Positions 1 through 64,000 of a stretch of DNA of 64,000 nt are shown here, piece by piece. A program made the translations under genes and the position numbers. Numbering within the stretch: the stretch's first letter is position 1; the number at the start of each line of letters is the position of its first letter. Under the pieces are notes generated by a model. The model saw nothing but the letters and a program-made list of their open reading frames with translations. It searched no databases and was not told the DNA's origin. This stretch comes from Alphaproteobacteria bacterium (GTDB lineage: Bacteria > Pseudomonadota > Alphaproteobacteria > Micavibrionales > Micavibrionaceae): positions 1-64,000 of the forward strand of contig JADLAT010000023.1 in assembly GCA_020848095.1 (NCBI GenBank), written 5' to 3'.

Positions 1-281
1 ACCTTGGCAGCCGCCACAGCGTCCTGCGATGTGGCAACACCGGTCGGTCCCGTGAGCATATCGGCGATACCCTCAAATTTTGTGCCCTTCAGAGCAATCT
101 TGGCCAGTGTATTCTTCGTGACCTTGAAAGAAGCACCTTCCTTACGAAGCTCCCCACGGAAATCCGTAAGTTGCTTTACCGTCAAACCGGAATAATGCGT
201 AATAACGACCAGCTCTTCGTTGGTAAAGCGCTCTTTCAGTTCCTGAATTTCGGCTTCTTTTTGTGTGCGGCTCATACCCAT
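1..281 (-). CDS. rplJ: 50S ribosomal protein L10 (partial, N-terminal part)
   Basis: Partial gene running off the left edge, so only about 93 N-terminal residues are visible. The product anchors the L7/L12 stalk on the large ribosomal subunit and autoregulates its own operon. The translation begins MGMSRTQKEAEIQEL and continues with the L10 core, including VVITHYSGLTVKQLTDFR and FKVTKNTLAKIAL. I chose ATG at 281 because an AGGAG lies nine bases upstream (291-295). A second in-frame ATG at 275 is less well spaced. It is the first gene after a promoter and leader (282-496) and should continue into rplL-rpoB-rpoC beyond the window. Confidence 0.95.
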   Translation of the reverse strand, partial: MGMSRTQKEAEIQELKERFTNEELVVITHYSGLTVKQLTDFRGELRKEGASFKVTKNTLAKIALKGTKFEGIADMLTGPTGVATSQDAVAAAK

Positions 282-461
282 GCTTAAAATCTCCTAGCAA
301 ACATAAAATAAAAGGGATGACCCTTCCAAAAGGCTCACCCCATCCGAAACATGCAAAAAACAAACGCATCCCAATCTGGTGCTTGTTCGTTTTCCTTATC
401 TATGCAGGTCATTATGTTTTCTTTTGAAAACCCCTGCAGTCCCGGACAGGCCTAAACTTGA
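282..461 (-). promoter_or_regulatory. Structured 5' leader of rplJ, candidate L10 autoregulatory leader
   Basis: The mRNA between the predicted start site (about 461) and the rplJ ATG is about 180 nt long and folds in at least two places. One hairpin pairs 403-408 (TGCAGG) with 433-438, with a nested stem GTTTTC/GAAAAC (416-421 with 426-431). A second, imperfect hairpin pairs 315-319 with 341-345. The rplJ operon of many bacteria is controlled by L10-L7/L12 binding to such a leader. That function is inferred from position and folding only. Confidence 0.4.
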
Positions 462-467
462 AGCCGT

Positions 468-496
468 TTTCTATTGCATAAAAGGGAGCACGTCAA
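468..496 (-). promoter_or_regulatory. Sigma-70-type promoter of the rplJ operon
   Basis: Reading the minus strand: -35 TTGACG (496-491), a 17-bp spacer, and -10 TAGAAA (473-468), with transcription expected to start near 461. It lies between the rplA terminator and rplJ, where the rplJL-rpoBC promoter is normally found. Confidence 0.6.
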
Positions 497-565
497 GAGA
501 AATTATCACTTCTTTTTGCAAGAACACATGAGTCCGGTGTATTTACCCCGCCGCAGCGGCAAAAT

Positions 566-597
566 AAAAACCCCCGCCGTCATGGGCGAGGGTTTTT
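566..597 (-). terminator. Intrinsic terminator after rplA
   Basis: A 13-bp stem with one G-T wobble (566-578 with 585-597) and a 6-base loop. On the minus strand the stem ends in a run of T. It sits 23 bases past the rplA stop and separates the secE-rplA unit from the rplJ promoter. Confidence 0.85.
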
Positions 598-619
598 GTG
601 TTTTTTATATATAAAAAGC

Positions 620-1318
620 TTAAGCGGCCTTCAAAGCGTCGAGATCGATTTTCAATCCCGGGCCCATGGTCGAGGAGAGTGATACTTTCTCTATATATGT
701 ACCCTTTGCGCCTGATGGCTTGGCTTTGACGATGGCATCAAAAAAGGCAAGAATGTTTTCTGCCAGTTTTTTATCATCGAAGGAGGCCTTGCCAACGCCA
801 GCATGAACAATCCCGGCTTTTTCAGCACGAAACTCGATCGCGCCGCCCTTTGCCGCTTTTACAGCTTCGGCCACATTTGGCGTTACCGTGCCCAGCTTGG
901 GGTTAGGCATCAGACCCTTGGGTCCCAAAACCTTACCCAGCTGCCCGACAAGCACCATCATATCCGGCGTTGCAATACAGCGGTCAAAATCCATTTGTCC
1001 GGCCTTGATCATATCAGCAAGATCTTCCGCACCGACGATATCAGCACCGGCTTTTTTCGCTTCTTCTGCCTTGGCATCCTTGGCAAACACGGCCACACGG
1101 ACAGTCGTTCCCGTACCGTTAGGCAAGGAGATCATGCCGCGCACAGCCTGATCGGCGTGACGAGGGTCAACATTCAGATTGATGGAGATTTCAACGGTTT
1201 CGTCGAATTTCCGCTCTTTCGCAGATGTCTTCAGGATCTTGAGGGCATCTTCTACACTATAGAATTTCTGCCGATCCACCAACGCATTGGCCGCTTTCAT
1301 TTTTTTTGTACTGGTCAT
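620..1318 (-). CDS. rplA: 50S ribosomal protein L1
   Basis: 232 residues, the normal L1 length. L1 binds 23S rRNA at the E-site stalk and represses translation of the rplK-rplA mRNA. Seen: the N-terminal [11 protein letters not shown] segment, the central [14 protein letters not shown] strand, the signature [21 protein letters not shown] at about residues 121-141 and the C-terminal IDLDALKAA. It starts three bases after the rplK stop, so the two are translationally coupled. A strong terminator follows. Confidence 0.98.
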
Positions 1319-1321
1319 GTC

Positions 1322-1750
1322 TTAACCCTCCACCACTTCTACGCCCATGGAGCGCGCCGATCCGGCAATAATCTTCACAGCCGCATCGATGTCATTGGCG
1401 TTTAGATCCACCATTTTCTTCTCAGCGATTTCCTTAATCTGGGATTTCTTGATCACGCCCGCACTGGCACGGCCAGGCGTCGCGCCACCCTTGGCAATTT
1501 TCACCGCTTGTTTGATGAAGTAGCTTGCAGGAGGTGTTTTCGTGATAAACGTGAAGGAACGATCTTCAAAAACCGTAATCACGACCGGCGTTGGAACGCC
1601 TTTCTGGCTCTCTGTATGAGCGTTAAACGCCTTACAGAACTCCATAATGTTCACGCCTTGCTGGCCCAATGCCGGGCCAACCGGAGGAGAGGGATTTGCC
1701 TGCCCGCCCGGGATAGTCAGGTTAATATAACCTTTGATTTTTTTTGCCAT
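1322..1750 (-). CDS. rplK: 50S ribosomal protein L11
   Basis: 142 residues, full length. It forms the GTPase-associated centre with 23S rRNA. Seen: the N-terminal domain with [19 protein letters not shown] and the C-terminal rRNA-binding domain with [18 protein letters not shown] and the closing [10 protein letters not shown]. First of the rplK-rplA pair, preceded by a 134-base leader after nusG that may hold an L1-binding site. Confidence 0.98.
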
Positions 1751-1826
1751 TTCGAGCCTCTTTCCTTGTACTTTGCTATGAGGTCTGTGGTGCGGCTCAG
1801 GATATGGTCTTTACAACCCCGAAAAC

Positions 1827-1870
1827 CTCCCACAAGTTTTAAGTGAGGCGGACCTTAGTCCCACCCGCAC
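1827..1870 (-). promoter_or_regulatory. Possible L1-binding autoregulatory site in the rplK leader
   Basis: Between the nusG stop and the rplK start the minus strand carries a GC-rich imperfect hairpin, GGGTGGGAC-TAAG-GTCCGCCTCAC, followed by ACTTGTGGGAGG. L1 of many bacteria represses rplK-rplA by binding a stem-loop at this place that mimics its rRNA target. The position fits; binding is inferred. Confidence 0.35.
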
Positions 1871-1884
1871 TAAAAATCAAGAAT

Positions 1885-2421
1885 TTAAATCTTTTCAACT
1901 TGAGAGTATTCCAGCTCCACCGGCGTGGCCCGGCCAAAGATGGAAACGGACACCTTGAGTTTGGCCTTTTCCTCATCCACTTCCTCAACCATTCCGTTGA
2001 AAGACGCAAAGGGACCATCAACAACCTTAACCTCTTCGCCAATATCGTAAACAACGGATGGGCGCGGACGGTCGATCCCTTCTTGAACCTGTTTAAGAAT
2101 GCGCATTGCCTCACGCTCGGAAATGGCCACGGGCTTATTCCCGCCGGCGCCCAGAAAACCGCTGACTTTCGGGGTGTCCTTGATCAGGTGCCAGACGTTA
2201 TCATCCAGTTCAAGCTTCGCCAGAACATAGCCGGGGAAGAATTTGCGCTCCGTGTTCACGCGCTGACCGCGTTTAACCTCGACCACCTCTTCCATCGGCA
2301 CGAGAATTTCTTCCACTTTACTTTCCAGCCCCTGTTTACGGGCCTTATCCTTGATTGTCTCGGCGACTTTGGATTCAAAACCGGAATAAACGTGAAGGAC
2401 GTACCATTTTGCTGCTGACAT
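1885..2421 (-). CDS. nusG: Transcription termination/antitermination protein NusG
   Basis: 178 residues, normal length. NusG binds RNA polymerase at its N-terminal NGN domain and Rho or ribosomal protein S10 at its C-terminal KOW domain. Seen: [19 protein letters not shown] at the start, [26 protein letters not shown], and the KOW segment [21 protein letters not shown] near residue 130. It lies 37 bases after secE in the usual secE-nusG order. Confidence 0.98.
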
Positions 2422-2458
2422 AACTTTTCTCTCTTAGAAATTTTTTATTTTAAAACTT

Positions 2459-2656
2459 TTACAACCCGAGGCCGACAATCAGACGCACGACATAGGCTAT
2501 GATCTGATCGGCGAAATACAAAAACAAGGACGCAAAAAAGACCATAATGAAAACCGCGATTGTGCTCACCATCGTTTCCTGACGCGAAGGCCAGGTGATC
2601 TTTCTGGCCTCAATCCGAACTTGTTTAAAAAACGTTATTGGGCCAGCTTTTGCCAT
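2459..2656 (-). CDS. secE: Preprotein translocase subunit SecE
   Basis: 65 residues, the short single-span form common outside enterobacteria. It clamps the SecY channel. The N-terminal amphipathic part FFKQVRIEARKITWPSRQET carries the conserved WPS motif, followed by one membrane span (about residues 31-60). It heads the secE-nusG-rplK-rplA run. The tRNA-Trp and tuf genes that precede secE in many relatives are not here. Confidence 0.97.
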   Translation of the reverse strand: MAKAGPITFFKQVRIEARKITWPSRQETMVSTIAVFIMVFFASLFLYFADQIIAYVVRLIVGLGL

Positions 2657-2689
2657 GATTTTCGTCCTTTTCTCCGTTTTCCCTCCAGA

Positions 2690-2722
2690 GGTTCGTAAGC
2701 GCCGGGCGCTTTTTTATGAACC
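2690..2722. other. Hairpin in the secE upstream region
   Basis: Nested inverted repeats between the carboxyltransferase gene and secE: GGTTC/GAACC (2690-2694 with 2718-2722) enclosing AAGCGC-CGG-GCGCTT (2697-2711). On the plus strand it is followed by T residues, but no plus gene precedes it. On the minus strand it would lie in the secE leader or end the upstream transcript. Role unknown. Confidence 0.3.
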
Positions 2723-2783
2723 ATCAAATCAGGGAGTGCTGCCTTAATAGCGCAGCTTGCACCAAAATTCCAGAGAAAATTTA

Positions 2784-4850
2784 TTAATTGCTAGCGACAA
2801 GCCTTAGCGTATTTTCCACAACAGGTGTTTGTCGTGGTTTTGCAAACTCACGCGCATGGAAGGGCGCCAAAATTCCAGTATTAATTTCTGAAATGCCTTT
2901 ACCGGCGCACATATCTTGAATAATCGTATTCAAATGACGCGCTGCGCCATGGCTAAATCCGTGTTCCTGCGCATATCCCCCAACACGGTCATGAAAATCT
3001 GTTATAATATCACGTGCTTGATCGCGATATTTTTTATCAACCGCCATTAAATACTCCGGCTGTGGGCGCATGGCAAATGCGGGTGGTTGAATATGCCTTT
3101 GCAAGGTTACTACAGCCTGTGCCAGTTCTTCAAACGCAGCAGGTCCGCCGATATGCTCTATAAACCCGCGACTTAAAGGCGGCGCTTTTTGAATGCCGAA
3201 CACGCCGCCGGACATCCATGATTCTCTCAAAAGGCTTTGCCTTTTATCTTGCCCGTTATCTACCGGTAAACCCTCCCGCTCAGTGTGTTCCAGATAGGCA
3301 CGCGGCAACGGGCGCAACCCGGCCGGGTTTAATTTTCCAGCGTGTTTTTTTTCTACAAAATCCACTCCCAGATTTGGATTTGCCGGATTGCGCAAGACCG
3401 CGGCAATCAAAACATCTTCATCGGCAGGATTTTCAATGCCACGTTCCTGAAGCTTGGCACGGGCCGTTTCCATACCCGGCGGCAAAGGATTCGCAGACAG
3501 ATCTATGGGTCTATCCAGTTTGAGTTGAGTCAATGCCATGCTTACCAGTTTCGGGTCTGCGCTTTCAGGCACCTTGCCCAACCCACCCGCCAGATAATTG
3601 GCCGTAGGACCCGTTAAACTCGCTAAAGGATCTTTCCCCTGCGCCTTGCGCAGTACCGCGAAAGCCGCCTCCGTGGTCGTCAACATCGCATAAGGTGTCA
3701 CCTGCGTTGGGTTTCCGAGACGCGGCAGTATTTCCGCCTGCATTTCATAGACAGCGATCTGAATTTCGTCCCAGTCTGTTGTGCCCAGTGCTGCCGACAA
3801 ATTGGCCTCCAACCCTGGAATCGCGCGCAAAGTGGATGAAGCGCCGCCGGGTGCCCGCGCCGCACGCATAGCCGAGAGCAGGCGCGGATTATATTTGGTT
3901 TCAGAATCACGGTAACGCGCCCGCAGTTCCAGAAGCGACTTCCTGTCGGCCTCAATCGCGTCCATATTCACATCAGGCGCACCGGCCCTTACTTTTTCAT
4001 CAGGATGCGCCAAAATCGCATCACGCATTTTTAAAATATCGGGCTGGGCCGTATTGCCGGCAATGGCCGGGTGCAGCACATCAACACCAACGATTTTACC
4101 CCGTGCTGCCGCCGCCTCAATCGCCGCCATATATGCTGGAATTGCCTCCCCATACGTATCATGAACGTGAATATCTATGGTTTGTTCCGGCAGCTGCTCC
4201 AGCAGCTCAGTTACCAGTTCGCGCACAAACCCGGCATCGATACGCCCGCTGGCAGATTTAAGATATAAACCTTTATGACCGCTCTCTATAAGCTCCTTCG
4301 CAGCCTTAACACAACTTTCCAGCGTGATATTAGGATTATCCTCGATACATATCCCCCCTTGCGCGGAGATATCCAGCCCCGTTTCTTCACGAAGTTCCTG
4401 TACAGCATGCGCCACGGATTCCATACGCGCCGTATCGTTCAGGCCGTGAAAATTCTGGAACACCTGTACCCCGGCTTCGGCATGGGCGCGCAATGTGGCC
4501 TTAATGACATCATAGGGGGAAGCTTCATACCCAACACCGCATTCATTACGAAACAGGGCTGTTTTCACCGCATCGGGATAAGCTGCATTGATCGTGTTAA
4601 TAAACTCATTCGGTTCACGATCCTTGGAGGCCGGGACCGCATAAAGAGTGCCGCCGTTAGTCTGTAGCGTTCCATCGCCAATTGTCATGCGACCAGCGTT
4701 AGGGTGCGTGGCGGCTATTGCTGCCGCAGGAACATCCGCTCCCATCAAGGACTGAATGGAATCACGGAGGGTATTGTTAAGCCTTATTTTTTGAACGGGA
4801 GGGGGCGTGGTGTTGGATACCGTTGTAAATTGTGTGCTGACCGTGTCCAT
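2784..4850 (-). CDS. Biotin-less carboxyltransferase of the pyruvate carboxylase / oxaloacetate decarboxylase alpha type
   Basis: 688 residues from ATG 4850. An upstream TTG at 4895 is in frame, but the GGTGAGG at 4862-4868 favours 4850. The N-terminal half is a DRE-TIM metallolyase barrel. It has TLRDSIQSL (equivalent of RDAHQS, metal-binding Asp), FRNECGVGY, VFQNFHGLND, LYLKSASG (equivalent of the carbamylated metal-ligand Lys) and the metal-ligand pair IDIHVHDTYG. A PGGASSTL segment aligns with PGGQYTNL, placing Ser at the catalytic Thr. The conserved PYC_OADA region follows (VTPYAML, LAGGLGKVPE, DEDVLIAAVL). The last 130 or so residues are unfamiliar, and no MKM biotinylation motif is present. 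No biotin carboxylase or decarboxylase beta/gamma gene is nearby. Family membership is clear; substrate and partner are unknown. Confidence 0.8.
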   Translation of the reverse strand: MDTVSTQFTTVSNTTPPPVQKIRLNNTLRDSIQSLMGADVPAAAIAATHPNAGRMTIGDGTLQTNGGTLYAVPASKDREPNEFINTINAAYPDAVKTALFRNECGVGYEASPYDVIKATLRAHAEAGVQVFQNFHGLNDTARMESVAHAVQELREETGLDISAQGGICIEDNPNITLESCVKAAKELIESGHKGLYLKSASGRIDAGFVRELVTELLEQLPEQTIDIHVHDTYGEAIPAYMAAIEAAAARGKIVGVDVLHPAIAGNTAQPDILKMRDAILAHPDEKVRAGAPDVNMDAIEADRKSLLELRARYRDSETKYNPRLLSAMRAARAPGGASSTLRAIPGLEANLSAALGTTDWDEIQIAVYEMQAEILPRLGNPTQVTPYAMLTTTEAAFAVLRKAQGKDPLASLTGPTANYLAGGLGKVPESADPKLVSMALTQLKLDRPIDLSANPLPPGMETARAKLQERGIENPADEDVLIAAVLRNPANPNLGVDFVEKKHAGKLNPAGLRPLPRAYLEHTEREGLPVDNGQDKRQSLLRESWMSGGVFGIQKAPPLSRGFIEHIGGPAAFEELAQAVVTLQRHIQPPAFAMRPQPEYLMAVDKKYRDQARDIITDFHDRVGGYAQEHGFSHGAARHLNTIIQDMCAGKGISEINTGILAPFHAREFAKPRQTPVVENTLRLVASN

Positions 4851-5061
4851 AAAAATGTAAACCTCACCTGCAAATTTTTTTGTTCGTTGAGGCAAGTGGG
4901 CTTATAGACGCATCAAAAGATCACGCGCCGCCCTTCCGAAAATTCCTCAAACTTATTATGTATTGTTCATAAAACAATGTTTCCTATAGCGTCAACGAAA
5001 TTTTATTGTGCGCCGTAGCAATTCAAAGCACAGATGGGGGTATAAGAGAATGCGTAAAATA

Positions 5062-5092
5062 AGCACCGCTTACCTATAGGCAAAGCGGTGCT
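5062..5092 (-). terminator. Terminator after gcvPB
   Basis: A perfect 10-bp stem, AGCACCGCTT / AAGCGGTGCT, with an 11-base loop, 24 bases beyond the gcvPB stop. On the minus strand it is followed by TATTTTA. The remaining sequence up to the carboxyltransferase start (about 210 bases) shows no gene. Confidence 0.75.
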
Positions 5093-5115
5093 CAAATTGC
5101 ATCTGGAAAAATAAA

Positions 5116-6651
5116 TTATTTCCAGCGTAAAACGGGGTTACGGGCGGCTTTGACCTCATCAAGGCGGCGGCGCGGCGTGGAATGAGGGAAGGCATGGAAT
5201 GTCTCCTCCGCATTTTCAAGGCGCGCCTGAGCGGCGATGTCCTTCATAACATCAATGAAATGGTCTATTGCAGCCTTGGATTCGGTTTCCGTTGGCTCGA
5301 CCAGCATAGTACCCGGTAACACCAGCGGGAAATACACCGTCATTGGATGAAAACCATGCTCTACCAGCGCCTTGGCCATGTCGAGCGTTGAAACGCCGTT
5401 TTCCTTCTGTTTTTTGTCCGTAAATAAGGCCTCATGCATGCACGGCCCCTGAGCCGCGAATGGCGCATGGAAATCGCCCTCCAGCGCACGCAGGATATAA
5501 TTAGCCGCCAGAACGGCATCTTCCGAGACCTGCTTCAGGCCATCCCCGCCATGGGAAAGCATATAGGTCAGCGCCCGCACATGCATGCCGAACTGCCCCT
5601 GATAGCCCTTTAAACGGCCCATCGTTTCAGGGCGATCCGCCTCGGTCTCCAGATGGTAGTTTTCGCCATTTTTAACAACCGTGGGGACAGGCAAGTATTT
5701 CGCCAGCTCTTCGGTCACGCAGATCGGGCCGGAACCCGGGCCGCCGCCGCCATGGGGGGTTGAGAATGTTTTATGCAGATTGATATGCATGACATCCACG
5801 CCGAAATCAGCAGGGCGAATTTTACCCACCAGCGCATTGAAATTGGCGCCATCACAATAAAAATACCCACCGGCCTTACGCAATTCGGCGGCAATGGGAA
5901 GAATTTCTTTCTCGAACAGTCCACAAGTGTTGGGGTTTGTGACCATCATACCGGCGACATCCGCGCCGTCCGGGTCGGTCAGATACAAAGCTTCCTTGAA
6001 CGCCGCCAGAGAGAGCATGCCGTTTTCCCTGGTAGAAATATTACGCACCTCATAGCCGCACATGGCCGCCGTAGCCGGGTTGGTTCCATGGGCCGAATCG
6101 GGCGTTAAGATAACGCGGCGCTGCTTCTGCCCCTTCATCTCATGCGCCCGTTGAATGGTCATGATGCCCGCGAGTTCCCCGTGCGCCCCTGCTGCCGGGC
6201 TTAAGCAAATGCCGGGCAGGCCGGTCATTTCAGAAAGCCAGTTTTGTAATTCATACATCAAGGCCAATGCGCCTTGAGTCGTGCTTTCGGGCTGCAAAGG
6301 ATGCAGAGCCGCAAAACCGGGCAACCGCGCCACTTTTTCATTCAAGCGCGGATTGTGCTTCATCGTGCAGGAGCCCAGCGGGAAAAAGCCGTGGTCAATG
6401 GAATAATTCCATGTGCTCATGCGCACAAAATGCCGCAAAGCCTGTGGCTCAGAGACCTGTGGCAGGCCCATATCACCGCGCGGTGCAAAACCGGTGCGCA
6501 AAGCAAGCCCTTCGGGCGCGGGCATGTCCACGCCGGAATGATCCGAGCGTTCCTTCTCCCAGAGCAGGTTTTCTTCGTAATGCAGACCGCGATTGCCATC
6601 AGCCATTTTTGTTTCTTCCATCGTTTGTTCGATTTTCTTTTCGGCGGTCAT
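5116..6651 (-). CDS. gcvPB: Glycine dehydrogenase (decarboxylating) subunit 2
   Basis: 511 residues. Catalytic half of the split P-protein, a PLP enzyme that decarboxylates glycine and passes the aminomethyl group to lipoyl-GcvH. Seen: YSIDHGFFPLGSCTMKHNPR near residue 81, the PLP-lysine segment HINLHKTFSTPHGGGGPGSGP near 290, and LEPTETESK-like LVEPTETESK near the end. The ATG overlaps the gcvPA stop as ATGA, so the two subunits are translated together. The N-terminal 15 or so residues (MTAEKKIEQTMEETKM) are a charged extension. Confidence 0.97.
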   Translation of the reverse strand: MTAEKKIEQTMEETKMADGNRGLHYEENLLWEKERSDHSGVDMPAPEGLALRTGFAPRGDMGLPQVSEPQALRHFVRMSTWNYSIDHGFFPLGSCTMKHNPRLNEKVARLPGFAALHPLQPESTTQGALALMYELQNWLSEMTGLPGICLSPAAGAHGELAGIMTIQRAHEMKGQKQRRVILTPDSAHGTNPATAAMCGYEVRNISTRENGMLSLAAFKEALYLTDPDGADVAGMMVTNPNTCGLFEKEILPIAAELRKAGGYFYCDGANFNALVGKIRPADFGVDVMHINLHKTFSTPHGGGGPGSGPICVTEELAKYLPVPTVVKNGENYHLETEADRPETMGRLKGYQGQFGMHVRALTYMLSHGGDGLKQVSEDAVLAANYILRALEGDFHAPFAAQGPCMHEALFTDKKQKENGVSTLDMAKALVEHGFHPMTVYFPLVLPGTMLVEPTETESKAAIDHFIDVMKDIAAQARLENAEETFHAFPHSTPRRRLDEVKAARNPVLRWK

Positions 6652-7928
6652 GCCAGCACCTCTTCCAAAACGGTGGCAAAAGTTTCTATGTCGTCTTCTG
6701 TGGTCATTTCCGTGGCGGCCACCAGCAATCTGCCGCCCTCCAGCGGATAGCCCGCGATGATTCCCGCGCCAGCCAGTTTTTCCACCACTTCGGCAGCAGG
6801 CTTGGAAAGTTCCACCGTGAATTCATTAAAGAAGCTCTCATTCACGATTTTTACGCCTTTAACTTTTTCCAGCGCATCGGCCGTCTTGATCGCCGCTTCG
6901 TGATTCAAGCGTGCGAGATCGCGGAAACCGTTTTCACCCAGCAAGGCCATATGCACCGTAAAGGCCAGTGCGCATAATCCCTGATTCGTACAGATATTGG
7001 AGGTCGCCTTTTCGCGGCGGATATGCTGCTCCCGCGTGGAGAGAGTCAGCACGAAACCACGGCGCCCGTCTGCATCTTCGGTCATGCCGCAAACACGGCC
7101 CGGCATCTGCCGCAGATGTTTTTCCCGGCAGGCAAAAAAGCCCAGATGGGGGCCGCCAAAACTCATGGAGATGCCGATGCTCTGTGCCTCCCCGCAAACA
7201 ATATCAGCCTGCGCGGGGGCGGGCAGCAGCCCCAGAGAAAGAATTTCATTGATAACAACGATCAGCAATGCGCCCGTTTCATCACAAATCTTGCGCCATT
7301 CATCATATTTTGCGGGGTTACCCAGAAAGTCCGGTGATTGCACGATTACGCAAGCGCAGCTCTCATCCGGCGCACCATCAACAATTACGGCATCATCGAA
7401 ATTGCTCATATAGGTTTTAAGCACTTCGCGGTATTCAGGGTGGAGCGTATTGCCAATGGCAACCTTGCGGCGGCGGGTCAAACGCATAGCCATCAGCGCG
7501 GCCTCCGTACAGGCGGTCGATCCGTCATAAAGAGAGGCGTTGGCGATTTCCTGTCCCGTTAATTGCGCGATAAAGGTTTGAAACTCAAAAATAACCTGTA
7601 GCGTGCCCTGCGCGATTTCCGGTTGATAGGGCGTGTAGGCCGTCAGAAACTCGGAACGCTGCATCACATGATCAACGCTGGCCGGGATATGGTGGTAATA
7701 CACGCCCGCGCCCAGGAAGAAAGGCCCTTGTGTCGCGTTGTGATTTTGATTGGCGTATTGTGTGAGAATGCGCTCTACCTCAAGTTCACCCTTATGATCC
7801 GGCAGATCAACCCGGCCCTTAACAAAGGCAGAAGGCGGCACATCCGTGTAGAGATCATCAACGGATTTTACGCCGATTGTTTTGAGCATTTCTGCTCTGG
7901 CATTTTTGGTCTGGGGCAGATATCGCAT
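6648..7928 (-). CDS. gcvPA: Glycine dehydrogenase (decarboxylating) subunit 1
   Basis: 426 residues from ATG 7928 (MRYLPQTKNARAEML). An in-frame TTG at 7952 would add eight residues but has no ribosome site. It is the non-catalytic partner of gcvPB in the two-gene P-protein found in alphaproteobacteria, archaea and Gram-positives. Seen: GAGVYYHHIPASVDHV, TAYTPYQPEIAQGTLQ, NASLYDGSTACTEAAL and GGPHLGFFACREKHLRQMPGR, all typical of this subunit. It is preceded by gcvH and overlaps gcvPB by four bases. Confidence 0.97.
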   Translation of the reverse strand: MRYLPQTKNARAEMLKTIGVKSVDDLYTDVPPSAFVKGRVDLPDHKGELEVERILTQYANQNHNATQGPFFLGAGVYYHHIPASVDHVMQRSEFLTAYTPYQPEIAQGTLQVIFEFQTFIAQLTGQEIANASLYDGSTACTEAALMAMRLTRRRKVAIGNTLHPEYREVLKTYMSNFDDAVIVDGAPDESCACVIVQSPDFLGNPAKYDEWRKICDETGALLIVVINEILSLGLLPAPAQADIVCGEAQSIGISMSFGGPHLGFFACREKHLRQMPGRVCGMTEDADGRRGFVLTLSTREQHIRREKATSNICTNQGLCALAFTVHMALLGENGFRDLARLNHEAAIKTADALEKVKGVKIVNESFFNEFTVELSKPAAEVVEKLAGAGIIAGYPLEGGRLLVAATEMTTEDDIETFATVLEEVLA

Positions 7929-8004
7929 TTTTTCACCACGCAATTTATACAAAAAGACTTAAAAGGAGGGTTTTAATTCACCCGCCAGTCCGTTCGTTGT
8001 TTGT

Positions 8005-8379
8005 CTATATCGTTTTCAAGTAATCTTCGTAGGCGGCTTCATTCATTAAACCGTCAAGCTGTGATGCATCACTCATTTTAATTTTGGCAATCCAGCCGCC
8101 CTCTTTCAGAGGTTTTGCAATCATTTCCGGATCACCGGGCATGTTGTCGTTGGCCTCAACCACTTCGCCATCAACGGGGGAGTAAACCTCAGCCGCCGTT
8201 TTAACCGATTCCACAACAGCAAAATATTCTTTTTTCTTAACCTGTTTGCCAATCTCCGGCAATTCGACAAAGACCAGATCGCCCAAGGCGTCCTGCGCAT
8301 ATTTTGTGATGCCCACCCAAGCGATATCGCCATCGACGTAAATACATTCGTGATCTTGTGTAAATTTCAGTCCGCCCAT
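8005..8379 (-). CDS. gcvH: Glycine cleavage system H protein
   Basis: 124 residues, normal length. The lipoyl carrier that shuttles the aminomethyl group between P, T and L proteins. The lipoyl-lysine lies in VESVKTAAEVYSPVDGEV at residue 60, preceded by LGDLVFVELPEIG. A 76-base gap separates it from gcvPA. The L protein (lipoamide dehydrogenase) is not in the window and is normally shared with 2-oxoacid dehydrogenases. Confidence 0.98.
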   Translation of the reverse strand: MGGLKFTQDHECIYVDGDIAWVGITKYAQDALGDLVFVELPEIGKQVKKKEYFAVVESVKTAAEVYSPVDGEVVEANDNMPGDPEMIAKPLKEGGWIAKIKMSDASQLDGLMNEAAYEDYLKTI

Positions 8380-8522
8380 TTTTCAATCTTTCCCTTGGAG
8401 GTTAATATTCACTTTTATGATTTCATCGCCTTTTTTACACCGAGAGTCAATCTAGCCCGGCACTTTATCCCTGTTTGCACCCGCGCTAGCAAAACACGGG
8501 CACTGAATTTTCAGGCCGAATC

Positions 8523-9632
8523 CTATTTCTTCATCGATTTTGTTTTCGCCGGCGCGAACGGCAAGCCTGCTACTTCAGCCATAATATTGCGGCCCCGAAC
8601 ATTGACGAAAATTTTCTGCCCCGGCACGGCCAGATCCGTCTGGATATAGCCCTGTCCAATGGATTCCTTCAAAGAAGGGGAAAAACCGCCGGAGGTCAAA
8701 GCGCCTACAATTTCATCACGATTATTGCGAATCTCCGCCCCTTCGCGGGCGACACCTTTTTCCAGCAGCCTGACGCCTATGCGTTTGCGGGCAACGCCTT
8801 TTTCTTTCTGCGGCAGAACGATGTCCGCTCCGATGAATCCGGTATTGTTCTTGCTCATGATCCAGCCTATATCGGCTTCCACTGGTGATGTTTGCGCATG
8901 AATGTCATGCCCGTAAAGCGGATAGCCCATTTCAAGGCGCAGGGAATCACGCGCCGCCAGACCGATTGGTTTAACCGCTTCATGAGCGAGCAGAGCCTTA
9001 GCCAAAGCCACGGCATGTGCGTTCGGAACACTGATTTCAAAACCGTCCTCTCCGGTATAGCCCAGACGGCTTATAAACAAATCAACATCCTTACCATCAA
9101 TCACCGCCTTCGTTTCCGTCATGTGCATATAAGGCAGGGCGGAGAGATCAAGATTCAAGGTCTGCGCCATGACCGATTCGGCCTTTACCCCCTGCAATGC
9201 CAAAAGTGCCCGATCATCCAGACGCGTTAATTTCAGATCCGGCGTAAGCTGGCTTTGAATCCAGGCGATATCCTTTTCCTTGCAGCCCGCATTAATCACG
9301 GTGAAAAATCCATCCGGCGCCGTGCGCGTAATGATGAGGTCGTCAATGATGCCGCCCTGCTCATTCATCAGCACCGTATATTGTGCCCGGCCCGGCGCTT
9401 TTTGTTGAAAGCCCGATGGGGTGAGGCGCTCCCAGAACTGGGCCGCGCCCGCGCCCTCAAGAACAATCTGTCCCATATGCGAAACATCGAAAAGGCCACA
9501 GGCATTGCGCACCCATTCATGCTCCCCGATCACGCCCAAGGGATAATAAAGCGGCATATCATAGCCAGCGAATTCCCCCATTTTTGCACCCAGATCAATG
9601 TGAAGGTCGTGCAGGGCGGTTTTTTGGGTCAT
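8523..9632 (-). CDS. gcvT: Aminomethyltransferase (glycine cleavage T protein)
   Basis: 369 residues. Transfers the methylene from aminomethyl-lipoyl GcvH to tetrahydrofolate and releases ammonia. Seen: KMGEFAGYDMPLYYPLGVIGEHEWVR-type N-terminus, FDVSHMGQI, LGYTGEDGFEI near residue 190, ARDSLRLEMGYPLYGHDI and the C-terminal TSGGFSPSLKESIGQGYI. First gene of the gcvT-gcvH-gcvPA-gcvPB run. The 109-base upstream gap is too short for, and shows no sign of, the tandem glycine riboswitch often found before gcv operons. Confidence 0.97.
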   Translation of the reverse strand: MTQKTALHDLHIDLGAKMGEFAGYDMPLYYPLGVIGEHEWVRNACGLFDVSHMGQIVLEGAGAAQFWERLTPSGFQQKAPGRAQYTVLMNEQGGIIDDLIITRTAPDGFFTVINAGCKEKDIAWIQSQLTPDLKLTRLDDRALLALQGVKAESVMAQTLNLDLSALPYMHMTETKAVIDGKDVDLFISRLGYTGEDGFEISVPNAHAVALAKALLAHEAVKPIGLAARDSLRLEMGYPLYGHDIHAQTSPVEADIGWIMSKNNTGFIGADIVLPQKEKGVARKRIGVRLLEKGVAREGAEIRNNRDEIVGALTSGGFSPSLKESIGQGYIQTDLAVPGQKIFVNVRGRNIMAEVAGLPFAPAKTKSMKK

Positions 9633-9741
9633 GATCTATTTTCCTTGGTAAAAAATCTTGTTTACAAATGAAGATGGAGATTAACAAAATATAAGCAAGA
9701 GTCTAGGGCTTTACGCGATGTGCGGCGGTGCTCCCTTGCAT

Positions 9742-10104
9742 TTATGCCCCGGGTACCATGCGCCCCACAGGGCCCCCGCCCAGAATATGCATGTGGAAAT
9801 GGGGCACTTCCTGCCCGCCATGCGTGCCTGTATTGGCGATACAGCGAAAGCCGTTCGCCTTCAGGCCGCGCGCGGCGGCTATATGGTCAATTGCCGCGAA
9901 AAATCCTTTGATTTCAGCGGCGCTGGCCTTGGCACCAAAATCATCTATAGAGAGATAATCTCCCTTTGGGATCACCAGAATATGCACCGGGGCCTGTGGC
10001 GCGATGTCATTAAACGCCAGGACGTGATCGTCCTCATAAACGCGGTCACAGGGGATTTCGCCGCGTAGAATCCGTGCAAAGATGTTATTGCTGTCATAAG
10101 TCAT
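9742..10104 (-). CDS. HIT family nucleotide hydrolase (HINT-like)
   Basis: 120 residues from ATG 10104, chosen because GGGAG lies five bases upstream and the family starts like MTYDSNNIFARILRGEIPC. The longer reading frame from 10149 would butt against divergent panD. Histidine-triad proteins hydrolyse phosphoramidates such as AMP-lysine or AMP-NH2. The triad HFHMHILGG is at about residues 104-112, with the earlier VHILVIPKGDY and NTGTHGGQEVPH. The gene often sits next to hisE in alphaproteobacteria; here only panD separates the two. Confidence 0.92.
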   Translation of the reverse strand: MTYDSNNIFARILRGEIPCDRVYEDDHVLAFNDIAPQAPVHILVIPKGDYLSIDDFGAKASAAEIKGFFAAIDHIAAARGLKANGFRCIANTGTHGGQEVPHFHMHILGGGPVGRMVPGA

Positions 10105-10149
10105 GGAAACTCCCTTTTCATCACGTGAAAAACGCCCTATATAAAGCAT

Positions 10150-10506
10150 ATGTTACTTACATTGCTCAAATCAAAACTGCACCGCGCCCAAGTGACGCAA
10201 AGCGATTTGCATTATGAAGGCTCCATAACGATCGACCGCGATCTTATGGATGCTGCGGATATTCTGCCCTTTGAGCAGGTGGATGTTTTGAATATAAATA
10301 ACGGCACACGCTTTACGACCTATGCCATAGAGGGCGCGCGCGGATCGGGGATCATCGGCATTAACGGTGCGGCGGCGCGGCTGGCGCAGGTTGGTGATCT
10401 GATCATTATCTGCACCTATGCGGGGGTGGATGCACAAGCGGCAAGCAGCCACGAGCCGGTTGTTATCCTGCTGGATGATCATAACCGGATTAAAAGCGCC
10501 GATTAA
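10150..10506 (+). CDS. panD: Aspartate 1-decarboxylase
   Basis: 118 residues. Makes beta-alanine for pantothenate and CoA. The precursor self-cleaves at Gly-Ser in [16 protein letters not shown] (residues 24-25), giving the pyruvoyl cofactor. Also seen: [15 protein letters not shown] and [18 protein letters not shown]. It is divergent from the HIT gene with 45 bases between starts. No clear Shine-Dalgarno is visible. Confidence 0.97.
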
Positions 10507-10525
10507 ACTTGTACCTTCGATAAAT

Positions 10526-10873
10526 TCAGGCCTTTGGGCGCCCGGCCTTTTCCGCGTGACCGGAGGTGCCGAAACGATTTTCCAGCACTTCAAAGACTTC
10601 GTGAGGCTCTATATCGTGATGCGCCAGCAATACCCAAAGGTGGAATAACAGGTCGGCGCTCTCATTACGCAGCGCCTTGCGGATGGATTCATCGCCGGGG
10701 CTTTTTTCCAGTCTTATCCCCTCAACAATCGTTTCTTCAGCCTCCTCGCGGATTTTTTCAGAGATTTTACCCGCACCCTTTTTATACAGGCTGGCCACGT
10801 AAGAACCTTCCGGATCGGCATCCTTACGTTTTTGGAGAATTTCATAAAGTTTGATGAGAATATTTTCGCTCAT
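10526..10873 (-). CDS. hisE: Phosphoribosyl-ATP diphosphatase
   Basis: 115 residues, the stand-alone HisE form (no fused HisI). Second step of histidine synthesis, an all-alpha MazG-like fold. Metal-binding motif EKIREEAEETIVE is near residues 39-51 and NESADLLFHLWVLLA near 70-84. Last gene of the hisH-GNAT-hisA-hisF-hisE run, four bases after hisF. Confidence 0.96.
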   Translation of the reverse strand: MSENILIKLYEILQKRKDADPEGSYVASLYKKGAGKISEKIREEAEETIVEGIRLEKSPGDESIRKALRNESADLLFHLWVLLAHHDIEPHEVFEVLENRFGTSGHAEKAGRPKA

Positions 10874-10877
10874 GATT

Positions 10878-11642
10878 TTATAACCTTACCGCTATTCCGG
10901 CCTCGCGCATGGCCTCCTTTGCCTCTTGCACCGTATATTCGCCGAAATGAAAGATCGAGGCCGCCAGAACCGCCGAGGCATGGCCTTCCTTTACCCCGTC
11001 CACCAGATGCTGCAAATTGCCCACCCCGCCGGAGGCGATCACCGGCACGGATACCGCATCGGCCACCGCCCGCGTGAGCGGCAGGTTAAAGCCCGCCTTT
11101 GTCCCATCCCGATCCATAGAGGTCAGAAGAATCTCGCCCGCGCCGTATTCAGCCATTTTTATGGCCCACTCCACCGCATCAATCCCCGTACCTTTGCGCC
11201 CGCCATGGGTGAAAATTTCCCAACCGGCGGAGCCGTCTTCCTTTGCCTTGGCATCAATGGCCACAACGATACACTGGCTGCCGCATTTTTCTGCCGCATC
11301 GCGTACAAAATCCGGATTTTTTACCGCCGCCGAGTTAATGGAAACCTTGTCCGCTCCCGCATTCAAAAGATTACGGATATGCGCGATCGTGGAAATACCG
11401 CCGCCCACGGTCATGGGCATAAAAACTTCATCGGCCACATGCCGGACCACATCCAAAATCGTATCCCGGCCCTGATGCGTGGCGGTGATATCAAGAAAAC
11501 ACAGCTCATCCGCGCCTTGCGCATTGTAAACTTTTGCCTGCGCCACAGGATCACCCGCATCAATGATATCGAGAAAATTCACGCCTTTAACAACGCGGCC
11601 CCCGTCAACATCAAGGCAGGGAATGATGCGGGTTTTCAGCAT
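10878..11642 (-). CDS. hisF: Imidazole glycerol phosphate synthase subunit HisF
   Basis: 254 residues. TIM-barrel cyclase half of the HisH-HisF enzyme; it converts PRFAR plus ammonia to imidazole glycerol phosphate and AICAR. Catalytic Asp in [17 protein letters not shown] (D11) and Asp in [15 protein letters not shown] (about 133). Phosphate loops VGGGIST and IASGGVGN are present. It starts one base after the hisA stop. Confidence 0.98.
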
Positions 11643-11643
11643 A

Positions 11644-12378
11644 TCAAATCTTTCCGGAGGCTATGGCCAGCGCCTCAAGCGGGTCGATGGATTTATCATA
11701 GAAGGCCCGGCCCACAATTGCGCCGTTCAATCCATGCGACAGGCTTGCGGCCTTTACGGCTTTTAAATCTTCCAAAGAACCAGCGCCCCCGGAGGCAATG
11801 ATCGGAATAGAGGTTGCCTCCGCCATGGCTTTTGTGGAGGCCATGTTAAAGCCCGCCCCTGTGCCGTCACGGTCAATATCGGTATAGATAATGGCGCACA
11901 CGCCCGCATCTTCAAAATGCCGCGCCAGATCGGTGGCTTCAATGTTGGAAGAATCGACCCAGCCCTCAACCATAACAACGCCGTCCAGCGCATCTATCCC
12001 GACCGCGATACGCCCCGGAAACTCCCGGCAAGCTTCGCGCACAAGTTCCGGGTTGCGTACGGCCGCCGTGCCCAGAATGACGCGGCTGATGCCCTCCTCC
12101 AGCCAATGCGCGATTTGCGCCCGCGTACGAATACCGCCGCCAAGCTGCACCGGTATATCAACGCTGCGGATAATTTCGCGTACAGCGCGGTGATTGGCCG
12201 GCATACCGCCGATTGCGCCGTCAAGGTCAACAACGTGAAGCCAGGAAAAACCGGTACGCGCCCATTCCAGCGCCTGGGCCGGGGGATTATCATTATAAAC
12301 AGTGTCCTGCGCCATATCGCCTTTATACAGGCGCACGCATTTACCATTCTTGAGATCAATTGCAGGATAAATAATCAT
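11644..12378 (-). CDS. hisA: ProFAR isomerase
   Basis: 244 residues. TIM-barrel isomerase that opens the ribose of ProFAR, the step before HisHF. Seen: [19 protein letters not shown] (catalytic D8), [23 protein letters not shown] (second catalytic Asp) and [12 protein letters not shown]. Immediately upstream of hisF; the hisA-hisF pair shows the family's ancient internal duplication. Confidence 0.98.
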
Positions 12379-12433
12379 GGGAAAGAGGTATAAACAAGGT
12401 TCTCTCCCGGCTCAAGCGAATTGTCAGGCAGGT

Positions 12434-12997
12434 TTACTCAACCGCCTGCGGGTCAATGACCTTATAGTAAAAATGCCCTTTGAGGATTTTACCGCCCGTA
12501 CGCACCGAATAAGGGTGCATGCCAAAATGCACGTAACCAAGGCTTTCATAGATTTCTATAGCGCGGGTCATGGTTTCACGCACCTCAAGATTGATCACCG
12601 CAAATTTTTCGGCTCTGGCCACTTCCTCGGCCTTTTCAACCAGTTTTCTGGCTAAACCGTGGCCGCGCGCCCAGGGGGCGACAAAATTCGTTGTCAGGGT
12701 CACAATGTGCCTTTGCGCCTCGTTATTCGGCGGCGGCTTCCACAATTGGCAAGTCCCGCAGATAACACCATCCAGCCGGGCCACCAGCAAAATACGGGCG
12801 GGCATGGTCATAACCCCCTGCCAGAAACGCTCCAGCCCCTCTCTGCCCGGCACATTTACCCATCCGAACCCGCCACCGCCCTCTATAGCGGCAATTGTCG
12901 CATCGCATAAATCATTAAGATCAGCGTGAGAAAGCTGTTCTATGCGTTCCACCGTGGGGACAGGGTCCATAGGCTTGATTTTAATCTGATCGCTCAT
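12434..12997 (-). CDS. GNAT family N-acetyltransferase within the his operon
   Basis: 187 residues. Acetyl-CoA-binding motif A is visible as VAPWARGHGLARKLVEKAEEVAR near residues 110-132, with NLEVRETMTRAIEIYESLGY as the C-terminal GNAT signature. Substrate unknown. It lies on the same strand as, and between, hisH (43 bases away) and hisA (55 bases away), so it is probably co-transcribed with the histidine genes. A metabolic link to histidine is only suggested by position. Confidence 0.85.
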   Translation of the reverse strand: MSDQIKIKPMDPVPTVERIEQLSHADLNDLCDATIAAIEGGGGFGWVNVPGREGLERFWQGVMTMPARILLVARLDGVICGTCQLWKPPPNNEAQRHIVTLTTNFVAPWARGHGLARKLVEKAEEVARAEKFAVINLEVRETMTRAIEIYESLGYVHFGMHPYSVRTGGKILKGHFYYKVIDPQAVE

Positions 12998-13040
12998 TTG
13001 ATTTGCCTTTGCTTTTTAGTGGTTACGAGAGGGCGTGCCC

Positions 13041-13727
13041 TTAAGGGTCCCATCTCATAAAATCGCCGATCAATTTTAAACCGGCGCTCTGGCTCTTTTC
13101 AGGGTGGAATTGTACACCCATAATATTATCCCGTCCTACAATGGCGGGAAACGCCGAGCCGTAATCCACTGCTCCTAAAATATGACGCTTATCTTTACAT
13201 TCAAACATAAAAGAATGAACAAAGTAGAAATGTTCGCCTTGGGTTCCCCAACTTTCAACGCTGCGCAGCACAATATTCTGCTCATCCTTTACCGCATCGG
13301 GTGGCACAAAGACCTCATTCCAGCCCATATGCGGGATCTTAAGTGTGCCCGCCGGAATATGATCCGCCAGTGCGGTGACCTGCCCCGGAATCCAGTCTAG
13401 CCCCTCATGATTGCCATGTTCCAGACCGCGTGTGGCCAAAAGCTGCATTCCTACGCAAATGCCAAGAAATGGACGAGCCCGCTCCAGCACGGCCTCCTCC
13501 AGCGCTTCGATCATACCCGGCGTGGCTCTTAAGTTATCAATACAATCTCCGAAGGCGCCCTGTCCCGGCAAAACGATCCGGTCCGCCTTTGCTACATCCT
13601 CAGCCCGGTTTGAGACGACGACTTCAGCGCGGAGTCCCTCATCCGCGATCACGCGCTCAAAGGCTCTCGCGGCAGAGCGGAGGTTGCCGGAACCGTAGTC
13701 AATGATCAAAGTGGTGTGCGTGGTCAT
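13041..13727 (-). CDS. hisH: Imidazole glycerol phosphate synthase subunit HisH
   Basis: 228 residues from ATG 13727 (MTTHTTLIIDYGSGNLRS). The reading frame stays open further upstream but does not code for HisH there. Glutaminase half of the HisHF enzyme. Catalytic Cys in RPFLGICVGMQLLATRGLEHG (about residue 97), and the His/Glu of GVQFHPEKSQ near 205. Also LPGQGAFGDC. First of the minus his run; divergent from hisD with 93 bases between starts, where both promoters must lie. Confidence 0.97.
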   Translation of the reverse strand: MTTHTTLIIDYGSGNLRSAARAFERVIADEGLRAEVVVSNRAEDVAKADRIVLPGQGAFGDCIDNLRATPGMIEALEEAVLERARPFLGICVGMQLLATRGLEHGNHEGLDWIPGQVTALADHIPAGTLKIPHMGWNEVFVPPDAVKDEQNIVLRSVESWGTQGEHFYFVHSFMFECKDKRHILGAVDYGSAFPAIVGRDNIMGVQFHPEKSQSAGLKLIGDFMRWDP

Positions 13728-13820
13728 GTCTTGGTATATAAGCGGCTCTCTGCCCCGTGTCGAGAGATGTTCGAAGAATTTTACTCGACATCCGGACAAG
13801 GCGGCGATAAACAAAACAGT

Positions 13821-15131
13821 ATGAGCATCAATTTTTATCGCTGGGAAGATACGGATAGCGCCGTAAAAACGCGGGTCATGCGCCGGTCTCAGGCCGAGAT
13901 TGATGGCGTTGTGAAAATCGTTGAGCCTGTGATTGCCGATGTAAAGCTGCGCGGGGATGCGGCGCTTATTGATTATACGAAAAAATTCGACAAGGCCGAC
14001 CTTACAGAAATCAAGGTTACAAAAGCGGAATTTGATCACGCCGAAAATACGCTGGATGAGGCCTTAAAATCGGCTATCGCCCATTGCGTCCGCAACGTAC
14101 GGACATTTCACGAGGCCCAGATGAGCCGCGTGGAGAAGCCATGGATGGTGGAAATTGAACCCGGCGTTTTTGCAGGCGAGCAAGTCAATGCGCTTGAGTC
14201 TGTCGGTTTATATGTACCGCGCGGCAAGGGTGCCTTTCCCTCGGCGCTTTATATGCTGGCGGTGCCCGCCAAAATTGCCGGTGTCCGCAACATTGTTGTT
14301 GTCACGCCGCCCCGCCCGGACGGACTGGCGGATGATGCCACGCTATATACGGCCCGGCTTTGCGGCGTTGAGAATGTTTATAAAGTCGGCGGTGCGCAGG
14401 CGATTGCCGCGCTCGCCTACGGCACGCAGAGTGTTCCGCAGGTTAAAAAAGTTCTGGGGCCGGGCAGCCCTTATGTCGCGGCGGCCAAGCGGATATGCTC
14501 GGTCATTATGGACCCCGGCATGCCCGCCGGGCCGTCTGAATCTATCATTCTGGCCGATGAGAGCGCCGACCCGGAAAACACATGCCGCGATCTTCTGAAC
14601 GAAGCCGAACACGGAGAAGACAGCGCCGCGCTTCTTGTCACGCATGATGAAACTCTGGCCCGGTTCGTCCAAAAAAACCTTGCAGCCATCATCAGCGAAT
14701 TGCCCCAGCCCCATCGCGGTATTTGTGAAAAAGTCATGGCTAATTATGGCGGTATTATCCTGACAAAAAGCCTCGAAGACTCCATAGATTTTACCAATGA
14801 ATACGCGCCGGAACATTTACACCTCAAGGTTAAAAACGCGCAAGATGTGGTACCTAGATTACGCCATGCCGGGGAAATTCTGATTGGCGAGTATACACCA
14901 TCCTCACTTGGTAATTATGCCATCGGTGTTAATCATGTCCTGCCGACCGGCGGCTGGGCGCATAGTTGTTCCTGTACCTCCGTTTGGGATTTCCTGAAAC
15001 GCACCTCTATTTCCCGCTGCACCAAGGAGGGGTTTGAAGCCCTCAAACCAACCGTTTTAACCTTAACCAATTACGAGGGATTTCCCGCACACGGGGATGT
15101 CCTTAGAAAACGGAACACTGATCTCCCCTGA
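13821..15131 (+). CDS. hisD: Histidinol dehydrogenase
   Basis: 436 residues from ATG 13821 (MSINFYRWEDTDSAVKTRVM), matching the family's usual 430 or so. The frame is open to 13716 but the added residues look non-homologous. Zinc enzyme performing the last two oxidations to histidine. Seen: GLYVPRGKGAFPSALYMLAVPA, VYKVGGAQAIAALAYGT, MPAGPSESIILAD, LLNEAEHGEDSAA, and the catalytic ITNEYAPEHL-type motif FTNEYAPEHLHL near residue 325. No hisG, hisB, hisC or hisI is present in the window. Confidence 0.97.
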   Translation: MSINFYRWEDTDSAVKTRVMRRSQAEIDGVVKIVEPVIADVKLRGDAALIDYTKKFDKADLTEIKVTKAEFDHAENTLDEALKSAIAHCVRNVRTFHEAQMSRVEKPWMVEIEPGVFAGEQVNALESVGLYVPRGKGAFPSALYMLAVPAKIAGVRNIVVVTPPRPDGLADDATLYTARLCGVENVYKVGGAQAIAALAYGTQSVPQVKKVLGPGSPYVAAAKRICSVIMDPGMPAGPSESIILADESADPENTCRDLLNEAEHGEDSAALLVTHDETLARFVQKNLAAIISELPQPHRGICEKVMANYGGIILTKSLEDSIDFTNEYAPEHLHLKVKNAQDVVPRLRHAGEILIGEYTPSSLGNYAIGVNHVLPTGGWAHSCSCTSVWDFLKRTSISRCTKEGFEALKPTVLTLTNYEGFPAHGDVLRKRNTDLP

Positions 15132-15164
15132 GCAAGGGTTCTTTAAATTGTAAAAATTTTATCT

Positions 15165-15185
15165 TGAGGAAAAATAATTTCCTCA
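15165..15185 (+). terminator. Weak stem-loop after hisD
   Basis: Perfect 8-bp inverted repeat TGAGGAAA/TTTCCTCA with a 5-base loop, 34 bases past the hisD stop. The stem is AT-rich and the downstream T run is poor, so termination is plausible rather than certain. Confidence 0.4.
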
Positions 15186-15291
15186 TAAGTTTGCCTTAAG
15201 TCTTCGCAAGCAATTCTGTCCCGGCTAAAATACGGGATTTCATACGAGAATAAAATTTTAAATATAAATTCATAGCTTACAGGATTAAAAA

Positions 15292-16095
15292 ATGCAGCAT
15301 TTGCTGGACGCGGGATTATTGGGAATTATCGAGGGTCTGACGGAGTTTATCCCTGTTTCCTCTACCGGGCATCTTATTATCGGCGAGGCTTTTTTAAAAA
15401 GAGGCAATGAGGCCGCAAGCGTTTTTGATGTCTTTATTCAAATTGGCGCTGTTCTGGCTGTGGTATGGGCGCGCCGGGGACGCGTTCTTAATCTGGCCAC
15501 AGGCTTTTTTACAGATGCGCAGGAACGCGCCATGGGTCTGAAAATCATGACGGCTTTCATGCCTGCCGCCATTATGGGGGCACTCTTTCACAGCCAGATC
15601 AAAGAATTTTTGTTTACGCCGCTGGTTGTCGCGATCAGTTTGATTATCGGCGGCGTGATTTTACTTATCGTTGAGCGTATCGCGCCGCCGCCTCATTACA
15701 AAAAGATGGATAGTATGTCCTTCAAAACGGCTCTGGGGGTGGGCGTGTTTCAAATTGCCTCTCTCATCCCCGGTGTTTCGCGGGCGGGGGCATCCATTGT
15801 GGGCGCGCAGTTTTTAGGTATGGGGCGACGGGCGGCGGCGGAATTTTCATTTTTTCTCGCCATTCCCACCATTTTTGGTGCTGCCGTTTTTGACCTTTAT
15901 CAAAACAGGCATCTGGTGAGCGTTTCTGATTTTCCTGTTTTTGCCGTGGGCACGCTTATGGCGTTTATTTCCGCCTTGATTGTTGTGAACTGGATGATTG
16001 ATTTTGTCGGGAAATACGGCTTTATGCCTTTTGGATATTACCGCATTTTAGCCGGAAGCGCGCTTTTGGCCCTGCTGTATTTAAAGGTTATATAA
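15292..16095 (+). CDS. uppP: Undecaprenyl-diphosphatase (bacitracin resistance type)
   Basis: 267 residues, about seven or eight membrane spans. Dephosphorylates undecaprenyl diphosphate to recycle the lipid carrier used for peptidoglycan and surface polysaccharide. Catalytic segments GIIEGLTEFIPVSSTGHL (residues 12-29) and SLIPGVSRAGAS near 160 are both intact. The Shine-Dalgarno AGGA lies six bases from the ATG. It sits at the edge of the polysaccharide locus, which depends on the same carrier, but the gene is also essential for general wall synthesis. Confidence 0.96.
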   Translation: MQHLLDAGLLGIIEGLTEFIPVSSTGHLIIGEAFLKRGNEAASVFDVFIQIGAVLAVVWARRGRVLNLATGFFTDAQERAMGLKIMTAFMPAAIMGALFHSQIKEFLFTPLVVAISLIIGGVILLIVERIAPPPHYKKMDSMSFKTALGVGVFQIASLIPGVSRAGASIVGAQFLGMGRRAAAEFSFFLAIPTIFGAAVFDLYQNRHLVSVSDFPVFAVGTLMAFISALIVVNWMIDFVGKYGFMPFGYYRILAGSALLALLYLKVI

Positions 16096-16131
16096 TCGGC
16101 ATCCTGATTTTATTTTGATCAAAGCATCAGA

Positions 16132-17397
16132 TTAGAATTGTTTTCTCAATGTCAGCATAAAGATGCTTTGGTCAAATGACAGGCCGGCCTGGGTGCTCTC
16201 ACGCTGCTGATAGCGGTAGCTTCCTTCCAGTTCCAGCCCGCGGCTAATCCGGTAAACGAGAGAGCCGGACGCACCGTATCTATCATCAACCCTTTCCGAG
16301 GAGAGATATTCAATATTCCTGTAAGAACCGCCCGCCTTCGCCAGCCAGTCCGAGGACAGTTCCTGCTCCAGATCTATGGTGTATGCTTTCTCGCTAATGC
16401 CGGTGAGCAATAAATTATCGTCATAGCTGCGCTCAGAATAGCCCAGCTCCCCTTTCATACGCTTTGTGGGGGCAAAATTGAGCGTAACTTCCGATGAAAA
16501 TCCGTTTACCGATTCCGCGCCAGCCTCCTCATAGGTCCGGTTTTCGCGCCCGAATAAAGCCGTACCGCCGATCAGACCTTTATAATCAAAGACAAACCCG
16601 GCAAGCGTTCTAAAAACTTTATTGTTACGGTTCAGGCCATTAAAGCCCGTTGCCGTTTGGGCGCGTTCCAGATACCGATTATCGGAATACTGCGCTTTTA
16701 AAACCGGCTTGAAATTAGGCCTGAAATCATAAGTGAGCGTTGTTTCAAAGGAGAGCGTATCTTTATCCTTATCCTTGCCCGTAACGGGCGTACCCGTAAG
16801 CATGAGCCGCGAATCTTCAACCCGCAATTGCTCATACGTCCCTAAAAACTCCAGCTTCAGCCGGTTAGGCTCGTAGGTAAACCCGCTTTGCGCCATTTTT
16901 CGGCTTAATTGAACGGGCTCTTCGGTGACGCTGCTTAATCTGCGGTTTGTGCGATCCTGATGCTCTTTGCTATAGGCCAGCGTGAAGGGGATATGCAAGG
17001 AATGATAAGCCTCGATATCGCCCAGCAACGCGGCGCTCATATCCAGCGTGTTTTCATCATCATACTCCCGGTAACGCTGCGCTTCGGCATTAAGCACAAT
17101 GCCAAAATTATGCCTGCCGAAGCTTTTTGAAATCTGGGCGGATGGCTTGATCGTGGTTATAAAATCGCCCTGTTTCCCGCTTTCCTGCGCCAGAATATTA
17201 TCATTATAGCTTTGCGAAACAGCGATATCGGAAAATAAAAGAAAGGGCCCGAATTTAATAGGCGGTCTGTCCCAGCTTTCTATATCGGTTTCATTTTCAG
17301 GGTTATAGAGCTTTATTTCTTCCGCCCATGCCGGAAAAACTGCATAAAAAAATATACAGGTCGCCAGCAATACTCCGGTAAAAACTTTTAAGACCAT
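16132..17397 (-). CDS. Outer-membrane beta-barrel protein (BBP2-type putative porin)
   Basis: 421 residues with a signal peptide (cleavage after FYAVFPAWA, about residue 25). The rest is alternating amphipathic strands such as FGIVLNAEAQRYREYDD and LEGSYRYQQREST, ending in the terminal aromatic FMLTLRKQF expected of an outer-membrane barrel. This fits the putative beta-barrel porin 2 family, which is common in exopolysaccharide loci of alphaproteobacteria. An export or docking role in glycan secretion is inferred from position beside GT4 and flippase genes. Confidence 0.75.
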   Translation of the reverse strand: MVLKVFTGVLLATCIFFYAVFPAWAEEIKLYNPENETDIESWDRPPIKFGPFLLFSDIAVSQSYNDNILAQESGKQGDFITTIKPSAQISKSFGRHNFGIVLNAEAQRYREYDDENTLDMSAALLGDIEAYHSLHIPFTLAYSKEHQDRTNRRLSSVTEEPVQLSRKMAQSGFTYEPNRLKLEFLGTYEQLRVEDSRLMLTGTPVTGKDKDKDTLSFETTLTYDFRPNFKPVLKAQYSDNRYLERAQTATGFNGLNRNNKVFRTLAGFVFDYKGLIGGTALFGRENRTYEEAGAESVNGFSSEVTLNFAPTKRMKGELGYSERSYDDNLLLTGISEKAYTIDLEQELSSDWLAKAGGSYRNIEYLSSERVDDRYGASGSLVYRISRGLELEGSYRYQQRESTQAGLSFDQSIFMLTLRKQF

Positions 17398-17499
17398 AAA
17401 GATAATACAATGGATAAGGCATGCACAAAAACGGGCCGAACGACCCTATTTTTAACTATACGCAGAAATGCAGCATTACAAAAGAGCAAACGCCCCAAT

Positions 17500-18603
17500 C
17501 TATAGATTTAAAAAACGTAAAATCTTTTCCGCTCTGCGGTCCCAGCTATAATGCGCTTCAAGGTCACTATAGGCCCTGTCGCTTAAATCCTGCCGCATTT
17601 GCGGGTTGTTTTTTAATTTTTCAATTGCCGCCACCCACATTTTCGGCTTAAGCGGATCGGCCAGAAGCGCGTTTTGACTCTCTTGCATGATCTCCCTTAA
17701 CACCGGAAGATCTGCGCATAAAACAGGCTTCTTTACGGCCATATATTCAAAGAGCTTCAAGGGGGAAATCCAGCGCGCAATATCCGCCCCCGTCCCGATA
17801 TGGATTGCGGGCATATAAGGGGCAATCAACGCGTTACAGGCCGCCAAATGCGCCTTTAGCTGGCCATGAGGGATGTGCCCGTAGAATTTTACATTAACAG
17901 GCGGGTTTAGAGCGCACCATTTTTCCTTTTCCGTTTCCGGCCCGCCAAAAACATGAAAACCCGTTTGCGGCGAAAGCGCAGCAATTTCTAAAATCAGCTC
18001 AACGCCTTTCCCTTTATACAAGGAACCGCCATAGCCGATTTGAAAATCTGTATTTTCTATTTTTTCCAATGGAGCCGAAACAACAGGGTGTTTCGGGACA
18101 TCTGCGCCATCGGGCGCAACAAGAATTTTCTCAAGAGGGAAATCCGGCATAAAGGTCAGAAGATCCGTCTTCAGCCCCTCGGTGATCACCACCAGACCTT
18201 TTAAATTGGGCCCGCGCAAAATATGACGCAATAAAAATCTTTGGAAAAGGGAACGCGGTATCTCATGCAACTCAAACGCAATAGGAGTTTCACGCCCGGC
18301 CATAGCCGCCATTGTCCAAAGATCCCGCCCGTAAATCAGATCAGCCTTGCGCTTTCGCCATAACGTAAACCCGGTGCGTATTAAACCAGAAAGCCCTGGA
18401 AAGCTTATATCCGGGCTGCGCACGACATCAAAGTCCGGCGCTACGCCATAGTAAGAAAATACATCCTGCTCATTCTTACCGGCCTTGGCATACAGCGTTA
18501 CCGCATGCCCCAGCACGGCAAAAGCCGCACTCATTTTCATGACATGAACGGCATTTGCATAGGTGGATGGCAGTGTAGAACCGGAGAAATAAAGAATTTT
18601 CAT
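17500..18603 (-). CDS. Glycosyltransferase, GT4 (GT-B fold)
   Basis: 367 residues from ATG 18603 (MKILYFSGSTLPSTYANAVHVMKM). The longer open frame to 18693 would run into divergent flippase gene 18682. Rossmann-like N-domain, then the donor-binding GT-B half with QIGYGGSLYKGKGVELILEIA, FHVFGGPETEKEKW, VKFYGHIPHGQL and SPLKLFEYMAVKKPVLCADLP, the typical EX7E-like region. It probably adds one sugar of the repeat unit. Divergent from the flippase, 78 bases between starts. Confidence 0.88.
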   Translation of the reverse strand: MKILYFSGSTLPSTYANAVHVMKMSAAFAVLGHAVTLYAKAGKNEQDVFSYYGVAPDFDVVRSPDISFPGLSGLIRTGFTLWRKRKADLIYGRDLWTMAAMAGRETPIAFELHEIPRSLFQRFLLRHILRGPNLKGLVVITEGLKTDLLTFMPDFPLEKILVAPDGADVPKHPVVSAPLEKIENTDFQIGYGGSLYKGKGVELILEIAALSPQTGFHVFGGPETEKEKWCALNPPVNVKFYGHIPHGQLKAHLAACNALIAPYMPAIHIGTGADIARWISPLKLFEYMAVKKPVLCADLPVLREIMQESQNALLADPLKPKMWVAAIEKLKNNPQMRQDLSDRAYSDLEAHYSWDRRAEKILRFLNL

Positions 18604-18681
18604 GTTTGCGATCATCTGTTTCAAAGCGCTTGATTTTAATATATCCTGTAACGCATTGATGAACCAGCAGAAGTTACACGC

Positions 18682-20106
18682 ATGAGCCTTCACAAAGCCT
18701 ATTTAGGCACATCATCCGTCGCTTTGTTTTCCAAAGGCTTTAATATTCTCTCCACCTTTGGCATTTTATGGCTGCAAAATGCGATCATGACCAAGGCGGA
18801 TTTTGGCCTGTTTATGGTGGCCTTTTCGCTGACCTTCACGCTGAGCGTTGTTATTGCCACCGGGTTTCAATCCCTGATTTTGTATCATGTTTCCCGCCGG
18901 GCCGATATGAACCCGGCAGAGGTTCGAACCATTGCCGGACAGGTTTTCTGGCTTTCCGCCCTTGTCGGTCTGATTTTTGCTTTTTTTGTTTATATGGGCG
19001 CGGGCTTCATTGCCGATATCATGAGCCATCCCCCGCTTGAACACTGGCTAAAGGATATGGCGCTGTTTATTCCGGTGAATACGATGGCCGTGGTCTTACC
19101 GGCCTATTCGCGCGCGCGCCAGCGTATAAAGGAAACGGTATTTTATCAGGAAATTTTTCTTAATTTTTTGCGGGCGGGGTTTATCGGGCTCATCTGGTTT
19201 TATTCCCTGCCGCAAAATTTAATTTCCGCCGCCTATATTGCCAGCGCTCTTTTGCCCGTCATTATTTTGTTTATAACGGCGCCCGTCTGGCCCGGTTTAC
19301 AGACCAGATTTTTAACAAAATGGGATTTTATCTACGGTCTTAAAAGCACCGCGTTTCAAGTTTTAAACCAACCGTTTCGGGGGCTGGATATCGTTGTTAT
19401 CGGCGCATTCGCCAGCGCGGGCGTGGTGGCGGATTATTCAATGGCGGTGCGGCTGGCGCAGCTCTTATGGGTGCCAAAACACGCGGTTTCCCAGTTGCAA
19501 GTACCGCGCATGGGCGCGTTATTGGAACAGGGTAATAAAGCACAATTGATGCTGGAATATGATGCGCTGCGTTGCCTGTCTCTGCTGGCGGTGTTTGGCG
19601 GCTGCGCGTTTTTAGCCCTGTTTGGCGCGCCGCTTCTGGCCCTGTTTGGTGATTACAGCAGCGCCCTGCCTGCGCTTTATATTCTGGCCGCCGCCAGTAT
19701 AATTCGGACCGGCTACGGTGCGGCGGGGGATTTGATTGCCATGATTGCCTATCCCAAGGGCAGCGCCATGATCTCTGTAATATCCGTGATTATTACGATG
19801 GGTGGCGTAGCCCTTCTGGCCCCTTCCCATGGGTCAATCGGCGCCGCCTATGCTATTTTGATCGGCACGCTTCAAATGTTCGCCGGATTTGTCTATGTGA
19901 TCGAGAAAGACCAGAATATAAAGTTAATGTCGCCCTTTATCCTGCTGATGAATTTTCTGCCCGCGCTTATCCTCATGGCGCTGGCGGCGCAGGTTCTGCC
20001 CTCGCTTGTTTGCGGCTTGCTCATGGTCGCATTGGGTATTATGCTGGTCGGTGTTGACCGGAGTTTATTTATTTTTATTCAATCGCAAAGAAAGACCGCA
20101 GCATGA
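18682..20106 (+). CDS. Polysaccharide flippase (Wzx/MOP superfamily)
   Basis: 474 residues and about 12-14 membrane spans. Members move undecaprenyl-linked repeat units across the inner membrane. Seen: FSKGFNILSTFGILWLQNAIMTKADFGLF at the N-terminus (typical first helix of Wzx), AVVLPAYSRARQRIKETVFYQ, and the mid-protein VVIGAFASAGVVADYSMAVRLAQL. The stop overlaps the next ATG (ATGA). First gene of a plus-strand trio with two methyltransferases. Confidence 0.85.
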   Translation: MSLHKAYLGTSSVALFSKGFNILSTFGILWLQNAIMTKADFGLFMVAFSLTFTLSVVIATGFQSLILYHVSRRADMNPAEVRTIAGQVFWLSALVGLIFAFFVYMGAGFIADIMSHPPLEHWLKDMALFIPVNTMAVVLPAYSRARQRIKETVFYQEIFLNFLRAGFIGLIWFYSLPQNLISAAYIASALLPVIILFITAPVWPGLQTRFLTKWDFIYGLKSTAFQVLNQPFRGLDIVVIGAFASAGVVADYSMAVRLAQLLWVPKHAVSQLQVPRMGALLEQGNKAQLMLEYDALRCLSLLAVFGGCAFLALFGAPLLALFGDYSSALPALYILAAASIIRTGYGAAGDLIAMIAYPKGSAMISVISVIITMGGVALLAPSHGSIGAAYAILIGTLQMFAGFVYVIEKDQNIKLMSPFILLMNFLPALILMALAAQVLPSLVCGLLMVALGIMLVGVDRSLFIFIQSQRKTAA

Positions 20107-20915
20107 GCGCCCTGCCAAGCCGCCTTCGTTTCCAGATCCGTGATGGTTTTCGGGCCATAGGTCTTGAGGTTTCGCGTTTTCGTCCGCGCGGGAATGAAAA
20201 TCTGCCACTTTACCTTGACCCTGAATTTGTACCGCTTTATCAGAAATATCATACGGCCTCCATGATCCCGTGGCAGGGGCTTTACGCCGCCTATAGTGCA
20301 TCAAAACATATTGCGCTGAATGCTATTGCGGGCGCGATTGTCGAATGCGGTGTCTGGCGGGGCGGCTGCATGGCGATTATGATCGAAACGCTTGCCCGGT
20401 ATGACAGTGCCGATCGTGAGTTTTATCTTTATGACACTTTTGCGGGCATGGCAAAACCCGGCGAAGTGGATGCCCATATCACCGGGGAATCGCACGCGCT
20501 CGATATTTATAACAGCAACAAAAAAGACAGCCATACCGATTGGTGTTACAGCCCTTTGGAAGACGTTGCGGCCTTGATGAAAACGCTGCCCTGCGCGCCG
20601 GAAAAAGTTCATCTGGTCAAGGGACTGGTGGAAGACACCATTCCCGCAACATTACCGGACAAAATTTCTTTGCTGCGGCTCGATACAGATTGGTATAATT
20701 CTACAATACATGAATTGAATCACATGTTTCCCTTGCTGCAAAATGGCGGGTTCCTGCTCGTAGATGATTACGGTTCATGGGCGGGCTCCAAAAAAGCCGT
20801 TGATGAGTATTTTGCAGCGCATCGGCTTCATGAACGTATGTTTTTAAATGCCGTTCATGGCCATGGCAGCGTAATCGGCCAGCTTTTTCCCCGCCTTGGA
20901 GATTTCTCATCATGA
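20103..20915 (+). CDS. TylF/MycF-type O-methyltransferase
   Basis: 270 residues. Family of SAM- and metal-dependent methyltransferases acting on sugar hydroxyls, as in macrolide and glycopeptide sugars. Seen: ASKHIALNAIAGAIVECGVWRGG (SAM motif I), YLYDTFAGMAKPGE, LLRLDTDWYNSTIHEL (metal-binding Asp residues) and GGFLLVDDYGSWAGSKKAVDEYF. Overlaps the flippase by ATGA and the next gene by ATGA. Methylation of a glycan sugar is inferred. Confidence 0.85.
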   Translation: MSALPSRLRFQIRDGFRAIGLEVSRFRPRGNENLPLYLDPEFVPLYQKYHTASMIPWQGLYAAYSASKHIALNAIAGAIVECGVWRGGCMAIMIETLARYDSADREFYLYDTFAGMAKPGEVDAHITGESHALDIYNSNKKDSHTDWCYSPLEDVAALMKTLPCAPEKVHLVKGLVEDTIPATLPDKISLLRLDTDWYNSTIHELNHMFPLLQNGGFLLVDDYGSWAGSKKAVDEYFAAHRLHERMFLNAVHGHGSVIGQLFPRLGDFSS

Positions 20916-21640
20916 GCCAGCCAGAAAAATACTGCCTGCCCGGCGATTACAAAGAAAATCTTGTGCGCTCAACCATGGATATGGAGAGCGGCAGCACGTA
21001 CTGGAACGCACAACGTCTGGCCAATTCGATCAACTATCAATATGCCGTATATCAATACGCCATAGAGCAAATTCGCAAACATAATTTTAAAAGCGTGATT
21101 GATGTCGGCTGTGGCCCGGCGATGAAACTTTCTGTTGTGCATAAAGCCTGCCCTGATGTTTCCATCACGGGTATTGATCAGGCCCACCCGATAGAATTTT
21201 GTAAGACGCAGCATAAATTTGGTCAATGGCTGGTGGATGATTTTGAAAATCCGGATGCGGCACTGGCGCATATAAAGGCTGATCTTGTAATTTGCTCGGA
21301 TGTGATTGAGCATCTGATCGACCCCGATAAGCTCCTTTCCTATATCAAAACACGTGTAAATCCGGGTGGCATGGCCCTCATCTCCACGCCGGATCGTGAT
21401 CGTCATTACGGACCCGGGCTTATGAAATCCGGTCATAAGGACCATGTTCGGGAATGGAATTTTCCTGAATTTGCCGCCTATATAAAATCGCGCGGCTGGG
21501 ATCTGATTGAGCATAAGCATCTCAGCGGCATAAGACCCGGCATAAATCGGGCCTTTTTATATTCCGTAATTTATCACTTCAAGGAAAACAGACCCAGCCA
21601 ATTTGATTGTAATCAGGCTGTTTTGCTGCGCCCGCTTTAA
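20912..21640 (+). CDS. Class I SAM-dependent methyltransferase
   Basis: 242 residues. SAM motif I SVIDVGCGPAMKLSVVHKA near residue 64, then DLVICSDVIEHLIDPDKLLSYIK and NPGGMALISTPDRDRHYG, the post-motif strands of the Methyltransf_11/23 group. N-terminal 45 residues (CLPGDYKENLVRSTM) resemble family members from O-antigen loci. Its TAA stop shares the palindrome TTAA with the convergent gene at 21637. Confidence 0.8.
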   Translation: MSQPEKYCLPGDYKENLVRSTMDMESGSTYWNAQRLANSINYQYAVYQYAIEQIRKHNFKSVIDVGCGPAMKLSVVHKACPDVSITGIDQAHPIEFCKTQHKFGQWLVDDFENPDAALAHIKADLVICSDVIEHLIDPDKLLSYIKTRVNPGGMALISTPDRDRHYGPGLMKSGHKDHVREWNFPEFAAYIKSRGWDLIEHKHLSGIRPGINRAFLYSVIYHFKENRPSQFDCNQAVLLRPL

Positions 21641-22587
21641 GGCTTTGTGCGCATCAGAGTTATCGTGTGCTGCTCTTCGATCTCAACGGGGCTTTTCAGA
21701 TGGCGCGCCGCCAGCGCCTTCATTTTTCGGGCGCTTATCGGTTTGTCGTAAGCGGGGCTGAGCGCGTCAAACGTGTCGTGAATGCCGTATTCCAGCATTT
21801 GCGCATCGGTCATCCCATCAAACCGCGCGGCATGGCGGTAATTCAAAAACGGGACACAGAAAAAATTAAAGTATTTTCCGCCGGGTATTTTATGAATGGC
21901 ATTGGTCAGTTTAAAGGCGAACGGCCCATAGGCCTTGATCGTGTTATAAAGCTTTTCCGGGTTCATTCGTTTTGTTACCGGGCGCAACGCATATTTCCAG
22001 CGCAGCATCTGTACCGGCGTTCGCGCATAGGACTGCACAAAAACCGCACCGTCCTCTTTCACAAATTGTAAAATGTGATCCAGCGTAGCGATTGGGTCGG
22101 GTGTATGCTGGATCACCCGGTGGCACCAGACAATATCAAAGGATTTCTTTTTAAACGGCAGATCCATAATGGAGGCCTGCACAAAATTTACATTCTCATC
22201 CTCTCCCAGATTATCCTTGGCCGTATCCACCCCCGCGATATCCACCGCCATTACGCGTGCGCCGAATTTACGCAGAATTTCCGTATCCGGCCCGGCGCCA
22301 CAACCGCATTCCAGAATTGTTTTTCCCTTGAAAAATTCCGGGGCCCAGCCTGTGCGCTCCAAAATTGTGCGCTCGCGTTCATTGGTGCCGTTCAGGGAGT
22401 CCATCTGCAAGGTTGCATGACGCTCCCGCAGTTTAGAAAAATTGCCCACCGAATAATTCATATCGGGGGTAAAACGGGCTATATTGTTACGCACCGGAAT
22501 GCTGCGCCCCTGAAAATTCAAAGCCGCACGCGTTCCCTCAAAAGAAGACTTTTCATCATCAAGATATGTGATAAAATCCGGAAACAC
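21637..22587 (-). CDS. Class I SAM-dependent methyltransferase
   Basis: 316 residues. An N-terminal segment (DYLDDEKSSFEGT-like YLDDEKSSFEGTRAALNF, FTPDMNYSVGNFSKLRERH) precedes the Rossmann fold with ILECGCGAGPDTEILRKFGA near residue 94, DIVWCHRVIQHTPDPIATLD and KEDGAVFVQSYA. This architecture is common in surface-polysaccharide clusters. Convergent with the preceding gene and divergent from asnB (86 bases between starts). Confidence 0.78.
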   Translation of the reverse strand: MFPDFITYLDDEKSSFEGTRAALNFQGRSIPVRNNIARFTPDMNYSVGNFSKLRERHATLQMDSLNGTNERERTILERTGWAPEFFKGKTILECGCGAGPDTEILRKFGARVMAVDIAGVDTAKDNLGEDENVNFVQASIMDLPFKKKSFDIVWCHRVIQHTPDPIATLDHILQFVKEDGAVFVQSYARTPVQMLRWKYALRPVTKRMNPEKLYNTIKAYGPFAFKLTNAIHKIPGGKYFNFFCVPFLNYRHAARFDGMTDAQMLEYGIHDTFDALSPAYDKPISARKMKALAARHLKSPVEIEEQHTITLMRTKP

Positions 22588-22673
22588 GGGCTCTCCCTAA
22601 TTTTCTGGTGCCTTGATTGGCGCTGCTTATGATAACGTCATTCCCTCCACTTTGAAACAGAAAGAATTGGCCC

Positions 22674-24455
22674 ATGTGCGGGTTATTCGGATTTGTAAAT
22701 CTTGAAAGTCCGGCGTTAAGCCCGGCGGAAATAGACGCGGGCCGCAGGGCGTTGGACACTTTAATCCATCGCGGGCCGGATCAGCATAGCGATTATATCC
22801 ACGGCAATGTGTATATGGGCCATCGCCGCCTGAGCATTCTTGATTTGTCCGAAGAAGGGCGCCAGCCCATGATCGCCGCAGATCAAAAAACCGTCATCAC
22901 GGTGAACGGGGAGATTTATAATTTTAAATCCATTCGCGCAACGCTTGGTGAAAATCTGTTCCGGTCGCAATCAGATTCTGAAGTCATGCTGCATGGTTAT
23001 CGCGCTTATGGACTGGCTACGCTGCTGGAAAAAATGGACGGCATGTATGCGGGCGTTATTTTTGATGCGCGGCAACATCATTTGCATTTTGTACGCGACC
23101 GCGCCGGTATAAAGCCGCTGCTCTATGCCCGTATCGGCCCTTATTTTATCTGGGCGTCCGAACTGAAGGCCATAACCGAATTTGCGCGCGCTCTGGATAT
23201 CTCTTTGCGCGAGGATAATACTGCGCTTTATGATTTCCTGACCTATCGCTATATTCCGGGTGCCAAAACACTTTATAAAAATGTTTATAATCTGGAGCCC
23301 GCCAGCACCCTTACACTCGATCTTACAGACGGGCAAATGCAGATTTTAAAGTATTGGAGCCTTCAGGCCACCAATACGCCCATAGATCATGACAAGGCCG
23401 CAGAAAAACTACGCGCCCTTATTCTTGAAAGCGTACAAGAGCAAATGGTCAGTGATGTGCCCGTCGGGTTTTTCCTGAGCGGGGGCATGGATTCCTCGAT
23501 CCTTGTCTCCCAAGCGGCAAAAACGCGGGGCGATCTCTCCACATTCTCAATCGGCTACGATCATAAGGCCCATGATGAAACCCGTTTTGCGCAAATGGTG
23601 GCCACACGTTTTAAAACGCAGCACCATACGGAAATTCTCTCCGGCGCGGATGCTGAAAACCTGATCCCTATGATCTTAAACTGGTATGATCAGCCCTTTG
23701 GCGATAATTCCGCTCTGCCCACTTATCACGTTTCGCGCTTTGCCCGGAAAAATGCAACCGTTGCCCTCTCCGGCGATGGCGGGGACGAATTGTTCGGCGG
23801 GTATCGCTGGTATAAAAGATTCGCACAATTTCAGAATTTACAAAAACCCCTACGGGCTTTGGGCGGATTTCCGCGTTTTACACTTGCGCATCTTACCGGC
23901 GGGCTGGCACACAAACTGGCTTTGCGGGCCGAGCTGTTGAGTCATACAGACCCTCTCGAGCTTTATGCTTTGCTTATCGACGGGCTGCCGCCTTCGCTCA
24001 CACAGGCGCAGAGACACGAACTGGAAATCCCGCACGATTATGATACGCTCTGGCATTTTCGTAGATTCTACCGCGCCGATCTGCCCGCCCGCAAACGTAT
24101 GCAATTTGTTGATTTTCATACCTTTTTACCAGACGACATTTTAACGAAAGTTGATCGCGTCAGCATGGCCGTATCGCTGGAGGCCCGCGTTCCCTTCCTC
24201 AGCCGCAAGATCATCGAATTTGCCTTCAGCCTGCCAGAGGATTTTTTATACAAAAACGGGGCGCTGAAAGGCGGTTTAAAATATGCCTTTAAAGATGAAT
24301 TACCGCCGGAGATTATAACGCGCCCTAAAAAAGGCTTTAGCATTCCGCTTCATATCTGGAAAGGTGCAGAAGCGAATAACAGGCGTTTTCAGGAAAGTGT
24401 ATATGCGCATTATTGCTCAAATATAAAAAACCGCTTGACAAAACCAAATAAATAG
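22674..24455 (+). CDS. asnB: Asparagine synthase-type glutamine amidotransferase
   Basis: 593 residues. N-terminal class II glutaminase begins MCGLFGFVN (Cys2 nucleophile), with HRGPDQHSDY, MGHRRLSILDLSEEGRQPM and VNGEIYNF. The C-terminal ATP-pyrophosphatase has the P-loop FFLSGGMDSSILVS near residue 260 and ALSGDGGDELFGGYRWY near 360. Both active sites look intact. Surface-glycan loci often use such enzymes to amidate uronic acids rather than to make asparagine; the neighbours favour that here. Confidence 0.85.
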   Translation: MCGLFGFVNLESPALSPAEIDAGRRALDTLIHRGPDQHSDYIHGNVYMGHRRLSILDLSEEGRQPMIAADQKTVITVNGEIYNFKSIRATLGENLFRSQSDSEVMLHGYRAYGLATLLEKMDGMYAGVIFDARQHHLHFVRDRAGIKPLLYARIGPYFIWASELKAITEFARALDISLREDNTALYDFLTYRYIPGAKTLYKNVYNLEPASTLTLDLTDGQMQILKYWSLQATNTPIDHDKAAEKLRALILESVQEQMVSDVPVGFFLSGGMDSSILVSQAAKTRGDLSTFSIGYDHKAHDETRFAQMVATRFKTQHHTEILSGADAENLIPMILNWYDQPFGDNSALPTYHVSRFARKNATVALSGDGGDELFGGYRWYKRFAQFQNLQKPLRALGGFPRFTLAHLTGGLAHKLALRAELLSHTDPLELYALLIDGLPPSLTQAQRHELEIPHDYDTLWHFRRFYRADLPARKRMQFVDFHTFLPDDILTKVDRVSMAVSLEARVPFLSRKIIEFAFSLPEDFLYKNGALKGGLKYAFKDELPPEIITRPKKGFSIPLHIWKGAEANNRRFQESVYAHYCSNIKNRLTKPNK

Positions 24456-24545
24456 GAATATATTCATAGTCAACAGCGGGCGGACTCTGCCTGTTTCGAT
24501 GAAGAGGATCATCACCCCCTTCAAACAAACAAGGAGAACTCTATC

Positions 24546-26354
24546 ATGCTCGTTACAATCGGCTACGGCCTGAATGCTGCACGGCACAAACACGTGGAAA
24601 CGCCATTCCCGGCCCCCTTCATCATCGAAAACAGGCCGCGCGGCACAGCCTTTTACGATAGTGTCGGCAACCAGTTTAGGGCACAGGTCACGGCCTCCGG
24701 GTCATTTAACGATCTGATGAAAACGTATTTCGACCCCACCACGGCGGGCGGCGTGCAGGATATGTCCACGGATGGCTGCAGCATCTTGAAATCCGTGGAG
24801 GTGGCGGCTGGCGGCGCGCAGTACCTTATCAATGACGATAGCGGCGCAGATCCCGCAGGATGGACACGCGGCGCAACGTATTACACTGCCGTTAAGAACG
24901 CCATGAGCACAGGCCCGGAAACATCCGATTACGCCATTATTATTTCAGGGACGAATGATGCCAACCCCGCCGGGGGGAACACCAAGGCCAAGCACAAGCA
25001 GGCGCTGGCAAAGCTGAAACAATTTATCCGTGAGGATTTTATATATTCCCAGTGCGGGTTTTTGCATATCCTCCACCGCAGCGATTTTGCGGGAAGTTCT
25101 GACACGCTGTATCAAGCCATCCGCGAAGCGCAGCTTGAGATGATTGCCGAGGATGACTGGTTCAAGCGCATGCCCGATATGTATGATCTGGATCAGGCCG
25201 ATCAATCACATTTTACAACAGGGGTCTATCAAACCGCTTTCGCCAGTCGTTATGCGAAGGCCGTGGCCTATGTTTTCGGGAAAATTCCGACAACAGGGGT
25301 TTACGGGCCGGAAGTGACAGCGGCTGAATTTAACACCGATCATCTTTTACTGAGTGTGGCCCATGATGGCGGGAGTGATTTTGCGACCATCCCGGCGCTG
25401 GCGGAAAATACCATCGGGCTTGAGATTGGCTCCGTAATCTATAAACCCTCCTCCATCACGCGGGTGGATGCCACAACGCTTAAATGTAATTTTGAGAATA
25501 TCGGGCTTTTGGATGGGGCCATCGGCGCGGCCAAAATCGTTTATGGAACGATGGAGCCTTTATCCCTCACAGCGCCAGAGGTGGTCAAGGACAATGCCAC
25601 AGACGCGCGGCCTTTGCGCTCCAGCGTTTTGAGCGCGGTGAATAACGACCCGCTTTGGAATATCCATGATCTGGATCTGGATTTGATTGCCAAAACGGGC
25701 ACGAAGACGTTTTCCGGTTCCGATGTCACGGGCATTACCGACCGGATGAACGGCACATGGACATCGCCCGATAATTACTGGCCGTATTATGATGCGGCGG
25801 CGTTTGGCGGGGCCGGTGCGCTGACCTCCCCCGATGGCACAACGCTTTTAATCAGTGGCGCACCATTTACCAAGTCAAATACGGGCTGGGGCGGAATTGT
25901 TTTTGAAGCACCAGCAGTGACGGCCTCCAATAAATATCTTCTGACTTTTGGCCTGAACTCCGGAGGGGGTAACCAGAACACATTTTATATGACTACGGGC
26001 GGCGCATTATATATGCAAAGAAACCAGTCAAATGCGCCCGTTTTAATTTCAGGAGCGGCGGATTTACGCGGTCAGAAGCATATTTTGATCTGGAATTACC
26101 GCAGCACCGGCGCGGTAGATGTGTATTTGAATAATAACGCCGTGGTGACCTTTGATCCATCCGACAATTTAATTTCATGGGATTATATCACCCTGTTCAA
26201 CCGCACGTTTTCCGAGACGGGCGGAACGGTGGGCTTTAAGATTGCCCGGCTCTGGCACAGGCACACGGCGCATGGCGTTAATCCGGATGATCCCGCCATT
26301 GCCGCTGTCATTGCTTTCTTTAACGCGCACTATGGGTTAGGCTTAGAGTCTTAA
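24546..26354 (+). CDS. Large protein with SGNH-hydrolase-like N-domain and LamG-like C-domain
   Basis: 602 residues, not matched to a named family. The N-terminal 250 or so look like an SGNH/GDSL hydrolase: IIISGTNDANPAG near residue 137 fits block III (GxND) and DQADQSHFTTGVYQTAFASRYA near 220 fits the Asp-x-x-His block. The expected nucleophile block is unclear (perhaps STDGCSILKS near 76). The last 200 residues (GWGGIVFEAP, YLLTFGLNS, VDVYLNNNAV, GFKIARLWHRH) look like a concanavalin/LamG beta-sandwich. There is no signal peptide. Shine-Dalgarno AAGGAG nine bases upstream. Possibly a glycan esterase; unproven. Confidence 0.5.
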   Translation: MLVTIGYGLNAARHKHVETPFPAPFIIENRPRGTAFYDSVGNQFRAQVTASGSFNDLMKTYFDPTTAGGVQDMSTDGCSILKSVEVAAGGAQYLINDDSGADPAGWTRGATYYTAVKNAMSTGPETSDYAIIISGTNDANPAGGNTKAKHKQALAKLKQFIREDFIYSQCGFLHILHRSDFAGSSDTLYQAIREAQLEMIAEDDWFKRMPDMYDLDQADQSHFTTGVYQTAFASRYAKAVAYVFGKIPTTGVYGPEVTAAEFNTDHLLLSVAHDGGSDFATIPALAENTIGLEIGSVIYKPSSITRVDATTLKCNFENIGLLDGAIGAAKIVYGTMEPLSLTAPEVVKDNATDARPLRSSVLSAVNNDPLWNIHDLDLDLIAKTGTKTFSGSDVTGITDRMNGTWTSPDNYWPYYDAAAFGGAGALTSPDGTTLLISGAPFTKSNTGWGGIVFEAPAVTASNKYLLTFGLNSGGGNQNTFYMTTGGALYMQRNQSNAPVLISGAADLRGQKHILIWNYRSTGAVDVYLNNNAVVTFDPSDNLISWDYITLFNRTFSETGGTVGFKIARLWHRHTAHGVNPDDPAIAAVIAFFNAHYGLGLES

Positions 26355-26373
26355 CGATGAGCGTATTTACACT

Positions 26374-27150
26374 ATGTCTATTCTTCGAAAATTTTTTAAA
26401 TGGCAATATGCTCTGTCGATGAAATTCGACAGGGCTTTTTTAGATAAAACCTATACGATTTATGGCACTACAGATTTTCATGTAAGCCTGATTCCGGATT
26501 TCGTGCCGGCCGGGGCGGTGGTCTATGATATCGGCGGCGGAAAATGTCCGCATATTTTTCCCGCTCTGAAGGAAGAACGCAAGATCCGCAGCATCGGCGT
26601 TGATATCGATGAGCAGGAATTAGCGCGCGCACCACAAGGTGGATACGATCAGACCATCTGCGCCGATATTACAAAGACTACCGGACCCGGTTATGGCGAT
26701 ATTGTCATCAGCCGCGCAGTTCTGGAGCATGTCAAAGATGCCAAAGCGGCCCTTTTTAACATGGCCGGTTTTTTAAAGCCCGGCGGGTTGATTATTGCCT
26801 ATGCGCCTTGCCGCAATGCATGGTTTGCCCGCTTGAACATGATTTTGCCCGAAGGGCTGAAAAAACGGCTTATAAATTATTTTTATACCGATGCCGGGCT
26901 GGCTGAAGTTATGGGGTTCAAAGCCTATTACAGCCATGGAACGCCCGCCGGTATAGAGGCCATTGCCCGTGAAGCGGGCCTGAGGATTGTCGAAAAACGC
27001 CTGTATTATATGAGCAATTATTTTGCATTTTTTACACCGTTTCATGTTTTCTGGCGGTTATACCAAATAACAATGCGGGCTCTGGGTACGGAGCAATTCT
27101 GCGAGGGTTTTGCTTATGTCTTTGAAAAATCCGTGACCGGGGACGTATAA
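26374..27150 (+). CDS. Class I SAM-dependent methyltransferase
   Basis: 258 residues. SAM motif I AVVYDIGGGKCPHIFPALKEE near residue 49, acidic VDIDEQEL, then GDIVISRAVLEHVKDAKAAL and LKPGGLIIAYAPCRNAWFARL. It starts 19 bases after the SGNH/LamG gene and overlaps the convergent Wzy-like gene by 37 bases. It probably methylates a glycan or lipid-linked precursor. Confidence 0.78.
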   Translation: MSILRKFFKWQYALSMKFDRAFLDKTYTIYGTTDFHVSLIPDFVPAGAVVYDIGGGKCPHIFPALKEERKIRSIGVDIDEQELARAPQGGYDQTICADITKTTGPGYGDIVISRAVLEHVKDAKAALFNMAGFLKPGGLIIAYAPCRNAWFARLNMILPEGLKKRLINYFYTDAGLAEVMGFKAYYSHGTPAGIEAIAREAGLRIVEKRLYYMSNYFAFFTPFHVFWRLYQITMRALGTEQFCEGFAYVFEKSVTGDV

Positions 27151-28346
27151 TCCAGCCGTGATGCGCGGCGGCGACGCGCCAGATCGGCAAAGTTTATTTC
27201 TTTATAGACATAACACACCGCCAGCAAGAGCCAGAAATCCGCCGTCCGGATATTCTGGTGCGTCAGCCCGTATAAAAACAATATCCCGATTAAGGAAATT
27301 ACCAATAAATCATTATGGCGGCCTATATAAAAAAGAAGGCCAAGGAAAAGCAGGCTTCCCAAAAATCCATAAGCAAAAACCAGCGTACCCACACCGGAAT
27401 GCATTTCAAGAGCGGTAGAAAAATCGGCAAATCTTGAATAACCGCCCTCACCCGCGCCGAAAATCAAAAATTCAGGATATTGAACAATCCGTAAATATCC
27501 GCGCCCGGCAACGGAATCGTCCCTTTCCCCCCCAATGTTTTCCAATCGTGACACCGCATTTGCAAGCGGGCCCATGTTTTCGAGCAGATGTTCAAACCGA
27601 GAAACCTCAGAGAGGCCATAAATCAAAAAGAGAAAACCCGCAAAGAGTACGACCGCCCGCGTTTTCAAGGTCAGAGCCGGCACAATCACCAGCGTAGCCA
27701 TCAGCAGGATGTAACAGATCAACCCCGCCTTAGAGAGGGAGAGGAGTTGCAGATATCCCAAAATCAATAACAGGCCTATATCAAGCAGATTAAGGCGGGC
27801 CTTGGCCTTCAGCACGATCAGCAACCCGGCAGCCATGAGCGACCAAAAGGCGAGCTGGTTCGGATTAATGAACGTACCAGTCTCCCGAAACCCACGCAAG
27901 CTGGGCAAAAATTGAATGACTAGAAACTCCACAATAATTGCGATCACCAGACCGTAATAAAGCGCCCGCCATGTTTTTTGCGGGGAACGGCGCATCAGGG
28001 AAATTACCAGAATAAAGAAGCTGGCGTTATAGAGGTAATAAAAGCTGCTTTTGAGGAATGTAAAATCCGGCAGAGCGATGTAGTGGATCATATTGATCAA
28101 AAACGTAAACGCACCAAAACCCAGCGCATAGAGAAACACCGGATCGAACCGCGATTGCGCACGCGCAATAAAGGCCAGAAAGTTAATGCCGATCGCCAGC
28201 GCAATCACAAAATCTGCAGGCTGCGGCAGCCCGCTGGGGAAGATTAGAAATATGGACGTAACCATGTAGATGAAAATCGCAGCATTGCCAAAATACACAG
28301 CCCAAGGTAGCTTTTTAAAGGGCATTTCTGGATTAAAGGAATTCAT
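27114..28346 (-). CDS. O-antigen ligase / Wzy polymerase-like membrane protein
   Basis: 410 residues, about 10-12 membrane spans, with one larger periplasmic loop (FEHLLENMGPLANAVSRLENIGGERDDSVAGRGYLRI, about residues 255-290) ending in the arginine-containing SVAGRGYLR. This is the usual layout of the WaaL/Wzy ligase-polymerase superfamily. These enzymes join repeat units or attach chains to a lipid or protein. The ATG abuts the GTG of the divergent gene with no intergenic base. Confidence 0.75.
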   Translation of the reverse strand: MNSFNPEMPFKKLPWAVYFGNAAIFIYMVTSIFLIFPSGLPQPADFVIALAIGINFLAFIARAQSRFDPVFLYALGFGAFTFLINMIHYIALPDFTFLKSSFYYLYNASFFILVISLMRRSPQKTWRALYYGLVIAIIVEFLVIQFLPSLRGFRETGTFINPNQLAFWSLMAAGLLIVLKAKARLNLLDIGLLLILGYLQLLSLSKAGLICYILLMATLVIVPALTLKTRAVVLFAGFLFLIYGLSEVSRFEHLLENMGPLANAVSRLENIGGERDDSVAGRGYLRIVQYPEFLIFGAGEGGYSRFADFSTALEMHSGVGTLVFAYGFLGSLLFLGLLFYIGRHNDLLVISLIGILFLYGLTHQNIRTADFWLLLAVCYVYKEINFADLARRRRASRLDYTSPVTDFSKT

Positions 28347-29102
28347 GTGAGATTACGATGTTGTTGCAAAACAGGTAGAATGGCCATAGCAGGCGTGGCC
28401 TTAATGGTTTTTAGTTTAATCGTCTTCCTGGGTTTGCACAATGTCAGTTCACGCATTACGGATCAGGACCGGTATTATATTCAGAAAATTCTGGAGGATG
28501 CCGGTTTTAGTGCCTTAAGCTCCCGCGGCGATTTTGACACCGAAATTGCAGCGATTCTGGCCATTCAAAACGCCGCGTTTCATACGGCGCCCGCAACCGG
28601 GCTTATCCCCTTAAACACCCCGCGCGAGCCGAAAAATCTCTACGAGGCCGAAGCCGCCTATTGCAGCGACCGGGCGCGGTTTATTGAAAAAGCTCTGCGG
28701 CTTTACGGTTTCAAGGCCCGTTTTGCCAGCATTTACGAAAATACACCGGACAAAAATTTTATACAGACGCTTCTGACCAAGGGGCTGGAGGGGGCGCATT
28801 CGCATGCCGTGGTGGAGGTGAAAACCACTAAAGGCTGGCTGGTGATTGACACGCGTACGCACTGGATTTCTCTGGATTGGCACAATAATCCGCATGATTT
28901 GCGGGAGATCCAGCGCTTTGCCGCAGAGAAAACATGGCCGGAATGGTCCGCTCTTTCAAAAGAACCCATGTTTTTCCTCATGAAAGATCCATTTTACATT
29001 CTTTATGGGGTATACTCCCGTCATGGGCGGTTCTACGCGCCCTATACCCCTTATGTTCCCGATATTGATTTCACGCAGCTTTTGAATAATTTCACGCCAT
29101 GA
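28347..29102 (+). CDS. Membrane-anchored transglutaminase-like cysteine protein
   Basis: 251 residues starting at GTG 28347, preceded by AAAGGA six bases upstream; ATG 28380 is an alternative. An N-terminal membrane anchor (IAGVALMVFSLIVFLGL) is followed by an exposed domain. It carries an apparent Cys-His-Asp triad in the transglutaminase/papain-like order: AAYCSDRARFIEKALRLYGF (about residue 93), GAHSHAVVEVKTTKGW (about 152) and VIDTRTHWIS (about 167). The gene sits back to back with Wzy and overlaps the acyltransferase by ATGA. Function unknown; a periplasmic hydrolase or acyl/amide transferase is possible. Confidence 0.55.
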   Translation: MRLRCCCKTGRMAIAGVALMVFSLIVFLGLHNVSSRITDQDRYYIQKILEDAGFSALSSRGDFDTEIAAILAIQNAAFHTAPATGLIPLNTPREPKNLYEAEAAYCSDRARFIEKALRLYGFKARFASIYENTPDKNFIQTLLTKGLEGAHSHAVVEVKTTKGWLVIDTRTHWISLDWHNNPHDLREIQRFAAEKTWPEWSALSKEPMFFLMKDPFYILYGVYSRHGRFYAPYTPYVPDIDFTQLLNNFTP

Positions 29103-30166
29103 TCGCCGAAAGCCAGCTTACAAAAAAAACCAGTTTTATGGTCTTGCAGGTCTGGCGGGCGCTGGCGGCGTTTATCGTTATGGCCGGGCATGCAAATAAC
29201 GAGGCGATGAATATCGCCAAAAACACCGATATGTTTTATCCGTTTTCCCGTTACCCCAGTGGGGTGGGCGTTGATATTTTCTTTGTCATCAGCGGCTTTG
29301 TGATTGTTTACGCCAGCCGTAATCTGATTGGCCGGGCGGGGCGCTGGCGCGGGTTCATGTGCCGCCGTTTGATCCGTATTGTGCCGCTATACTGGTTTTA
29401 CACCAGCTTGATGCTGGGCATTGCCTTTATCCTGCCGCAGGTTTTTGATACGGCAAGGCCGGAGTTCTGGCACCTTGTGCAGTCCTATTTCTTTATCCCG
29501 CATGTCCGGCCCTTTGGCGATGCGGTGCGGCCCTATCTGGCTTTGGGGTGGTCGCTCAATTACGAGATGTATTTTTATGTGATTTTTGCCGCGCTGATGT
29601 GTTTACCGTTAAATCGTATGATGGGTGCGCTTTTGCTGTTTTTGATCTCCAGCGTGCTTATCGGTCTGTCTTTACCGCCGGGGGCGATGCCCTTGAAATT
29701 CTGGTTTGATCCTTATGTTCTGGAGTTTTTAAGCGGAGCCTTGCTGGCCTATGTGTTTTTGCGCGGATGGCGTCTACCGAAGGCAGCCTTCTGGCCCATG
29801 GTGGCTTTGGGTTTTGGGGGTTTAGTTTATATCGTGATCCCGGAAAGTTATAGCGTTGAAGGGCAATTGCTGCGCTTTTTTATCAGTATTTTATTTGTGG
29901 CCGCCGCCGTTTTGCCGCGCGGGGTTGAGGATATGGCTCCGCCAAAAATTCTGGTGGCTTTAGGGGATAGTTCCTATTCGCTCTATCTCTCCCACCCGTT
30001 TGCGATGGGGGCGGTGCAACTTGTCTGTATGAAGCTGGGGGCGCCACTGCCGCTTTTTGTTGTGCTGACGATTATTGCCGCTCTGATCGCCGGGCATGTG
30101 TCCTATTTGATGATTGAGCGCCCCGTTCAAAAGTTTCTGCTAAACCGTCTGGAGAGAGAGAAATGA
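29099..30166 (+). CDS. Acyltransferase family 3 (membrane O-acyltransferase)
   Basis: 355 residues, about ten membrane spans. Seen: the N-terminal LQVWRALAAFIVMAGHANNEA with the family's conserved His, SGVGVDIFFVISGFVIVYAS, RLIRIVPLYWFYTS and LGWSLNYEMYFYVIFAA. All are hallmarks of OafA/NodX-type enzymes that acetylate or succinylate sugars. Translationally coupled (ATGA) to the genes on both sides, so it forms a unit with the transglutaminase-like and HTTM genes. Confidence 0.9.
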   Translation: MIAESQLTKKTSFMVLQVWRALAAFIVMAGHANNEAMNIAKNTDMFYPFSRYPSGVGVDIFFVISGFVIVYASRNLIGRAGRWRGFMCRRLIRIVPLYWFYTSLMLGIAFILPQVFDTARPEFWHLVQSYFFIPHVRPFGDAVRPYLALGWSLNYEMYFYVIFAALMCLPLNRMMGALLLFLISSVLIGLSLPPGAMPLKFWFDPYVLEFLSGALLAYVFLRGWRLPKAAFWPMVALGFGGLVYIVIPESYSVEGQLLRFFISILFVAAAVLPRGVEDMAPPKILVALGDSSYSLYLSHPFAMGAVQLVCMKLGAPLPLFVVLTIIAALIAGHVSYLMIERPVQKFLLNRLEREK

Positions 30167-31773
30167 ATCTGTTCACAAATATGCGCGCCTTGCGGCTGGA
30201 GATAACCGGGCCGGAATTTAAGAACTTTGCGCTTTTGTTGCTGGCCAGTATCGCCGTTTTTTTTGTCTTTAAATGCGCCGGATTTTATACCGTTGAGAAG
30301 ATCAGCAGTGCGTTTTTTCTGATTGTGCTGGGCGTTGCGGCGGCGGGCAGTTTTTTGAAGATGTCCGATTTTGTACTGCCCAGCCGGATTGTGCTGCGGA
30401 CAATTTTCGGCCTGTTTGGGCTGTATGTTCTGGCGGCCTATCCGACCATGCCGGATGCGGGGCTATCCGCTCTGGATGGCTGGCTTTTGCACTATGGACG
30501 TTTCGTAGCCGCAGGGTTTGCGGCGCTGGCTTTACTACGTCCGTCTTTCGGCTTGGTGCTGCTGGCCTATATTTTCTGGTTCAAGGGACAGCTCAGTGCG
30601 TTTTTTATCGCCAAGCTGTCCGTGACCGATTATATGCCCTTGATCGAGGTGGCGGCCTTTATTGTGATTGCGCAGATGATCTGGATGGTATTTGCCCGGC
30701 TTAAGCTCTATCCACCCGAAGCGCCGCGCGATGAGCGGATTTTAAACACAGGCGAGAAAATTTTCCTCTGCGCCGTGGCGGTCCATATGGCCAATTATTT
30801 TTACTCTGCCGTTCAAAAAATCCTGATCGGGGATCACCCGCTGAGCTGGGTTTTAGAAAACCAGACGCAGGTTTTAACCAGTAATGCTCTGGCTTACGGC
30901 CAGCTGCCCATAAGTTTCAGTCCGTTTTTAACCGGGCTTTCCTATGACGGATTGGCCTTATTGATTGTTGCGGTTAATTTCGTTTTATTTTTCGGCCAGC
31001 TTTTTTCCCTGATTGCCCTGTTGCGCGTGCGCTGGGGGATATGGACGACGCTGTTTTACGATTTAACCCATGTGGTGATTTTTATCACCAGCGGAATCTT
31101 TTTTTACAAATGGATTATTCTTAATCTCTCGGTTGTGATGGCGCTGGAGACGCTGAAAAAGCGCGTTGTCAGCCCCGCTATCGGTTTGTTGCTCATGTGT
31201 ATGGTTGTGAGCGCCCCTGCCGCCTTTTGGGTGGCGCATCTGGGGTGGTGGGACACGCCCCAGACCAATATTGAATATTTCAGCGCGATAACGAAAGATG
31301 GCCGGGAAATCAAGGTTCCCAGCAATTATTTCGGCGGATTTTCCATTGCGGTAGGCCAGCAGCGCCTTATTCCGGATAAGACGGAAGGGTTTTTGCCCAC
31401 CACGACTTACGGTCTGACCCGCGATCAACATATTATGGAGCAAGGTCTGGCCTGTCGTCTGGAAAATGGTGCGGGCGATGTGATTACAACCGTCTTTGCC
31501 GACCCGGAAAACAAGATTGAGCCGTTTATCCGCGCCTATCATCAATGGGTTTTAAAGCGGGCCGGGCCAGACGGCCATTGGTCGTTTGATCTTTACCCGC
31601 ATCATATTTTCTCTTTTCCGTGGGATTTCACAGCATTTAACACCTTGAATTTAAATGATATCGCCACATATCGTTATACGATACAATCGGCATGTGTCCG
31701 CATGGAAAAAGGCCGGGCCGTTATAACCGTTACGAAAGAAGGCCATCATGACATCCGCCTCGATACCCCCTGA
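30163..31773 (+). CDS. HTTM-like multi-span membrane protein
   Basis: 536 residues: about ten membrane helices, then a C-terminal soluble part of about 160 residues. The helical core (NYFYSAVQKILIGDHPLSWVLEN, LFGQLFSLIALLRVRWGIWTTLFYDLTHVVIF, FFYKWIILNL) resembles the HTTM group related to vitamin-K-dependent gamma-carboxylase. This is a by-eye assignment. The last 26 bases overlap the DCC protein gene; HTTM and DCC (DUF393) genes are known to be frequent neighbours. Biochemical role unknown. Confidence 0.55.
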   Translation: MNLFTNMRALRLEITGPEFKNFALLLLASIAVFFVFKCAGFYTVEKISSAFFLIVLGVAAAGSFLKMSDFVLPSRIVLRTIFGLFGLYVLAAYPTMPDAGLSALDGWLLHYGRFVAAGFAALALLRPSFGLVLLAYIFWFKGQLSAFFIAKLSVTDYMPLIEVAAFIVIAQMIWMVFARLKLYPPEAPRDERILNTGEKIFLCAVAVHMANYFYSAVQKILIGDHPLSWVLENQTQVLTSNALAYGQLPISFSPFLTGLSYDGLALLIVAVNFVLFFGQLFSLIALLRVRWGIWTTLFYDLTHVVIFITSGIFFYKWIILNLSVVMALETLKKRVVSPAIGLLLMCMVVSAPAAFWVAHLGWWDTPQTNIEYFSAITKDGREIKVPSNYFGGFSIAVGQQRLIPDKTEGFLPTTTYGLTRDQHIMEQGLACRLENGAGDVITTVFADPENKIEPFIRAYHQWVLKRAGPDGHWSFDLYPHHIFSFPWDFTAFNTLNLNDIATYRYTIQSACVRMEKGRAVITVTKEGHHDIRLDTP

Positions 31774-32182
31774 AGCCGCTATAAACTCCGGCGCTGCGCC
31801 GGAGGGGAACTGGATTGTCTATGACGGGGACTGCCCGTTTTGTAAAAATTATATGCGCCTGAACAAGCTAAAAGAAACGATCGGCCCGGTGCGGATTGTG
31901 AATGCGCGCAGCGGCGGAGCGGAAGTTGAATATATAAAAACACAGGGGCTTGATCTGGATGAGGGCATGGCCATGTATTATGAAGGGCAGCTTTATCACG
32001 GGGGGGACTGCCTGAATATGATGGCGCTGCTCTCCAGCGATTCCGGGGCTTTCAACCGCCTAAGCGCCTGGGTTTTTAGATCAAAAACCCGCGCCCGTGC
32101 GTTGTATCCGACCTTGAAATGCGGGCGTAACATGGCCTTGCGGGTCTTAGGACGCTCCAAGATTTCCGGTGAAAAGTTCTAG
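31748..32182 (+). CDS. DCC-family (DUF393) thiol-disulfide oxidoreductase-like protein
   Basis: 144 residues. Family signature YDGDCPFCKNYMRLNKLKE at about residues 24-42, giving a thioredoxin-like CxxC-containing fold; KTQGLDLDEGMAMYYEGQLYHGGDCLNMM follows, with the second typical GGDC element. No signal peptide, so cytoplasmic or membrane-associated. Start ATG at 31748 lies inside the HTTM gene. Its TAG stop shares the palindrome CTAG with the convergent RTX gene. Confidence 0.85.
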   Translation: MTSASIPPEAAINSGAAPEGNWIVYDGDCPFCKNYMRLNKLKETIGPVRIVNARSGGAEVEYIKTQGLDLDEGMAMYYEGQLYHGGDCLNMMALLSSDSGAFNRLSAWVFRSKTRARALYPTLKCGRNMALRVLGRSKISGEKF

Positions 32183-34434
32183 GCGATCAGATTGCCGTTA
32201 TCGAGCAGGGTTTGCGCATCCAGAACCTCGCCGGGATTACTGAGCTTGGCGATATAGGACATGCTATACGCATCGCCCGCGCCATCGCGATCGACCGCCA
32301 CGGAGATATCTCCCTTGGATGCGGGTGCATCGAAGCGGATGAAATCGTTAATATCGCTGACGCCCTCTTCGTAGCCAATCAGAATATCCGTGATGTCCAG
32401 AACATCGCCCTGTGCGGTTTTGAAATCGCGGATACGATTGATGGTGCCGTCCATATCCTCGACCGTGAATTTAAAAGTATCCGCCCCTAACTGGCCCCAG
32501 AGTGTGTCTTCACCGGCGCCGCCATAGATAATATCATCACCGTCGCCCGCAAAAATCGTGTCTTTTCCGGCATCGCCATAGAGCGTGTCATTGCCCGCAT
32601 CACCGCTCAGGATATCATCGCCATCGCCGCCATTAAGGATGTCATCGCCCAGCCCGCCATAGAGCGTATCTATGCCGGCATCGCCATAGATCGTGTCGTT
32701 GCCGTCCTCACCATATATTTTATCGTCACCATCACCGCCATAGATCGTATCGTGGCCTTCATTGCCGGTAATGATATCATTGCCGGCATCGCCGTAAATC
32801 AGGTCATCACCAAGGCCACCATAGATTGAATCATCACCATTACCGCCGTAGATGGTATCATTTCCATCGTTCCCGTAGAGGTAGTCTATCCCGTCATCAC
32901 CGTGCAGCGTGTCATCGCCCGCATCGCCATAGAGGTAATCGTTACCGATTCCGCCATGGAGCGTGTCATTACCGTCATCACCATGGAGAATGTCATTGCC
33001 TTCATCACCATAAAGCGTATCGTTTCCATTGCCGCCGTTCAGGTGGTCGTTTTTATCTCCGCCATAGACAATGTCATCATCATCATCGGCAAAAATCGTA
33101 TCAGCCCCGCCGCCGCCATAGATAATGTCGTTCCCCGCGCCGGAATTTATTGTGTCATTGCCGTCCTGCGCATAAATAATATCGTTCAGGGCGGTGGTAT
33201 CAATCATGGAATCGCCAATGCTGGATACGATAATATTGGTGAGAATGGTCAGATTTACGGTCGCGCTGCCTGTGCCGCCCTGCCCATCGAGCGCGGTATA
33301 GGTGAAGCTGTCCGGTCCTGTGTAGCCCGGCGCCGGAATATAGGTAAAATCGCCATTGGCCAGAAGCGTTACCGTTCCGCCATTAGCCGTAACAAATGTT
33401 TTGGGTTCAACGGAAAGTGCATCGCCCTCAATATCGGTATCAACGCCATGCCCGTTATCGGCCAATACATTGCCCGTTACAATATTATCTGCATGCCCTG
33501 TGATTTCATCGTCTTGCGCCGCCGGACCATCATTCACAGCGGCGACATTCAATGTAACTGTCGCGATAGAAATGGCACCATCCGGATCAGACAGGGTATA
33601 TTCGAAACTATCCGTCCCGTAAAAATTCTCTGCCGGGGTGTAGGTGAAGCTCCCATCCGCTAACAAGACCACCGTCCCGCCATTAGCGGTGGTGACGTTT
33701 GCCGGGGTAACGCTCAGGGTATCGCCATCGGCATCGCTGTCTGCGCCTGCGGTATTATCGTTCAGCACGTTGCCGGTGATGACCACATCCTCATGCCCGT
33801 TGAAAATATCGTCCCGGGCAACAGGCGCATCATTTACATCCGGCTTTGTGATGGTGATTTCAAGCGTTACATCATCGAAATCCTTATCCCCCAAACCTTT
33901 AGAATCTTCAAAACCTATCTTTATGGTTTCGGTTGTATCGTTTTCCTCACGCGTGATTTGCGTGTGATCCTTGCCATCGCTATTTAAGCTATCGCCGCCG
34001 CCATGATAAATTTGGCCCTTTATAACGGTTTCCTTGCCCGCATAAGAATGGATAAAACTAACGTCCCTGGCATTATCGTAAATAGTGGCCGGGCGTTCAT
34101 CACTTTGGCCGTGGTGATAAATAAAGTCGATATCGCCTTGGGTCAGATCAATTTTTTGGAAACTTTTATTGGCTTTATAGCCATCGGCAATGATGAAAAT
34201 ACCAAGACTTTGTGCCCCATCGCCCCCCAAATCAAGATTCAGGCTTGTGCCCGCAGGTGCGCTTTGAGCATTTTCAAAGACAATCTCTACGCCCTCAATC
34301 GTACCATCAGCGCCGATCTTATAATACCCGACCGTGTTTTTGGCGCTGGAAGAAGAGCCTGTGAGTTTAAGGCTCGCCTCCGTACTTGTATCCGTATGCC
34401 CAAGGGGCGTGCTTTTGGTGTTTATGCTTTTCAA
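32179..34434 (-). CDS. Secreted RTX protein with DUF4114 and tandem-95/cadherin-like domains
   Basis: 751 residues from TTG 34434 (AAAGG seven bases upstream; no suitable ATG nearby). Order: a DUF4114-like domain (to about 190, signature GFEDSKGLGDKDFDDV); two tandem-95/cadherin-like repeats (about 200-400, each with GNVLxDN, LSV, GTV, FTYxP, DSFxY); a long RTX array of GGxGNDxIY-type nonapeptides (about 415-660) that bind calcium and fold outside the cell; and a type-I secretion C-terminus (GADTFKF, IRDFKTAQGDVLDI, DAQTLLDNGNLIA). No signal peptide. Likely a surface or matrix adhesin. No ABC exporter genes are nearby. Confidence 0.85.
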   Translation of the reverse strand: MKSINTKSTPLGHTDTSTEASLKLTGSSSSAKNTVGYYKIGADGTIEGVEIVFENAQSAPAGTSLNLDLGGDGAQSLGIFIIADGYKANKSFQKIDLTQGDIDFIYHHGQSDERPATIYDNARDVSFIHSYAGKETVIKGQIYHGGGDSLNSDGKDHTQITREENDTTETIKIGFEDSKGLGDKDFDDVTLEITITKPDVNDAPVARDDIFNGHEDVVITGNVLNDNTAGADSDADGDTLSVTPANVTTANGGTVVLLADGSFTYTPAENFYGTDSFEYTLSDPDGAISIATVTLNVAAVNDGPAAQDDEITGHADNIVTGNVLADNGHGVDTDIEGDALSVEPKTFVTANGGTVTLLANGDFTYIPAPGYTGPDSFTYTALDGQGGTGSATVNLTILTNIIVSSIGDSMIDTTALNDIIYAQDGNDTINSGAGNDIIYGGGGADTIFADDDDDIVYGGDKNDHLNGGNGNDTLYGDEGNDILHGDDGNDTLHGGIGNDYLYGDAGDDTLHGDDGIDYLYGNDGNDTIYGGNGDDSIYGGLGDDLIYGDAGNDIITGNEGHDTIYGGDGDDKIYGEDGNDTIYGDAGIDTLYGGLGDDILNGGDGDDILSGDAGNDTLYGDAGKDTIFAGDGDDIIYGGAGEDTLWGQLGADTFKFTVEDMDGTINRIRDFKTAQGDVLDITDILIGYEEGVSDINDFIRFDAPASKGDISVAVDRDGAGDAYSMSYIAKLSNPGEVLDAQTLLDNGNLIA
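32500..33190 (-). repeat. RTX nonapeptide repeat array (about 27-bp units)
   Basis: Tandem degenerate units encoding GGxGxDxhY calcium-binding motifs within the 751-residue RTX protein. The DNA repeat is visible as recurring ATCATCACCATCACCGCCATAGA-like blocks. It is coding, has no separate spacers, and explains the repetitive look of this stretch. Confidence 0.85.
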
Positions 34435-34460
34435 TGTCCTGCCTTTTATTTTTTTATATC

Positions 34461-34481
34461 TATAGCTATTTTAAAGCTATA
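34461..34481. other. AT-rich inverted repeat between the two RTX genes
   Basis: Perfect 7-bp inverted repeat TATAGCT/AGCTATA with a 7-base loop, in the 89-base gap between the M10 protease stop and the next RTX gene. On the minus strand it is not followed by a T run, so it is a poor terminator. It could be an mRNA hairpin or operator. Confidence 0.3.
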
Positions 34482-34523
34482 ATTATTAACATAATGATAA
34501 TATTGGCGGGCTTGATTTCCCTT

Positions 34524-37500
34524 CTAGGCAATGATATCGCCTGAATTGTACAGAGTCTGTGCGTCCAGCAAGGCTCCACCGGTGTTTATTTTTGCGATAT
34601 ATTCCAGATTAAAGACCCCGGCGGTACCGTCCCGGTCGATCCCCATAACCACTTCGCCCTTGGCATTGGGCGCGGTGAAGGTCAGGAAGTCACTGATATT
34701 GCTCACCCCGATTGTAAACCCGCTGAGCAGGTTGGACAAGTCGAGTTTATCGCCTTCGGCCGCGTTGAAATCCTTGATATAATCATAATTGCCATCCAGA
34801 TCCGCCGCGCGGAAAACAAATGTATCAGCGCCGGCGCCGCCCCAGATCAAATCTACGCCGAGGCCGCCATAGAGCGTGTCATTTCCATCGCCGCCATAAA
34901 GGCGATCATTGCCAGCATCGCCATAGAGCGTGTCATTCCCGGAATCGCCACTTAGAATATCATTACCGTTTCCACCATAGAGCGTGTCATTATCCGCCCC
35001 GCCATAGGCAAGATCATCGTCATCCCCGCCATAGATAATGTCGTCCCCGGCTTCGCCATAGAGGGTATCACTCCCGGCCTCACCGTATAATGTGTCATTA
35101 CCCGCATCGCCGCTCATGATATCATTGCCCGTGCCGCCCCAGAGCGTATCATTACCCCAGCCGCCATAAAGCGTATCATTACCCGCATCGCCGTAAAGCG
35201 TGTCGTTATCCGCATCGCCAAACAAGACATCATCCCCGTCATCGCCATGCATGATATCGTCACCTGCGTCGCCGCGCATAACATCATTATCCGCGCCGCC
35301 GTTTATGGTGTCGTTACCCGTGCCGCCATACAGAGAATCTCTGCCTGCGCCGCCGTTGAGCGTGTCCGCGCCGTCGCCGCCATAAATTGCATCATCGCCC
35401 GCATCGCCGTTAATGATGTCATCACCGCTTTCGCCATAGAGATAGTCATTACCATCACCACCGCTAATCGTATCATTATCCGCGCCGCCGTAAATTGCAT
35501 CAATACCGGCATCGCCATAGAGAAGATCAGCGCCAGCATTGCCGTATATGTAATCATTACCATCATCACCATGGATGGTATCAGCACCATCATCCCCGCC
35601 CAGAATGTCGTTATCAGCGCCACCATTGATCGTATCATCACCGGTGCCGCCGTAGATTTTATCAATACCGGCATTACCATTCAGGATGTCGTTCCCGGCA
35701 TCGCCAAAAATGCGGTCATTGCCGATACCGCCAGACACGATATCTATGCCGTTACCGCCATAGATATCATCATTGCCATCGCCGCCATTAAGGATGTCAT
35801 CCCCGTCCCCGCCGGAGAGGACATCATCGCCCGCATCGCCGTTTAGCGTATCATTTCCATCCTGGCCGTACAGGCGATCATTGCCAGCGCCCGCGGACAT
35901 GACATCATCCCCCAAGCCACCATAGAGCGTGTCGTTCCCCACTACGCCGGTGATGGTTAGCGTATCATTGCCCGCTTTGCCATCGAATATGACCGCAAAA
36001 TTAGCATGCGTCCCGGTCAGGGTCATGGAGTCGTCACCCGCAAGGCCATAGAGTGTTATGCTGCCGGGGGCATTGGCATTGGTTATATTAATGTCCAGAT
36101 TGGTGGTTGTTCTGGTGAATGTAGCGATATTGCCCGTGGCGCCGCTGTAGCCCAGCTCCGCCGCCGTGAGCGTATCGGACCCCAGCGCAGTCGATTGATA
36201 ATAATATTTTGCTGCCCCCTCCCGGAAGAACATTGTGTAGGTTTCCGGCTCATAAGCCTGAGCCTCTACCTCCGCGAAGGTATAGGACGTGCCGTTAAAC
36301 AGGAAGTTTTCAATATTTGTTACCGTATCGGTCCAGCTTTGCGCGATGTGCTGGAGCGTCAGGGTGACAGAATCCACTAACGATACCAAAAAAGCGCTGA
36401 TGTCGAAGGCATAAACAGCCGTATCCGTGCCGCCCTCGCCGTTCAGGGTGTCGTTGCCTGTGCTGGCATAGAAGGTATCGTTGCCCAGCCCGCCGCGCAG
36501 GATGTTATTGGTCGTATTGCCCGTAAGGCTGTCGTTCCCGGAACCACCAATGGCGTTTTCAATCACCGCGCCAAAGGCAATGACGATATTATTGGTCATG
36601 TAGCCCGCGCTGGTGAAAGCGCCCTCGACCAGCGTTATGACCTGATTTGTAGAATAGCCAGACAGGTCGAGCGTGTCGTTCCCCGCACCATCCCAGATGG
36701 CAAAAGGCGCGCTGGAGACGCTGAGGTCGTATTGCGTATAGCCCGCATTGCTATTAAAGCCGTAAACAGTGTCCCCGGCTCTGGTGGAATTGTTAACGCC
36801 GTAAATCTGTTGCAGAGCCATAATGTCATAGAGCATCGGCGTGGCCGCGTATTGCCAGACGCCGCTTTGTGCCCAGTGATCCGTCCCCAGCAGATTGGCA
36901 TTGTTATAGGACATAATGGAATACTGGCGGTTGTCATTGAGATAGGCCACTTGCGTATCATAATTGACGTTGCCGTTGTAATTGCCCTGATGCCCCAGAC
37001 CGAGCGAATGGCCGATCTCATGCAAGATTGTCTGCACGCCGTATTTGCCGATGGTGGTCAGATCTGACCAGCTGCCGGTATCCGTATCAATGGAAAGCGT
37101 ATTGGAGGCGATATTACCGCTGCCGCTGTAATAGCTGGAACCGGAATAGGCTCCACCATCGCTGCCTTCAACAATATTGATGTTACCGCCGCTGCTGACT
37201 TCCGAGAACTGAATGTCCGCGACATCCGCCCAGAGGTTAAAGGCCATTCTGAAGCTGTCTTTTTCAGCGTTTGTATAGCCGCTGCCGAAGCTGAAGGTTA
37301 CTGTATCTTGCGCCCATTGACGCGTATTGGCCGAGCCACCCGCATATTGCCAATAGCCGGTTACGAGTTGGTCCACCATTTGCTGGGTCGTGCCGTAGGT
37401 CGAGGGCGCGGCGGCGGGATCATCGTAATAAAGCCCCTGTTGCACGCCGAAGAGGGGGTCTGTGTGGTTACTGCCGGAGCACGCCGGACAGCCGCAGGCA

Positions 37501-37538
37501 GAATCGTGCCCCATCTCTTGTGTTGAATCGTCACTCAT
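34524..37538 (-). CDS. Serralysin-type M10 metalloprotease with long RTX array
   Basis: 1004 residues. The metzincin zinc site HEIGHSLGLGH is at 173-183 and the Met-turn SIMSY at 207-211, so the protease looks active. The N-terminus, with no signal peptide, has a cysteine cluster (ACGCPACSG, Cys15, 17 and 20). After the catalytic domain come a serralysin-C-type region and two blocks of GGxGNDxLY repeats, the longer from about 525 to 890. The type-I secretion C-terminus resembles that of the neighbouring RTX protein (both end DAQTL-x5-IIA-like). Calcium-dependent extracellular protease; substrate unknown. Usual serralysins are about 480 residues, so the repeat region is strongly expanded. Confidence 0.9.
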   Translation of the reverse strand: MSDDSTQEMGHDSACGCPACSGSNHTDPLFGVQQGLYYDDPAAAPSTYGTTQQMVDQLVTGYWQYAGGSANTRQWAQDTVTFSFGSGYTNAEKDSFRMAFNLWADVADIQFSEVSSGGNINIVEGSDGGAYSGSSYYSGSGNIASNTLSIDTDTGSWSDLTTIGKYGVQTILHEIGHSLGLGHQGNYNGNVNYDTQVAYLNDNRQYSIMSYNNANLLGTDHWAQSGVWQYAATPMLYDIMALQQIYGVNNSTRAGDTVYGFNSNAGYTQYDLSVSSAPFAIWDGAGNDTLDLSGYSTNQVITLVEGAFTSAGYMTNNIVIAFGAVIENAIGGSGNDSLTGNTTNNILRGGLGNDTFYASTGNDTLNGEGGTDTAVYAFDISAFLVSLVDSVTLTLQHIAQSWTDTVTNIENFLFNGTSYTFAEVEAQAYEPETYTMFFREGAAKYYYQSTALGSDTLTAAELGYSGATGNIATFTRTTTNLDINITNANAPGSITLYGLAGDDSMTLTGTHANFAVIFDGKAGNDTLTITGVVGNDTLYGGLGDDVMSAGAGNDRLYGQDGNDTLNGDAGDDVLSGGDGDDILNGGDGNDDIYGGNGIDIVSGGIGNDRIFGDAGNDILNGNAGIDKIYGGTGDDTINGGADNDILGGDDGADTIHGDDGNDYIYGNAGADLLYGDAGIDAIYGGADNDTISGGDGNDYLYGESGDDIINGDAGDDAIYGGDGADTLNGGAGRDSLYGGTGNDTINGGADNDVMRGDAGDDIMHGDDGDDVLFGDADNDTLYGDAGNDTLYGGWGNDTLWGGTGNDIMSGDAGNDTLYGEAGSDTLYGEAGDDIIYGGDDDDLAYGGADNDTLYGGNGNDILSGDSGNDTLYGDAGNDRLYGGDGNDTLYGGLGVDLIWGGAGADTFVFRAADLDGNYDYIKDFNAAEGDKLDLSNLLSGFTIGVSNISDFLTFTAPNAKGEVVMGIDRDGTAGVFNLEYIAKINTGGALLDAQTLYNSGDIIA
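34850..35960 (-). repeat. RTX nonapeptide repeat array of the M10 protease
   Basis: About 1.1 kb of tandem, degenerate 27-bp units encoding GGxGNDxLYG motifs. Such arrays are prone to recombination and to assembly collapse, so repeat copy number in an assembled sequence may be uncertain. Confidence 0.85.
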
Positions 37539-37676
37539 ATAAAAACATCCCCGCCTATTATTTTTTATTTAAAAACTACCCCAGTCCTTTTAGTTTAGAG
37601 GGTAAGTCTTGATATCGCTTTAAAATTGCCTACAATTTTATGTATCTCCTGATTCTTTTAGCGTATTGTTTTTAAT

Positions 37677-38792
37677 ATGAAATATTCCCTTACCTCCTTC
37701 CGGGCCTTTTTAATTTTTGTGCTTTCGGGCTTTATTTTCTGTTTTTTATTGATGGTGGGATTTAATGCGGCCCTTGACCCGCTGCATGTTTTGCGCGCGC
37801 CGGCGGCGCAGGATTATTACGATACGGAAAGCCGTTTTGGCATGCCGGGACTTGTTCTCCATAATCAAGCCCCGGATGCGGTTGTGGGAACCTCCATCGT
37901 TCAGGATTTTGATGAGGTGTTTTACAAACACGAGACTGGCCGAGCGCTTTCGCGTTACCTTCTGACAGGGGGGACGGCCTATGAACAGCGCCGCATGATT
38001 GAAACGCTTTTGCGCGCCGAAACGCCGCCAGAGCTTATAATATGGGGCGTTGCGCCCACATCGTTTTTTGCGCCCGGTCTTGAGAGCATCCGCTGGGACC
38101 AGTTTCCGGAGCATCTTTACACACAACAGCCCTCGCCCCTGCGCTATGTAGCTTCGTTTCAAACTTTTTACCGGCTTTTGCGGCAGATTCCGGCGCGCCT
38201 GCGTGGGAACAGCCAAAGCCCGGAGCAGCGCTTCAAAAGCACCCATGAGGACGCCGCAGGGGATGCCCAGAATGGCAGCCGGATTTACAAAACCTATTGC
38301 GGCGCGCAGATGGGCCGGCGGCTGGCGCGGCTGGGGGCGTATGATTACAGCCTGATGCACGCGCAGCTGGAGCAAAATTTGCGTCCTATTCTCGAAAACC
38401 ACCCGGAAATCGCCTTTACGCTGTTTTTACCGCCCTATTCTCTGGTGCAGTTTGCCGAATTTGAAAAAGCGGGTGTTCTGGATGAGGTTCTCCGGTTTCG
38501 CACGCTGCTGGCCGCGCTTGTGAAGGATTATCCCCATGCCGCGCTTTATGATTTCGGCAGCGATATTCCCATGATTTCCAATCTGGGCGATTATCACGAT
38601 GGCGTTCACTATGGCTCCGCCACGATGCAAGCGATGATCGCAGCCATGCAGGATAAGCGCGGGTGGGTGGAAAACGGGAATATAAAAGTGCAGAATGAGC
38701 GTCTGCGCCGTGCCGTACAACAAGGCAGCCCGCAAATATGGCATGATGCCGAGGATTATTGCCGGGCGGCGGGGTTAGAAATTAAAATATAG
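37677..38792 (+). CDS. SGNH-like membrane-anchored protein, probable MBOAT partner
   Basis: 371 residues. N-terminal membrane anchor (FRAFLIFVLSGFIFCFLLMVGFNAAL), then a periplasmic domain with VVGTSIVQDFDEVFYK near residue 62 (nucleophile-block position, Ser), IIWGVAPTSFF and a C-terminal DYHDGVHYGSATM near 303 (Asp-x-x-His block). Proteins of this layout (AlgJ/AlgX/DltD-like) accompany MBOAT acyltransferases. The gene is convergent with, and overlaps by 18 bases, the MBOAT gene. Activity inferred. Confidence 0.6.
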   Translation: MKYSLTSFRAFLIFVLSGFIFCFLLMVGFNAALDPLHVLRAPAAQDYYDTESRFGMPGLVLHNQAPDAVVGTSIVQDFDEVFYKHETGRALSRYLLTGGTAYEQRRMIETLLRAETPPELIIWGVAPTSFFAPGLESIRWDQFPEHLYTQQPSPLRYVASFQTFYRLLRQIPARLRGNSQSPEQRFKSTHEDAAGDAQNGSRIYKTYCGAQMGRRLARLGAYDYSLMHAQLEQNLRPILENHPEIAFTLFLPPYSLVQFAEFEKAGVLDEVLRFRTLLAALVKDYPHAALYDFGSDIPMISNLGDYHDGVHYGSATMQAMIAAMQDKRGWVENGNIKVQNERLRRAVQQGSPQIWHDAEDYCRAAGLEIKI

Positions 38793-40190
38793 AAATTCGG
38801 CCTGCACGAATTGCATAAGCAGCAGGCATAGGAATAAAAGGCCGCCCAAGGCCAGCCCCTGCACCGCGGAGGGGCGCCATCGTCCTATAACGGGAATTTG
38901 GCGCAAACATCCCCGGCCCCGCAGCCATTGATGGACATTGGGCATAAACAGCGCGATGAACAACCCCGCCCCCGCAATGGCGAAGCCGGGTACAATCTGT
39001 CCCCCCGTGCCCGCCAGAGAGGGCGAGAGCATGGAATGCCAAAGGGAGAACGCCGATTCCAGGCTTTGCGCCCGAAACAAAGCCCAGGCAAACACCACGG
39101 CGATAAAGGTTATGAGCCATGAAACGCCGCGCGGCATTGCCAGCCCCGTCCACCGCCAGAGGTAATTAAGGCATAAAAACAGGCCATGCAGCCCGCCCCA
39201 GAGGATAAAAGTCCAGCCCGCGCCATGCCACAGCCCGCCGATCAGCATAGTCAGCATTAAATTGAGGTAGCGCCGTGCGCCGCCTTTGCGGTTGCCGCCC
39301 AGCGGAATATAGACGTAATCGCGCAAAAACCGGGAAAGCGTCATGTGCCAGCGCCGCCAGAAATCAATGATATTCAAGGCTTTATACGGCGAGAAGAAAT
39401 TAAGCGGCAGACGGATGCCAAAAAGCAGGCCCAGACCGATGGCCATATCCGAATAGGCGGAGAAATCAAAATAAAGCTGCAACGTATAGGACAGCGCCGC
39501 CAGCCAGCTCTGAGAAAAGCTTAGAGGCGCGCTCAGGCTTTGTTCGAATAAAGGCGCGGCCACCATGCCCAGCGGATCGGCAAGCAGCGTTTTTTTAGCC
39601 AATCCCAGAATAAAACAGGCCGCCCCCAGCGCCACCCAGCGGGAATTGGCTGCGCGGGCGAAATTTTTGAGCTGGGGCAGGATTTCCTTTTGATGCACAA
39701 TCGGCCCGGCGATCAATTGCGGAAAGAAGCTGACAAACAAGGCGTATTCGCGCAAAGGGGGGGAGGCGACCTTGCGCTGATACCGGTCCACCAGATAAGC
39801 AATTTGCTGAAAAGTAAAAAACGATATGCCCAGCGGCAAAAGCGGACTGGCGAAATCGAAGCTTTTTTCAATCTGGGTGGCAGAAAAAATCTGGGACAGG
39901 GCAAACCAGAAATATTTGTAATAGCCGATCAGCCCCAGATTAAAGGCCAGCCCGGCGAGCAGCCAGATTTTAGCATATTTTTTACCAATGAGAACACCAA
40001 CCCCGTAATTTACCATGATCGAAATCAGCAGCAAAAGGAGGTAAAGCGGGTTCCACCAGCTATAGAAAAAGAGCGAAGCCAGCGTCAGCCAGTAAACCCG
40101 GGCGCGCACAGATAAAGAAGGCAGCGCATAAAACCCCAGCAGGACGACCGGCAGGAATGCAAAGATAAAAATATAGGAATTAAACAGCAT
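38775..40190 (-). CDS. MBOAT family O-acyltransferase (AlgI-like)
   Basis: 471 residues, about 11 membrane spans. Seen: [85 protein letters not shown]-type segment and the catalytic-His motif [17 protein letters not shown] near residue 317. AlgI-type enzymes pass acetyl groups across the membrane for exopolysaccharide O-acetylation. Starts inside the end of the upstream GT4 gene (11-base overlap), so it is co-expressed with it. Confidence 0.92.
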   Translation of the reverse strand: [471 protein letters not shown]

Positions 40191-41412
40191 GTTTCAAAAG
40201 CGGCGTCTCTTCGGGCGCAGATTTGCGGGCGGCAGCAAAATTGGCAAAGCTTTTCCAAAATTCATAGCGCACCGGCATAAGCCGCTCGGATGTATAGAAT
40301 TTTGATTTTTCAAAATTGCGGATAGCTTCCTGTTTTCGCCATTCTTTATTGGAGAGCATTTTATCAATCCCCCGCCACAAAGTCGTGGCATCGCCGGGTT
40401 TATGGAGACAATCGGGAGAGAGCAGCTCCGGGATACCGCCCGCCGTTGAACCCAGAACGGGACAACCCATGCTCATGGCTTCGATGGTGGCGCGCGGGAC
40501 ACCCTCTTGAAAGCTGGGCTGGATATAAAGATCTATATCCTTGAGCCAGTCTAAAACGCCCGCGCCCGATTGAATGACCCCTTCGAAGGACACAAGATGA
40601 TCCACCCCCATAGAACGCGCCAAAGCCCGGTATTTTTCCGGCCTGCCGGGCCCAAGTATCTTAAATACGAAACGTCCCGGATTGTTATTTTCTATGCGGC
40701 GAAGTGCCTCAAAAGCAATATGAATGCCTTTAAGTTTATTCCCCAGTGTTCCGATCAACCCGATCACCAGCATTTCATTATCTTCCGCCGCCTCTATAGA
40801 TTGCAGGCGTTTTTCAAGAATTTGAGGATCGGGCGCGGGGATGCGGACGTTGGAGGCCACCGCCGTATGTCCGTGGGTTTTATAGCGCCCTTGCAGAAAA
40901 TTCTGGCTTACATATAAAACGTAATCCGCGTGTGCGGTTATGACTTTATCCCGCAGATACCGGATGGGGGCATAGATTTTCCCATAGGGGCTGCCGTGGT
41001 TCCAGGTACTGTCCCACGCGCAGGCCGACATTTCCATGGCAATTGGTTTTTTCATAGCTCTGGCATGTTTGTAGGCCAGCCAGCCCAGATCGCTCACCGC
41101 GCGGATAACAACAGCATCTGATTCAGCGACCAGTTTTTTTAAGGCCCGGTCCACGTTTTTTCGATTTTTCAACAGCCCGCAGATCGAGTTAATGTTCGGC
41201 ATAAGCTCAAAATCCACCTCCGGTCCGGAGCTGACGTTAAGCTTTTGTAAATCATGGTTTTTATTTAAAATTGCGCCCCGCCCGAGGATGGTCACATCCG
41301 AAAACGCCCTGATATAAGGTTCGTAATAAGAATAGGGGAACTGGCCCTGTGAATAGACCGTACCCAATTCAGATTGGAAATAAACGTTATCGTGGCAATA
41401 AAGGAGTTTCAT
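40180..41412 (-). CDS. Glycosyltransferase, GT4 (GT-B fold)
   Basis: 410 residues from ATG 41412 (MKLLYCHDNVYFQSELG); the open frame to 41451 has no start support. Donor-binding half: VIGLIGTLGNKLKGIHIAFEAL, FKILGPGRPEKYRALA, VSFEGVIQSGAGVLDWLKDIDLYIQPSFQEGVPRATIEAMS (EX7E segment) and GSTAGGIPELL. It probably adds a sugar in the same polysaccharide pathway. Followed in overlap by the MBOAT gene. Confidence 0.88.
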   Translation of the reverse strand: MKLLYCHDNVYFQSELGTVYSQGQFPYSYYEPYIRAFSDVTILGRGAILNKNHDLQKLNVSSGPEVDFELMPNINSICGLLKNRKNVDRALKKLVAESDAVVIRAVSDLGWLAYKHARAMKKPIAMEMSACAWDSTWNHGSPYGKIYAPIRYLRDKVITAHADYVLYVSQNFLQGRYKTHGHTAVASNVRIPAPDPQILEKRLQSIEAAEDNEMLVIGLIGTLGNKLKGIHIAFEALRRIENNNPGRFVFKILGPGRPEKYRALARSMGVDHLVSFEGVIQSGAGVLDWLKDIDLYIQPSFQEGVPRATIEAMSMGCPVLGSTAGGIPELLSPDCLHKPGDATTLWRGIDKMLSNKEWRKQEAIRNFEKSKFYTSERLMPVRYEFWKSFANFAAARKSAPEETPLLKHAV

Positions 41413-41553
41413 AATTAAAAATTCTTGGAATAATAAAATATCATACGTCACACAGGATATTTCACAAAACGTATTAAGTATATCAATAACTTGATTTATT
41501 TACATGCGCGAGCGTATCGCCATAAAACTTTCCTTTTAAAAGGAACCTGATAT

Positions 41554-41568
41554 GCCTGAAACTCAGGC
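41554..41568. other. Small hairpin overlapping the antiporter stop codon
   Basis: Inverted repeat GCCTGA-AAC-TCAGGC, with a second palindrome (TTCCTTTTAAAAGGAA) at 41530-41545 just beyond. Either could help end the minus transcript, but neither has a strong T run. The 150-base gap to the GT4 gene holds no other feature I can support. Confidence 0.3.
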
Positions 41569-43392
41569 TGCGCCATTATTTTTCCCGTTTCCGTTTTCAT
41601 CCCTTTCCATCACGATCATGAATTCATCCTCTTTGGGTTTGGCGCGTAAATTGGTATCTTGAGAATAAAAAGAGACGAGCCCGGCTTTGGAAATTACGCC
41701 CACAAGCATGCGGTTTTCATTTTCCTCCGGCACCAGCAAAGGCGCTTCTTTTTCAGGCTTGCCCACGCGCGTAGTGCGAAAACGCCAGTTTTCATGGTAT
41801 TTTGACCATATCTTATGAAGCGTTGTTTCAGTGGATATAAAGGATTTCCCCTGAATGGCCGTTGATATTTTGCGGCGCTCCGACATTTCCGTATTGTCTG
41901 GGCTGATGCGGAAAACACGCTCTGTGCCATATTCATAGCCGAATTTTTCGCAAATAAGCGCGTTATAGGCCGGATTCGGGGTGGCGGCCAGAAGCGTGTT
42001 ATATTTGCTGAACTCCAGCGCAAATTCAGTTTCATCCGACAGCAATTCCCCGTAATAAACCGGAATATCGGCCAGACGGGCCTTACCCAACGTGCTCCAG
42101 TCATTATCAACGAGCATGACGGGAACCCCTCTGGTTTTGAGCGTTTCCGCCAGTTGGATCGACCAAGGGTAAGCCCCGGCGATGATGACGCCGTTTGTTT
42201 CCTCAGAGGTTAGTTTTAAGCGCCGCGCCAAGGGTTTTATCGTCAGGCTGTGCAAGACCACGGTGATAATCACCACGGCAAAGGCGATCGGCAGAATTTT
42301 ATCACCGCCCTCGAAACCAGCCTCGGTCAAACGCGGCCCCAAAACCCCGGCCATGGCGGCACAAACCACGCCGCGCGGTGCGATAAATCCGGCCAGAAGG
42401 ATTTCCTGACGCGTCATATGCGTACCAAGAGAGCAAATCAAGAACGTCAAAGGCCGAATAACAAATAAAAGCGCGGCAATGAACAGGAAACCCTGCCAGT
42501 TCAGCTTCAGCAGTACAGAGGCGTCAAGATCCGCCGTCAGTAAGATAAACACGCCCGATACCAGCATAAGCGTGATGGTTTCCTTGAAGCGTTTAATCTC
42601 CTCCAGGCTGGCGGTGTGGATATTGGATAAGGTGATGCCCAAAATGGTCACCGCGATCAGGCCGGATTCATGAAGCAAAAGGTTACAGCCGAAGAAGAGG
42701 GTCAGCACCATGCTGAACAAAAAGGGCGTTTTAAGATATTCGGGCATATGGCCGCGCTCGAAAATACGCTTAACGAGATGGGCCAGTGCGAAGCTTACAA
42801 GGGAAATCGCCAGCAGGGTCAGGCCATGCTCCACAAAGAACGCTGTCCCGGCATGTCCGTCACGAGCAGCCACGAAATATTCATAGGATAAGATGGCAAA
42901 GATAACACCCAAAGGGTCGTTGACGATTCCCTCCCATTTCAGGACCGTCCCCACGCGCGGATTAAGGCGGGACTGGCGCAGAAGCGGCATAATCACGGTT
43001 GGCCCGGTAACCACCAGCATTCCGCCCAGCGTGATGGCCACCGGCCACTCCAGACCGGCGATGTAATGCGCAGCCGCACTGATGAGAATCCAGCCAATCG
43101 GCCCGCCCAGCAGCAGCACATGCCGAACGGCCCGGCGCGTTTCGCGCAATTCCTTTAAATGGAGCTGGAGACTGCCCTCAAAGAGGATAATCGCCACCGC
43201 CGCCGAAATGGCCGGACTTAAAAGCTCGCCCATCAACAAATCAGGTTTGACCAAACCGCTCACTGGGCCAAGGATAAACCCCAGCCCCAGAAGGAAGATG
43301 ATAGCGGGGATGTGAAAACGCCATGCGGTCCACTGCGCCGCAATGCTGGCCACCGCGATGATAACAATCTGAATGGATAGAAATTCGGTCAT
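41563..43392 (-). CDS. Cation:proton antiporter, CPA1 family, with C-terminal RCK/TrkA-N domain
   Basis: 609 residues. About 12-13 membrane spans (residues 1-395) with VVTGPTVIMPLLRQ and the ion-site motif WEGIVNDPLGVIFAI, which carries the Asn-Asp pair typical of electroneutral CPA1 NhaP-type exchangers. A cytosolic nucleotide-binding-like domain follows (NGVIIAGAYPWSIQLAETLKTRG, VMLVDNDW, TLLAATPNPAYNALICEKFGYEYG). It probably controls cytoplasmic pH and Na+/K+. It lies 35 bases after the SLC13 permease on the same strand, so the two form an operon. Confidence 0.88.
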   Translation of the reverse strand: MTEFLSIQIVIIAVASIAAQWTAWRFHIPAIIFLLGLGFILGPVSGLVKPDLLMGELLSPAISAAVAIILFEGSLQLHLKELRETRRAVRHVLLLGGPIGWILISAAAHYIAGLEWPVAITLGGMLVVTGPTVIMPLLRQSRLNPRVGTVLKWEGIVNDPLGVIFAILSYEYFVAARDGHAGTAFFVEHGLTLLAISLVSFALAHLVKRIFERGHMPEYLKTPFLFSMVLTLFFGCNLLLHESGLIAVTILGITLSNIHTASLEEIKRFKETITLMLVSGVFILLTADLDASVLLKLNWQGFLFIAALLFVIRPLTFLICSLGTHMTRQEILLAGFIAPRGVVCAAMAGVLGPRLTEAGFEGGDKILPIAFAVVIITVVLHSLTIKPLARRLKLTSEETNGVIIAGAYPWSIQLAETLKTRGVPVMLVDNDWSTLGKARLADIPVYYGELLSDETEFALEFSKYNTLLAATPNPAYNALICEKFGYEYGTERVFRISPDNTEMSERRKISTAIQGKSFISTETTLHKIWSKYHENWRFRTTRVGKPEKEAPLLVPEENENRMLVGVISKAGLVSFYSQDTNLRAKPKEDEFMIVMERDENGNGKNNGAA

Positions 43393-43427
43393 ACTGTGCT
43401 CTTTCTATCTTGATGGGCCGGCCACGC

Positions 43428-45302
43428 TTAAAAATCCCAGAACATCGGGATAACAAGCATGGTAACAAGCCACATAATCAGGTTCATGGGAATACCGATT
43501 TTAAGGAAGTCCTTGAATTTATACCCCCCCGCCGCATACACAAACGTATTGGTTTGATAGCCGATGGGCGTTGCAAAACTGGCCGAGGCCCCAAACATGA
43601 CCGCCACGACAAAGGGCCGTGCATCAAGGCCAAGCGTTGTGGCCAGCCCTATCACGATCGGCGTCATGACGATAGCCACGGCATTGTTGGTGACCACTTC
43701 TGTCAAGAGAGAGGTCAGAAAATAGACGATCGCCAAAATGGCGAGCGGGCCAAGGGGCTCTGCAAAGCCTACGGTTGCGCTGACCACCAGCTCCATGGCG
43801 CCAGTGTTTTCCATAGCTGTTCCAATACCCAGCATCCCGAAAATCAGTAATAAAATGCGCCAGTCAATTGTCCGGTAGGCCCGCTCCGCCGTCACGCACC
43901 CGGTTAGGATAACGGTAATCGCCCCGATAAAGGACAGACCCGCAATCGGCATGATGTTCAAGGTGCTGAGCGCCACCACTACGAAAATAGTGGCAATAGC
44001 AATGGGCGCACGGTGGGTATCGAGCTCCCGCTGGCGCATTTGTGAGGCATTCAGGATTTGCTCCGTCTCAAAAAGCTTGGTCAGCTCGTCCTCCGGCCCC
44101 TCCAGAATGAGCGTGTCATTTTCGCGCAGAACCGTATTGCCGATATTGCCCGTAATATTTCTGTCCTTACGATGCACCCCCATGACGAAACACCCATACC
44201 GGCGGCGAAACCGCAAGTCGCGAATCCGTTTTCCCGTCATATCCGAGCCGGGTGCCAGCACCCCCTCTACAACGATAACGGGGCGCGGCGGCAGAGATTC
44301 AGAGAAATGCGCCGCCTCTGGGTCGAAAGCCACGCCGATATGCTGTTTCAGCTCGATCAGCTCCCCGCGCTCGGCCTTAAAAACGAGCCTGTCCCCCGCT
44401 TCCAGAGGTATATCGCGCAAAGGGGAAAGTGGCCGGGGCTTGATGTGTTCCTGTTGATCGAGCGCGGGACGCAGGCTGGACATCAAGGCAGAGAGCGCCT
44501 CATTCATGCCGAGGCGATTACCGCGCTCTTTTCGGATAAGGTCAATGATCTCATACCCTTCGCGCTCGGTGAATTGCACCTCGTTCAGGGTTTTACCGAT
44601 CAGCGGGGAATGCATGGTAATCACCGCCTCGGCAACGAAGCGTTTGCGCAGAGAGGGATCATCAATTTCATCTCTGGGTGGCATGCGTTCGGGCAGTAAA
44701 AATCTTCCGGCGAAGCTCATATAAAGCGTTCCTGCCGCTACCAGAAAAAGCCCCGGCAGGGTGATTTCAAACATGGTAAAAGCCGGTTGCCCGTATTTTT
44801 GCGCCAGCCCGTCCACCAAAATATTGGTGGATGTCCCGATCAAGGTACACGTTCCCCCCATAATGGCCGCGTAGGAAAGCGGAATCAGGTATTTTGAGGG
44901 ATAGTGTTTAAGCTTTTGCGCCAACGTGATCACCACGGGCGTTAAAATAATCACCACAGGTGTGTTGTTCATGAAGGCCGAGACCAGAACGACAATCGCC
45001 ATGAGCGCGGCGATGCCCTGAATATCGCTTTTACCGGAAAGGCGCAGCAAAAAACGCCCCATAGCATCCACAACACCGGTTCGGTCAAGGGCGGCGCTTA
45101 TCACGAACATGCAGGCAATGGTGATGGGGGCGCTGTTGGAGAAAACGCCCAAAAGGTCATCCGTACTCAGTGCGCCGCTCACCAGCAAAGCGCAAACGCC
45201 GGTCAGGGCAATGATATGCGGGCCTATTTTTTCCCGCATAAAGGCGATAAATACACCCGTCAGCACCAGGAAAGTGAAAATGAGATTAAAATTTTCGAGC
45301 AT
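43428..45302 (-). CDS. SLC13/DASS-family permease with two TrkA-C domains
   Basis: 624 residues. Two membrane halves (about 1-190 and 415-624) flank a soluble central part with two RCK C-terminal domains (AVITMHSPLIGKTLNEVQF; LEAGDRLVFKAERGELIEL; RVDL-like IRDLRFRRRYGCFVMGVHRKD; LRENDTLILEGPEDEL). Signature segments MNNTPVVIILTPVVITLA and VTNNAVAIVMTPIVIGLA mark the two re-entrant Na+/substrate sites. Substrate could be sulfate or a dicarboxylate; not decidable from sequence. First gene of the pair with the CPA1 antiporter. Confidence 0.88.
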   Translation of the reverse strand: MLENFNLIFTFLVLTGVFIAFMREKIGPHIIALTGVCALLVSGALSTDDLLGVFSNSAPITIACMFVISAALDRTGVVDAMGRFLLRLSGKSDIQGIAALMAIVVLVSAFMNNTPVVIILTPVVITLAQKLKHYPSKYLIPLSYAAIMGGTCTLIGTSTNILVDGLAQKYGQPAFTMFEITLPGLFLVAAGTLYMSFAGRFLLPERMPPRDEIDDPSLRKRFVAEAVITMHSPLIGKTLNEVQFTEREGYEIIDLIRKERGNRLGMNEALSALMSSLRPALDQQEHIKPRPLSPLRDIPLEAGDRLVFKAERGELIELKQHIGVAFDPEAAHFSESLPPRPVIVVEGVLAPGSDMTGKRIRDLRFRRRYGCFVMGVHRKDRNITGNIGNTVLRENDTLILEGPEDELTKLFETEQILNASQMRQRELDTHRAPIAIATIFVVVALSTLNIMPIAGLSFIGAITVILTGCVTAERAYRTIDWRILLLIFGMLGIGTAMENTGAMELVVSATVGFAEPLGPLAILAIVYFLTSLLTEVVTNNAVAIVMTPIVIGLATTLGLDARPFVVAVMFGASASFATPIGYQTNTFVYAAGGYKFKDFLKIGIPMNLIMWLVTMLVIPMFWDF

Positions 45303-45469
45303 GCCCGCCTGATGCCTTCTTGTGCAACATATTGATATTTATATATTTTATGCCCGAACGCGGAACACAATCCTCTTTTTAGCATATTTAGAACCACTTG
45401 GCAGCACAATCCGTATTTTGCGCGTTATATTGACATAATTTTTTTGAGTTGTGTTCCGGTTTTATAGAA

Positions 45470-45495
45470 AAAGCCCGCAAATCAATGCGGGCTTT
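45470..45495 (-). terminator. Terminator of the small stress-gene operon
   Basis: Perfect 10-bp stem AAAGCCCGCA/TGCGGGCTTT with a 6-base loop, starting five bases past the stop of the 23-codon gene. On the minus strand it ends in TTTTTC. The rest of the gap to the SLC13 gene (45303-45469) is AT-rich and shows no gene. Confidence 0.85.
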
Positions 45496-45500
45496 CTTAA

Positions 45501-45572
45501 TCAAGTAAATAGATAGATCAAGATAATAATGGGGATCGGCACCCCAACAAGCCATAGCAATATACCCTTCAT
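45501..45572 (-). CDS. 23-residue hydrophobic micro-protein
   Basis: Sequence starts MKGILLWLVGVPIPIIIL and ends IYLFT: a single membrane span with a Pro-Ile-Pro kink. The start is well supported: GAGG lies seven bases upstream and overlaps the TAA of the preceding 58-codon gene, so the two are coupled. Located last in the DUF883-to-23-aa operon and followed at once by a strong terminator. Very short alphaproteobacterial proteins of this look are often left unannotated. Function unknown; a membrane-stress role is inferred from its operon. Confidence 0.65.
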   Translation of the reverse strand: MKGILLWLVGVPIPIIILIYLFT

Positions 45573-45575
45573 GCT

Positions 45576-45752
45576 TTACCTCGCATCCACGTTATCATCA
45601 ATTTCATCGCCGATTTCCTCGAATGTCTCGCTGATCCCGTCTGCGATTTTTTCGCCGGGCGATTTCTGACTTTCTTGATATCGCAAGGTCAACACGCCCA
45701 GAATACCAACCAAAATCACAACGATAACAATCAATAAGCCTTTGTTACTCAT
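45576..45752 (-). CDS. 58-residue single-span membrane protein with acidic tail
   Basis: N-terminal anchor GLLIVIVVILVGILGVLTL (residues 5-23) followed by a soluble acidic tail (SPGEKIADGISETFEEIGDEI) that could form an amphipathic helix. Shine-Dalgarno AGGAG sits seven bases before ATG 45752. Lies between the entericidin-like gene and the 23-codon gene in the same operon. No family recognised. Confidence 0.7.
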   Translation of the reverse strand: MSNKGLLIVIVVILVGILGVLTLRYQESQKSPGEKIADGISETFEEIGDEIDDNVDAR

Positions 45753-45769
45753 TGTATTTCTCCTTTAAT

Positions 45770-45907
45770 TTAACGGGCGGCGTCCTGAATGGATTCGCCG
45801 GCATTCTCAACATCCTGACCGGCACCATTGAGCGTGTTACAGGCGCTCAGCCCAAAACCTGCCAGAAGTATTGCCGTAAGGCTTAAAAAACGTATTTTAT
45901 TCAACAT
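45770..45907 (-). CDS. Entericidin-like small lipoprotein
   Basis: 45 residues. Signal peptide with lipobox FGLSAC (Cys23), then the short mature part NTLNGAGQDVENAGESIQDAA, the pattern of the entericidin A/B family of tiny envelope lipoproteins linked to stationary phase and osmotic stress. AAGGG lies eight bases upstream of ATG 45907. Part of the operon driven by the GGAAC-type promoter at 46751. Confidence 0.85.
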   Translation of the reverse strand: MLNKIRFLSLTAILLAGFGLSACNTLNGAGQDVENAGESIQDAAR

Positions 45908-45978
45908 GATATTTTCCCTTCGTTTATTTATGATTTACTGTTAATTGCCTTCAGAAAAATTTCTTTCGATAGCTTTCC

Positions 45979-46413
45979 TTACAGAAACTTTTCTCCGGCT
46001 ATGTAGCCTGATAATGCTGATATCAAGATTGCTGCCTCCGGCTGTTGTTTGATCTGGCCGGAAACCTCCTCTTCCGCAGCGCCCAAAATTTGCACTAGAG
46101 TTTCGGAAATTTCTTTTTTGATCTGCGCGATTTTAGAACGCTTTAAATTCAAGATCGCCAACACACCCAGGACGCAAAACCCCGCCAGCAAGAGGCATAA
46201 CAAGCCCGTGAACAGCATGGCCGTGTCCTGTGAGTAGAGCTGCGCCAGTCTTAAATTAGCGGCATAAATCAAGAAGCCGAATCCCAGAACCAGCAAAACA
46301 CCGGAAACCCCTAACAGGGCTCCTTCTGCTTTGCCCGGTCCTGTGAAACGTGATCTATTACCGATCAGACGATCCGCAAGTGCGAGCTCGGCGGCGGCAA
46401 CAAGAGCCTTCAT
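45979..46413 (-). CDS. Small membrane protein, phage-holin-III/DUF1469-like
   Basis: 144 residues. A short charged N-terminus, two adjacent membrane spans (about 32-52 and 63-88) and a charged C-terminal helix (KRSKIAQIKKEISETLVQILGAAEEEV) ending in a small Ala/Gly-rich segment. This is the layout of the putative holin-superfamily/YqjE-type proteins, which in many proteobacteria sit beside DUF883 (YqjD) genes, as here. The ATG follows the DUF883 stop by three bases and its GGAG lies within the DUF883 end. Confidence 0.65.
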   Translation of the reverse strand: MKALVAAAELALADRLIGNRSRFTGPGKAEGALLGVSGVLLVLGFGFLIYAANLRLAQLYSQDTAMLFTGLLCLLLAGFCVLGVLAILNLKRSKIAQIKKEISETLVQILGAAEEEVSGQIKQQPEAAILISALSGYIAGEKFL

Positions 46414-46416
46414 GGC

Positions 46417-46716
46417 CTATCTCCGCCCCAGCAGCATGCTGGCCAGCAGACCCACGCCGAAAGCAATGGCGACGGATTGCAGCGGATTTTGCTTGACCTG
46501 CGCCTGTATTTTTCCAAGCTGGGAAGACGCCGTCTCTTTAAGGGCCTGTGATTGCTCCTGCACATTCTCGACCACCCGGTTGAGCTGCTCTTTTCCATCT
46601 GATGCGACATGCCCGGCAAGTTTACCGGCATCATTTTTCAAAGAAGACAAATCATCCCGAATATCGTTGATTTCTGGGTAGGCGGATTTGGTTTTATCTA
46701 TGGATTTTACTGACAT
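46417..46716 (-). CDS. DUF883 (YqjD/ElaB)-type ribosome- or membrane-associated stress protein
   Basis: About 99 residues from ATG 46716 (MSVKSIDKTKSAYPEI). The body is a long amphipathic helix (DDLSSLKNDAGKLAGHVASD, VQEQSQALKETASSQL), followed by the family C-terminus QVKQNPLQSVAIAFGVGLLASMLLGRR: one membrane span ended by Arg-Arg. YqjD/ElaB proteins bind stationary-phase ribosomes to the inner membrane. First gene after the EcfG-type promoter. Confidence 0.85.
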   Translation of the reverse strand: MSVKSIDKTKSAYPEINDIRDDLSSLKNDAGKLAGHVASDGKEQLNRVVENVQEQSQALKETASSQLGKIQAQVKQNPLQSVAIAFGVGLLASMLLGRR

Positions 46717-46750
46717 GTTAAACATCCTCTCAAGTTGACTATGAAAGGCT

Positions 46751-46775
46751 AACAAATCTTAAGTAAAAAAGTTCC
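46751..46775 (-). promoter_or_regulatory. EcfG (general stress sigma)-type promoter of the DUF883 operon
   Basis: On the minus strand: GGAAC (46775-46771), 16 bases, TGTT (46754-46751). This matches the alphaproteobacterial EcfG/SigT/RpoE2 consensus GGAAC-N16/17-cGTT. It lies 35 bases before the DUF883 ATG and drives five small envelope genes ending at the terminator 45470-45495. Confidence 0.7.
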
Positions 46776-46806
46776 GTTGCTGTTTTCCAGCCCCTCAGGA
46801 GAGATT

Positions 46807-49038
46807 TCAGGCCGCTTTTCTCTTGTGGCGGAGATGCTTGAATATTTCCGCTTTGAGATCATCCTCGACCAAAGGTTTGGGCAAATAAACGTCCATGCCG
46901 CACTCAATACATTTTTCCTTATCGCCTACTTGTGCGTGAGCCGTCATGCCGATAATGGGTGTATGCTCAAGGTTACCTTCCTTTTCCATGCGCCGGATTT
47001 GTTGCGTTGCAGTAAATCCATCCATCTCCGGCATTTGAACATCCATTAAAACAACATTGTATTGATTTTTTTGCCAAAGCTCGAGAGCTTCCACCCCGGT
47101 CCTGGCTACATCGTAATCCAGACCCATATCTTCCAGAATATACCCTATGACCACGATATTGCCTTCGTAATCCTCTACCAGGAGCACCTTCTTTTCCGTG
47201 CCCAGCAAGCTGTAGGCCGGCTCTTCCGTTTCCTGATCTCTGGCGAGGGTTGTCGTGCGCCCACCTTTTAAAGTTTTGGCTTTTAAGGGCAGCAACACCG
47301 TAAAAGTGGAGCCATTACCGGTCTCACTGGAAAGGAATATGTCCCCGCCCATCAGGCGCGCAAGGTTTCTGGATATGGAAAGACCAAGGCCCGTGCCGCC
47401 ATATTTGCGGGATACGGAGCTGTTGGCCTGTTTGAAACGCTCGAAGATAAGATCGAAATTCTCCGAACTGATACCAATTCCCGTATCGGCGATCTCGATC
47501 AGCATGAAATCCTGATCTTCGCGCTGCTCAAAATCAGCTTTAATTGTTACGCCACCCGTATCCGTGAATTTTATCGCATTTCCTATGAGATTAATAAGAA
47601 TCTGGCGCAGACGTATTTTATCACTATAGAGCTCCGTACCCTCAACCGCTTCATAATCAAATACGAAGCTGATCCCTTTTTCGGAAGCCCGCAGCGCCAT
47701 AATGCTGATGATGCCTTCGAACATATCCACCAGATTGAAATGCTCTTCCTTCAATTCCAGATCACCGCTTTCGATTTTTGAGAAATCAAGAATGTCGTTT
47801 ACAAGATCCTTTAGGGATGACGAACTGGCTTTCAAAGACTGGACAAGCTGTTTTTGCTTGCTGTCCAGATTGGATTGTCTGCGCTCCATAATTTCTGCGA
47901 TGCCGCTGATGGCGGTCAGGGGGGTTCTGATTTCATGGCTCATATGGGCCAGAAAATCTGTTTTGGCACGGTTGGCATCCTCGGCCTGACGCTTTTCTTT
48001 CTCCAGTTTTTCCTGCTCCAGCTTCAGATAGGAAATATCGGTGTGCGCACCGACCATGCGTTTAGCCTTGCCCTTTTTATCGTAAGAAGCCTTGGCGCGC
48101 GCCTGTATCCATACCCAGCGCCCATAGGCGTTTTTCATTCGAAATTCCTGTATATACTCCGAAAGCTTGCCCTCGAGATACAGGTCCATATTTCTCCAAA
48201 GGCGCTCTGAATCCTCCGGATGCACCATTTCTTTATAATCCTCAAGCGTGCCTATGCCGACCTTGCGTTCGTAGCCCAGCATTTCAAAGAAGCGCTGGGA
48301 ATAAAAAATCTGGTTGTTTGCAATATCCCAATCAAAGATCCCGTCCTGCGTGCCTTCAATGGCCATTGCAAAACGATCCTCTGTGCTTTTAAGAGCAAGC
48401 TCTACGGCATTACGCTTTCTTTGGGCATAAAAGAGGTAGCCGTTAAGCAGCAATAGCATTGAGGTGCCGACGATGAGACTTATTAAAACTGTGTATTTAT
48501 ATCTTCTTTTATTTTTATTCGCTTCCGCCATACGCGCATCAAGCAGCCCATGTTCTTCGGCCAGAAAAGAGGAATTTATCCGGATGATATTCTTACGGAG
48601 TTTATCTATGATCTCCACTTCGTTGAGCACCGCATCGCTAGGGGCAACATCAATTTTTAGCGTTCTTTCCTCAAGCTTTCGGATGAGATTGCTCAAATGA
48701 TTACGGATTTCATGCAGGCGGCTTTGCTGCGCTTCATTGTCTTTTGTTAAATCGGAAAGCGTCGCAATATTTTCCGAAATATGCGCTTTTTTGGTTTCAT
48801 ACTCCTGCAGGAAATCCTTGTCATCGGTGATAAGGTAGGCGCGTTGCGCCGCCAGGATACTCTCGACATGATTTGATATTCGCTCTCCTGAAACGATCAC
48901 CTCATAGGTGTGGGCGACGCTCTGCTCTGTTTTTTGAAGAATGTCCCCCCCATACAGGAGTACATAACTTAAAACCCCGGCGGCACCCGTCAGGATAATG
49001 GCGAAAATCAGATAATTGCGAAGAAAAATTTTATCCAT
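46807..49038 (-). CDS. Hybrid sensor histidine kinase with CHASE3 and PAS domains
   Basis: 743 residues. Domains: TM1 (about 9-30); a CHASE3 extracytoplasmic sensor (about 35-180, with AQRAYLITDDKDFLQEYE); TM2 (about 183-207); PAS/PAC (about 220-345, MVGAHTDISYLKLEQ); HisKA with phospho-His in FLAHMSHEIRTPLTAI (about residue 368); HATPase with DKIRLRQILINLIGNAIKF and GGTGLGLSISRNLARLMGG; and a C-terminal receiver with phospho-Asp in YNVVLMDVQMPEMDGF (about 667). Output partner not visible. It stands downstream of, but is separated by a terminator from, the UPF0391 gene. Confidence 0.93.
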   Translation of the reverse strand: MDKIFLRNYLIFAIILTGAAGVLSYVLLYGGDILQKTEQSVAHTYEVIVSGERISNHVESILAAQRAYLITDDKDFLQEYETKKAHISENIATLSDLTKDNEAQQSRLHEIRNHLSNLIRKLEERTLKIDVAPSDAVLNEVEIIDKLRKNIIRINSSFLAEEHGLLDARMAEANKNKRRYKYTVLISLIVGTSMLLLLNGYLFYAQRKRNAVELALKSTEDRFAMAIEGTQDGIFDWDIANNQIFYSQRFFEMLGYERKVGIGTLEDYKEMVHPEDSERLWRNMDLYLEGKLSEYIQEFRMKNAYGRWVWIQARAKASYDKKGKAKRMVGAHTDISYLKLEQEKLEKEKRQAEDANRAKTDFLAHMSHEIRTPLTAISGIAEIMERRQSNLDSKQKQLVQSLKASSSSLKDLVNDILDFSKIESGDLELKEEHFNLVDMFEGIISIMALRASEKGISFVFDYEAVEGTELYSDKIRLRQILINLIGNAIKFTDTGGVTIKADFEQREDQDFMLIEIADTGIGISSENFDLIFERFKQANSSVSRKYGGTGLGLSISRNLARLMGGDIFLSSETGNGSTFTVLLPLKAKTLKGGRTTTLARDQETEEPAYSLLGTEKKVLLVEDYEGNIVVIGYILEDMGLDYDVARTGVEALELWQKNQYNVVLMDVQMPEMDGFTATQQIRRMEKEGNLEHTPIIGMTAHAQVGDKEKCIECGMDVYLPKPLVEDDLKAEIFKHLRHKRKAA

Positions 49039-49143
49039 TTTTTCCTAAAAACCGTTGCTTTTTTGTTTATCGTTTCTGGTCAAAAGCGTTTTAAAAAATT
49101 CATCACGTGGAACATTAGAGAAAAATGAAATAAAAGGCCACAA

Positions 49144-49178
49144 AAAAGCGCCCCCCATATATCTTAAGGGACGCTTTT
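49144..49178 (-). terminator. Terminator after the UPF0391 gene
   Basis: An 11-bp stem (AAAAGCGTCCC with GGGGCGCTTTT, one wobble) with a 13-base loop, 22 bases past the UPF0391 stop. The T run on the minus strand is partly inside the stem. Confidence 0.65.
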
Positions 49179-49199
49179 CATCGAAATGGCGAATAATCT

Positions 49200-49376
49200 T
49201 TACACGGGCGGCGTGCGTCCGCGCAGAGCATGCACGGCAGCAGCCACGATAAACAGTACAAGAAACACCACAAAAATAATCTGCGCGATTTCCACGGATA
49301 CAGCCGCTACGCCACCGAATCCGAGAACCCCGGCGATCAAAGCGACGACTAAAAATGTTAAAGCCCATCCAAGCAT
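49200..49376 (-). CDS. UPF0391 (DUF1328, YtjA-like) membrane protein
   Basis: 58 residues: MLGWALTFLVVALIAGVLGF, then GGVAAVSVEIAQIIFVVFLV and FIVAAAV, ending HALRGRTPPV. Two membrane spans with the family's GFGGVA turn, matching UPF0391 closely in length and pattern. GGGAG lies eight bases upstream of ATG 49376. It has its own GGAAC-N16-TGTT promoter at 49435-49459 and terminator at 49144. Members are typically general-stress-induced in alphaproteobacteria. Confidence 0.88.
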   Translation of the reverse strand: MLGWALTFLVVALIAGVLGFGGVAAVSVEIAQIIFVVFLVLFIVAAAVHALRGRTPPV

Positions 49377-49434
49377 TATCTTAACTCCCTTTTATCTAAA
49401 ACATGGAAGCAAGAAATTCCCGCTTCACCAGACA

Positions 49435-49459
49435 AACATTTTACGGATAAAGAAGTTCC
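49435..49459 (-). promoter_or_regulatory. EcfG-type promoter of the UPF0391 gene
   Basis: Minus strand GGAAC (49459-49455), 16 bases, TGTT (49438-49435). Same spacing and same -10 variant as the sites at 46751 and 49519. It ends 58 bases before the ATG. Confidence 0.7.
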
Positions 49460-49518
49460 TCCGGAATGCTCAATACGATGGACGCCCTCTTACGATTCGT
49501 ATCCCTGTAATAACGCAT

Positions 49519-49543
49519 GGAACTTTTATTGTCCGTATCTGTT
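49519..49543 (+). promoter_or_regulatory. EcfG-type promoter upstream of the OmpA-family gene
   Basis: Plus strand GGAAC (49519-49523), 16 bases, TGTT (49540-49543). It diverges from the UPF0391 promoter, the two lying about 60 bases apart, and gives a 5' leader of roughly 110 bases for the OmpA-family gene. No other gene fits in the 285-base interval 49377-49661. Confidence 0.65.
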
Positions 49544-49661
49544 TGTCCCGATATAGATGACTGGCTGTTGCTTCGATGCCTAAGTGATGTCCGGTTTTAC
49601 TTTTAAACTAAGATCAGGGCACCCAATAATTAAATTATAATTTGAGAAGGACACTATTATT

Positions 49662-50306
49662 ATGAAACATTCAAAATTTCTCGTTCTAACAACGATTGTG
49701 GCCGCAGGGGCCGCTTTGACCTCTATCTCTTCCCGCGCAGCGGAGCCTATGGCCCTCACAACGCATCATCTGATTGCGCATGAGGATTATGCGGATCTTA
49801 TTACGCAGAAGCAGGGGCTGGAGCTCCATAGATATCTTAATTATGAGCACCGCGAGCCTTGCCAGAATTACCGTGAGGTCCCGCAGGGCTTTTACCGCGA
49901 GGATTGCGATCTGAAGTACCGCTATCCCCGTGAGCCTGTGCCCGTTGCCAGTAATCTGGCTGTGAGCGATGTCATCACTTCCTATGAAATTCATTTTGCC
50001 TTTGACAGCACCGCAATTGACCCGCTGGGGGCCGCCACGGTGGAACGGATCGCCGATGAAATCGAGAAATATCACCCACGGGAAGTGACTGTGGCCGGTC
50101 ACACTGACAAGGCCGGATCGAACGCCTATAACGAGGATCTTTCAAAAAGACGCGCGCAGGCTATCTCGAACGCTCTGAATGACAGAGGTGTTCCTAACCG
50201 CATCCTGACCAAGGAAGCTTTTGGTGAGGAAGCGCCCGCGGTCAATACCAAAGATGGTGTTCCCTTACGCGAAAATCGCCGGGTTGTTGTTGAATTCCGC
50301 AAATAA
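49662..50306 (+). CDS. OmpA-family peptidoglycan-binding envelope protein
   Basis: 214 residues with a signal peptide (cleaved after SSRAA, about residue 26). A charged middle part holds a Cys pair (EPCQNYREVPQGFYREDCDLKY). The C-terminal OmpA domain (about 110-214) has YEIHFAFDSTAID, VTVAGHTDKAGSNAYNEDLSKRRA and RENRRVVVEFRK, including the Asp and Arg that contact diaminopimelate. Small enough to be a soluble tether rather than a barrel. A strong terminator follows. Confidence 0.92.
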   Translation: MKHSKFLVLTTIVAAGAALTSISSRAAEPMALTTHHLIAHEDYADLITQKQGLELHRYLNYEHREPCQNYREVPQGFYREDCDLKYRYPREPVPVASNLAVSDVITSYEIHFAFDSTAIDPLGAATVERIADEIEKYHPREVTVAGHTDKAGSNAYNEDLSKRRAQAISNALNDRGVPNRILTKEAFGEEAPAVNTKDGVPLRENRRVVVEFRK

Positions 50307-50314
50307 TCCGATTG

Positions 50315-50340
50315 AAAAGGAAGGGGCAACCCTTCCTTTT
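50315..50340 (+). terminator. Terminator after the OmpA-family gene
   Basis: Perfect 11-bp stem AAAAGGAAGGG/CCCTTCCTTTT with a GCAA tetraloop, followed by CTTTTTC; it begins nine bases after the stop. Confidence 0.92.
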
Positions 50341-50390
50341 CTTTTTCTGCGGCACCTGTGATTATATTTTTCAATATGTTATAAGGGCCC

Positions 50391-51929
50391 ATGAGCCAGA
50401 AGATAAAAAATCAGAAACTTTTTTTAAGAAACGCGACCCTTAAGGATGTAGCCGGCATCTGCGCTCTTAGCAATAAAGTGTATGAGAAGAAAAATGCCCT
50501 TTCCGAAAAAATGGTCCGCAGCCATATCACAACCTTTCCGCAGGGCCAGTTTATCGCTTTATTCGAAGATAAAATTGTGGGGCATGCCGCCACCTTTATT
50601 ATTGATGAAAAAACTGCTTTAAAGTCCCATTCCTGGAAAGAGATTACCGGAAACGGCTATGCGACCCGTCATGATCCCGATGGCGATGTTCTGTACGGTA
50701 TGGAAGTATGTGTTGACCCGGAAATGCGGGGAACGCGTATAGGACAGCGCCTTTACAATATGCGCAAAAAACTTTGTGTTGATCAAAAACTTAAAGGCAT
50801 CGTTTTTGCCGGACGCATCCCCAATTACGCAAAACAGGCTGCCAAAGGCGTATCCGCCGAGCAATACGTGGAAGCAGTGCAGGCTAAAAAGCTGCGTGAT
50901 CCTGTTTTAGGGTTTCAGATGCGCAATGGTTTTGAGCCTATCGGCATTATTGAGAATTATTTGCCGGTTGATAAGGAATCAATGGGCTATGCGGTGCATA
51001 TGGCCTGGCGCAATGCGCTGAATACTGAAGATAAAACGAAACAGCAACGGGGACGGCGCAAGGGCTCAGTCAGGGTTTCGTGCGTACAGTTTCAGGTACG
51101 AAAAGTAAAATCCTTTGAAAATTTCATCAGTCAGGTCGAATATTTCGTGGATATCGCTTCGGATTATCGTGCTGATTTTGTCGTGTTTCCGGAACTTTAC
51201 ACGCTGGCCCTGCTCTCGGCAGAAAACAAGAAGCACACGCCCGAGGAAGCCATGCGGGATATGACCTCCTATACCGACCGTTACGTTAAGGCCATGACGG
51301 AAATGGCCATGTCCTATAACATCAATATTATCGGGGGTTCTCACCCTACGCTGGTCGGGGATGATCTTAAAAACATCAGCTATATTTTCCTGCGCGGCGG
51401 CGAGGTTCATCAACAGGCGAAAATTCACCCCACCCCCAATGAAAGATATTGGTGGAATATGAAGGGGGATGACAATGTGAATGTCATTCAAACCGATTGC
51501 GGCCCGATTGGTGTGCTGATCTGTTACGATTCCGAGTTTCCGGAACTCTCAAGACATCTGGCGGATCAGGGCGCCCTCTTGCTGTTCGTACCTTTCTGCA
51601 CGGATGAACGCCAGGGGTATCTGCGGGTTCAATACTGCTCTCAGGCGCGCGCAATTGAAAACCAGATGTATGTCGCCACGGCGGGCGTGGTTGGCAATAT
51701 CCCCGATGTTGAGAATATGGACATACACTACGCCTCCAGCCAGATTATGACGCCATGCGATTTCCCCTTCGCCAGAGACGGCATTGCGGCGGTGGCGGAT
51801 GTTAATACGGAGACGATCATCTTTGCCGATCTTAATCTGGATGATTTGATACTGGCGCGTAAATCCGGCTCTGTTCAGAATTTCAAAGACAGGCGCTTTG
51901 ATCTTTACGAGATTAACTGGCTGAAATAG
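50391..51929 (+). CDS. GNAT acetyltransferase fused to a nitrilase-family carbon-nitrogen hydrolase
   Basis: 512 residues. The N-terminal GNAT domain (about 8-190) has MEVCVDPEMRGTRIGQRLYNMRKKL as the acetyl-CoA loop. The C-terminal nitrilase domain (about 225-505) has the Glu-Lys-Cys triad in FVVFPELYTL, HQQAKIHPTPNER and IGVLICYDSEFPEL. A helper segment QARAIENQMYVATAGVVGN is present. Both active sites look intact. Fusions of this type are known as a family of unknown substrate. It follows the OmpA terminator and is probably a single-gene unit. Confidence 0.9.
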   Translation: MSQKIKNQKLFLRNATLKDVAGICALSNKVYEKKNALSEKMVRSHITTFPQGQFIALFEDKIVGHAATFIIDEKTALKSHSWKEITGNGYATRHDPDGDVLYGMEVCVDPEMRGTRIGQRLYNMRKKLCVDQKLKGIVFAGRIPNYAKQAAKGVSAEQYVEAVQAKKLRDPVLGFQMRNGFEPIGIIENYLPVDKESMGYAVHMAWRNALNTEDKTKQQRGRRKGSVRVSCVQFQVRKVKSFENFISQVEYFVDIASDYRADFVVFPELYTLALLSAENKKHTPEEAMRDMTSYTDRYVKAMTEMAMSYNINIIGGSHPTLVGDDLKNISYIFLRGGEVHQQAKIHPTPNERYWWNMKGDDNVNVIQTDCGPIGVLICYDSEFPELSRHLADQGALLLFVPFCTDERQGYLRVQYCSQARAIENQMYVATAGVVGNIPDVENMDIHYASSQIMTPCDFPFARDGIAAVADVNTETIIFADLNLDDLILARKSGSVQNFKDRRFDLYEINWLK

Positions 51930-51952
51930 CCTATCGCCTGCCTTTCGGGGCC

Positions 51953-52252
51953 TCAAAGGCCGGGGTGATGCATGTGCGCGCCTGCGCCTGCGGTATAGCT
52001 GGAGGCTGCCCAATCTCCGCCCGCCGCATTTGAAAAGGCATCGAGCATCACGCCACCATCCCCCCATCCCGCAAACATTGATTTTGTCATATCCCACACG
52101 CCCAGCGCCAGATCGCCGAAAGTCGCGCTGGACCCCGCAGCGGCGGCGGCGGCAGCCACGGGCGTAAAAATCATTCCCAGCATTAAAGCGCCGTGAATAA
52201 AGGTGTGTTTATTGAATATGGTGCTCAAAACAGAAGAGCCGTGCCCGGTCAT
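51953..52252 (-). CDS. Small predicted exported or membrane protein of unknown function
   Basis: 99 residues. Hydrophobic stretch GALMLGMIFTPVAAAAAAAG (about 21-40) that reads as a late signal peptide or anchor, then a Gly/Ala/Ser-rich tail ending in HMHHPGL. AAAGGG lies eight bases before ATG 52252. Convergent with the GNAT-nitrilase gene and downstream of the next small exported protein on the same strand. No family recognised; it could still be a spurious frame. Confidence 0.45.
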   Translation of the reverse strand: MTGHGSSVLSTIFNKHTFIHGALMLGMIFTPVAAAAAAAGSSATFGDLALGVWDMTKSMFAGWGDGGVMLDAFSNAAGGDWAASSYTAGAGAHMHHPGL

Positions 52253-52336
52253 GCTTTATACCCTTTTTCCGTGCGTTATCTCGAGACGTTACGCATGAAC
52301 CCCAGACCGTTTAAAACGGGCGAGCTTCAAGCCTTA

Positions 52337-52726
52337 TCAAATGAGAAAACGCACGGGAGGACCGGTCGCATAGAAAGAGCCTGGCGCAGGTTTTTCCGGC
52401 GCAGCGCCAAGAAAAAACTCAAGTATCGTACCGTTATCCGGCTGGATAAACGCATCAATTGGCGGGGGAGAGGAAGCATATTTTCCCAAAGAGGAAGAAA
52501 AGCAAAACGCACATTTTTTCTTTGCCGTTTCATGGTTTTGCGAACCTGATGGCGCCGCCGGGGTTCCATCTGCGTTAACGGTGAGTGTTTTAATGTTTCC
52601 ATCAGCGCCGCAGATTTCAATCTGGCTGACCTTGCCGGAGATAAACGCGCAGGCCGGCGAGACGCCTGCACTGACCAGTGCAAGAATCATTAAAAGCAAA
52701 CTGAAATGCCGAAAGTGCCTTTTCAT
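52337..52726 (-). CDS. Small exported cysteine-containing protein (DUF2946-like)
   Basis: 129 residues from ATG 52726 (MKRHFRHFSLLLMILALV). Signal peptide ending near SPACA. The mature part has a Cys in VSQIEICGADGNIKTL and a pair in KKKCAFCFSS, the arrangement seen in the DUF2946 family of periplasmic proteins found near metal (copper) genes. The link to DUF2946 is by eye. Upstream of the 99-residue gene with an 84-base gap, so possibly one operon. Confidence 0.55.
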   Translation of the reverse strand: MKRHFRHFSLLLMILALVSAGVSPACAFISGKVSQIEICGADGNIKTLTVNADGTPAAPSGSQNHETAKKKCAFCFSSSLGKYASSPPPIDAFIQPDNGTILEFFLGAAPEKPAPGSFYATGPPVRFLI

Positions 52727-52855
52727 ATCAAAATCTGATACACGCACCGGCAATGACGCGCAAGTGCCAAATTTGTTTTTGCAATCAGCCGTGTTAAGAA
52801 TAATTCCGCATGTTTTTGATATTGTGCTATTTTTTTAGCCTATAAAGTCATAATT

Positions 52856-52884
52856 TTGACATTATGGAATAGATTTGCTAGCAT
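52856..52884 (+). promoter_or_regulatory. Sigma-70-type promoter
   Basis: A perfect -35 TTGACA (52856-52861), 17-bp spacer and -10 TAGCAT (52879-52884), giving a start near 52891. It overlaps the first codons of the longest open frame here, which argues for the downstream ATG at 52961 as the real start. Confidence 0.6.
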
Positions 52885-52960
52885 GTGCGGAACATACAGA
52901 CCCTTAATCTCAAAACAACAGATTAAGGGCGAGGACGGACAGGGAAAGGGCTGGTTTTCA

Positions 52961-53368
52961 ATGGAACTGCAACATATGCATGATGGTCTGGCGCGTTTTG
53001 AAAATGCACGTTTTGGCTTTAGAGTTGTCCGTTTGTGCCGGGGGCGCGCCGGTGATCGTCCGTTTTATGCCTTTGTGGCGATAGAGCCTCAAAATCTTGA
53101 TTATTTTGGCAGGCATTATCAGGAATGCGTATTGAGTGATTTTAGCGTTTTCGGGCAAGAATTGCTGCGCGGCTGGGGAGAGACGCCCCCGGCGGAAGTG
53201 ACAGACCATGTCCGGCAGAAATTCGGTGTGGAGTTCGATGTCGATCAGGAACATATCATGGCTCTGGTCTGGCTGGCCTCTCAGGAATGGGAAAAGGATT
53301 TGCAAAGCGCTGCGGACGGGTTCATCCATGATGTAGAAAACCGCCGCGCCTTGAAAACCGGCACATAA
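52961..53368 (+). CDS. Conserved-looking protein of unknown function
   Basis: 135 residues from ATG 52961 (MELQHMHDGLARFENARFGF). AAAGGG lies about ten bases upstream, and the start lies downstream of the promoter at 52856. Alternative ATG 52883 lies inside the -10 element. Soluble, mixed alpha/beta, ending in a helical part (IMALVWLASQEWEKDLQSAADGF). No motif recognised. It precedes polA by 72 bases on the same strand and may share its transcript. Confidence 0.6.
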   Translation: MELQHMHDGLARFENARFGFRVVRLCRGRAGDRPFYAFVAIEPQNLDYFGRHYQECVLSDFSVFGQELLRGWGETPPAEVTDHVRQKFGVEFDVDQEHIMALVWLASQEWEKDLQSAADGFIHDVENRRALKTGT

Positions 53369-53440
53369 TCCGGAGGCTTTTTTAGAATTTATCAAGCCCG
53401 CGCTGGACATCGGGATGCTCTTCGCGCCATTGTATCTTCC

Positions 53441-56302
53441 ATGAATCAAAAAACCGTATCACAGGCGCTCACCAGCCCGGCGAACTCAAGTGAAAACGAA
53501 TTGTATCTGGTGGATGGATCGGGCTTTATTTTCCGGGCGTATTACGCCATGGCCTATTCAGGCCGGGGAGAGATGACCAATCCGCAAGGCGTTTCGGTTG
53601 GTGCGGTTTATATTTTCGTGAATATGCTTTTAAAGCTCCTGAAAGATTACGACGCGCCGTATATGGCCGTGATTTTCGATGCGGCGCGCGCCAATTTCCG
53701 CAATGAGATTTATCCCGCCTATAAGGCCAACCGCGATGAGACGCCTGAAGATCTTATCCCGCAGTTTCCTCTTATCCGCGAGGCCACCGCCGCCTTTGAC
53801 ATTCCGGCTATCCAGCTTGAGGGCTATGAGGCTGACGATCTGATCGCCGCCTATACGCTTTTGGCCCGCGAACAGGGGAAAACCGTGACTATTGTGTCTT
53901 CGGATAAGGATTTAATGCAGCTGGTCGGGGATGGCGTTCGCATCCTGGACCCGATGAAAAACATTTTTTGCGGCCCGGCGGAGGTTCTGGAGAAATTCGG
54001 CGTTGAGCCGTCCCGCGTGGTGGATGTGCAGGCTCTGGCCGGGGACAGCACCGATAACGTGCCGGGCGTGCCGGGTATAGGGATTAAAACCGCCGCTGAG
54101 TTGATCAATGAATATGGATCTTTGGAAGAATTGCTGGCGCGGGCGGGGGAAATAAAACAACCCAAGCGCCGTGAAAAGCTCATTGAAAATGCGGATCTGG
54201 CCAGAATTTCAAAACGTCTCGTATCGCTTGATGCGCAGGCCCCGGTGCCGCTGGCGCTGGATGCGCTTAAAACGCATGACCCGGATAAGCCAGCGCTTAT
54301 GGCTTTTTTACGGGAACAGGGATTCTCTTCCATTATCCGGCGGCTGGAAAATGGCGGGCATACCGCCGCGTCTTCCGGGGCAGAACACCCCCCTCAACAG
54401 AAACAGGCTGCGCCCGCGCTGGCTGCCGCAGATCATGAGATCAGCATTAAGGACAATGCCTATGAGCTGATCAATACGCGGGAGCAGCTGCGCGGCTGGA
54501 TCGAGGATATTTACAAAAACGGTACGGTCTGTATCGATACAGAAACCACATCCATAACCCCGGCCAAAGCCAGATTGGTTGGCATATCCCTTGCCGCCAC
54601 CATTGGCAGGGCAGGATATATTCCCCTCACCCATCGCGCGGCGCAGGCTGATTTGCTGGGGGAGACCAAGGGCGCGGATATTGCGCAATTACCGCTTGAG
54701 GAGGTCTTAGAGCAGCTCCGCCCCGTTTTGACGGACCCCGCCATTCTCAAGATCGGGCATAATCTGAAATATGACTGGCAGATTTTCGCGCGTCACGGAA
54801 TTGAATTAACCCCTTGCGATGATACGATGCTGATTTCCTATGTTCTTGATGGTTCCTCCCATGGACACGGGATGGATTTTCTGGCGTTGCACCATCTGGG
54901 ACACGAAACCATTAAATATCAAGACGTTGCGGGCAAGGGGAAAAGTGCCGTGACTTTTGATCTGGTGGATATTGAAAAGGCCAAAGATTACGCCGCCGAG
55001 GATGCGGATATTACCCTGCGGCTCTGGCACAGACTAAAGCCCCGGCTGGCGGCGGAAAAGATGGCAAGCGTCTATGAGAATATCGAGCGGCCGCTTATTC
55101 CCGTCATTGCCCGCATGGAGATGACCGGTATTTGCGTGTCTCCGCAGATTTTAAAATCCATGAGCGGGGATTTTGGTATGCGTATTGCCGCTCTGGAGGC
55201 TGAAATTCAAAAAATGGCCGGAACGCAGTTCAATGTGGCCTCTCCCAAGCAGATTGGAGAAATTCTCTTCGATCAGATGGGTTTGCCCGGCGGCACAAAA
55301 ACCAAAACCGGGCAATGGGCCACAGATGTTGATGTTTTAGAGGAACTGGCGGCGAAGGGGCATGAAATTGTCGAAAAAATTCTTGAATGGCGCGGTTTGT
55401 CAAAGCTGAAATCCACCTATACGGACGCGCTTCAGGCAGAGATCAACCCGGAAACGGGCCGCGTTCATACCTCTTTTCATATGAGCGGCACATCAACAGG
55501 GCGCCTGTCTTCGAGCGACCCCAATTTGCAGAATATCCCGATCCGCAGCGAAGATGGCCGTAAAATCCGCAAGGCCTTTGTCGCGCGTGAAGGATATACC
55601 CTGCTTTCCGCCGATTATTCGCAAGTGGAATTGAGGCTGGTGGCGGAAATGGCCGATGTGGCCGCGCTTAAACAGGCCTTTCGTGATAAAACCGATATTC
55701 ACACCTTGACCGCTTCGCAGGTTTTTGGTCTGCCCGTAGAGGAGGTGACGCCCGAGATCCGGCGACGCGCCAAAGCGGTTAATTTCGGCATTATTTACGG
55801 TATTTCCGGCTGGGGGCTGGCGCGGCAGCTTGGTTGCCCCCCGGCGGAGGCGGGTGATTTTATCAAACGCTATCTGAACCGCTTTCCGGAGATTCGCGAT
55901 TATATGGAGGCCAAAAAAGAAGAGGCCAAGGCGCATGGCTTTGTTAAAACCCTCTATGGCCGCAAATGCTATACGCCCTATATCAACGCCAAAATTCCGG
56001 CGCAGCGCGCGGGCGCGGAGCGGGCCGCTATTAATGCCCCCCTGCAAGGCACGGCGGCCGATATCATGAAAATATCCATGATTAAAATTCCGGTGGCCCT
56101 GGCGCAGGCGGGCTTGTCCGCCAAAATGGTTCTGCAGGTTCATGATGAGCTGATTTTTGAAGTTCCGGAAGCGGAATTGGCGGCAACCGCCGATCTGGTT
56201 AAAGAAACGCTGGAGAATGCCTTTCATATTATGGGCATAAAGATTTCTGTGCCACTGGAGACAGAAACAGGCTCCGGCCCGTCATGGGCAGAGGCGCATT
56301 GA
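53441..56302 (+). CDS. polA: DNA polymerase I
   Basis: 953 residues with all three domains. 5'-3' exonuclease: YLVDGSGFIFRAYYAM, GYEADDLIAAY, TVTIVSSDKDLMQLV, GDSTDNVPGVPGIGIKTA. 3'-5' exonuclease with its acidic residues present: VCIDTETTSI, IGHNLKYDW, YAAEDADITLRL. Polymerase: motif A LLSADYSQVELRLVAEM, motif B RRAKAVNFGIIYGIS, motif C VLQVHDELIFEVP. Proofreading therefore appears active, unlike some alphaproteobacterial PolA with a decayed exonuclease. Linker of about 40 residues rich in Ala/Gln near 300. Confidence 0.98.
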   Translation: MNQKTVSQALTSPANSSENELYLVDGSGFIFRAYYAMAYSGRGEMTNPQGVSVGAVYIFVNMLLKLLKDYDAPYMAVIFDAARANFRNEIYPAYKANRDETPEDLIPQFPLIREATAAFDIPAIQLEGYEADDLIAAYTLLAREQGKTVTIVSSDKDLMQLVGDGVRILDPMKNIFCGPAEVLEKFGVEPSRVVDVQALAGDSTDNVPGVPGIGIKTAAELINEYGSLEELLARAGEIKQPKRREKLIENADLARISKRLVSLDAQAPVPLALDALKTHDPDKPALMAFLREQGFSSIIRRLENGGHTAASSGAEHPPQQKQAAPALAAADHEISIKDNAYELINTREQLRGWIEDIYKNGTVCIDTETTSITPAKARLVGISLAATIGRAGYIPLTHRAAQADLLGETKGADIAQLPLEEVLEQLRPVLTDPAILKIGHNLKYDWQIFARHGIELTPCDDTMLISYVLDGSSHGHGMDFLALHHLGHETIKYQDVAGKGKSAVTFDLVDIEKAKDYAAEDADITLRLWHRLKPRLAAEKMASVYENIERPLIPVIARMEMTGICVSPQILKSMSGDFGMRIAALEAEIQKMAGTQFNVASPKQIGEILFDQMGLPGGTKTKTGQWATDVDVLEELAAKGHEIVEKILEWRGLSKLKSTYTDALQAEINPETGRVHTSFHMSGTSTGRLSSSDPNLQNIPIRSEDGRKIRKAFVAREGYTLLSADYSQVELRLVAEMADVAALKQAFRDKTDIHTLTASQVFGLPVEEVTPEIRRRAKAVNFGIIYGISGWGLARQLGCPPAEAGDFIKRYLNRFPEIRDYMEAKKEEAKAHGFVKTLYGRKCYTPYINAKIPAQRAGAERAAINAPLQGTAADIMKISMIKIPVALAQAGLSAKMVLQVHDELIFEVPEAELAATADLVKETLENAFHIMGIKISVPLETETGSGPSWAEAH

Positions 56303-56363
56303 TTTTTTTGTCTGCCGCCTTCTGGCTGGCGTTATATTTTAATGGTAGGATACCGGAGTTTTT

Positions 56364-57167
56364 TTGAACGCTTCTTTTCCGGAAACACCAGATGTCATGG
56401 CCAATAACGTACAAATTCCCGCAGGAATAGACACCTATATTCAGGCGACACATTCACGCCCCTCAGAGGATTCCAGCGCCGAATGGGATTCTCTGCTGGT
56501 GGTTATGGTGCATGATTTTCCCGGCGACAGGAACGCCAAGCATAATACTTTCCATGATCTGGAATTTCTCTTGCGGGCCAAAGGCTATCACAGCCTGCGC
56601 TTTGATTTCCGGGGGTGCGGCGATAGCGGCGGCGCGGAAGAGGAATTCACGCTTGAACTTGCCGGTGAGGATTACCAAAGTGTTATGGGCTGGGCCCATG
56701 AGAACGGCTATAGACGCTTTGTGCTTGTGGGGGAAGGGCTGGGCGCGAGTATCGCCCTCTTGAACATGAGCAATGCCGTCAGCTGCGCCGTGATGCTCTG
56801 GCCCAAGATTGATCTCCCGTTAATTGCCCAGACCGCCTTTAAGGTTGAAAGTGCGGGCCCGCAGGCAGAAATGGCAGGACATATCGCGCTGGACGGCCAT
56901 CGTATTGGCTATGATCTTATCAATGAATTATGCACCATTGATATAAAAGAGCCTCTGGAGAAAACGCAATGTGCGGTTCTGGCCATGCATGGCGTGATGG
57001 ATGATATTTCCCCTATTGATCAGCTGGATCTTTTGCGGGAGCATGCGTACAACCTTCAACGGCTGGAAATCACCAGCTTTCAAGATGGCGTACATGCCCT
57101 GCCCCAGCTCAACCATCGCAAGGCCATGTATTTTCACATTACCCAGTTTATTGAAAAATACTCTTGA
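56364..57167 (+). CDS. Alpha/beta-hydrolase-fold protein lacking the nucleophile serine
   Basis: 267 residues from TTG 56364, five bases after GGAG; ATG 56397 is the alternative. Seen: LLVVMVHDFPGDRNAKHN, LRFDFRGCGDSGGAEE (oxyanion strand and turn), the elbow FVLVGEGLGASIALLN, the acid loop AMHGVMDDISPIDQ and the His loop FQDGVHALPQ. At the nucleophile elbow GxSxG reads G-E-G-L-G, so Ser is replaced by Gly, while the Asp and His positions remain. It may be a non-catalytic relative or use another residue. Between polA and rpmI. Confidence 0.75.
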   Translation: MNASFPETPDVMANNVQIPAGIDTYIQATHSRPSEDSSAEWDSLLVVMVHDFPGDRNAKHNTFHDLEFLLRAKGYHSLRFDFRGCGDSGGAEEEFTLELAGEDYQSVMGWAHENGYRRFVLVGEGLGASIALLNMSNAVSCAVMLWPKIDLPLIAQTAFKVESAGPQAEMAGHIALDGHRIGYDLINELCTIDIKEPLEKTQCAVLAMHGVMDDISPIDQLDLLREHAYNLQRLEITSFQDGVHALPQLNHRKAMYFHITQFIEKYS

Positions 57168-57280
57168 TTTCCTGCCTTTGCGGCGTGTATAAACGCATCT
57201 AATAATTGACAGTCTGGCGATAATTTCGGCTGCCTCGGCTGTCTTATATGTGTAACCCCTTGATAAGTAAGGAGAACAAA

Positions 57281-57538
57281 ATGCCGAAGATGAAGACCAA
57301 GAGCAGTGCGAAAAAGCGTTTTCGCATTACTGCGAGTGGCAAAATCAAGGTCAAACAGGCCTGCATGCGCCACATGCAAATGAACAAACCCAAATCAATG
57401 AAGCGTAAAGCCAAAGGCCTGGCGATCATGAGTGATGTGGATACCAAGATCGTTCTTGATAACTTCATGCCTTATGCCCGCGGTAAAAAAAGAAAACCTG
57501 CCGCGCCGAGTGCGCCGCAAACTGTGAAGGGAGCATAA
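57281..57538 (+). CDS. rpmI: 50S ribosomal protein L35
   Basis: 85 residues from ATG 57281 (AAGGAG six bases upstream). Seen: MPKMKTKSSAKKRFRITASG and the basic core KVKQACMRHMQMNKPKSMKRK. The family is usually about 65 residues; here a basic Pro/Ala tail (RGKKRKPAAPSAPQTVKGA) is added. Followed by rplT after three bases. The infC gene that normally starts this operon is not upstream. Confidence 0.93.
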   Translation: MPKMKTKSSAKKRFRITASGKIKVKQACMRHMQMNKPKSMKRKAKGLAIMSDVDTKIVLDNFMPYARGKKRKPAAPSAPQTVKGA

Positions 57539-57541
57539 GCC

Positions 57542-57910
57542 ATGGCACGTGTTAAAGGGGGGCCCAGAGCCCACGCCCGTCACCGTAAGGTTATCAAGGC
57601 TGCTAAAGGTTACTACGGTCGCCGCAAGAGCTGTTTCCGGACAGCGGTTCAGGCCGTTGAGAAAGCCGGTCAGTATGCCTATCGTGACCGCAAGGTTAAA
57701 AAGCGGACTTTCCGTGCCTTGTGGATCCAAAGGATCAATGCCGCCGCGCGTTTGCATGACATGACCTATGGAGCATTCATGCACGGCCTGTCCCTGACCG
57801 GGATTGAGCTGGACCGCAAAGCCTTGTCCGAGATCGCCATTCATGACGAGGCCGGTTTTGCCGCCATCGCCAAACAGGCTGCGGAAGCTTTGAAGAACAA
57901 GGCGGCCTAA
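57542..57910 (+). CDS. rplT: 50S ribosomal protein L20
   Basis: 122 residues, normal length. Needed early in 50S assembly. Seen: [55 protein letters not shown] and the globular C-terminus [19 protein letters not shown]. Start three bases after rpmI. A terminator follows, so pheS beyond it may be only partly co-transcribed. Confidence 0.98.
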
Positions 57911-57945
57911 AGCCCCTGTTATTTCTTCGTTATAAGAATTTTGAG

Positions 57946-57972
57946 AGAGGCCTTTTAAGAGGCCTCTTTTTT
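57946..57972 (+). terminator. Terminator after rplT
   Basis: Stem AGAGGCC/GGCCTCT (57946-57952 with 57961-57967), 8-base loop, then TTTTTT. It lies 35 bases past the rplT stop, between rplT and pheS, and could act as an attenuator for pheS. Confidence 0.8.
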
Positions 57973-58033
57973 ATTTTGATTCTGATTTATTTTGATCTTG
58001 GTATCCGTTGCTCTTCCTGCTAAAAATCGAAGT

Positions 58034-59131
58034 ATGACCGATATTAACACACTTAAAAACGAGATCAGTGCGCAGGTGAGTGCTTCTGCGGATTTACAGG
58101 CTTTGGAAGAGGTGCGCGTAAGCGCGCTTGGCAAAAAGGGGCGCGTAACGGAGCTGATGAAAACGCTGGGCGATATGGACCCGGAGCAGCGCAAAACGCA
58201 AGGACCGGCGCTTAATGCGCTCAAGGATGAAATTGCGGCCTTGATCGAAAAACAGGAAAAAGCCCTCAAGAAACAGGCGCTGGACCAACGGCTGGTCAAT
58301 GAACGCATGGATGTTACACTCTCGGTACGGCCAGAGCGCAAGGGGAAAATCCACCCGATTTCGCAAACTATGGAGGAACTGGTCACGATTTTTGGCGCGA
58401 TGGGCTACAGCGTTGCGGAAGGGCCGGATATCGAAGATGACTGGCATAATTTCACCGCCCTGAACTTTCCGCCCGGACACCCGGCGCGGGAAATGCAGGA
58501 CACGTTTTTCCTGCCTGACGATCCGGAACAAAACGGGGAACACGCCAAAAAGCTTTTGCGAACGCATACATCCTCCGTCCAGATCCGCCATATGAAGGCC
58601 AATAAGCCGCCGTTTAAAATAATCTGCTTCGGGCGGACCTATCGTTCCGATTATGACATGACCCATACGCCGATGTTTCACCAGATGGAATGTCTGCATG
58701 TGGCCAAAGGCATTACGATGGGCCATTTGAAAGGTTGCCTGACGGATTTTGTGCAGGGATTTTTTGGTATTGACGATCTGCCGGTACGTTTTCGTCCCTC
58801 TTTCTTTCCTTTTGTGGAGCCGGGCGCGGAAGTGGATATCGGGTATTTCAAAAAGGGTGATGGCATTCAACTGGGGAAAGCGCCCACGCCGGAGGATCAA
58901 CGCTGGATGGAGATTCTGGGCGCCGGCATGGTGCATAAAAACGTGCTTATAAATGGCGGCGTGGACCCGGAGGAATATCAGGGCTTCGCCTTCGGCATGG
59001 GCCTTGAGCGGGCCACGATGTTAAAATACGGCATTCCCGATTTACGAACATTTTTTGAATCTGACACACGCTGGTTAAACCATTACGGTTTTGACCCGCT
59101 TGAGCGACCCAATAGCGCCACACGCGGCTAA
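58034..59131 (+). CDS. pheS: Phenylalanyl-tRNA synthetase alpha subunit
   Basis: 365 residues from ATG 58034 (MTDINTLKNEISAQVSAS). An earlier in-frame start at 57992 would extend into the terminator region. N-terminal coiled coil binding tRNA (about 1-100), then the class II catalytic core: HPISQTMEELVTIFGAMGY, DDWHNFTALNFPPGHPAR, motif 2 with VRFRPSFFPFVEPGAEVDIG, and motif 3 GFAFGMGLERATMLKYGIPDLR. Works as an alpha2-beta2 enzyme with PheT, which here lies 1.9 kb away rather than adjacent. Confidence 0.97.
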   Translation: MTDINTLKNEISAQVSASADLQALEEVRVSALGKKGRVTELMKTLGDMDPEQRKTQGPALNALKDEIAALIEKQEKALKKQALDQRLVNERMDVTLSVRPERKGKIHPISQTMEELVTIFGAMGYSVAEGPDIEDDWHNFTALNFPPGHPAREMQDTFFLPDDPEQNGEHAKKLLRTHTSSVQIRHMKANKPPFKIICFGRTYRSDYDMTHTPMFHQMECLHVAKGITMGHLKGCLTDFVQGFFGIDDLPVRFRPSFFPFVEPGAEVDIGYFKKGDGIQLGKAPTPEDQRWMEILGAGMVHKNVLINGGVDPEEYQGFAFGMGLERATMLKYGIPDLRTFFESDTRWLNHYGFDPLERPNSATRG

Positions 59132-59144
59132 AGGGAGACTTTAT

Positions 59145-59588
59145 ATGAAACAGATTGTAATCCGCCCGATTTTCCCCGAGGATTACGCCCTGTGGTTGCC
59201 GCTGTGGAATGGTAATAATCAAGGCCTTGAGAATGAGGCCATTACAAAATCAACATGGGAACGGCTGAACGATCCGAATTTCCCGATTTACGGGTTTTTG
59301 GCCTTAAAAAACGGCAAGGCCGCGGGCTTGCTGCATTACGTTCTTCACCCGACAACAGGTAACCTCAAAAACGTATGTTATATGCAAGATGTGTTTGTCA
59401 GCCCGGATTTTCGGCGGGGCGGGCTTGCCAAAGCCTTGATTGCCGCGCTGGCCGAGGAAGGAAAACGGCAGGATTGGGCCAGAGTTTACTGGCTGGCGGA
59501 AAGTGCGAATATGGCCGCACAGAACCTCTACCAAAGCCTCGGTATTCGGCTGGATTTTACCCTGCATATGATGCCTTTGGGGCGTTAA
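59145..59588 (+). CDS. GNAT family N-acetyltransferase
   Basis: 147 residues from ATG 59145 (AAGGGAG seven bases upstream). Motif A YMQDVFVSPDFRRGGLAKALIAALAEEG, then LAESANMAAQNLYQSLGIR, the usual C-terminal GNAT helix. Substrate unknown. It begins 13 bases after pheS, so probably shares its transcript. Confidence 0.9.
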   Translation: MKQIVIRPIFPEDYALWLPLWNGNNQGLENEAITKSTWERLNDPNFPIYGFLALKNGKAAGLLHYVLHPTTGNLKNVCYMQDVFVSPDFRRGGLAKALIAALAEEGKRQDWARVYWLAESANMAAQNLYQSLGIRLDFTLHMMPLGR

Positions 59589-59596
59589 TCCGGGGC

Positions 59597-60796
59597 CTAT
59601 CTCTGAAAGAGGATGTTGGGAGAAACGGGCGCTTGCCTGTGCTGCGGCAGGCAAGGATCATCCAGGGCGGGGCCTTGACCTGCCGCCGGGGCGCCAGTGC
59701 CTGCTACCGCGCTCTCGAACTGCTGTGGCGGCGTTGTCCCATTTTGACCTCTGATTTTGCCCTCGGCATCGATGGTTTGTGTTGCGGGCGGGAGGGACGG
59801 CTCCCCTTGCCTCTGGATTACGCCGGGGTTAATTTCACCGCTTCGTACGGATGTGCCGGGTATGAGGGGGGCGCTCCGTATTTGCTCGCGGATATAGGCG
59901 TTCAGATCTTTTGCGCTGATATTCGGATCCAGATTATTGGCCTCGGCAAAGGCCGTCATGGCCGCTCTGGTCCCCGAACCGGTCAAACCGTTAATTTCAC
60001 CGATAGCCTCTTTATGGCCCATTGAGGACAGGCGAATTTGCAGCAGCTTAACGTCCGGGTCATAGACCGCATCTGCATCCGGTCCCGCGTTAATGGCGGG
60101 TATATTTTTTTTAGCCGGAGTATGGCCGCCAACAGAATCTGCGGGAAGAGGGTGAAACTTCACTGGCGGGGGCGGAGCCTCCACGACAAAAATTTCCGGC
60201 GCGGCCGGTGGATCGCTTTTAACGGGGGCGCCCGTTGGGGACGGCCCTTTAAGAATCGACTGCTCCTCCGTGAGGGAGGCGTCCTCTATAGGGACAAACA
60301 CTATGTTTTCTGGCTCCTCAATCGCTACGCCTTGCGGTTCCGATGGCTGGTGGGTTGCCCCTTGTTCCGTGGTTGCCTGTTGACCCGTTGCTGCCAGTGT
60401 CTCATCGCTTACCGGCGGCGGGAATCCTCCCCGGGCCTGCATCTCATTGATGCGTTGTGGAAGCTCCATCCTGTTGATTTCCCGATGAATTTTGCTCCGC
60501 AACTGACCGATATTGCCCAGCTCGGTGGCTGTTAACTTACCATCTGCATGCGGCTTGTCATTTCTTTTCAGAAGTTGCGCATCCAGCCCATAAAGCGGCT
60601 TCCCGTAGATCTCCGGCATGAAACGCTGATAATACCCCTCAAGCCTGCTGATATTGCTTTCAAAATTATCCGGCATGGTCCGCCCGTGGGATCGCTGGTA
60701 CACTCCGAGATCTGCTACCATCCGGGTCGTGAAATCAAAAATCTCACGCAGCTCCTCACTCGTAGCGCCATGCGCCGGGACCGTCTTATCTGTCAT
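59597..60796 (-). CDS. Hypothetical protein with peptidoglycan-binding-like domain
   Basis: 399 residues. N-terminal helical region (LREIFDFTTRMVADLGVYQR, EGYYQRFMPEIYG) to about 115, then a long Pro/Ala/Glu-rich disordered linker (about 130-240). A segment VKLLQIRLSSMGHKEAIGEINGLTGSGTRAAMTAFAEANNL (about 245-285) has the spacing of a PG_binding_1 domain (VxxLQxxLxxxG, GxxGxxTxxAxxxF). The tail is again Pro/Gln-rich. No signal peptide. It runs opposite to pheS and pheT and separates them. Confidence 0.6.
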   Translation of the reverse strand: MTDKTVPAHGATSEELREIFDFTTRMVADLGVYQRSHGRTMPDNFESNISRLEGYYQRFMPEIYGKPLYGLDAQLLKRNDKPHADGKLTATELGNIGQLRSKIHREINRMELPQRINEMQARGGFPPPVSDETLAATGQQATTEQGATHQPSEPQGVAIEEPENIVFVPIEDASLTEEQSILKGPSPTGAPVKSDPPAAPEIFVVEAPPPPVKFHPLPADSVGGHTPAKKNIPAINAGPDADAVYDPDVKLLQIRLSSMGHKEAIGEINGLTGSGTRAAMTAFAEANNLDPNISAKDLNAYIREQIRSAPLIPGTSVRSGEINPGVIQRQGEPSLPPATQTIDAEGKIRGQNGTTPPQQFESAVAGTGAPAAGQGPALDDPCLPQHRQAPVSPNILFQR

Positions 60797-60968
60797 ATTT
60801 CACACCTTCTTACTTTTTTGCAATTAACGCTTTATTAACCTTTTGTTTTTATGGCGCTTTTGCAGTTTTTTATTTTTATATTATATGTCTTCAGTGTACA
60901 GGAACGGCCCCGGAAATTCAAATTTTCCGCAGGATTGTATGCGCTAATAGAGTTGTGTTTTTTCCTGA

Positions 60969-60997
60969 TTGCGTTAAAAATGCTTAATCTTTAGGAA
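60969..60997 (+). promoter_or_regulatory. Candidate promoter for pheT
   Basis: TTGCGT (60969-60974), 17 bases, TAGGAA (60992-60997), about 28 bases before the pheT ATG. Match is moderate. A promoter in the 228-base gap 60797-61024 is expected because the gene between pheS and pheT is on the other strand. The gap holds no other gene I can support. Confidence 0.35.
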
Positions 60998-61024
60998 TTC
61001 TGCGATGTTTGAAGGGTTATATTC

Positions 61025-63430
61025 ATGAAATTCACGCTGTCATGGTTGAAGCGGCATCTGGAAACAGACGCGCCCCTTGGGAAGATTTGCGAAAAACTGA
61101 CCGCGATCGGGCTGGAGGTTGAGAGCGTTGATGACCCCGGTATGCTCTATGCGCCGTTCAAGGTGGCTTTGGTCGAAGACGCAGCGCCGCATCCCGATGC
61201 CGATAAGCTGCGCGTCCTGCAGGTTAAAACTGCTGAAGGGCCAAAATTGCAGGTGGTCTGCGGCGCGCCGAATGCGCGTGCGGGCATGAAGGGTATTTTT
61301 GCGCCGGAGGGTACGTATATTCCGGGGCTGGATGTTACCCTAAAGAAAACGGCCATTCGCGGCGTTGAATCAAACGGGATGATGGTCTCGGAACGGGAGA
61401 TGTGCCTGTCCGAAGAGCATAACGGTATTATCGAGGTGGATGCCCATTATGAGATCGGCACGCCCATGGCGCAGATTTTCGGTCTTGATGACCCCGTAAT
61501 TGAAATCAACTTAACGCCCAACCGCCCGGATTGCGCCGGTGTTTATGGGATCGCCCGTGATCTGGCCGCCGCCGGGCTGGGGAAATTACGGTCTCTGGAT
61601 TGCGCAGCGATGCCGGGTTCGTTCCCCACCCCTGTCGGGGTGCAGATTGAGGATCAGGACGGTTGTAAGCTGTTTCTGGGGCGCTCTATAAGGGGCGTTA
61701 AAAACGGCCCTTCGCCGCAATGGCTGCAAAAACTGTTGAAAAGCGTTGGTCTCAAGCCCATTTCCGCGCTGGTGGATATCACAAATCTTATGACTTTGGA
61801 TGTATGTCGCCCCCTGCATGTCTTCGATGCGGATAAAATTGCGGGTGATCTGGTACTGCGGGGCGCCGTGCCGGATGAACGCTTTGAGGCGCTGGACGGT
61901 GAAACTTACGCACTTCAACCGCATATGACCGCGATTTGTGATGATAATGGCGTTATTTCTCTCGCAGGCATTATGGGCGGTGAGCGCACAAAATGCGATG
62001 AGGGGACGCAGAATGTTTTCCTCGAAGCGGCCTATTTCAACCCGGCCCGCATTGCCCGCACCGGGCGCGATCTGCAAATTTCCAGCGATGCGCGTTACCG
62101 GTTTGAGCGCGGCGTGGACCCCGCGTTTACCCTTGCCGGAATAGAGATGGCGACGCGGCTTATCCTCGAGCTTTGCGGCGGCGAGGCCGGTGAGATTGTT
62201 CAGGCCGGAGAAACGCCACAATGGGAACGCGAGATCACGCTGGACCCGGCCTATACCGCGCAATTAACCGGCGTTGACGTGCCGGCGGCGGAGCAAAAAG
62301 CCATTTTGGAATCGCTGGGCTTTGCCGTGAACGGGGCCAGCCCCTTTACCGTCCAGCCGCCCGCATGGCGCGGCGATGTCGAGGGGAAAGCCGATCTGGC
62401 GGAGGAGATCATACGCATTTACGGGTTTGAGAAAATCCCCTCCCTCTCGGTCCATAGCGAAACCGCGCTGCCGTCCCCGGCGGAGACATCCCTGCTGGCG
62501 CGCGGTCGCAAGGCCAGAGCCGCTTTGGGTGCGCGCGGGTTAAATGAGAGCATTACATGGTCTTTCATCGGCGAAACACAAGCCCGGCATTTTGGTGCCA
62601 ATGACAACCAGATTGCGGCGTTACGGCTGAAAAACCCGATTTCGCTGGAAATGGATGTGATGCGCCCCTCCATCCTGCCCAATCTTATCGAGGCGGCCAT
62701 GCGTAATAATGCCCGCGGATATCCTTCCGCCGCGCTTTGTGAAATTGGCCCCGTTTATGCCGGGACAAAGCCGGAAGATCAGGCCATAGTGGCCACCGGA
62801 ATACGCGCAGGTGAACATGGACCGCGAAACTGGGCGGATGCAAATGCCGCGCGCTCTGTCGATCTATATGATGCCAAGGCTGACGCGCTGGCCGCGCTGG
62901 CGGCTTGCGGCGCGCCGATAGATAATCTCCAGATCAGCCGGGATGCGCCCTCTTACTATCATCCGGGGCGCTCCGGCGCGCTCCGCCTTGGTCCCAATGT
63001 TATGGGATTTTTTGGAGAAATCCACCCGGGTATTTTAGAGGAAACGGGCGTGAAATTCCCGGTCGTGGGTTTTGAAGTGTTTTTGCAAAATATCCCCGCC
63101 CCCAGAAAGAAAACAGGGACAGAAAAACCGTTTTTGCATCTTGAGCCGCTCCAGCCGCTTTCGCGCGATTTTGCCTTTCTGGTGAAGGAAGAGGTCGAAG
63201 CCGCCGCTATTATCCGCGCCGCGATGGGGGCTGATAAAGCCCTGATCCGCAGTGCTGATGTTTTTGACATCTACACAGGCAAGGGCATAGAGCCCGGCAA
63301 AAAATCCGTGGCGCTTTCGGTCACGCTCCAGCCCGTGGAAAAAAGCCTGACCGATAAGGATATTGAAAGCCTTGCCCAAAAAGTGATTGAGAGCGTATGC
63401 GCCAAGACCGGCGGCACATTGCGGCAATAA
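61025..63430 (+). CDS. pheT: Phenylalanyl-tRNA synthetase beta subunit
   Basis: 801 residues, full length. Order: MKFTLSWLKRHLETDAPLG, the EMAP-II-like tRNA-binding domain (HPDADKLRVLQVKTAEG, VVCGAPNARAGMKG), the B3/4 editing domain (about 210-390, LVDITNLMTLDVCRPLHVFDADK, LAGIMGGERTKC), the B5 domain (about 400-470), a catalytic-like core (SPAETSLLARGRKARAALGARGLNE) and the C-terminal anticodon-binding FDX-ACB domain (FLHLEPLQPLSRDFAFLVKE). Shine-Dalgarno GAAGGG lies eight bases upstream. Not adjacent to pheS. Confidence 0.97.
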   Translation: MKFTLSWLKRHLETDAPLGKICEKLTAIGLEVESVDDPGMLYAPFKVALVEDAAPHPDADKLRVLQVKTAEGPKLQVVCGAPNARAGMKGIFAPEGTYIPGLDVTLKKTAIRGVESNGMMVSEREMCLSEEHNGIIEVDAHYEIGTPMAQIFGLDDPVIEINLTPNRPDCAGVYGIARDLAAAGLGKLRSLDCAAMPGSFPTPVGVQIEDQDGCKLFLGRSIRGVKNGPSPQWLQKLLKSVGLKPISALVDITNLMTLDVCRPLHVFDADKIAGDLVLRGAVPDERFEALDGETYALQPHMTAICDDNGVISLAGIMGGERTKCDEGTQNVFLEAAYFNPARIARTGRDLQISSDARYRFERGVDPAFTLAGIEMATRLILELCGGEAGEIVQAGETPQWEREITLDPAYTAQLTGVDVPAAEQKAILESLGFAVNGASPFTVQPPAWRGDVEGKADLAEEIIRIYGFEKIPSLSVHSETALPSPAETSLLARGRKARAALGARGLNESITWSFIGETQARHFGANDNQIAALRLKNPISLEMDVMRPSILPNLIEAAMRNNARGYPSAALCEIGPVYAGTKPEDQAIVATGIRAGEHGPRNWADANAARSVDLYDAKADALAALAACGAPIDNLQISRDAPSYYHPGRSGALRLGPNVMGFFGEIHPGILEETGVKFPVVGFEVFLQNIPAPRKKTGTEKPFLHLEPLQPLSRDFAFLVKEEVEAAAIIRAAMGADKALIRSADVFDIYTGKGIEPGKKSVALSVTLQPVEKSLTDKDIESLAQKVIESVCAKTGGTLRQ

Positions 63431-63438
63431 CGGCCTCT

Positions 63439-64000
63439 TTACAAGCTGACCACCTTTTCCAGCCTGTCCAGCGCCTCGCTCAAACGGCGTTCGGATACCG
63501 CGAAGCACATGCGGATATAACCGCGTCCGGCCTCCCCGAACCCTACGCCGGGAGAAAGAAGAAGCTGCGCCTCATCAATCAGGCGTTTGGTAAGGGCGAT
63601 GCAATCGGGTTCACCATCCACCTTAAAAAAGCTGTAGAACGTGGCTGCCGGAAAGGCCTGTGAAATGCGCGGCATATCCGCAAAACGCCGCACCAGTAAA
63701 TCACGATTGGCGCGCCAAAGATCGATTTGTTCTTTCAAAAACGGCTCCCCCTGCTCCAGCGCCGCAATCGCGCCATACTGCGTAAAGGTCGGCGGGCATA
63801 AATTGTTATAAAGCGCCACATCCCGAATTTTGGTTTCCGCCAGAGGTGGGCCAACGATCCAGCCAAGCCGCCAGCCCGTCATGGCCCAGCTTTTGGAGAA
63901 GCTGTTGACCACCAGCAATAGATCATCCGGCTCGGCTATATCGAGGAAGCTGTCCGCCCGCATATGCTCATGCGTGCTTTCATAAACGAGGCGACCATAG
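63439..64000 (-). CDS. PLP-dependent class I/II aminotransferase (partial, C-terminal part)
   Basis: About 186 C-terminal residues; the gene continues past the right edge (the frame reads on as YGRLVYESTHEH, part of the DEIYxxLVY region). PLP-lysine in LLVVNSFSKSWAMTGWRLGWIVGP, then NLCPPTFTQYGAIAALEQGE and the substrate-carboxylate Arg in GRGYIRMCFAVSERRLSEAL. This is the aspartate/aromatic aminotransferase I-gamma group; the exact substrate cannot be told. Convergent with pheT, eight bases between stops. Confidence 0.93.
   Translation of the reverse strand, partial: YGRLVYESTHEHMRADSFLDIAEPDDLLLVVNSFSKSWAMTGWRLGWIVGPPLAETKIRDVALYNNLCPPTFTQYGAIAALEQGEPFLKEQIDLWRANRDLLVRRFADMPRISQAFPAATFYSFFKVDGEPDCIALTKRLIDEAQLLLSPGVGFGEAGRGYIRMCFAVSERRLSEALDRLEKVVSL

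Follow-up and report, generated by a model that had tools for sequence, protein, structure and literature searches.

On the minus strand of the 64,000-nucleotide window (the whole stretch of DNA analysed) lies a gene for a 688-residue protein with a carboxyltransferase domain and a helical C-terminal segment (Table 1). The gene is real; full-length homologues of its product are present in other genomes, and an in-frame TTG is also found upstream of the ATG, at 4895. The host is a small bacterium of aquatic origin, and the gene recurs sporadically among its marine relatives. Directly upstream, also on the minus strand, sequence recognition identified a complete glycine cleavage set (gcvPB, gcvPA, gcvH and gcvT; 5116-8379 and 8523-9632). 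Downstream, the same approach identified ribosomal proteins L1 and L11, nusG and probably secE (620-2418, minus, and about 2460-2660), an arrangement that is common in bacteria. Elsewhere in the window, four ORFs of 370-602 aa (24546-26354, 27114-28346, 30163-31773 and 37677-38792) had no Pfam match at 1e-5, and three of them lie within a surface-polysaccharide-like neighbourhood. Two adjoining RTX-repeat proteins are encoded at 32179-34434 and 34524-37538 (minus). One of them contains a serralysin-type M10 peptidase domain; its partner contains cadherin-like and Ig-like domains. A carbon-nitrogen hydrolase with a weak GNAT-like match at its N-terminus is encoded at 50391-51929 (plus).

Table 1. 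Features of the carboxyltransferase-type gene and its product, in window coordinates
Feature	Residues	Position	Strand	Basis or detail
Whole gene		2784..4850	minus	688 aa + stop; ATG start at 4850, stop at 2784
Carboxyltransferase domain (TIM barrel + funnel)	18-517	3300..4799	minus	Structure model and VIA-align
PF00682 HMGL-like	166-249	4104..4355	minus	26.4 bits, just below curated cut-off of 29
PF02436 PYC_OADA	366-487	3390..3755	minus	39.7 bits, cut-off 27
Helical C-terminal segment	518-688 (core about 561-650)	2787..3299	minus	Structure models
R29-D30 of RDSIQS; D30 aligns with metal-ligand Asp of PC	29-30	4761..4766	minus	Invariant in 34 members and 7 controls
R101, equivalent of pyruvate/oxaloacetate-binding Arg606 of L. 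lactis PC	101	4548..4550	minus	Invariant
K198, equivalent of carbamylated metal-ligand Lys (carboxylysine 703, L. lactis PC)	198	4257..4259	minus	Invariant
H228-x-H230, metal-ligand His pair	228-230	4161..4169	minus	Invariant
PGGASSTL; S339 aligns with catalytic Thr (Thr867 L. lactis, Thr882 R. etli)		3828..3851	minus	Alignment

The protein contains a complete carboxyltransferase domain of the type found in pyruvate carboxylase (PC), transcarboxylase 5S and the oxaloacetate decarboxylase alpha subunit (OadA). The sequence-only reading had noted the metal-site motifs RDSIQS, LYLKSASG and HVH and a retained PYC_OADA region; all three motifs are present in the ORF, and PF02436 scored above its cut-off and was matched in all 25 family members scanned. 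PF00682 was also matched, but fell just short of its curated cut-off. Scores against the NCBIfam models for pyruvate carboxylase, PycB, OadA and 5S were 50-125 bits, compared to cut-offs of 402-1182 (pyruvate carboxylase, EC 6.4.1.1, 125 against 965; Na+-pumping oxaloacetate decarboxylase alpha, 106 against 756). With scores so far below the cut-offs, the protein is clearly in the superfamily, yet in none of its named groups.

An AlphaFold2 model of the 688-aa protein, built from 25 aligned sequences, reached a pLDDT of 83.4 and a pTM of 0.85. By VIA-align, whole carboxyltransferase domains matched model residues 18 to about 517-523 at Z 36-40 (5ks8_D, 39.9; 5S 1rqh, 39.5; PC 3bg5, 38.1; OadA 2nx9, 37.7), and the next fold matches were DmpG-type aldolases at Z of about 25. 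The top profile match among solved structures was OadA of Vibrio cholerae (2nx9, 1.3e-53). A close resemblance to some characterised enzyme was not found: the nearest solved relatives are 5S, PC and OadA, at about 20-23% identity.

Within the order, 142 genomes yielded 17 with a match, all in the window organism's own family; one match (G110/L051) proved to be an ordinary fragment of the KDMAG type and was excluded, leaving 16/142 carrier genomes. Wider sampling found two carriers among 385 genomes of the class, own genome included, and the own genome as sole carrier among 398 of the phylum. Further members come from named contigs of SAR116, OCS116/Rhodobiaceae, a micavibrio MAG and Candidatus Endobugula sertula, a gammaproteobacterial symbiont. 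No copy was found in viral contigs, and the best hits on plasmids were only ordinary PC/OadA-type matches with less than 30% identity. Family members are 26-45% identical to the window protein. In a tree with PC, PycB, OadA and 5S controls, where rooting on PC is arbitrary, 34 members form one clade with support of 0.996 and a long stem (1.33). This clade is previously unlabelled and separate from PC. Two homologues are split. In Candidatus Endobugula sertula (L090, 7577-9549) the homologue lies in two ORFs of 127 and 488 aa, through a frameshift or decay in the symbiont, or through an assembly error. In a SAR116 single cell (L061, 8001-9907) it is broken near the C-terminus, probably by a sequencing error.

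Alignment of the 34 members with seven controls (PC, PycB, OadA and 5S) showed R29, D30, Q33, R101, K198, H228 and H230 to be invariant in the family (34/34). All of these except Q33 correspond by alignment to metal or pyruvate residues of L. lactis PC, in which Arg533, Asp534, carboxylysine 703, His732 and His734 are metal ligands, Arg606 binds pyruvate and Asn609 is the partner of this substrate Arg (PMC9581989). Ser870 of that enzyme, three residues past the catalytic Thr, contacts biotin. The hydroxyl of the catalytic Thr867 sits between biotin and pyruvate (PMC9581989), and in R. etli PC the mutation T882A abolishes the biotin-dependent reaction (PMC5895798).

The replacement of this Thr by Ser, proposed earlier from an alignment by eye, is confirmed by our alignment, but it is a weak sign of a new reaction. 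We rejected it as a diagnostic feature: Ser at 339 is unremarkable because 5S and the two-subunit pyruvate carboxylases (two PycB proteins) carry it as well. Stronger evidence comes from the spread of residues at this position (Ser in 18 members, Ala in 14, Gly and Pro in one each), which leaves 16/34 members with no hydroxyl, together with several changed neighbouring positions. Glu is replaced by Gln (Q63), the Trp before GG by Gly, Ala, Asn and others (65), and the Asn609 equivalent (the Asn of LLRGxN) by Phe, Cys, Val and others (104). Further clade-specific changes are Ala/Gly to Y196, Met/Gln to A337, KDMAG to K[SN]A[SN]G or KDP[CV]G (e.g. KSASG, KNANG, KDPCG), and, in the TN pair, the Asn right after the catalytic Thr to Thr, Ala or Val (340). 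The clade-specific changes lie where biotin and pyruvate meet, and the Asn609 equivalent, the Asn after the catalytic Thr, the Trp before GG and the Asp-Met of KDMAG are lost or altered together. Two retained features count against independence from biotin: the position +3 from the catalytic residue is Lys or Arg in 33/34 members (Lys in the aligned alphaproteobacterial PCs), and 25/34 retain the Asp of GGATFD, which the window protein lacks.

The sequence-only reading described a C-terminal segment of 130 residues with no recognisable identity and no biotin attachment site. No known family was found for the segment, which is about 170 residues long rather than 130. Pfam detected no biotinyl domain in the 688-aa protein or in 24 relatives, and the C-terminal segment has no biotin-lysine motif. 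Both the full-length model and a model of the segment alone show it as all helical, so a biotinyl fold was rejected. Searches with Pfam, a PDB sequence profile and Foldseek returned no convincing relatives, which is weak evidence because the lone-segment model is only moderate (pLDDT 66.6). All nearly full-length family members carry an extra C-terminal part, and this part changes fast among them.

We then consider the supply of biotin. In agreement with what had been read from the sequence, biotin carboxylase is absent from the window, and a scan of neighbouring genes did not reveal a Na+-pump beta subunit. The sole PF00364 match within the window is weak (8155-8256) and falls on GcvH (gene at 8005-8379). 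A single biotin carboxylase, accC, is encoded in the host genome (1.99 Mb, 99.7% complete), together with four clear biotinyl/lipoyl domains; the remaining biotinyl/lipoyl matches are weak. One of the four is AccB (156 aa, EAMKVM), which adjoins aroQ and accC in an aroQ-accB-accC operon for acetyl-CoA carboxylase; no other free biotinyl protein carrying a biotin-lysine motif was found in the genome. The other three sit in ORFs of 438-480 aa which, by size and position, would be lipoyl-bearing dehydrogenase subunits. Biotin carboxylase and BCCP domains are absent from the 688-aa chain, and no separate 1.3S-type carrier was found in the host genome. The earlier suggestion of a dedicated separate carrier is therefore unlikely, as this nearly complete genome has one biotin carboxylase and one carrier, both in aroQ-accB-accC.

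Across the order, 13 of the 16 carrier genomes have exactly one biotin carboxylase. The exceptions are G101 with three, G107 with two and the 86%-complete G102 with none; G101 also encodes two full-length pyruvate carboxylases (L033, L034) alongside its copy of the gene. By these counts, the gene is kept without need for a dedicated biotin partner. Against biotin independence, SAR116-type marine relatives have further biotinyl/lipoyl ORFs of 72-87 aa. None of these is next to the carboxyltransferase gene in the four marine carrier loci read. The clear case, an approximately 80-aa carrier (L093), lies in what is presumably a LamB/biotin-carboxylase (AccC)/KipI-KipA-like cluster, and by sequence recognition the other loci hold dehydrogenase E1-like genes (L096, L099) or a carboxyltransferase-like gene (L101). 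For the marine relatives, we thus rejected a small BCCP as dedicated partner of this enzyme.

A true biotin-dependent carboxyltransferase could still receive carboxybiotin from AccB, which is present and could in principle donate it, or from another free carrier in the marine relatives. The precedent is transcarboxylase 5S of Propionibacterium shermanii (1rqb, 1rqh, 1s3h), a working carboxyltransferase without its own biotinyl domain that uses the separate biotin carrier 1.3S. The window protein resembles 5S in its domain, metal-site residues, Ser and lack of an in-chain biotinyl domain. The completeness of the domain, AccB-AccC in the host, the Ser shared with 5S and PycB and the retained Lys at +3 are all consistent with such a function. 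However, the window protein differs from 5S at the KDMA, W-GG and Asn positions and in its helical tail (about 22-23% identity), and its host has no comparable carrier apart from AccB. Furthermore, no dedicated carrier or biotin carboxylase is encoded, the hydroxyl is gone in nearly half of the members, clade-specific changes surround the biotin site, the gene is unlinked to any carrier gene, and the one clearly read marine carrier (L093) belongs to a different cluster. We consider this explanation unlikely.

A silent or regulatory descendant of a carboxyltransferase, with the metal site kept for structure or sensing, would fit the variable catalytic position, the fast-evolving C-terminus and the patchy distribution (16/142 in the order, 2/385 in the class), which also counts against an essential role. 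Selection data do not favour it. For marine pairs with finite dS, dN/dS was 0.05-0.15 in the carboxyltransferase domain and 0.05-0.18 in the tail, so both are under purifying selection in the marine relatives. With selection this strong, and with metal ligands and substrate Arg invariant across a long divergence, loss of catalysis is improbable. Gene neighbours differ between lineages, with no conserved operon partner, so this is a stand-alone gene.

Biotin-free chemistry on a related barrel is known from 4-hydroxy-2-oxovalerate aldolase DmpG (1nvm), which performs metal-dependent pyruvate-enolate chemistry but lacks a PYC_OADA domain and a Lys metal ligand. The likeness to the window protein lies in the TIM-barrel match, and identity is about 12%. 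That the protein is an HMGL/IPMS/DmpG-type condensing enzyme or lyase that reached the carboxyltransferase layout by convergence is scarcely credible and, as a statement of descent, largely refuted: DmpG-type aldolases do come next in fold and share the superfamily, but the protein has the PYC_OADA funnel domain, its Z to carboxyltransferase domains is 40 compared with 25, and the metal-ligand Lys is at the carboxyltransferase position.

We favour, with a probability of roughly 0.6, a stand-alone, biotin-independent, metal-dependent 2-oxo-acid enzyme built on the carboxyltransferase domain, with a helical extension replacing the biotin carrier. As the conserved parts are those for the metal, the 2-oxo acid and the enolate, while the changed parts face biotin, the simplest interpretation is biotin-free chemistry at C3, by decarboxylation or an aldol-type reaction. 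Independence from biotin is something we infer, as is any role for the tail. D30, a carbamylated K198, H228 and H230 would hold a divalent metal, and R29, Q33 and R101 would hold a 2-oxo acid resembling pyruvate or oxaloacetate. The metal would polarise the 2-oxo group and stabilise an enolate, allowing a bond at C3 to be made or broken. The enzyme may possibly be an oxaloacetate decarboxylase or aldolase. One option is beta-decarboxylation of oxaloacetate, which would give pyruvate and CO2, or of a homologue; the other is an aldolase-type lyase reaction. The biotin-independent decarboxylase, aldolase or enzyme with a new substrate proposed earlier is thus a live possibility, and the choice among reactions is not given by sequence. 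For the clade at large, in SAR116, OCS116 and micavibrio-type alphaproteobacteria, we see an even chance that its members work without biotin, as metal and carbamyl-lysine enzymes with their own helical domain that would decarboxylate, or aldol-cleave or condense, a 2-oxo acid.

The window protein shares the domain, metal site and substrate Arg with one-chain PC (2qf7, 3bg5, 7zyz) and PycB (5ks8), but has no biotin carboxylase or BCCP and belongs to a clade set apart on a long stem. Other dedicated oxaloacetate decarboxylases, including the soluble divalent-cation and FAHD1 types, have different folds; their net reaction, biotin-free, is possibly the same. These types have been reviewed together with others (PMC8100219). 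OadA of Vibrio cholerae (2nx9) has the same domain and acts together with biotin and a beta subunit in the membrane (PMC2881705, PMC8100219), whereas the window protein has neither a biotin domain nor a dedicated carrier.

The metabolic context makes a C3/C4 role plausible, as the host genome yielded a malic enzyme but no pyruvate carboxylase, PEP carboxylase or ATP-type PEP carboxykinase. The malic domain (G000, C10:14084-14479) is part of an 807-aa reading frame, whose length would accommodate a malic enzyme of several domains. If true, a C3/C4 role would carry metabolic weight in this genome. Among titles and abstracts of the open-access literature, we found no description of a biotin-free use of the metal-bearing half of pyruvate carboxylase, no work on PYC_OADA, no biochemical study of a family member, and nothing on point for SAR116 and pyruvate carboxylase. 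If the favoured reading is true, the enzyme would be a decarboxylase or aldolase type beyond those listed in a review of the PEP-pyruvate-oxaloacetate node (PMC8100219). It is likely that automatic annotation in marine SAR116 and OCS116 calls the gene "pyruvate carboxylase" or leaves it unnamed, and such misannotation would mislead carbon-flux models. Biotin dependence is the textbook property of pyruvate carboxylase, OadA and 5S. A conserved clade that has their metal and keto-acid site without the biotin apparatus is a natural experiment on the residues required for the biotin step, and bears on how biotin chemistry may have joined or left the carboxyltransferase fold.
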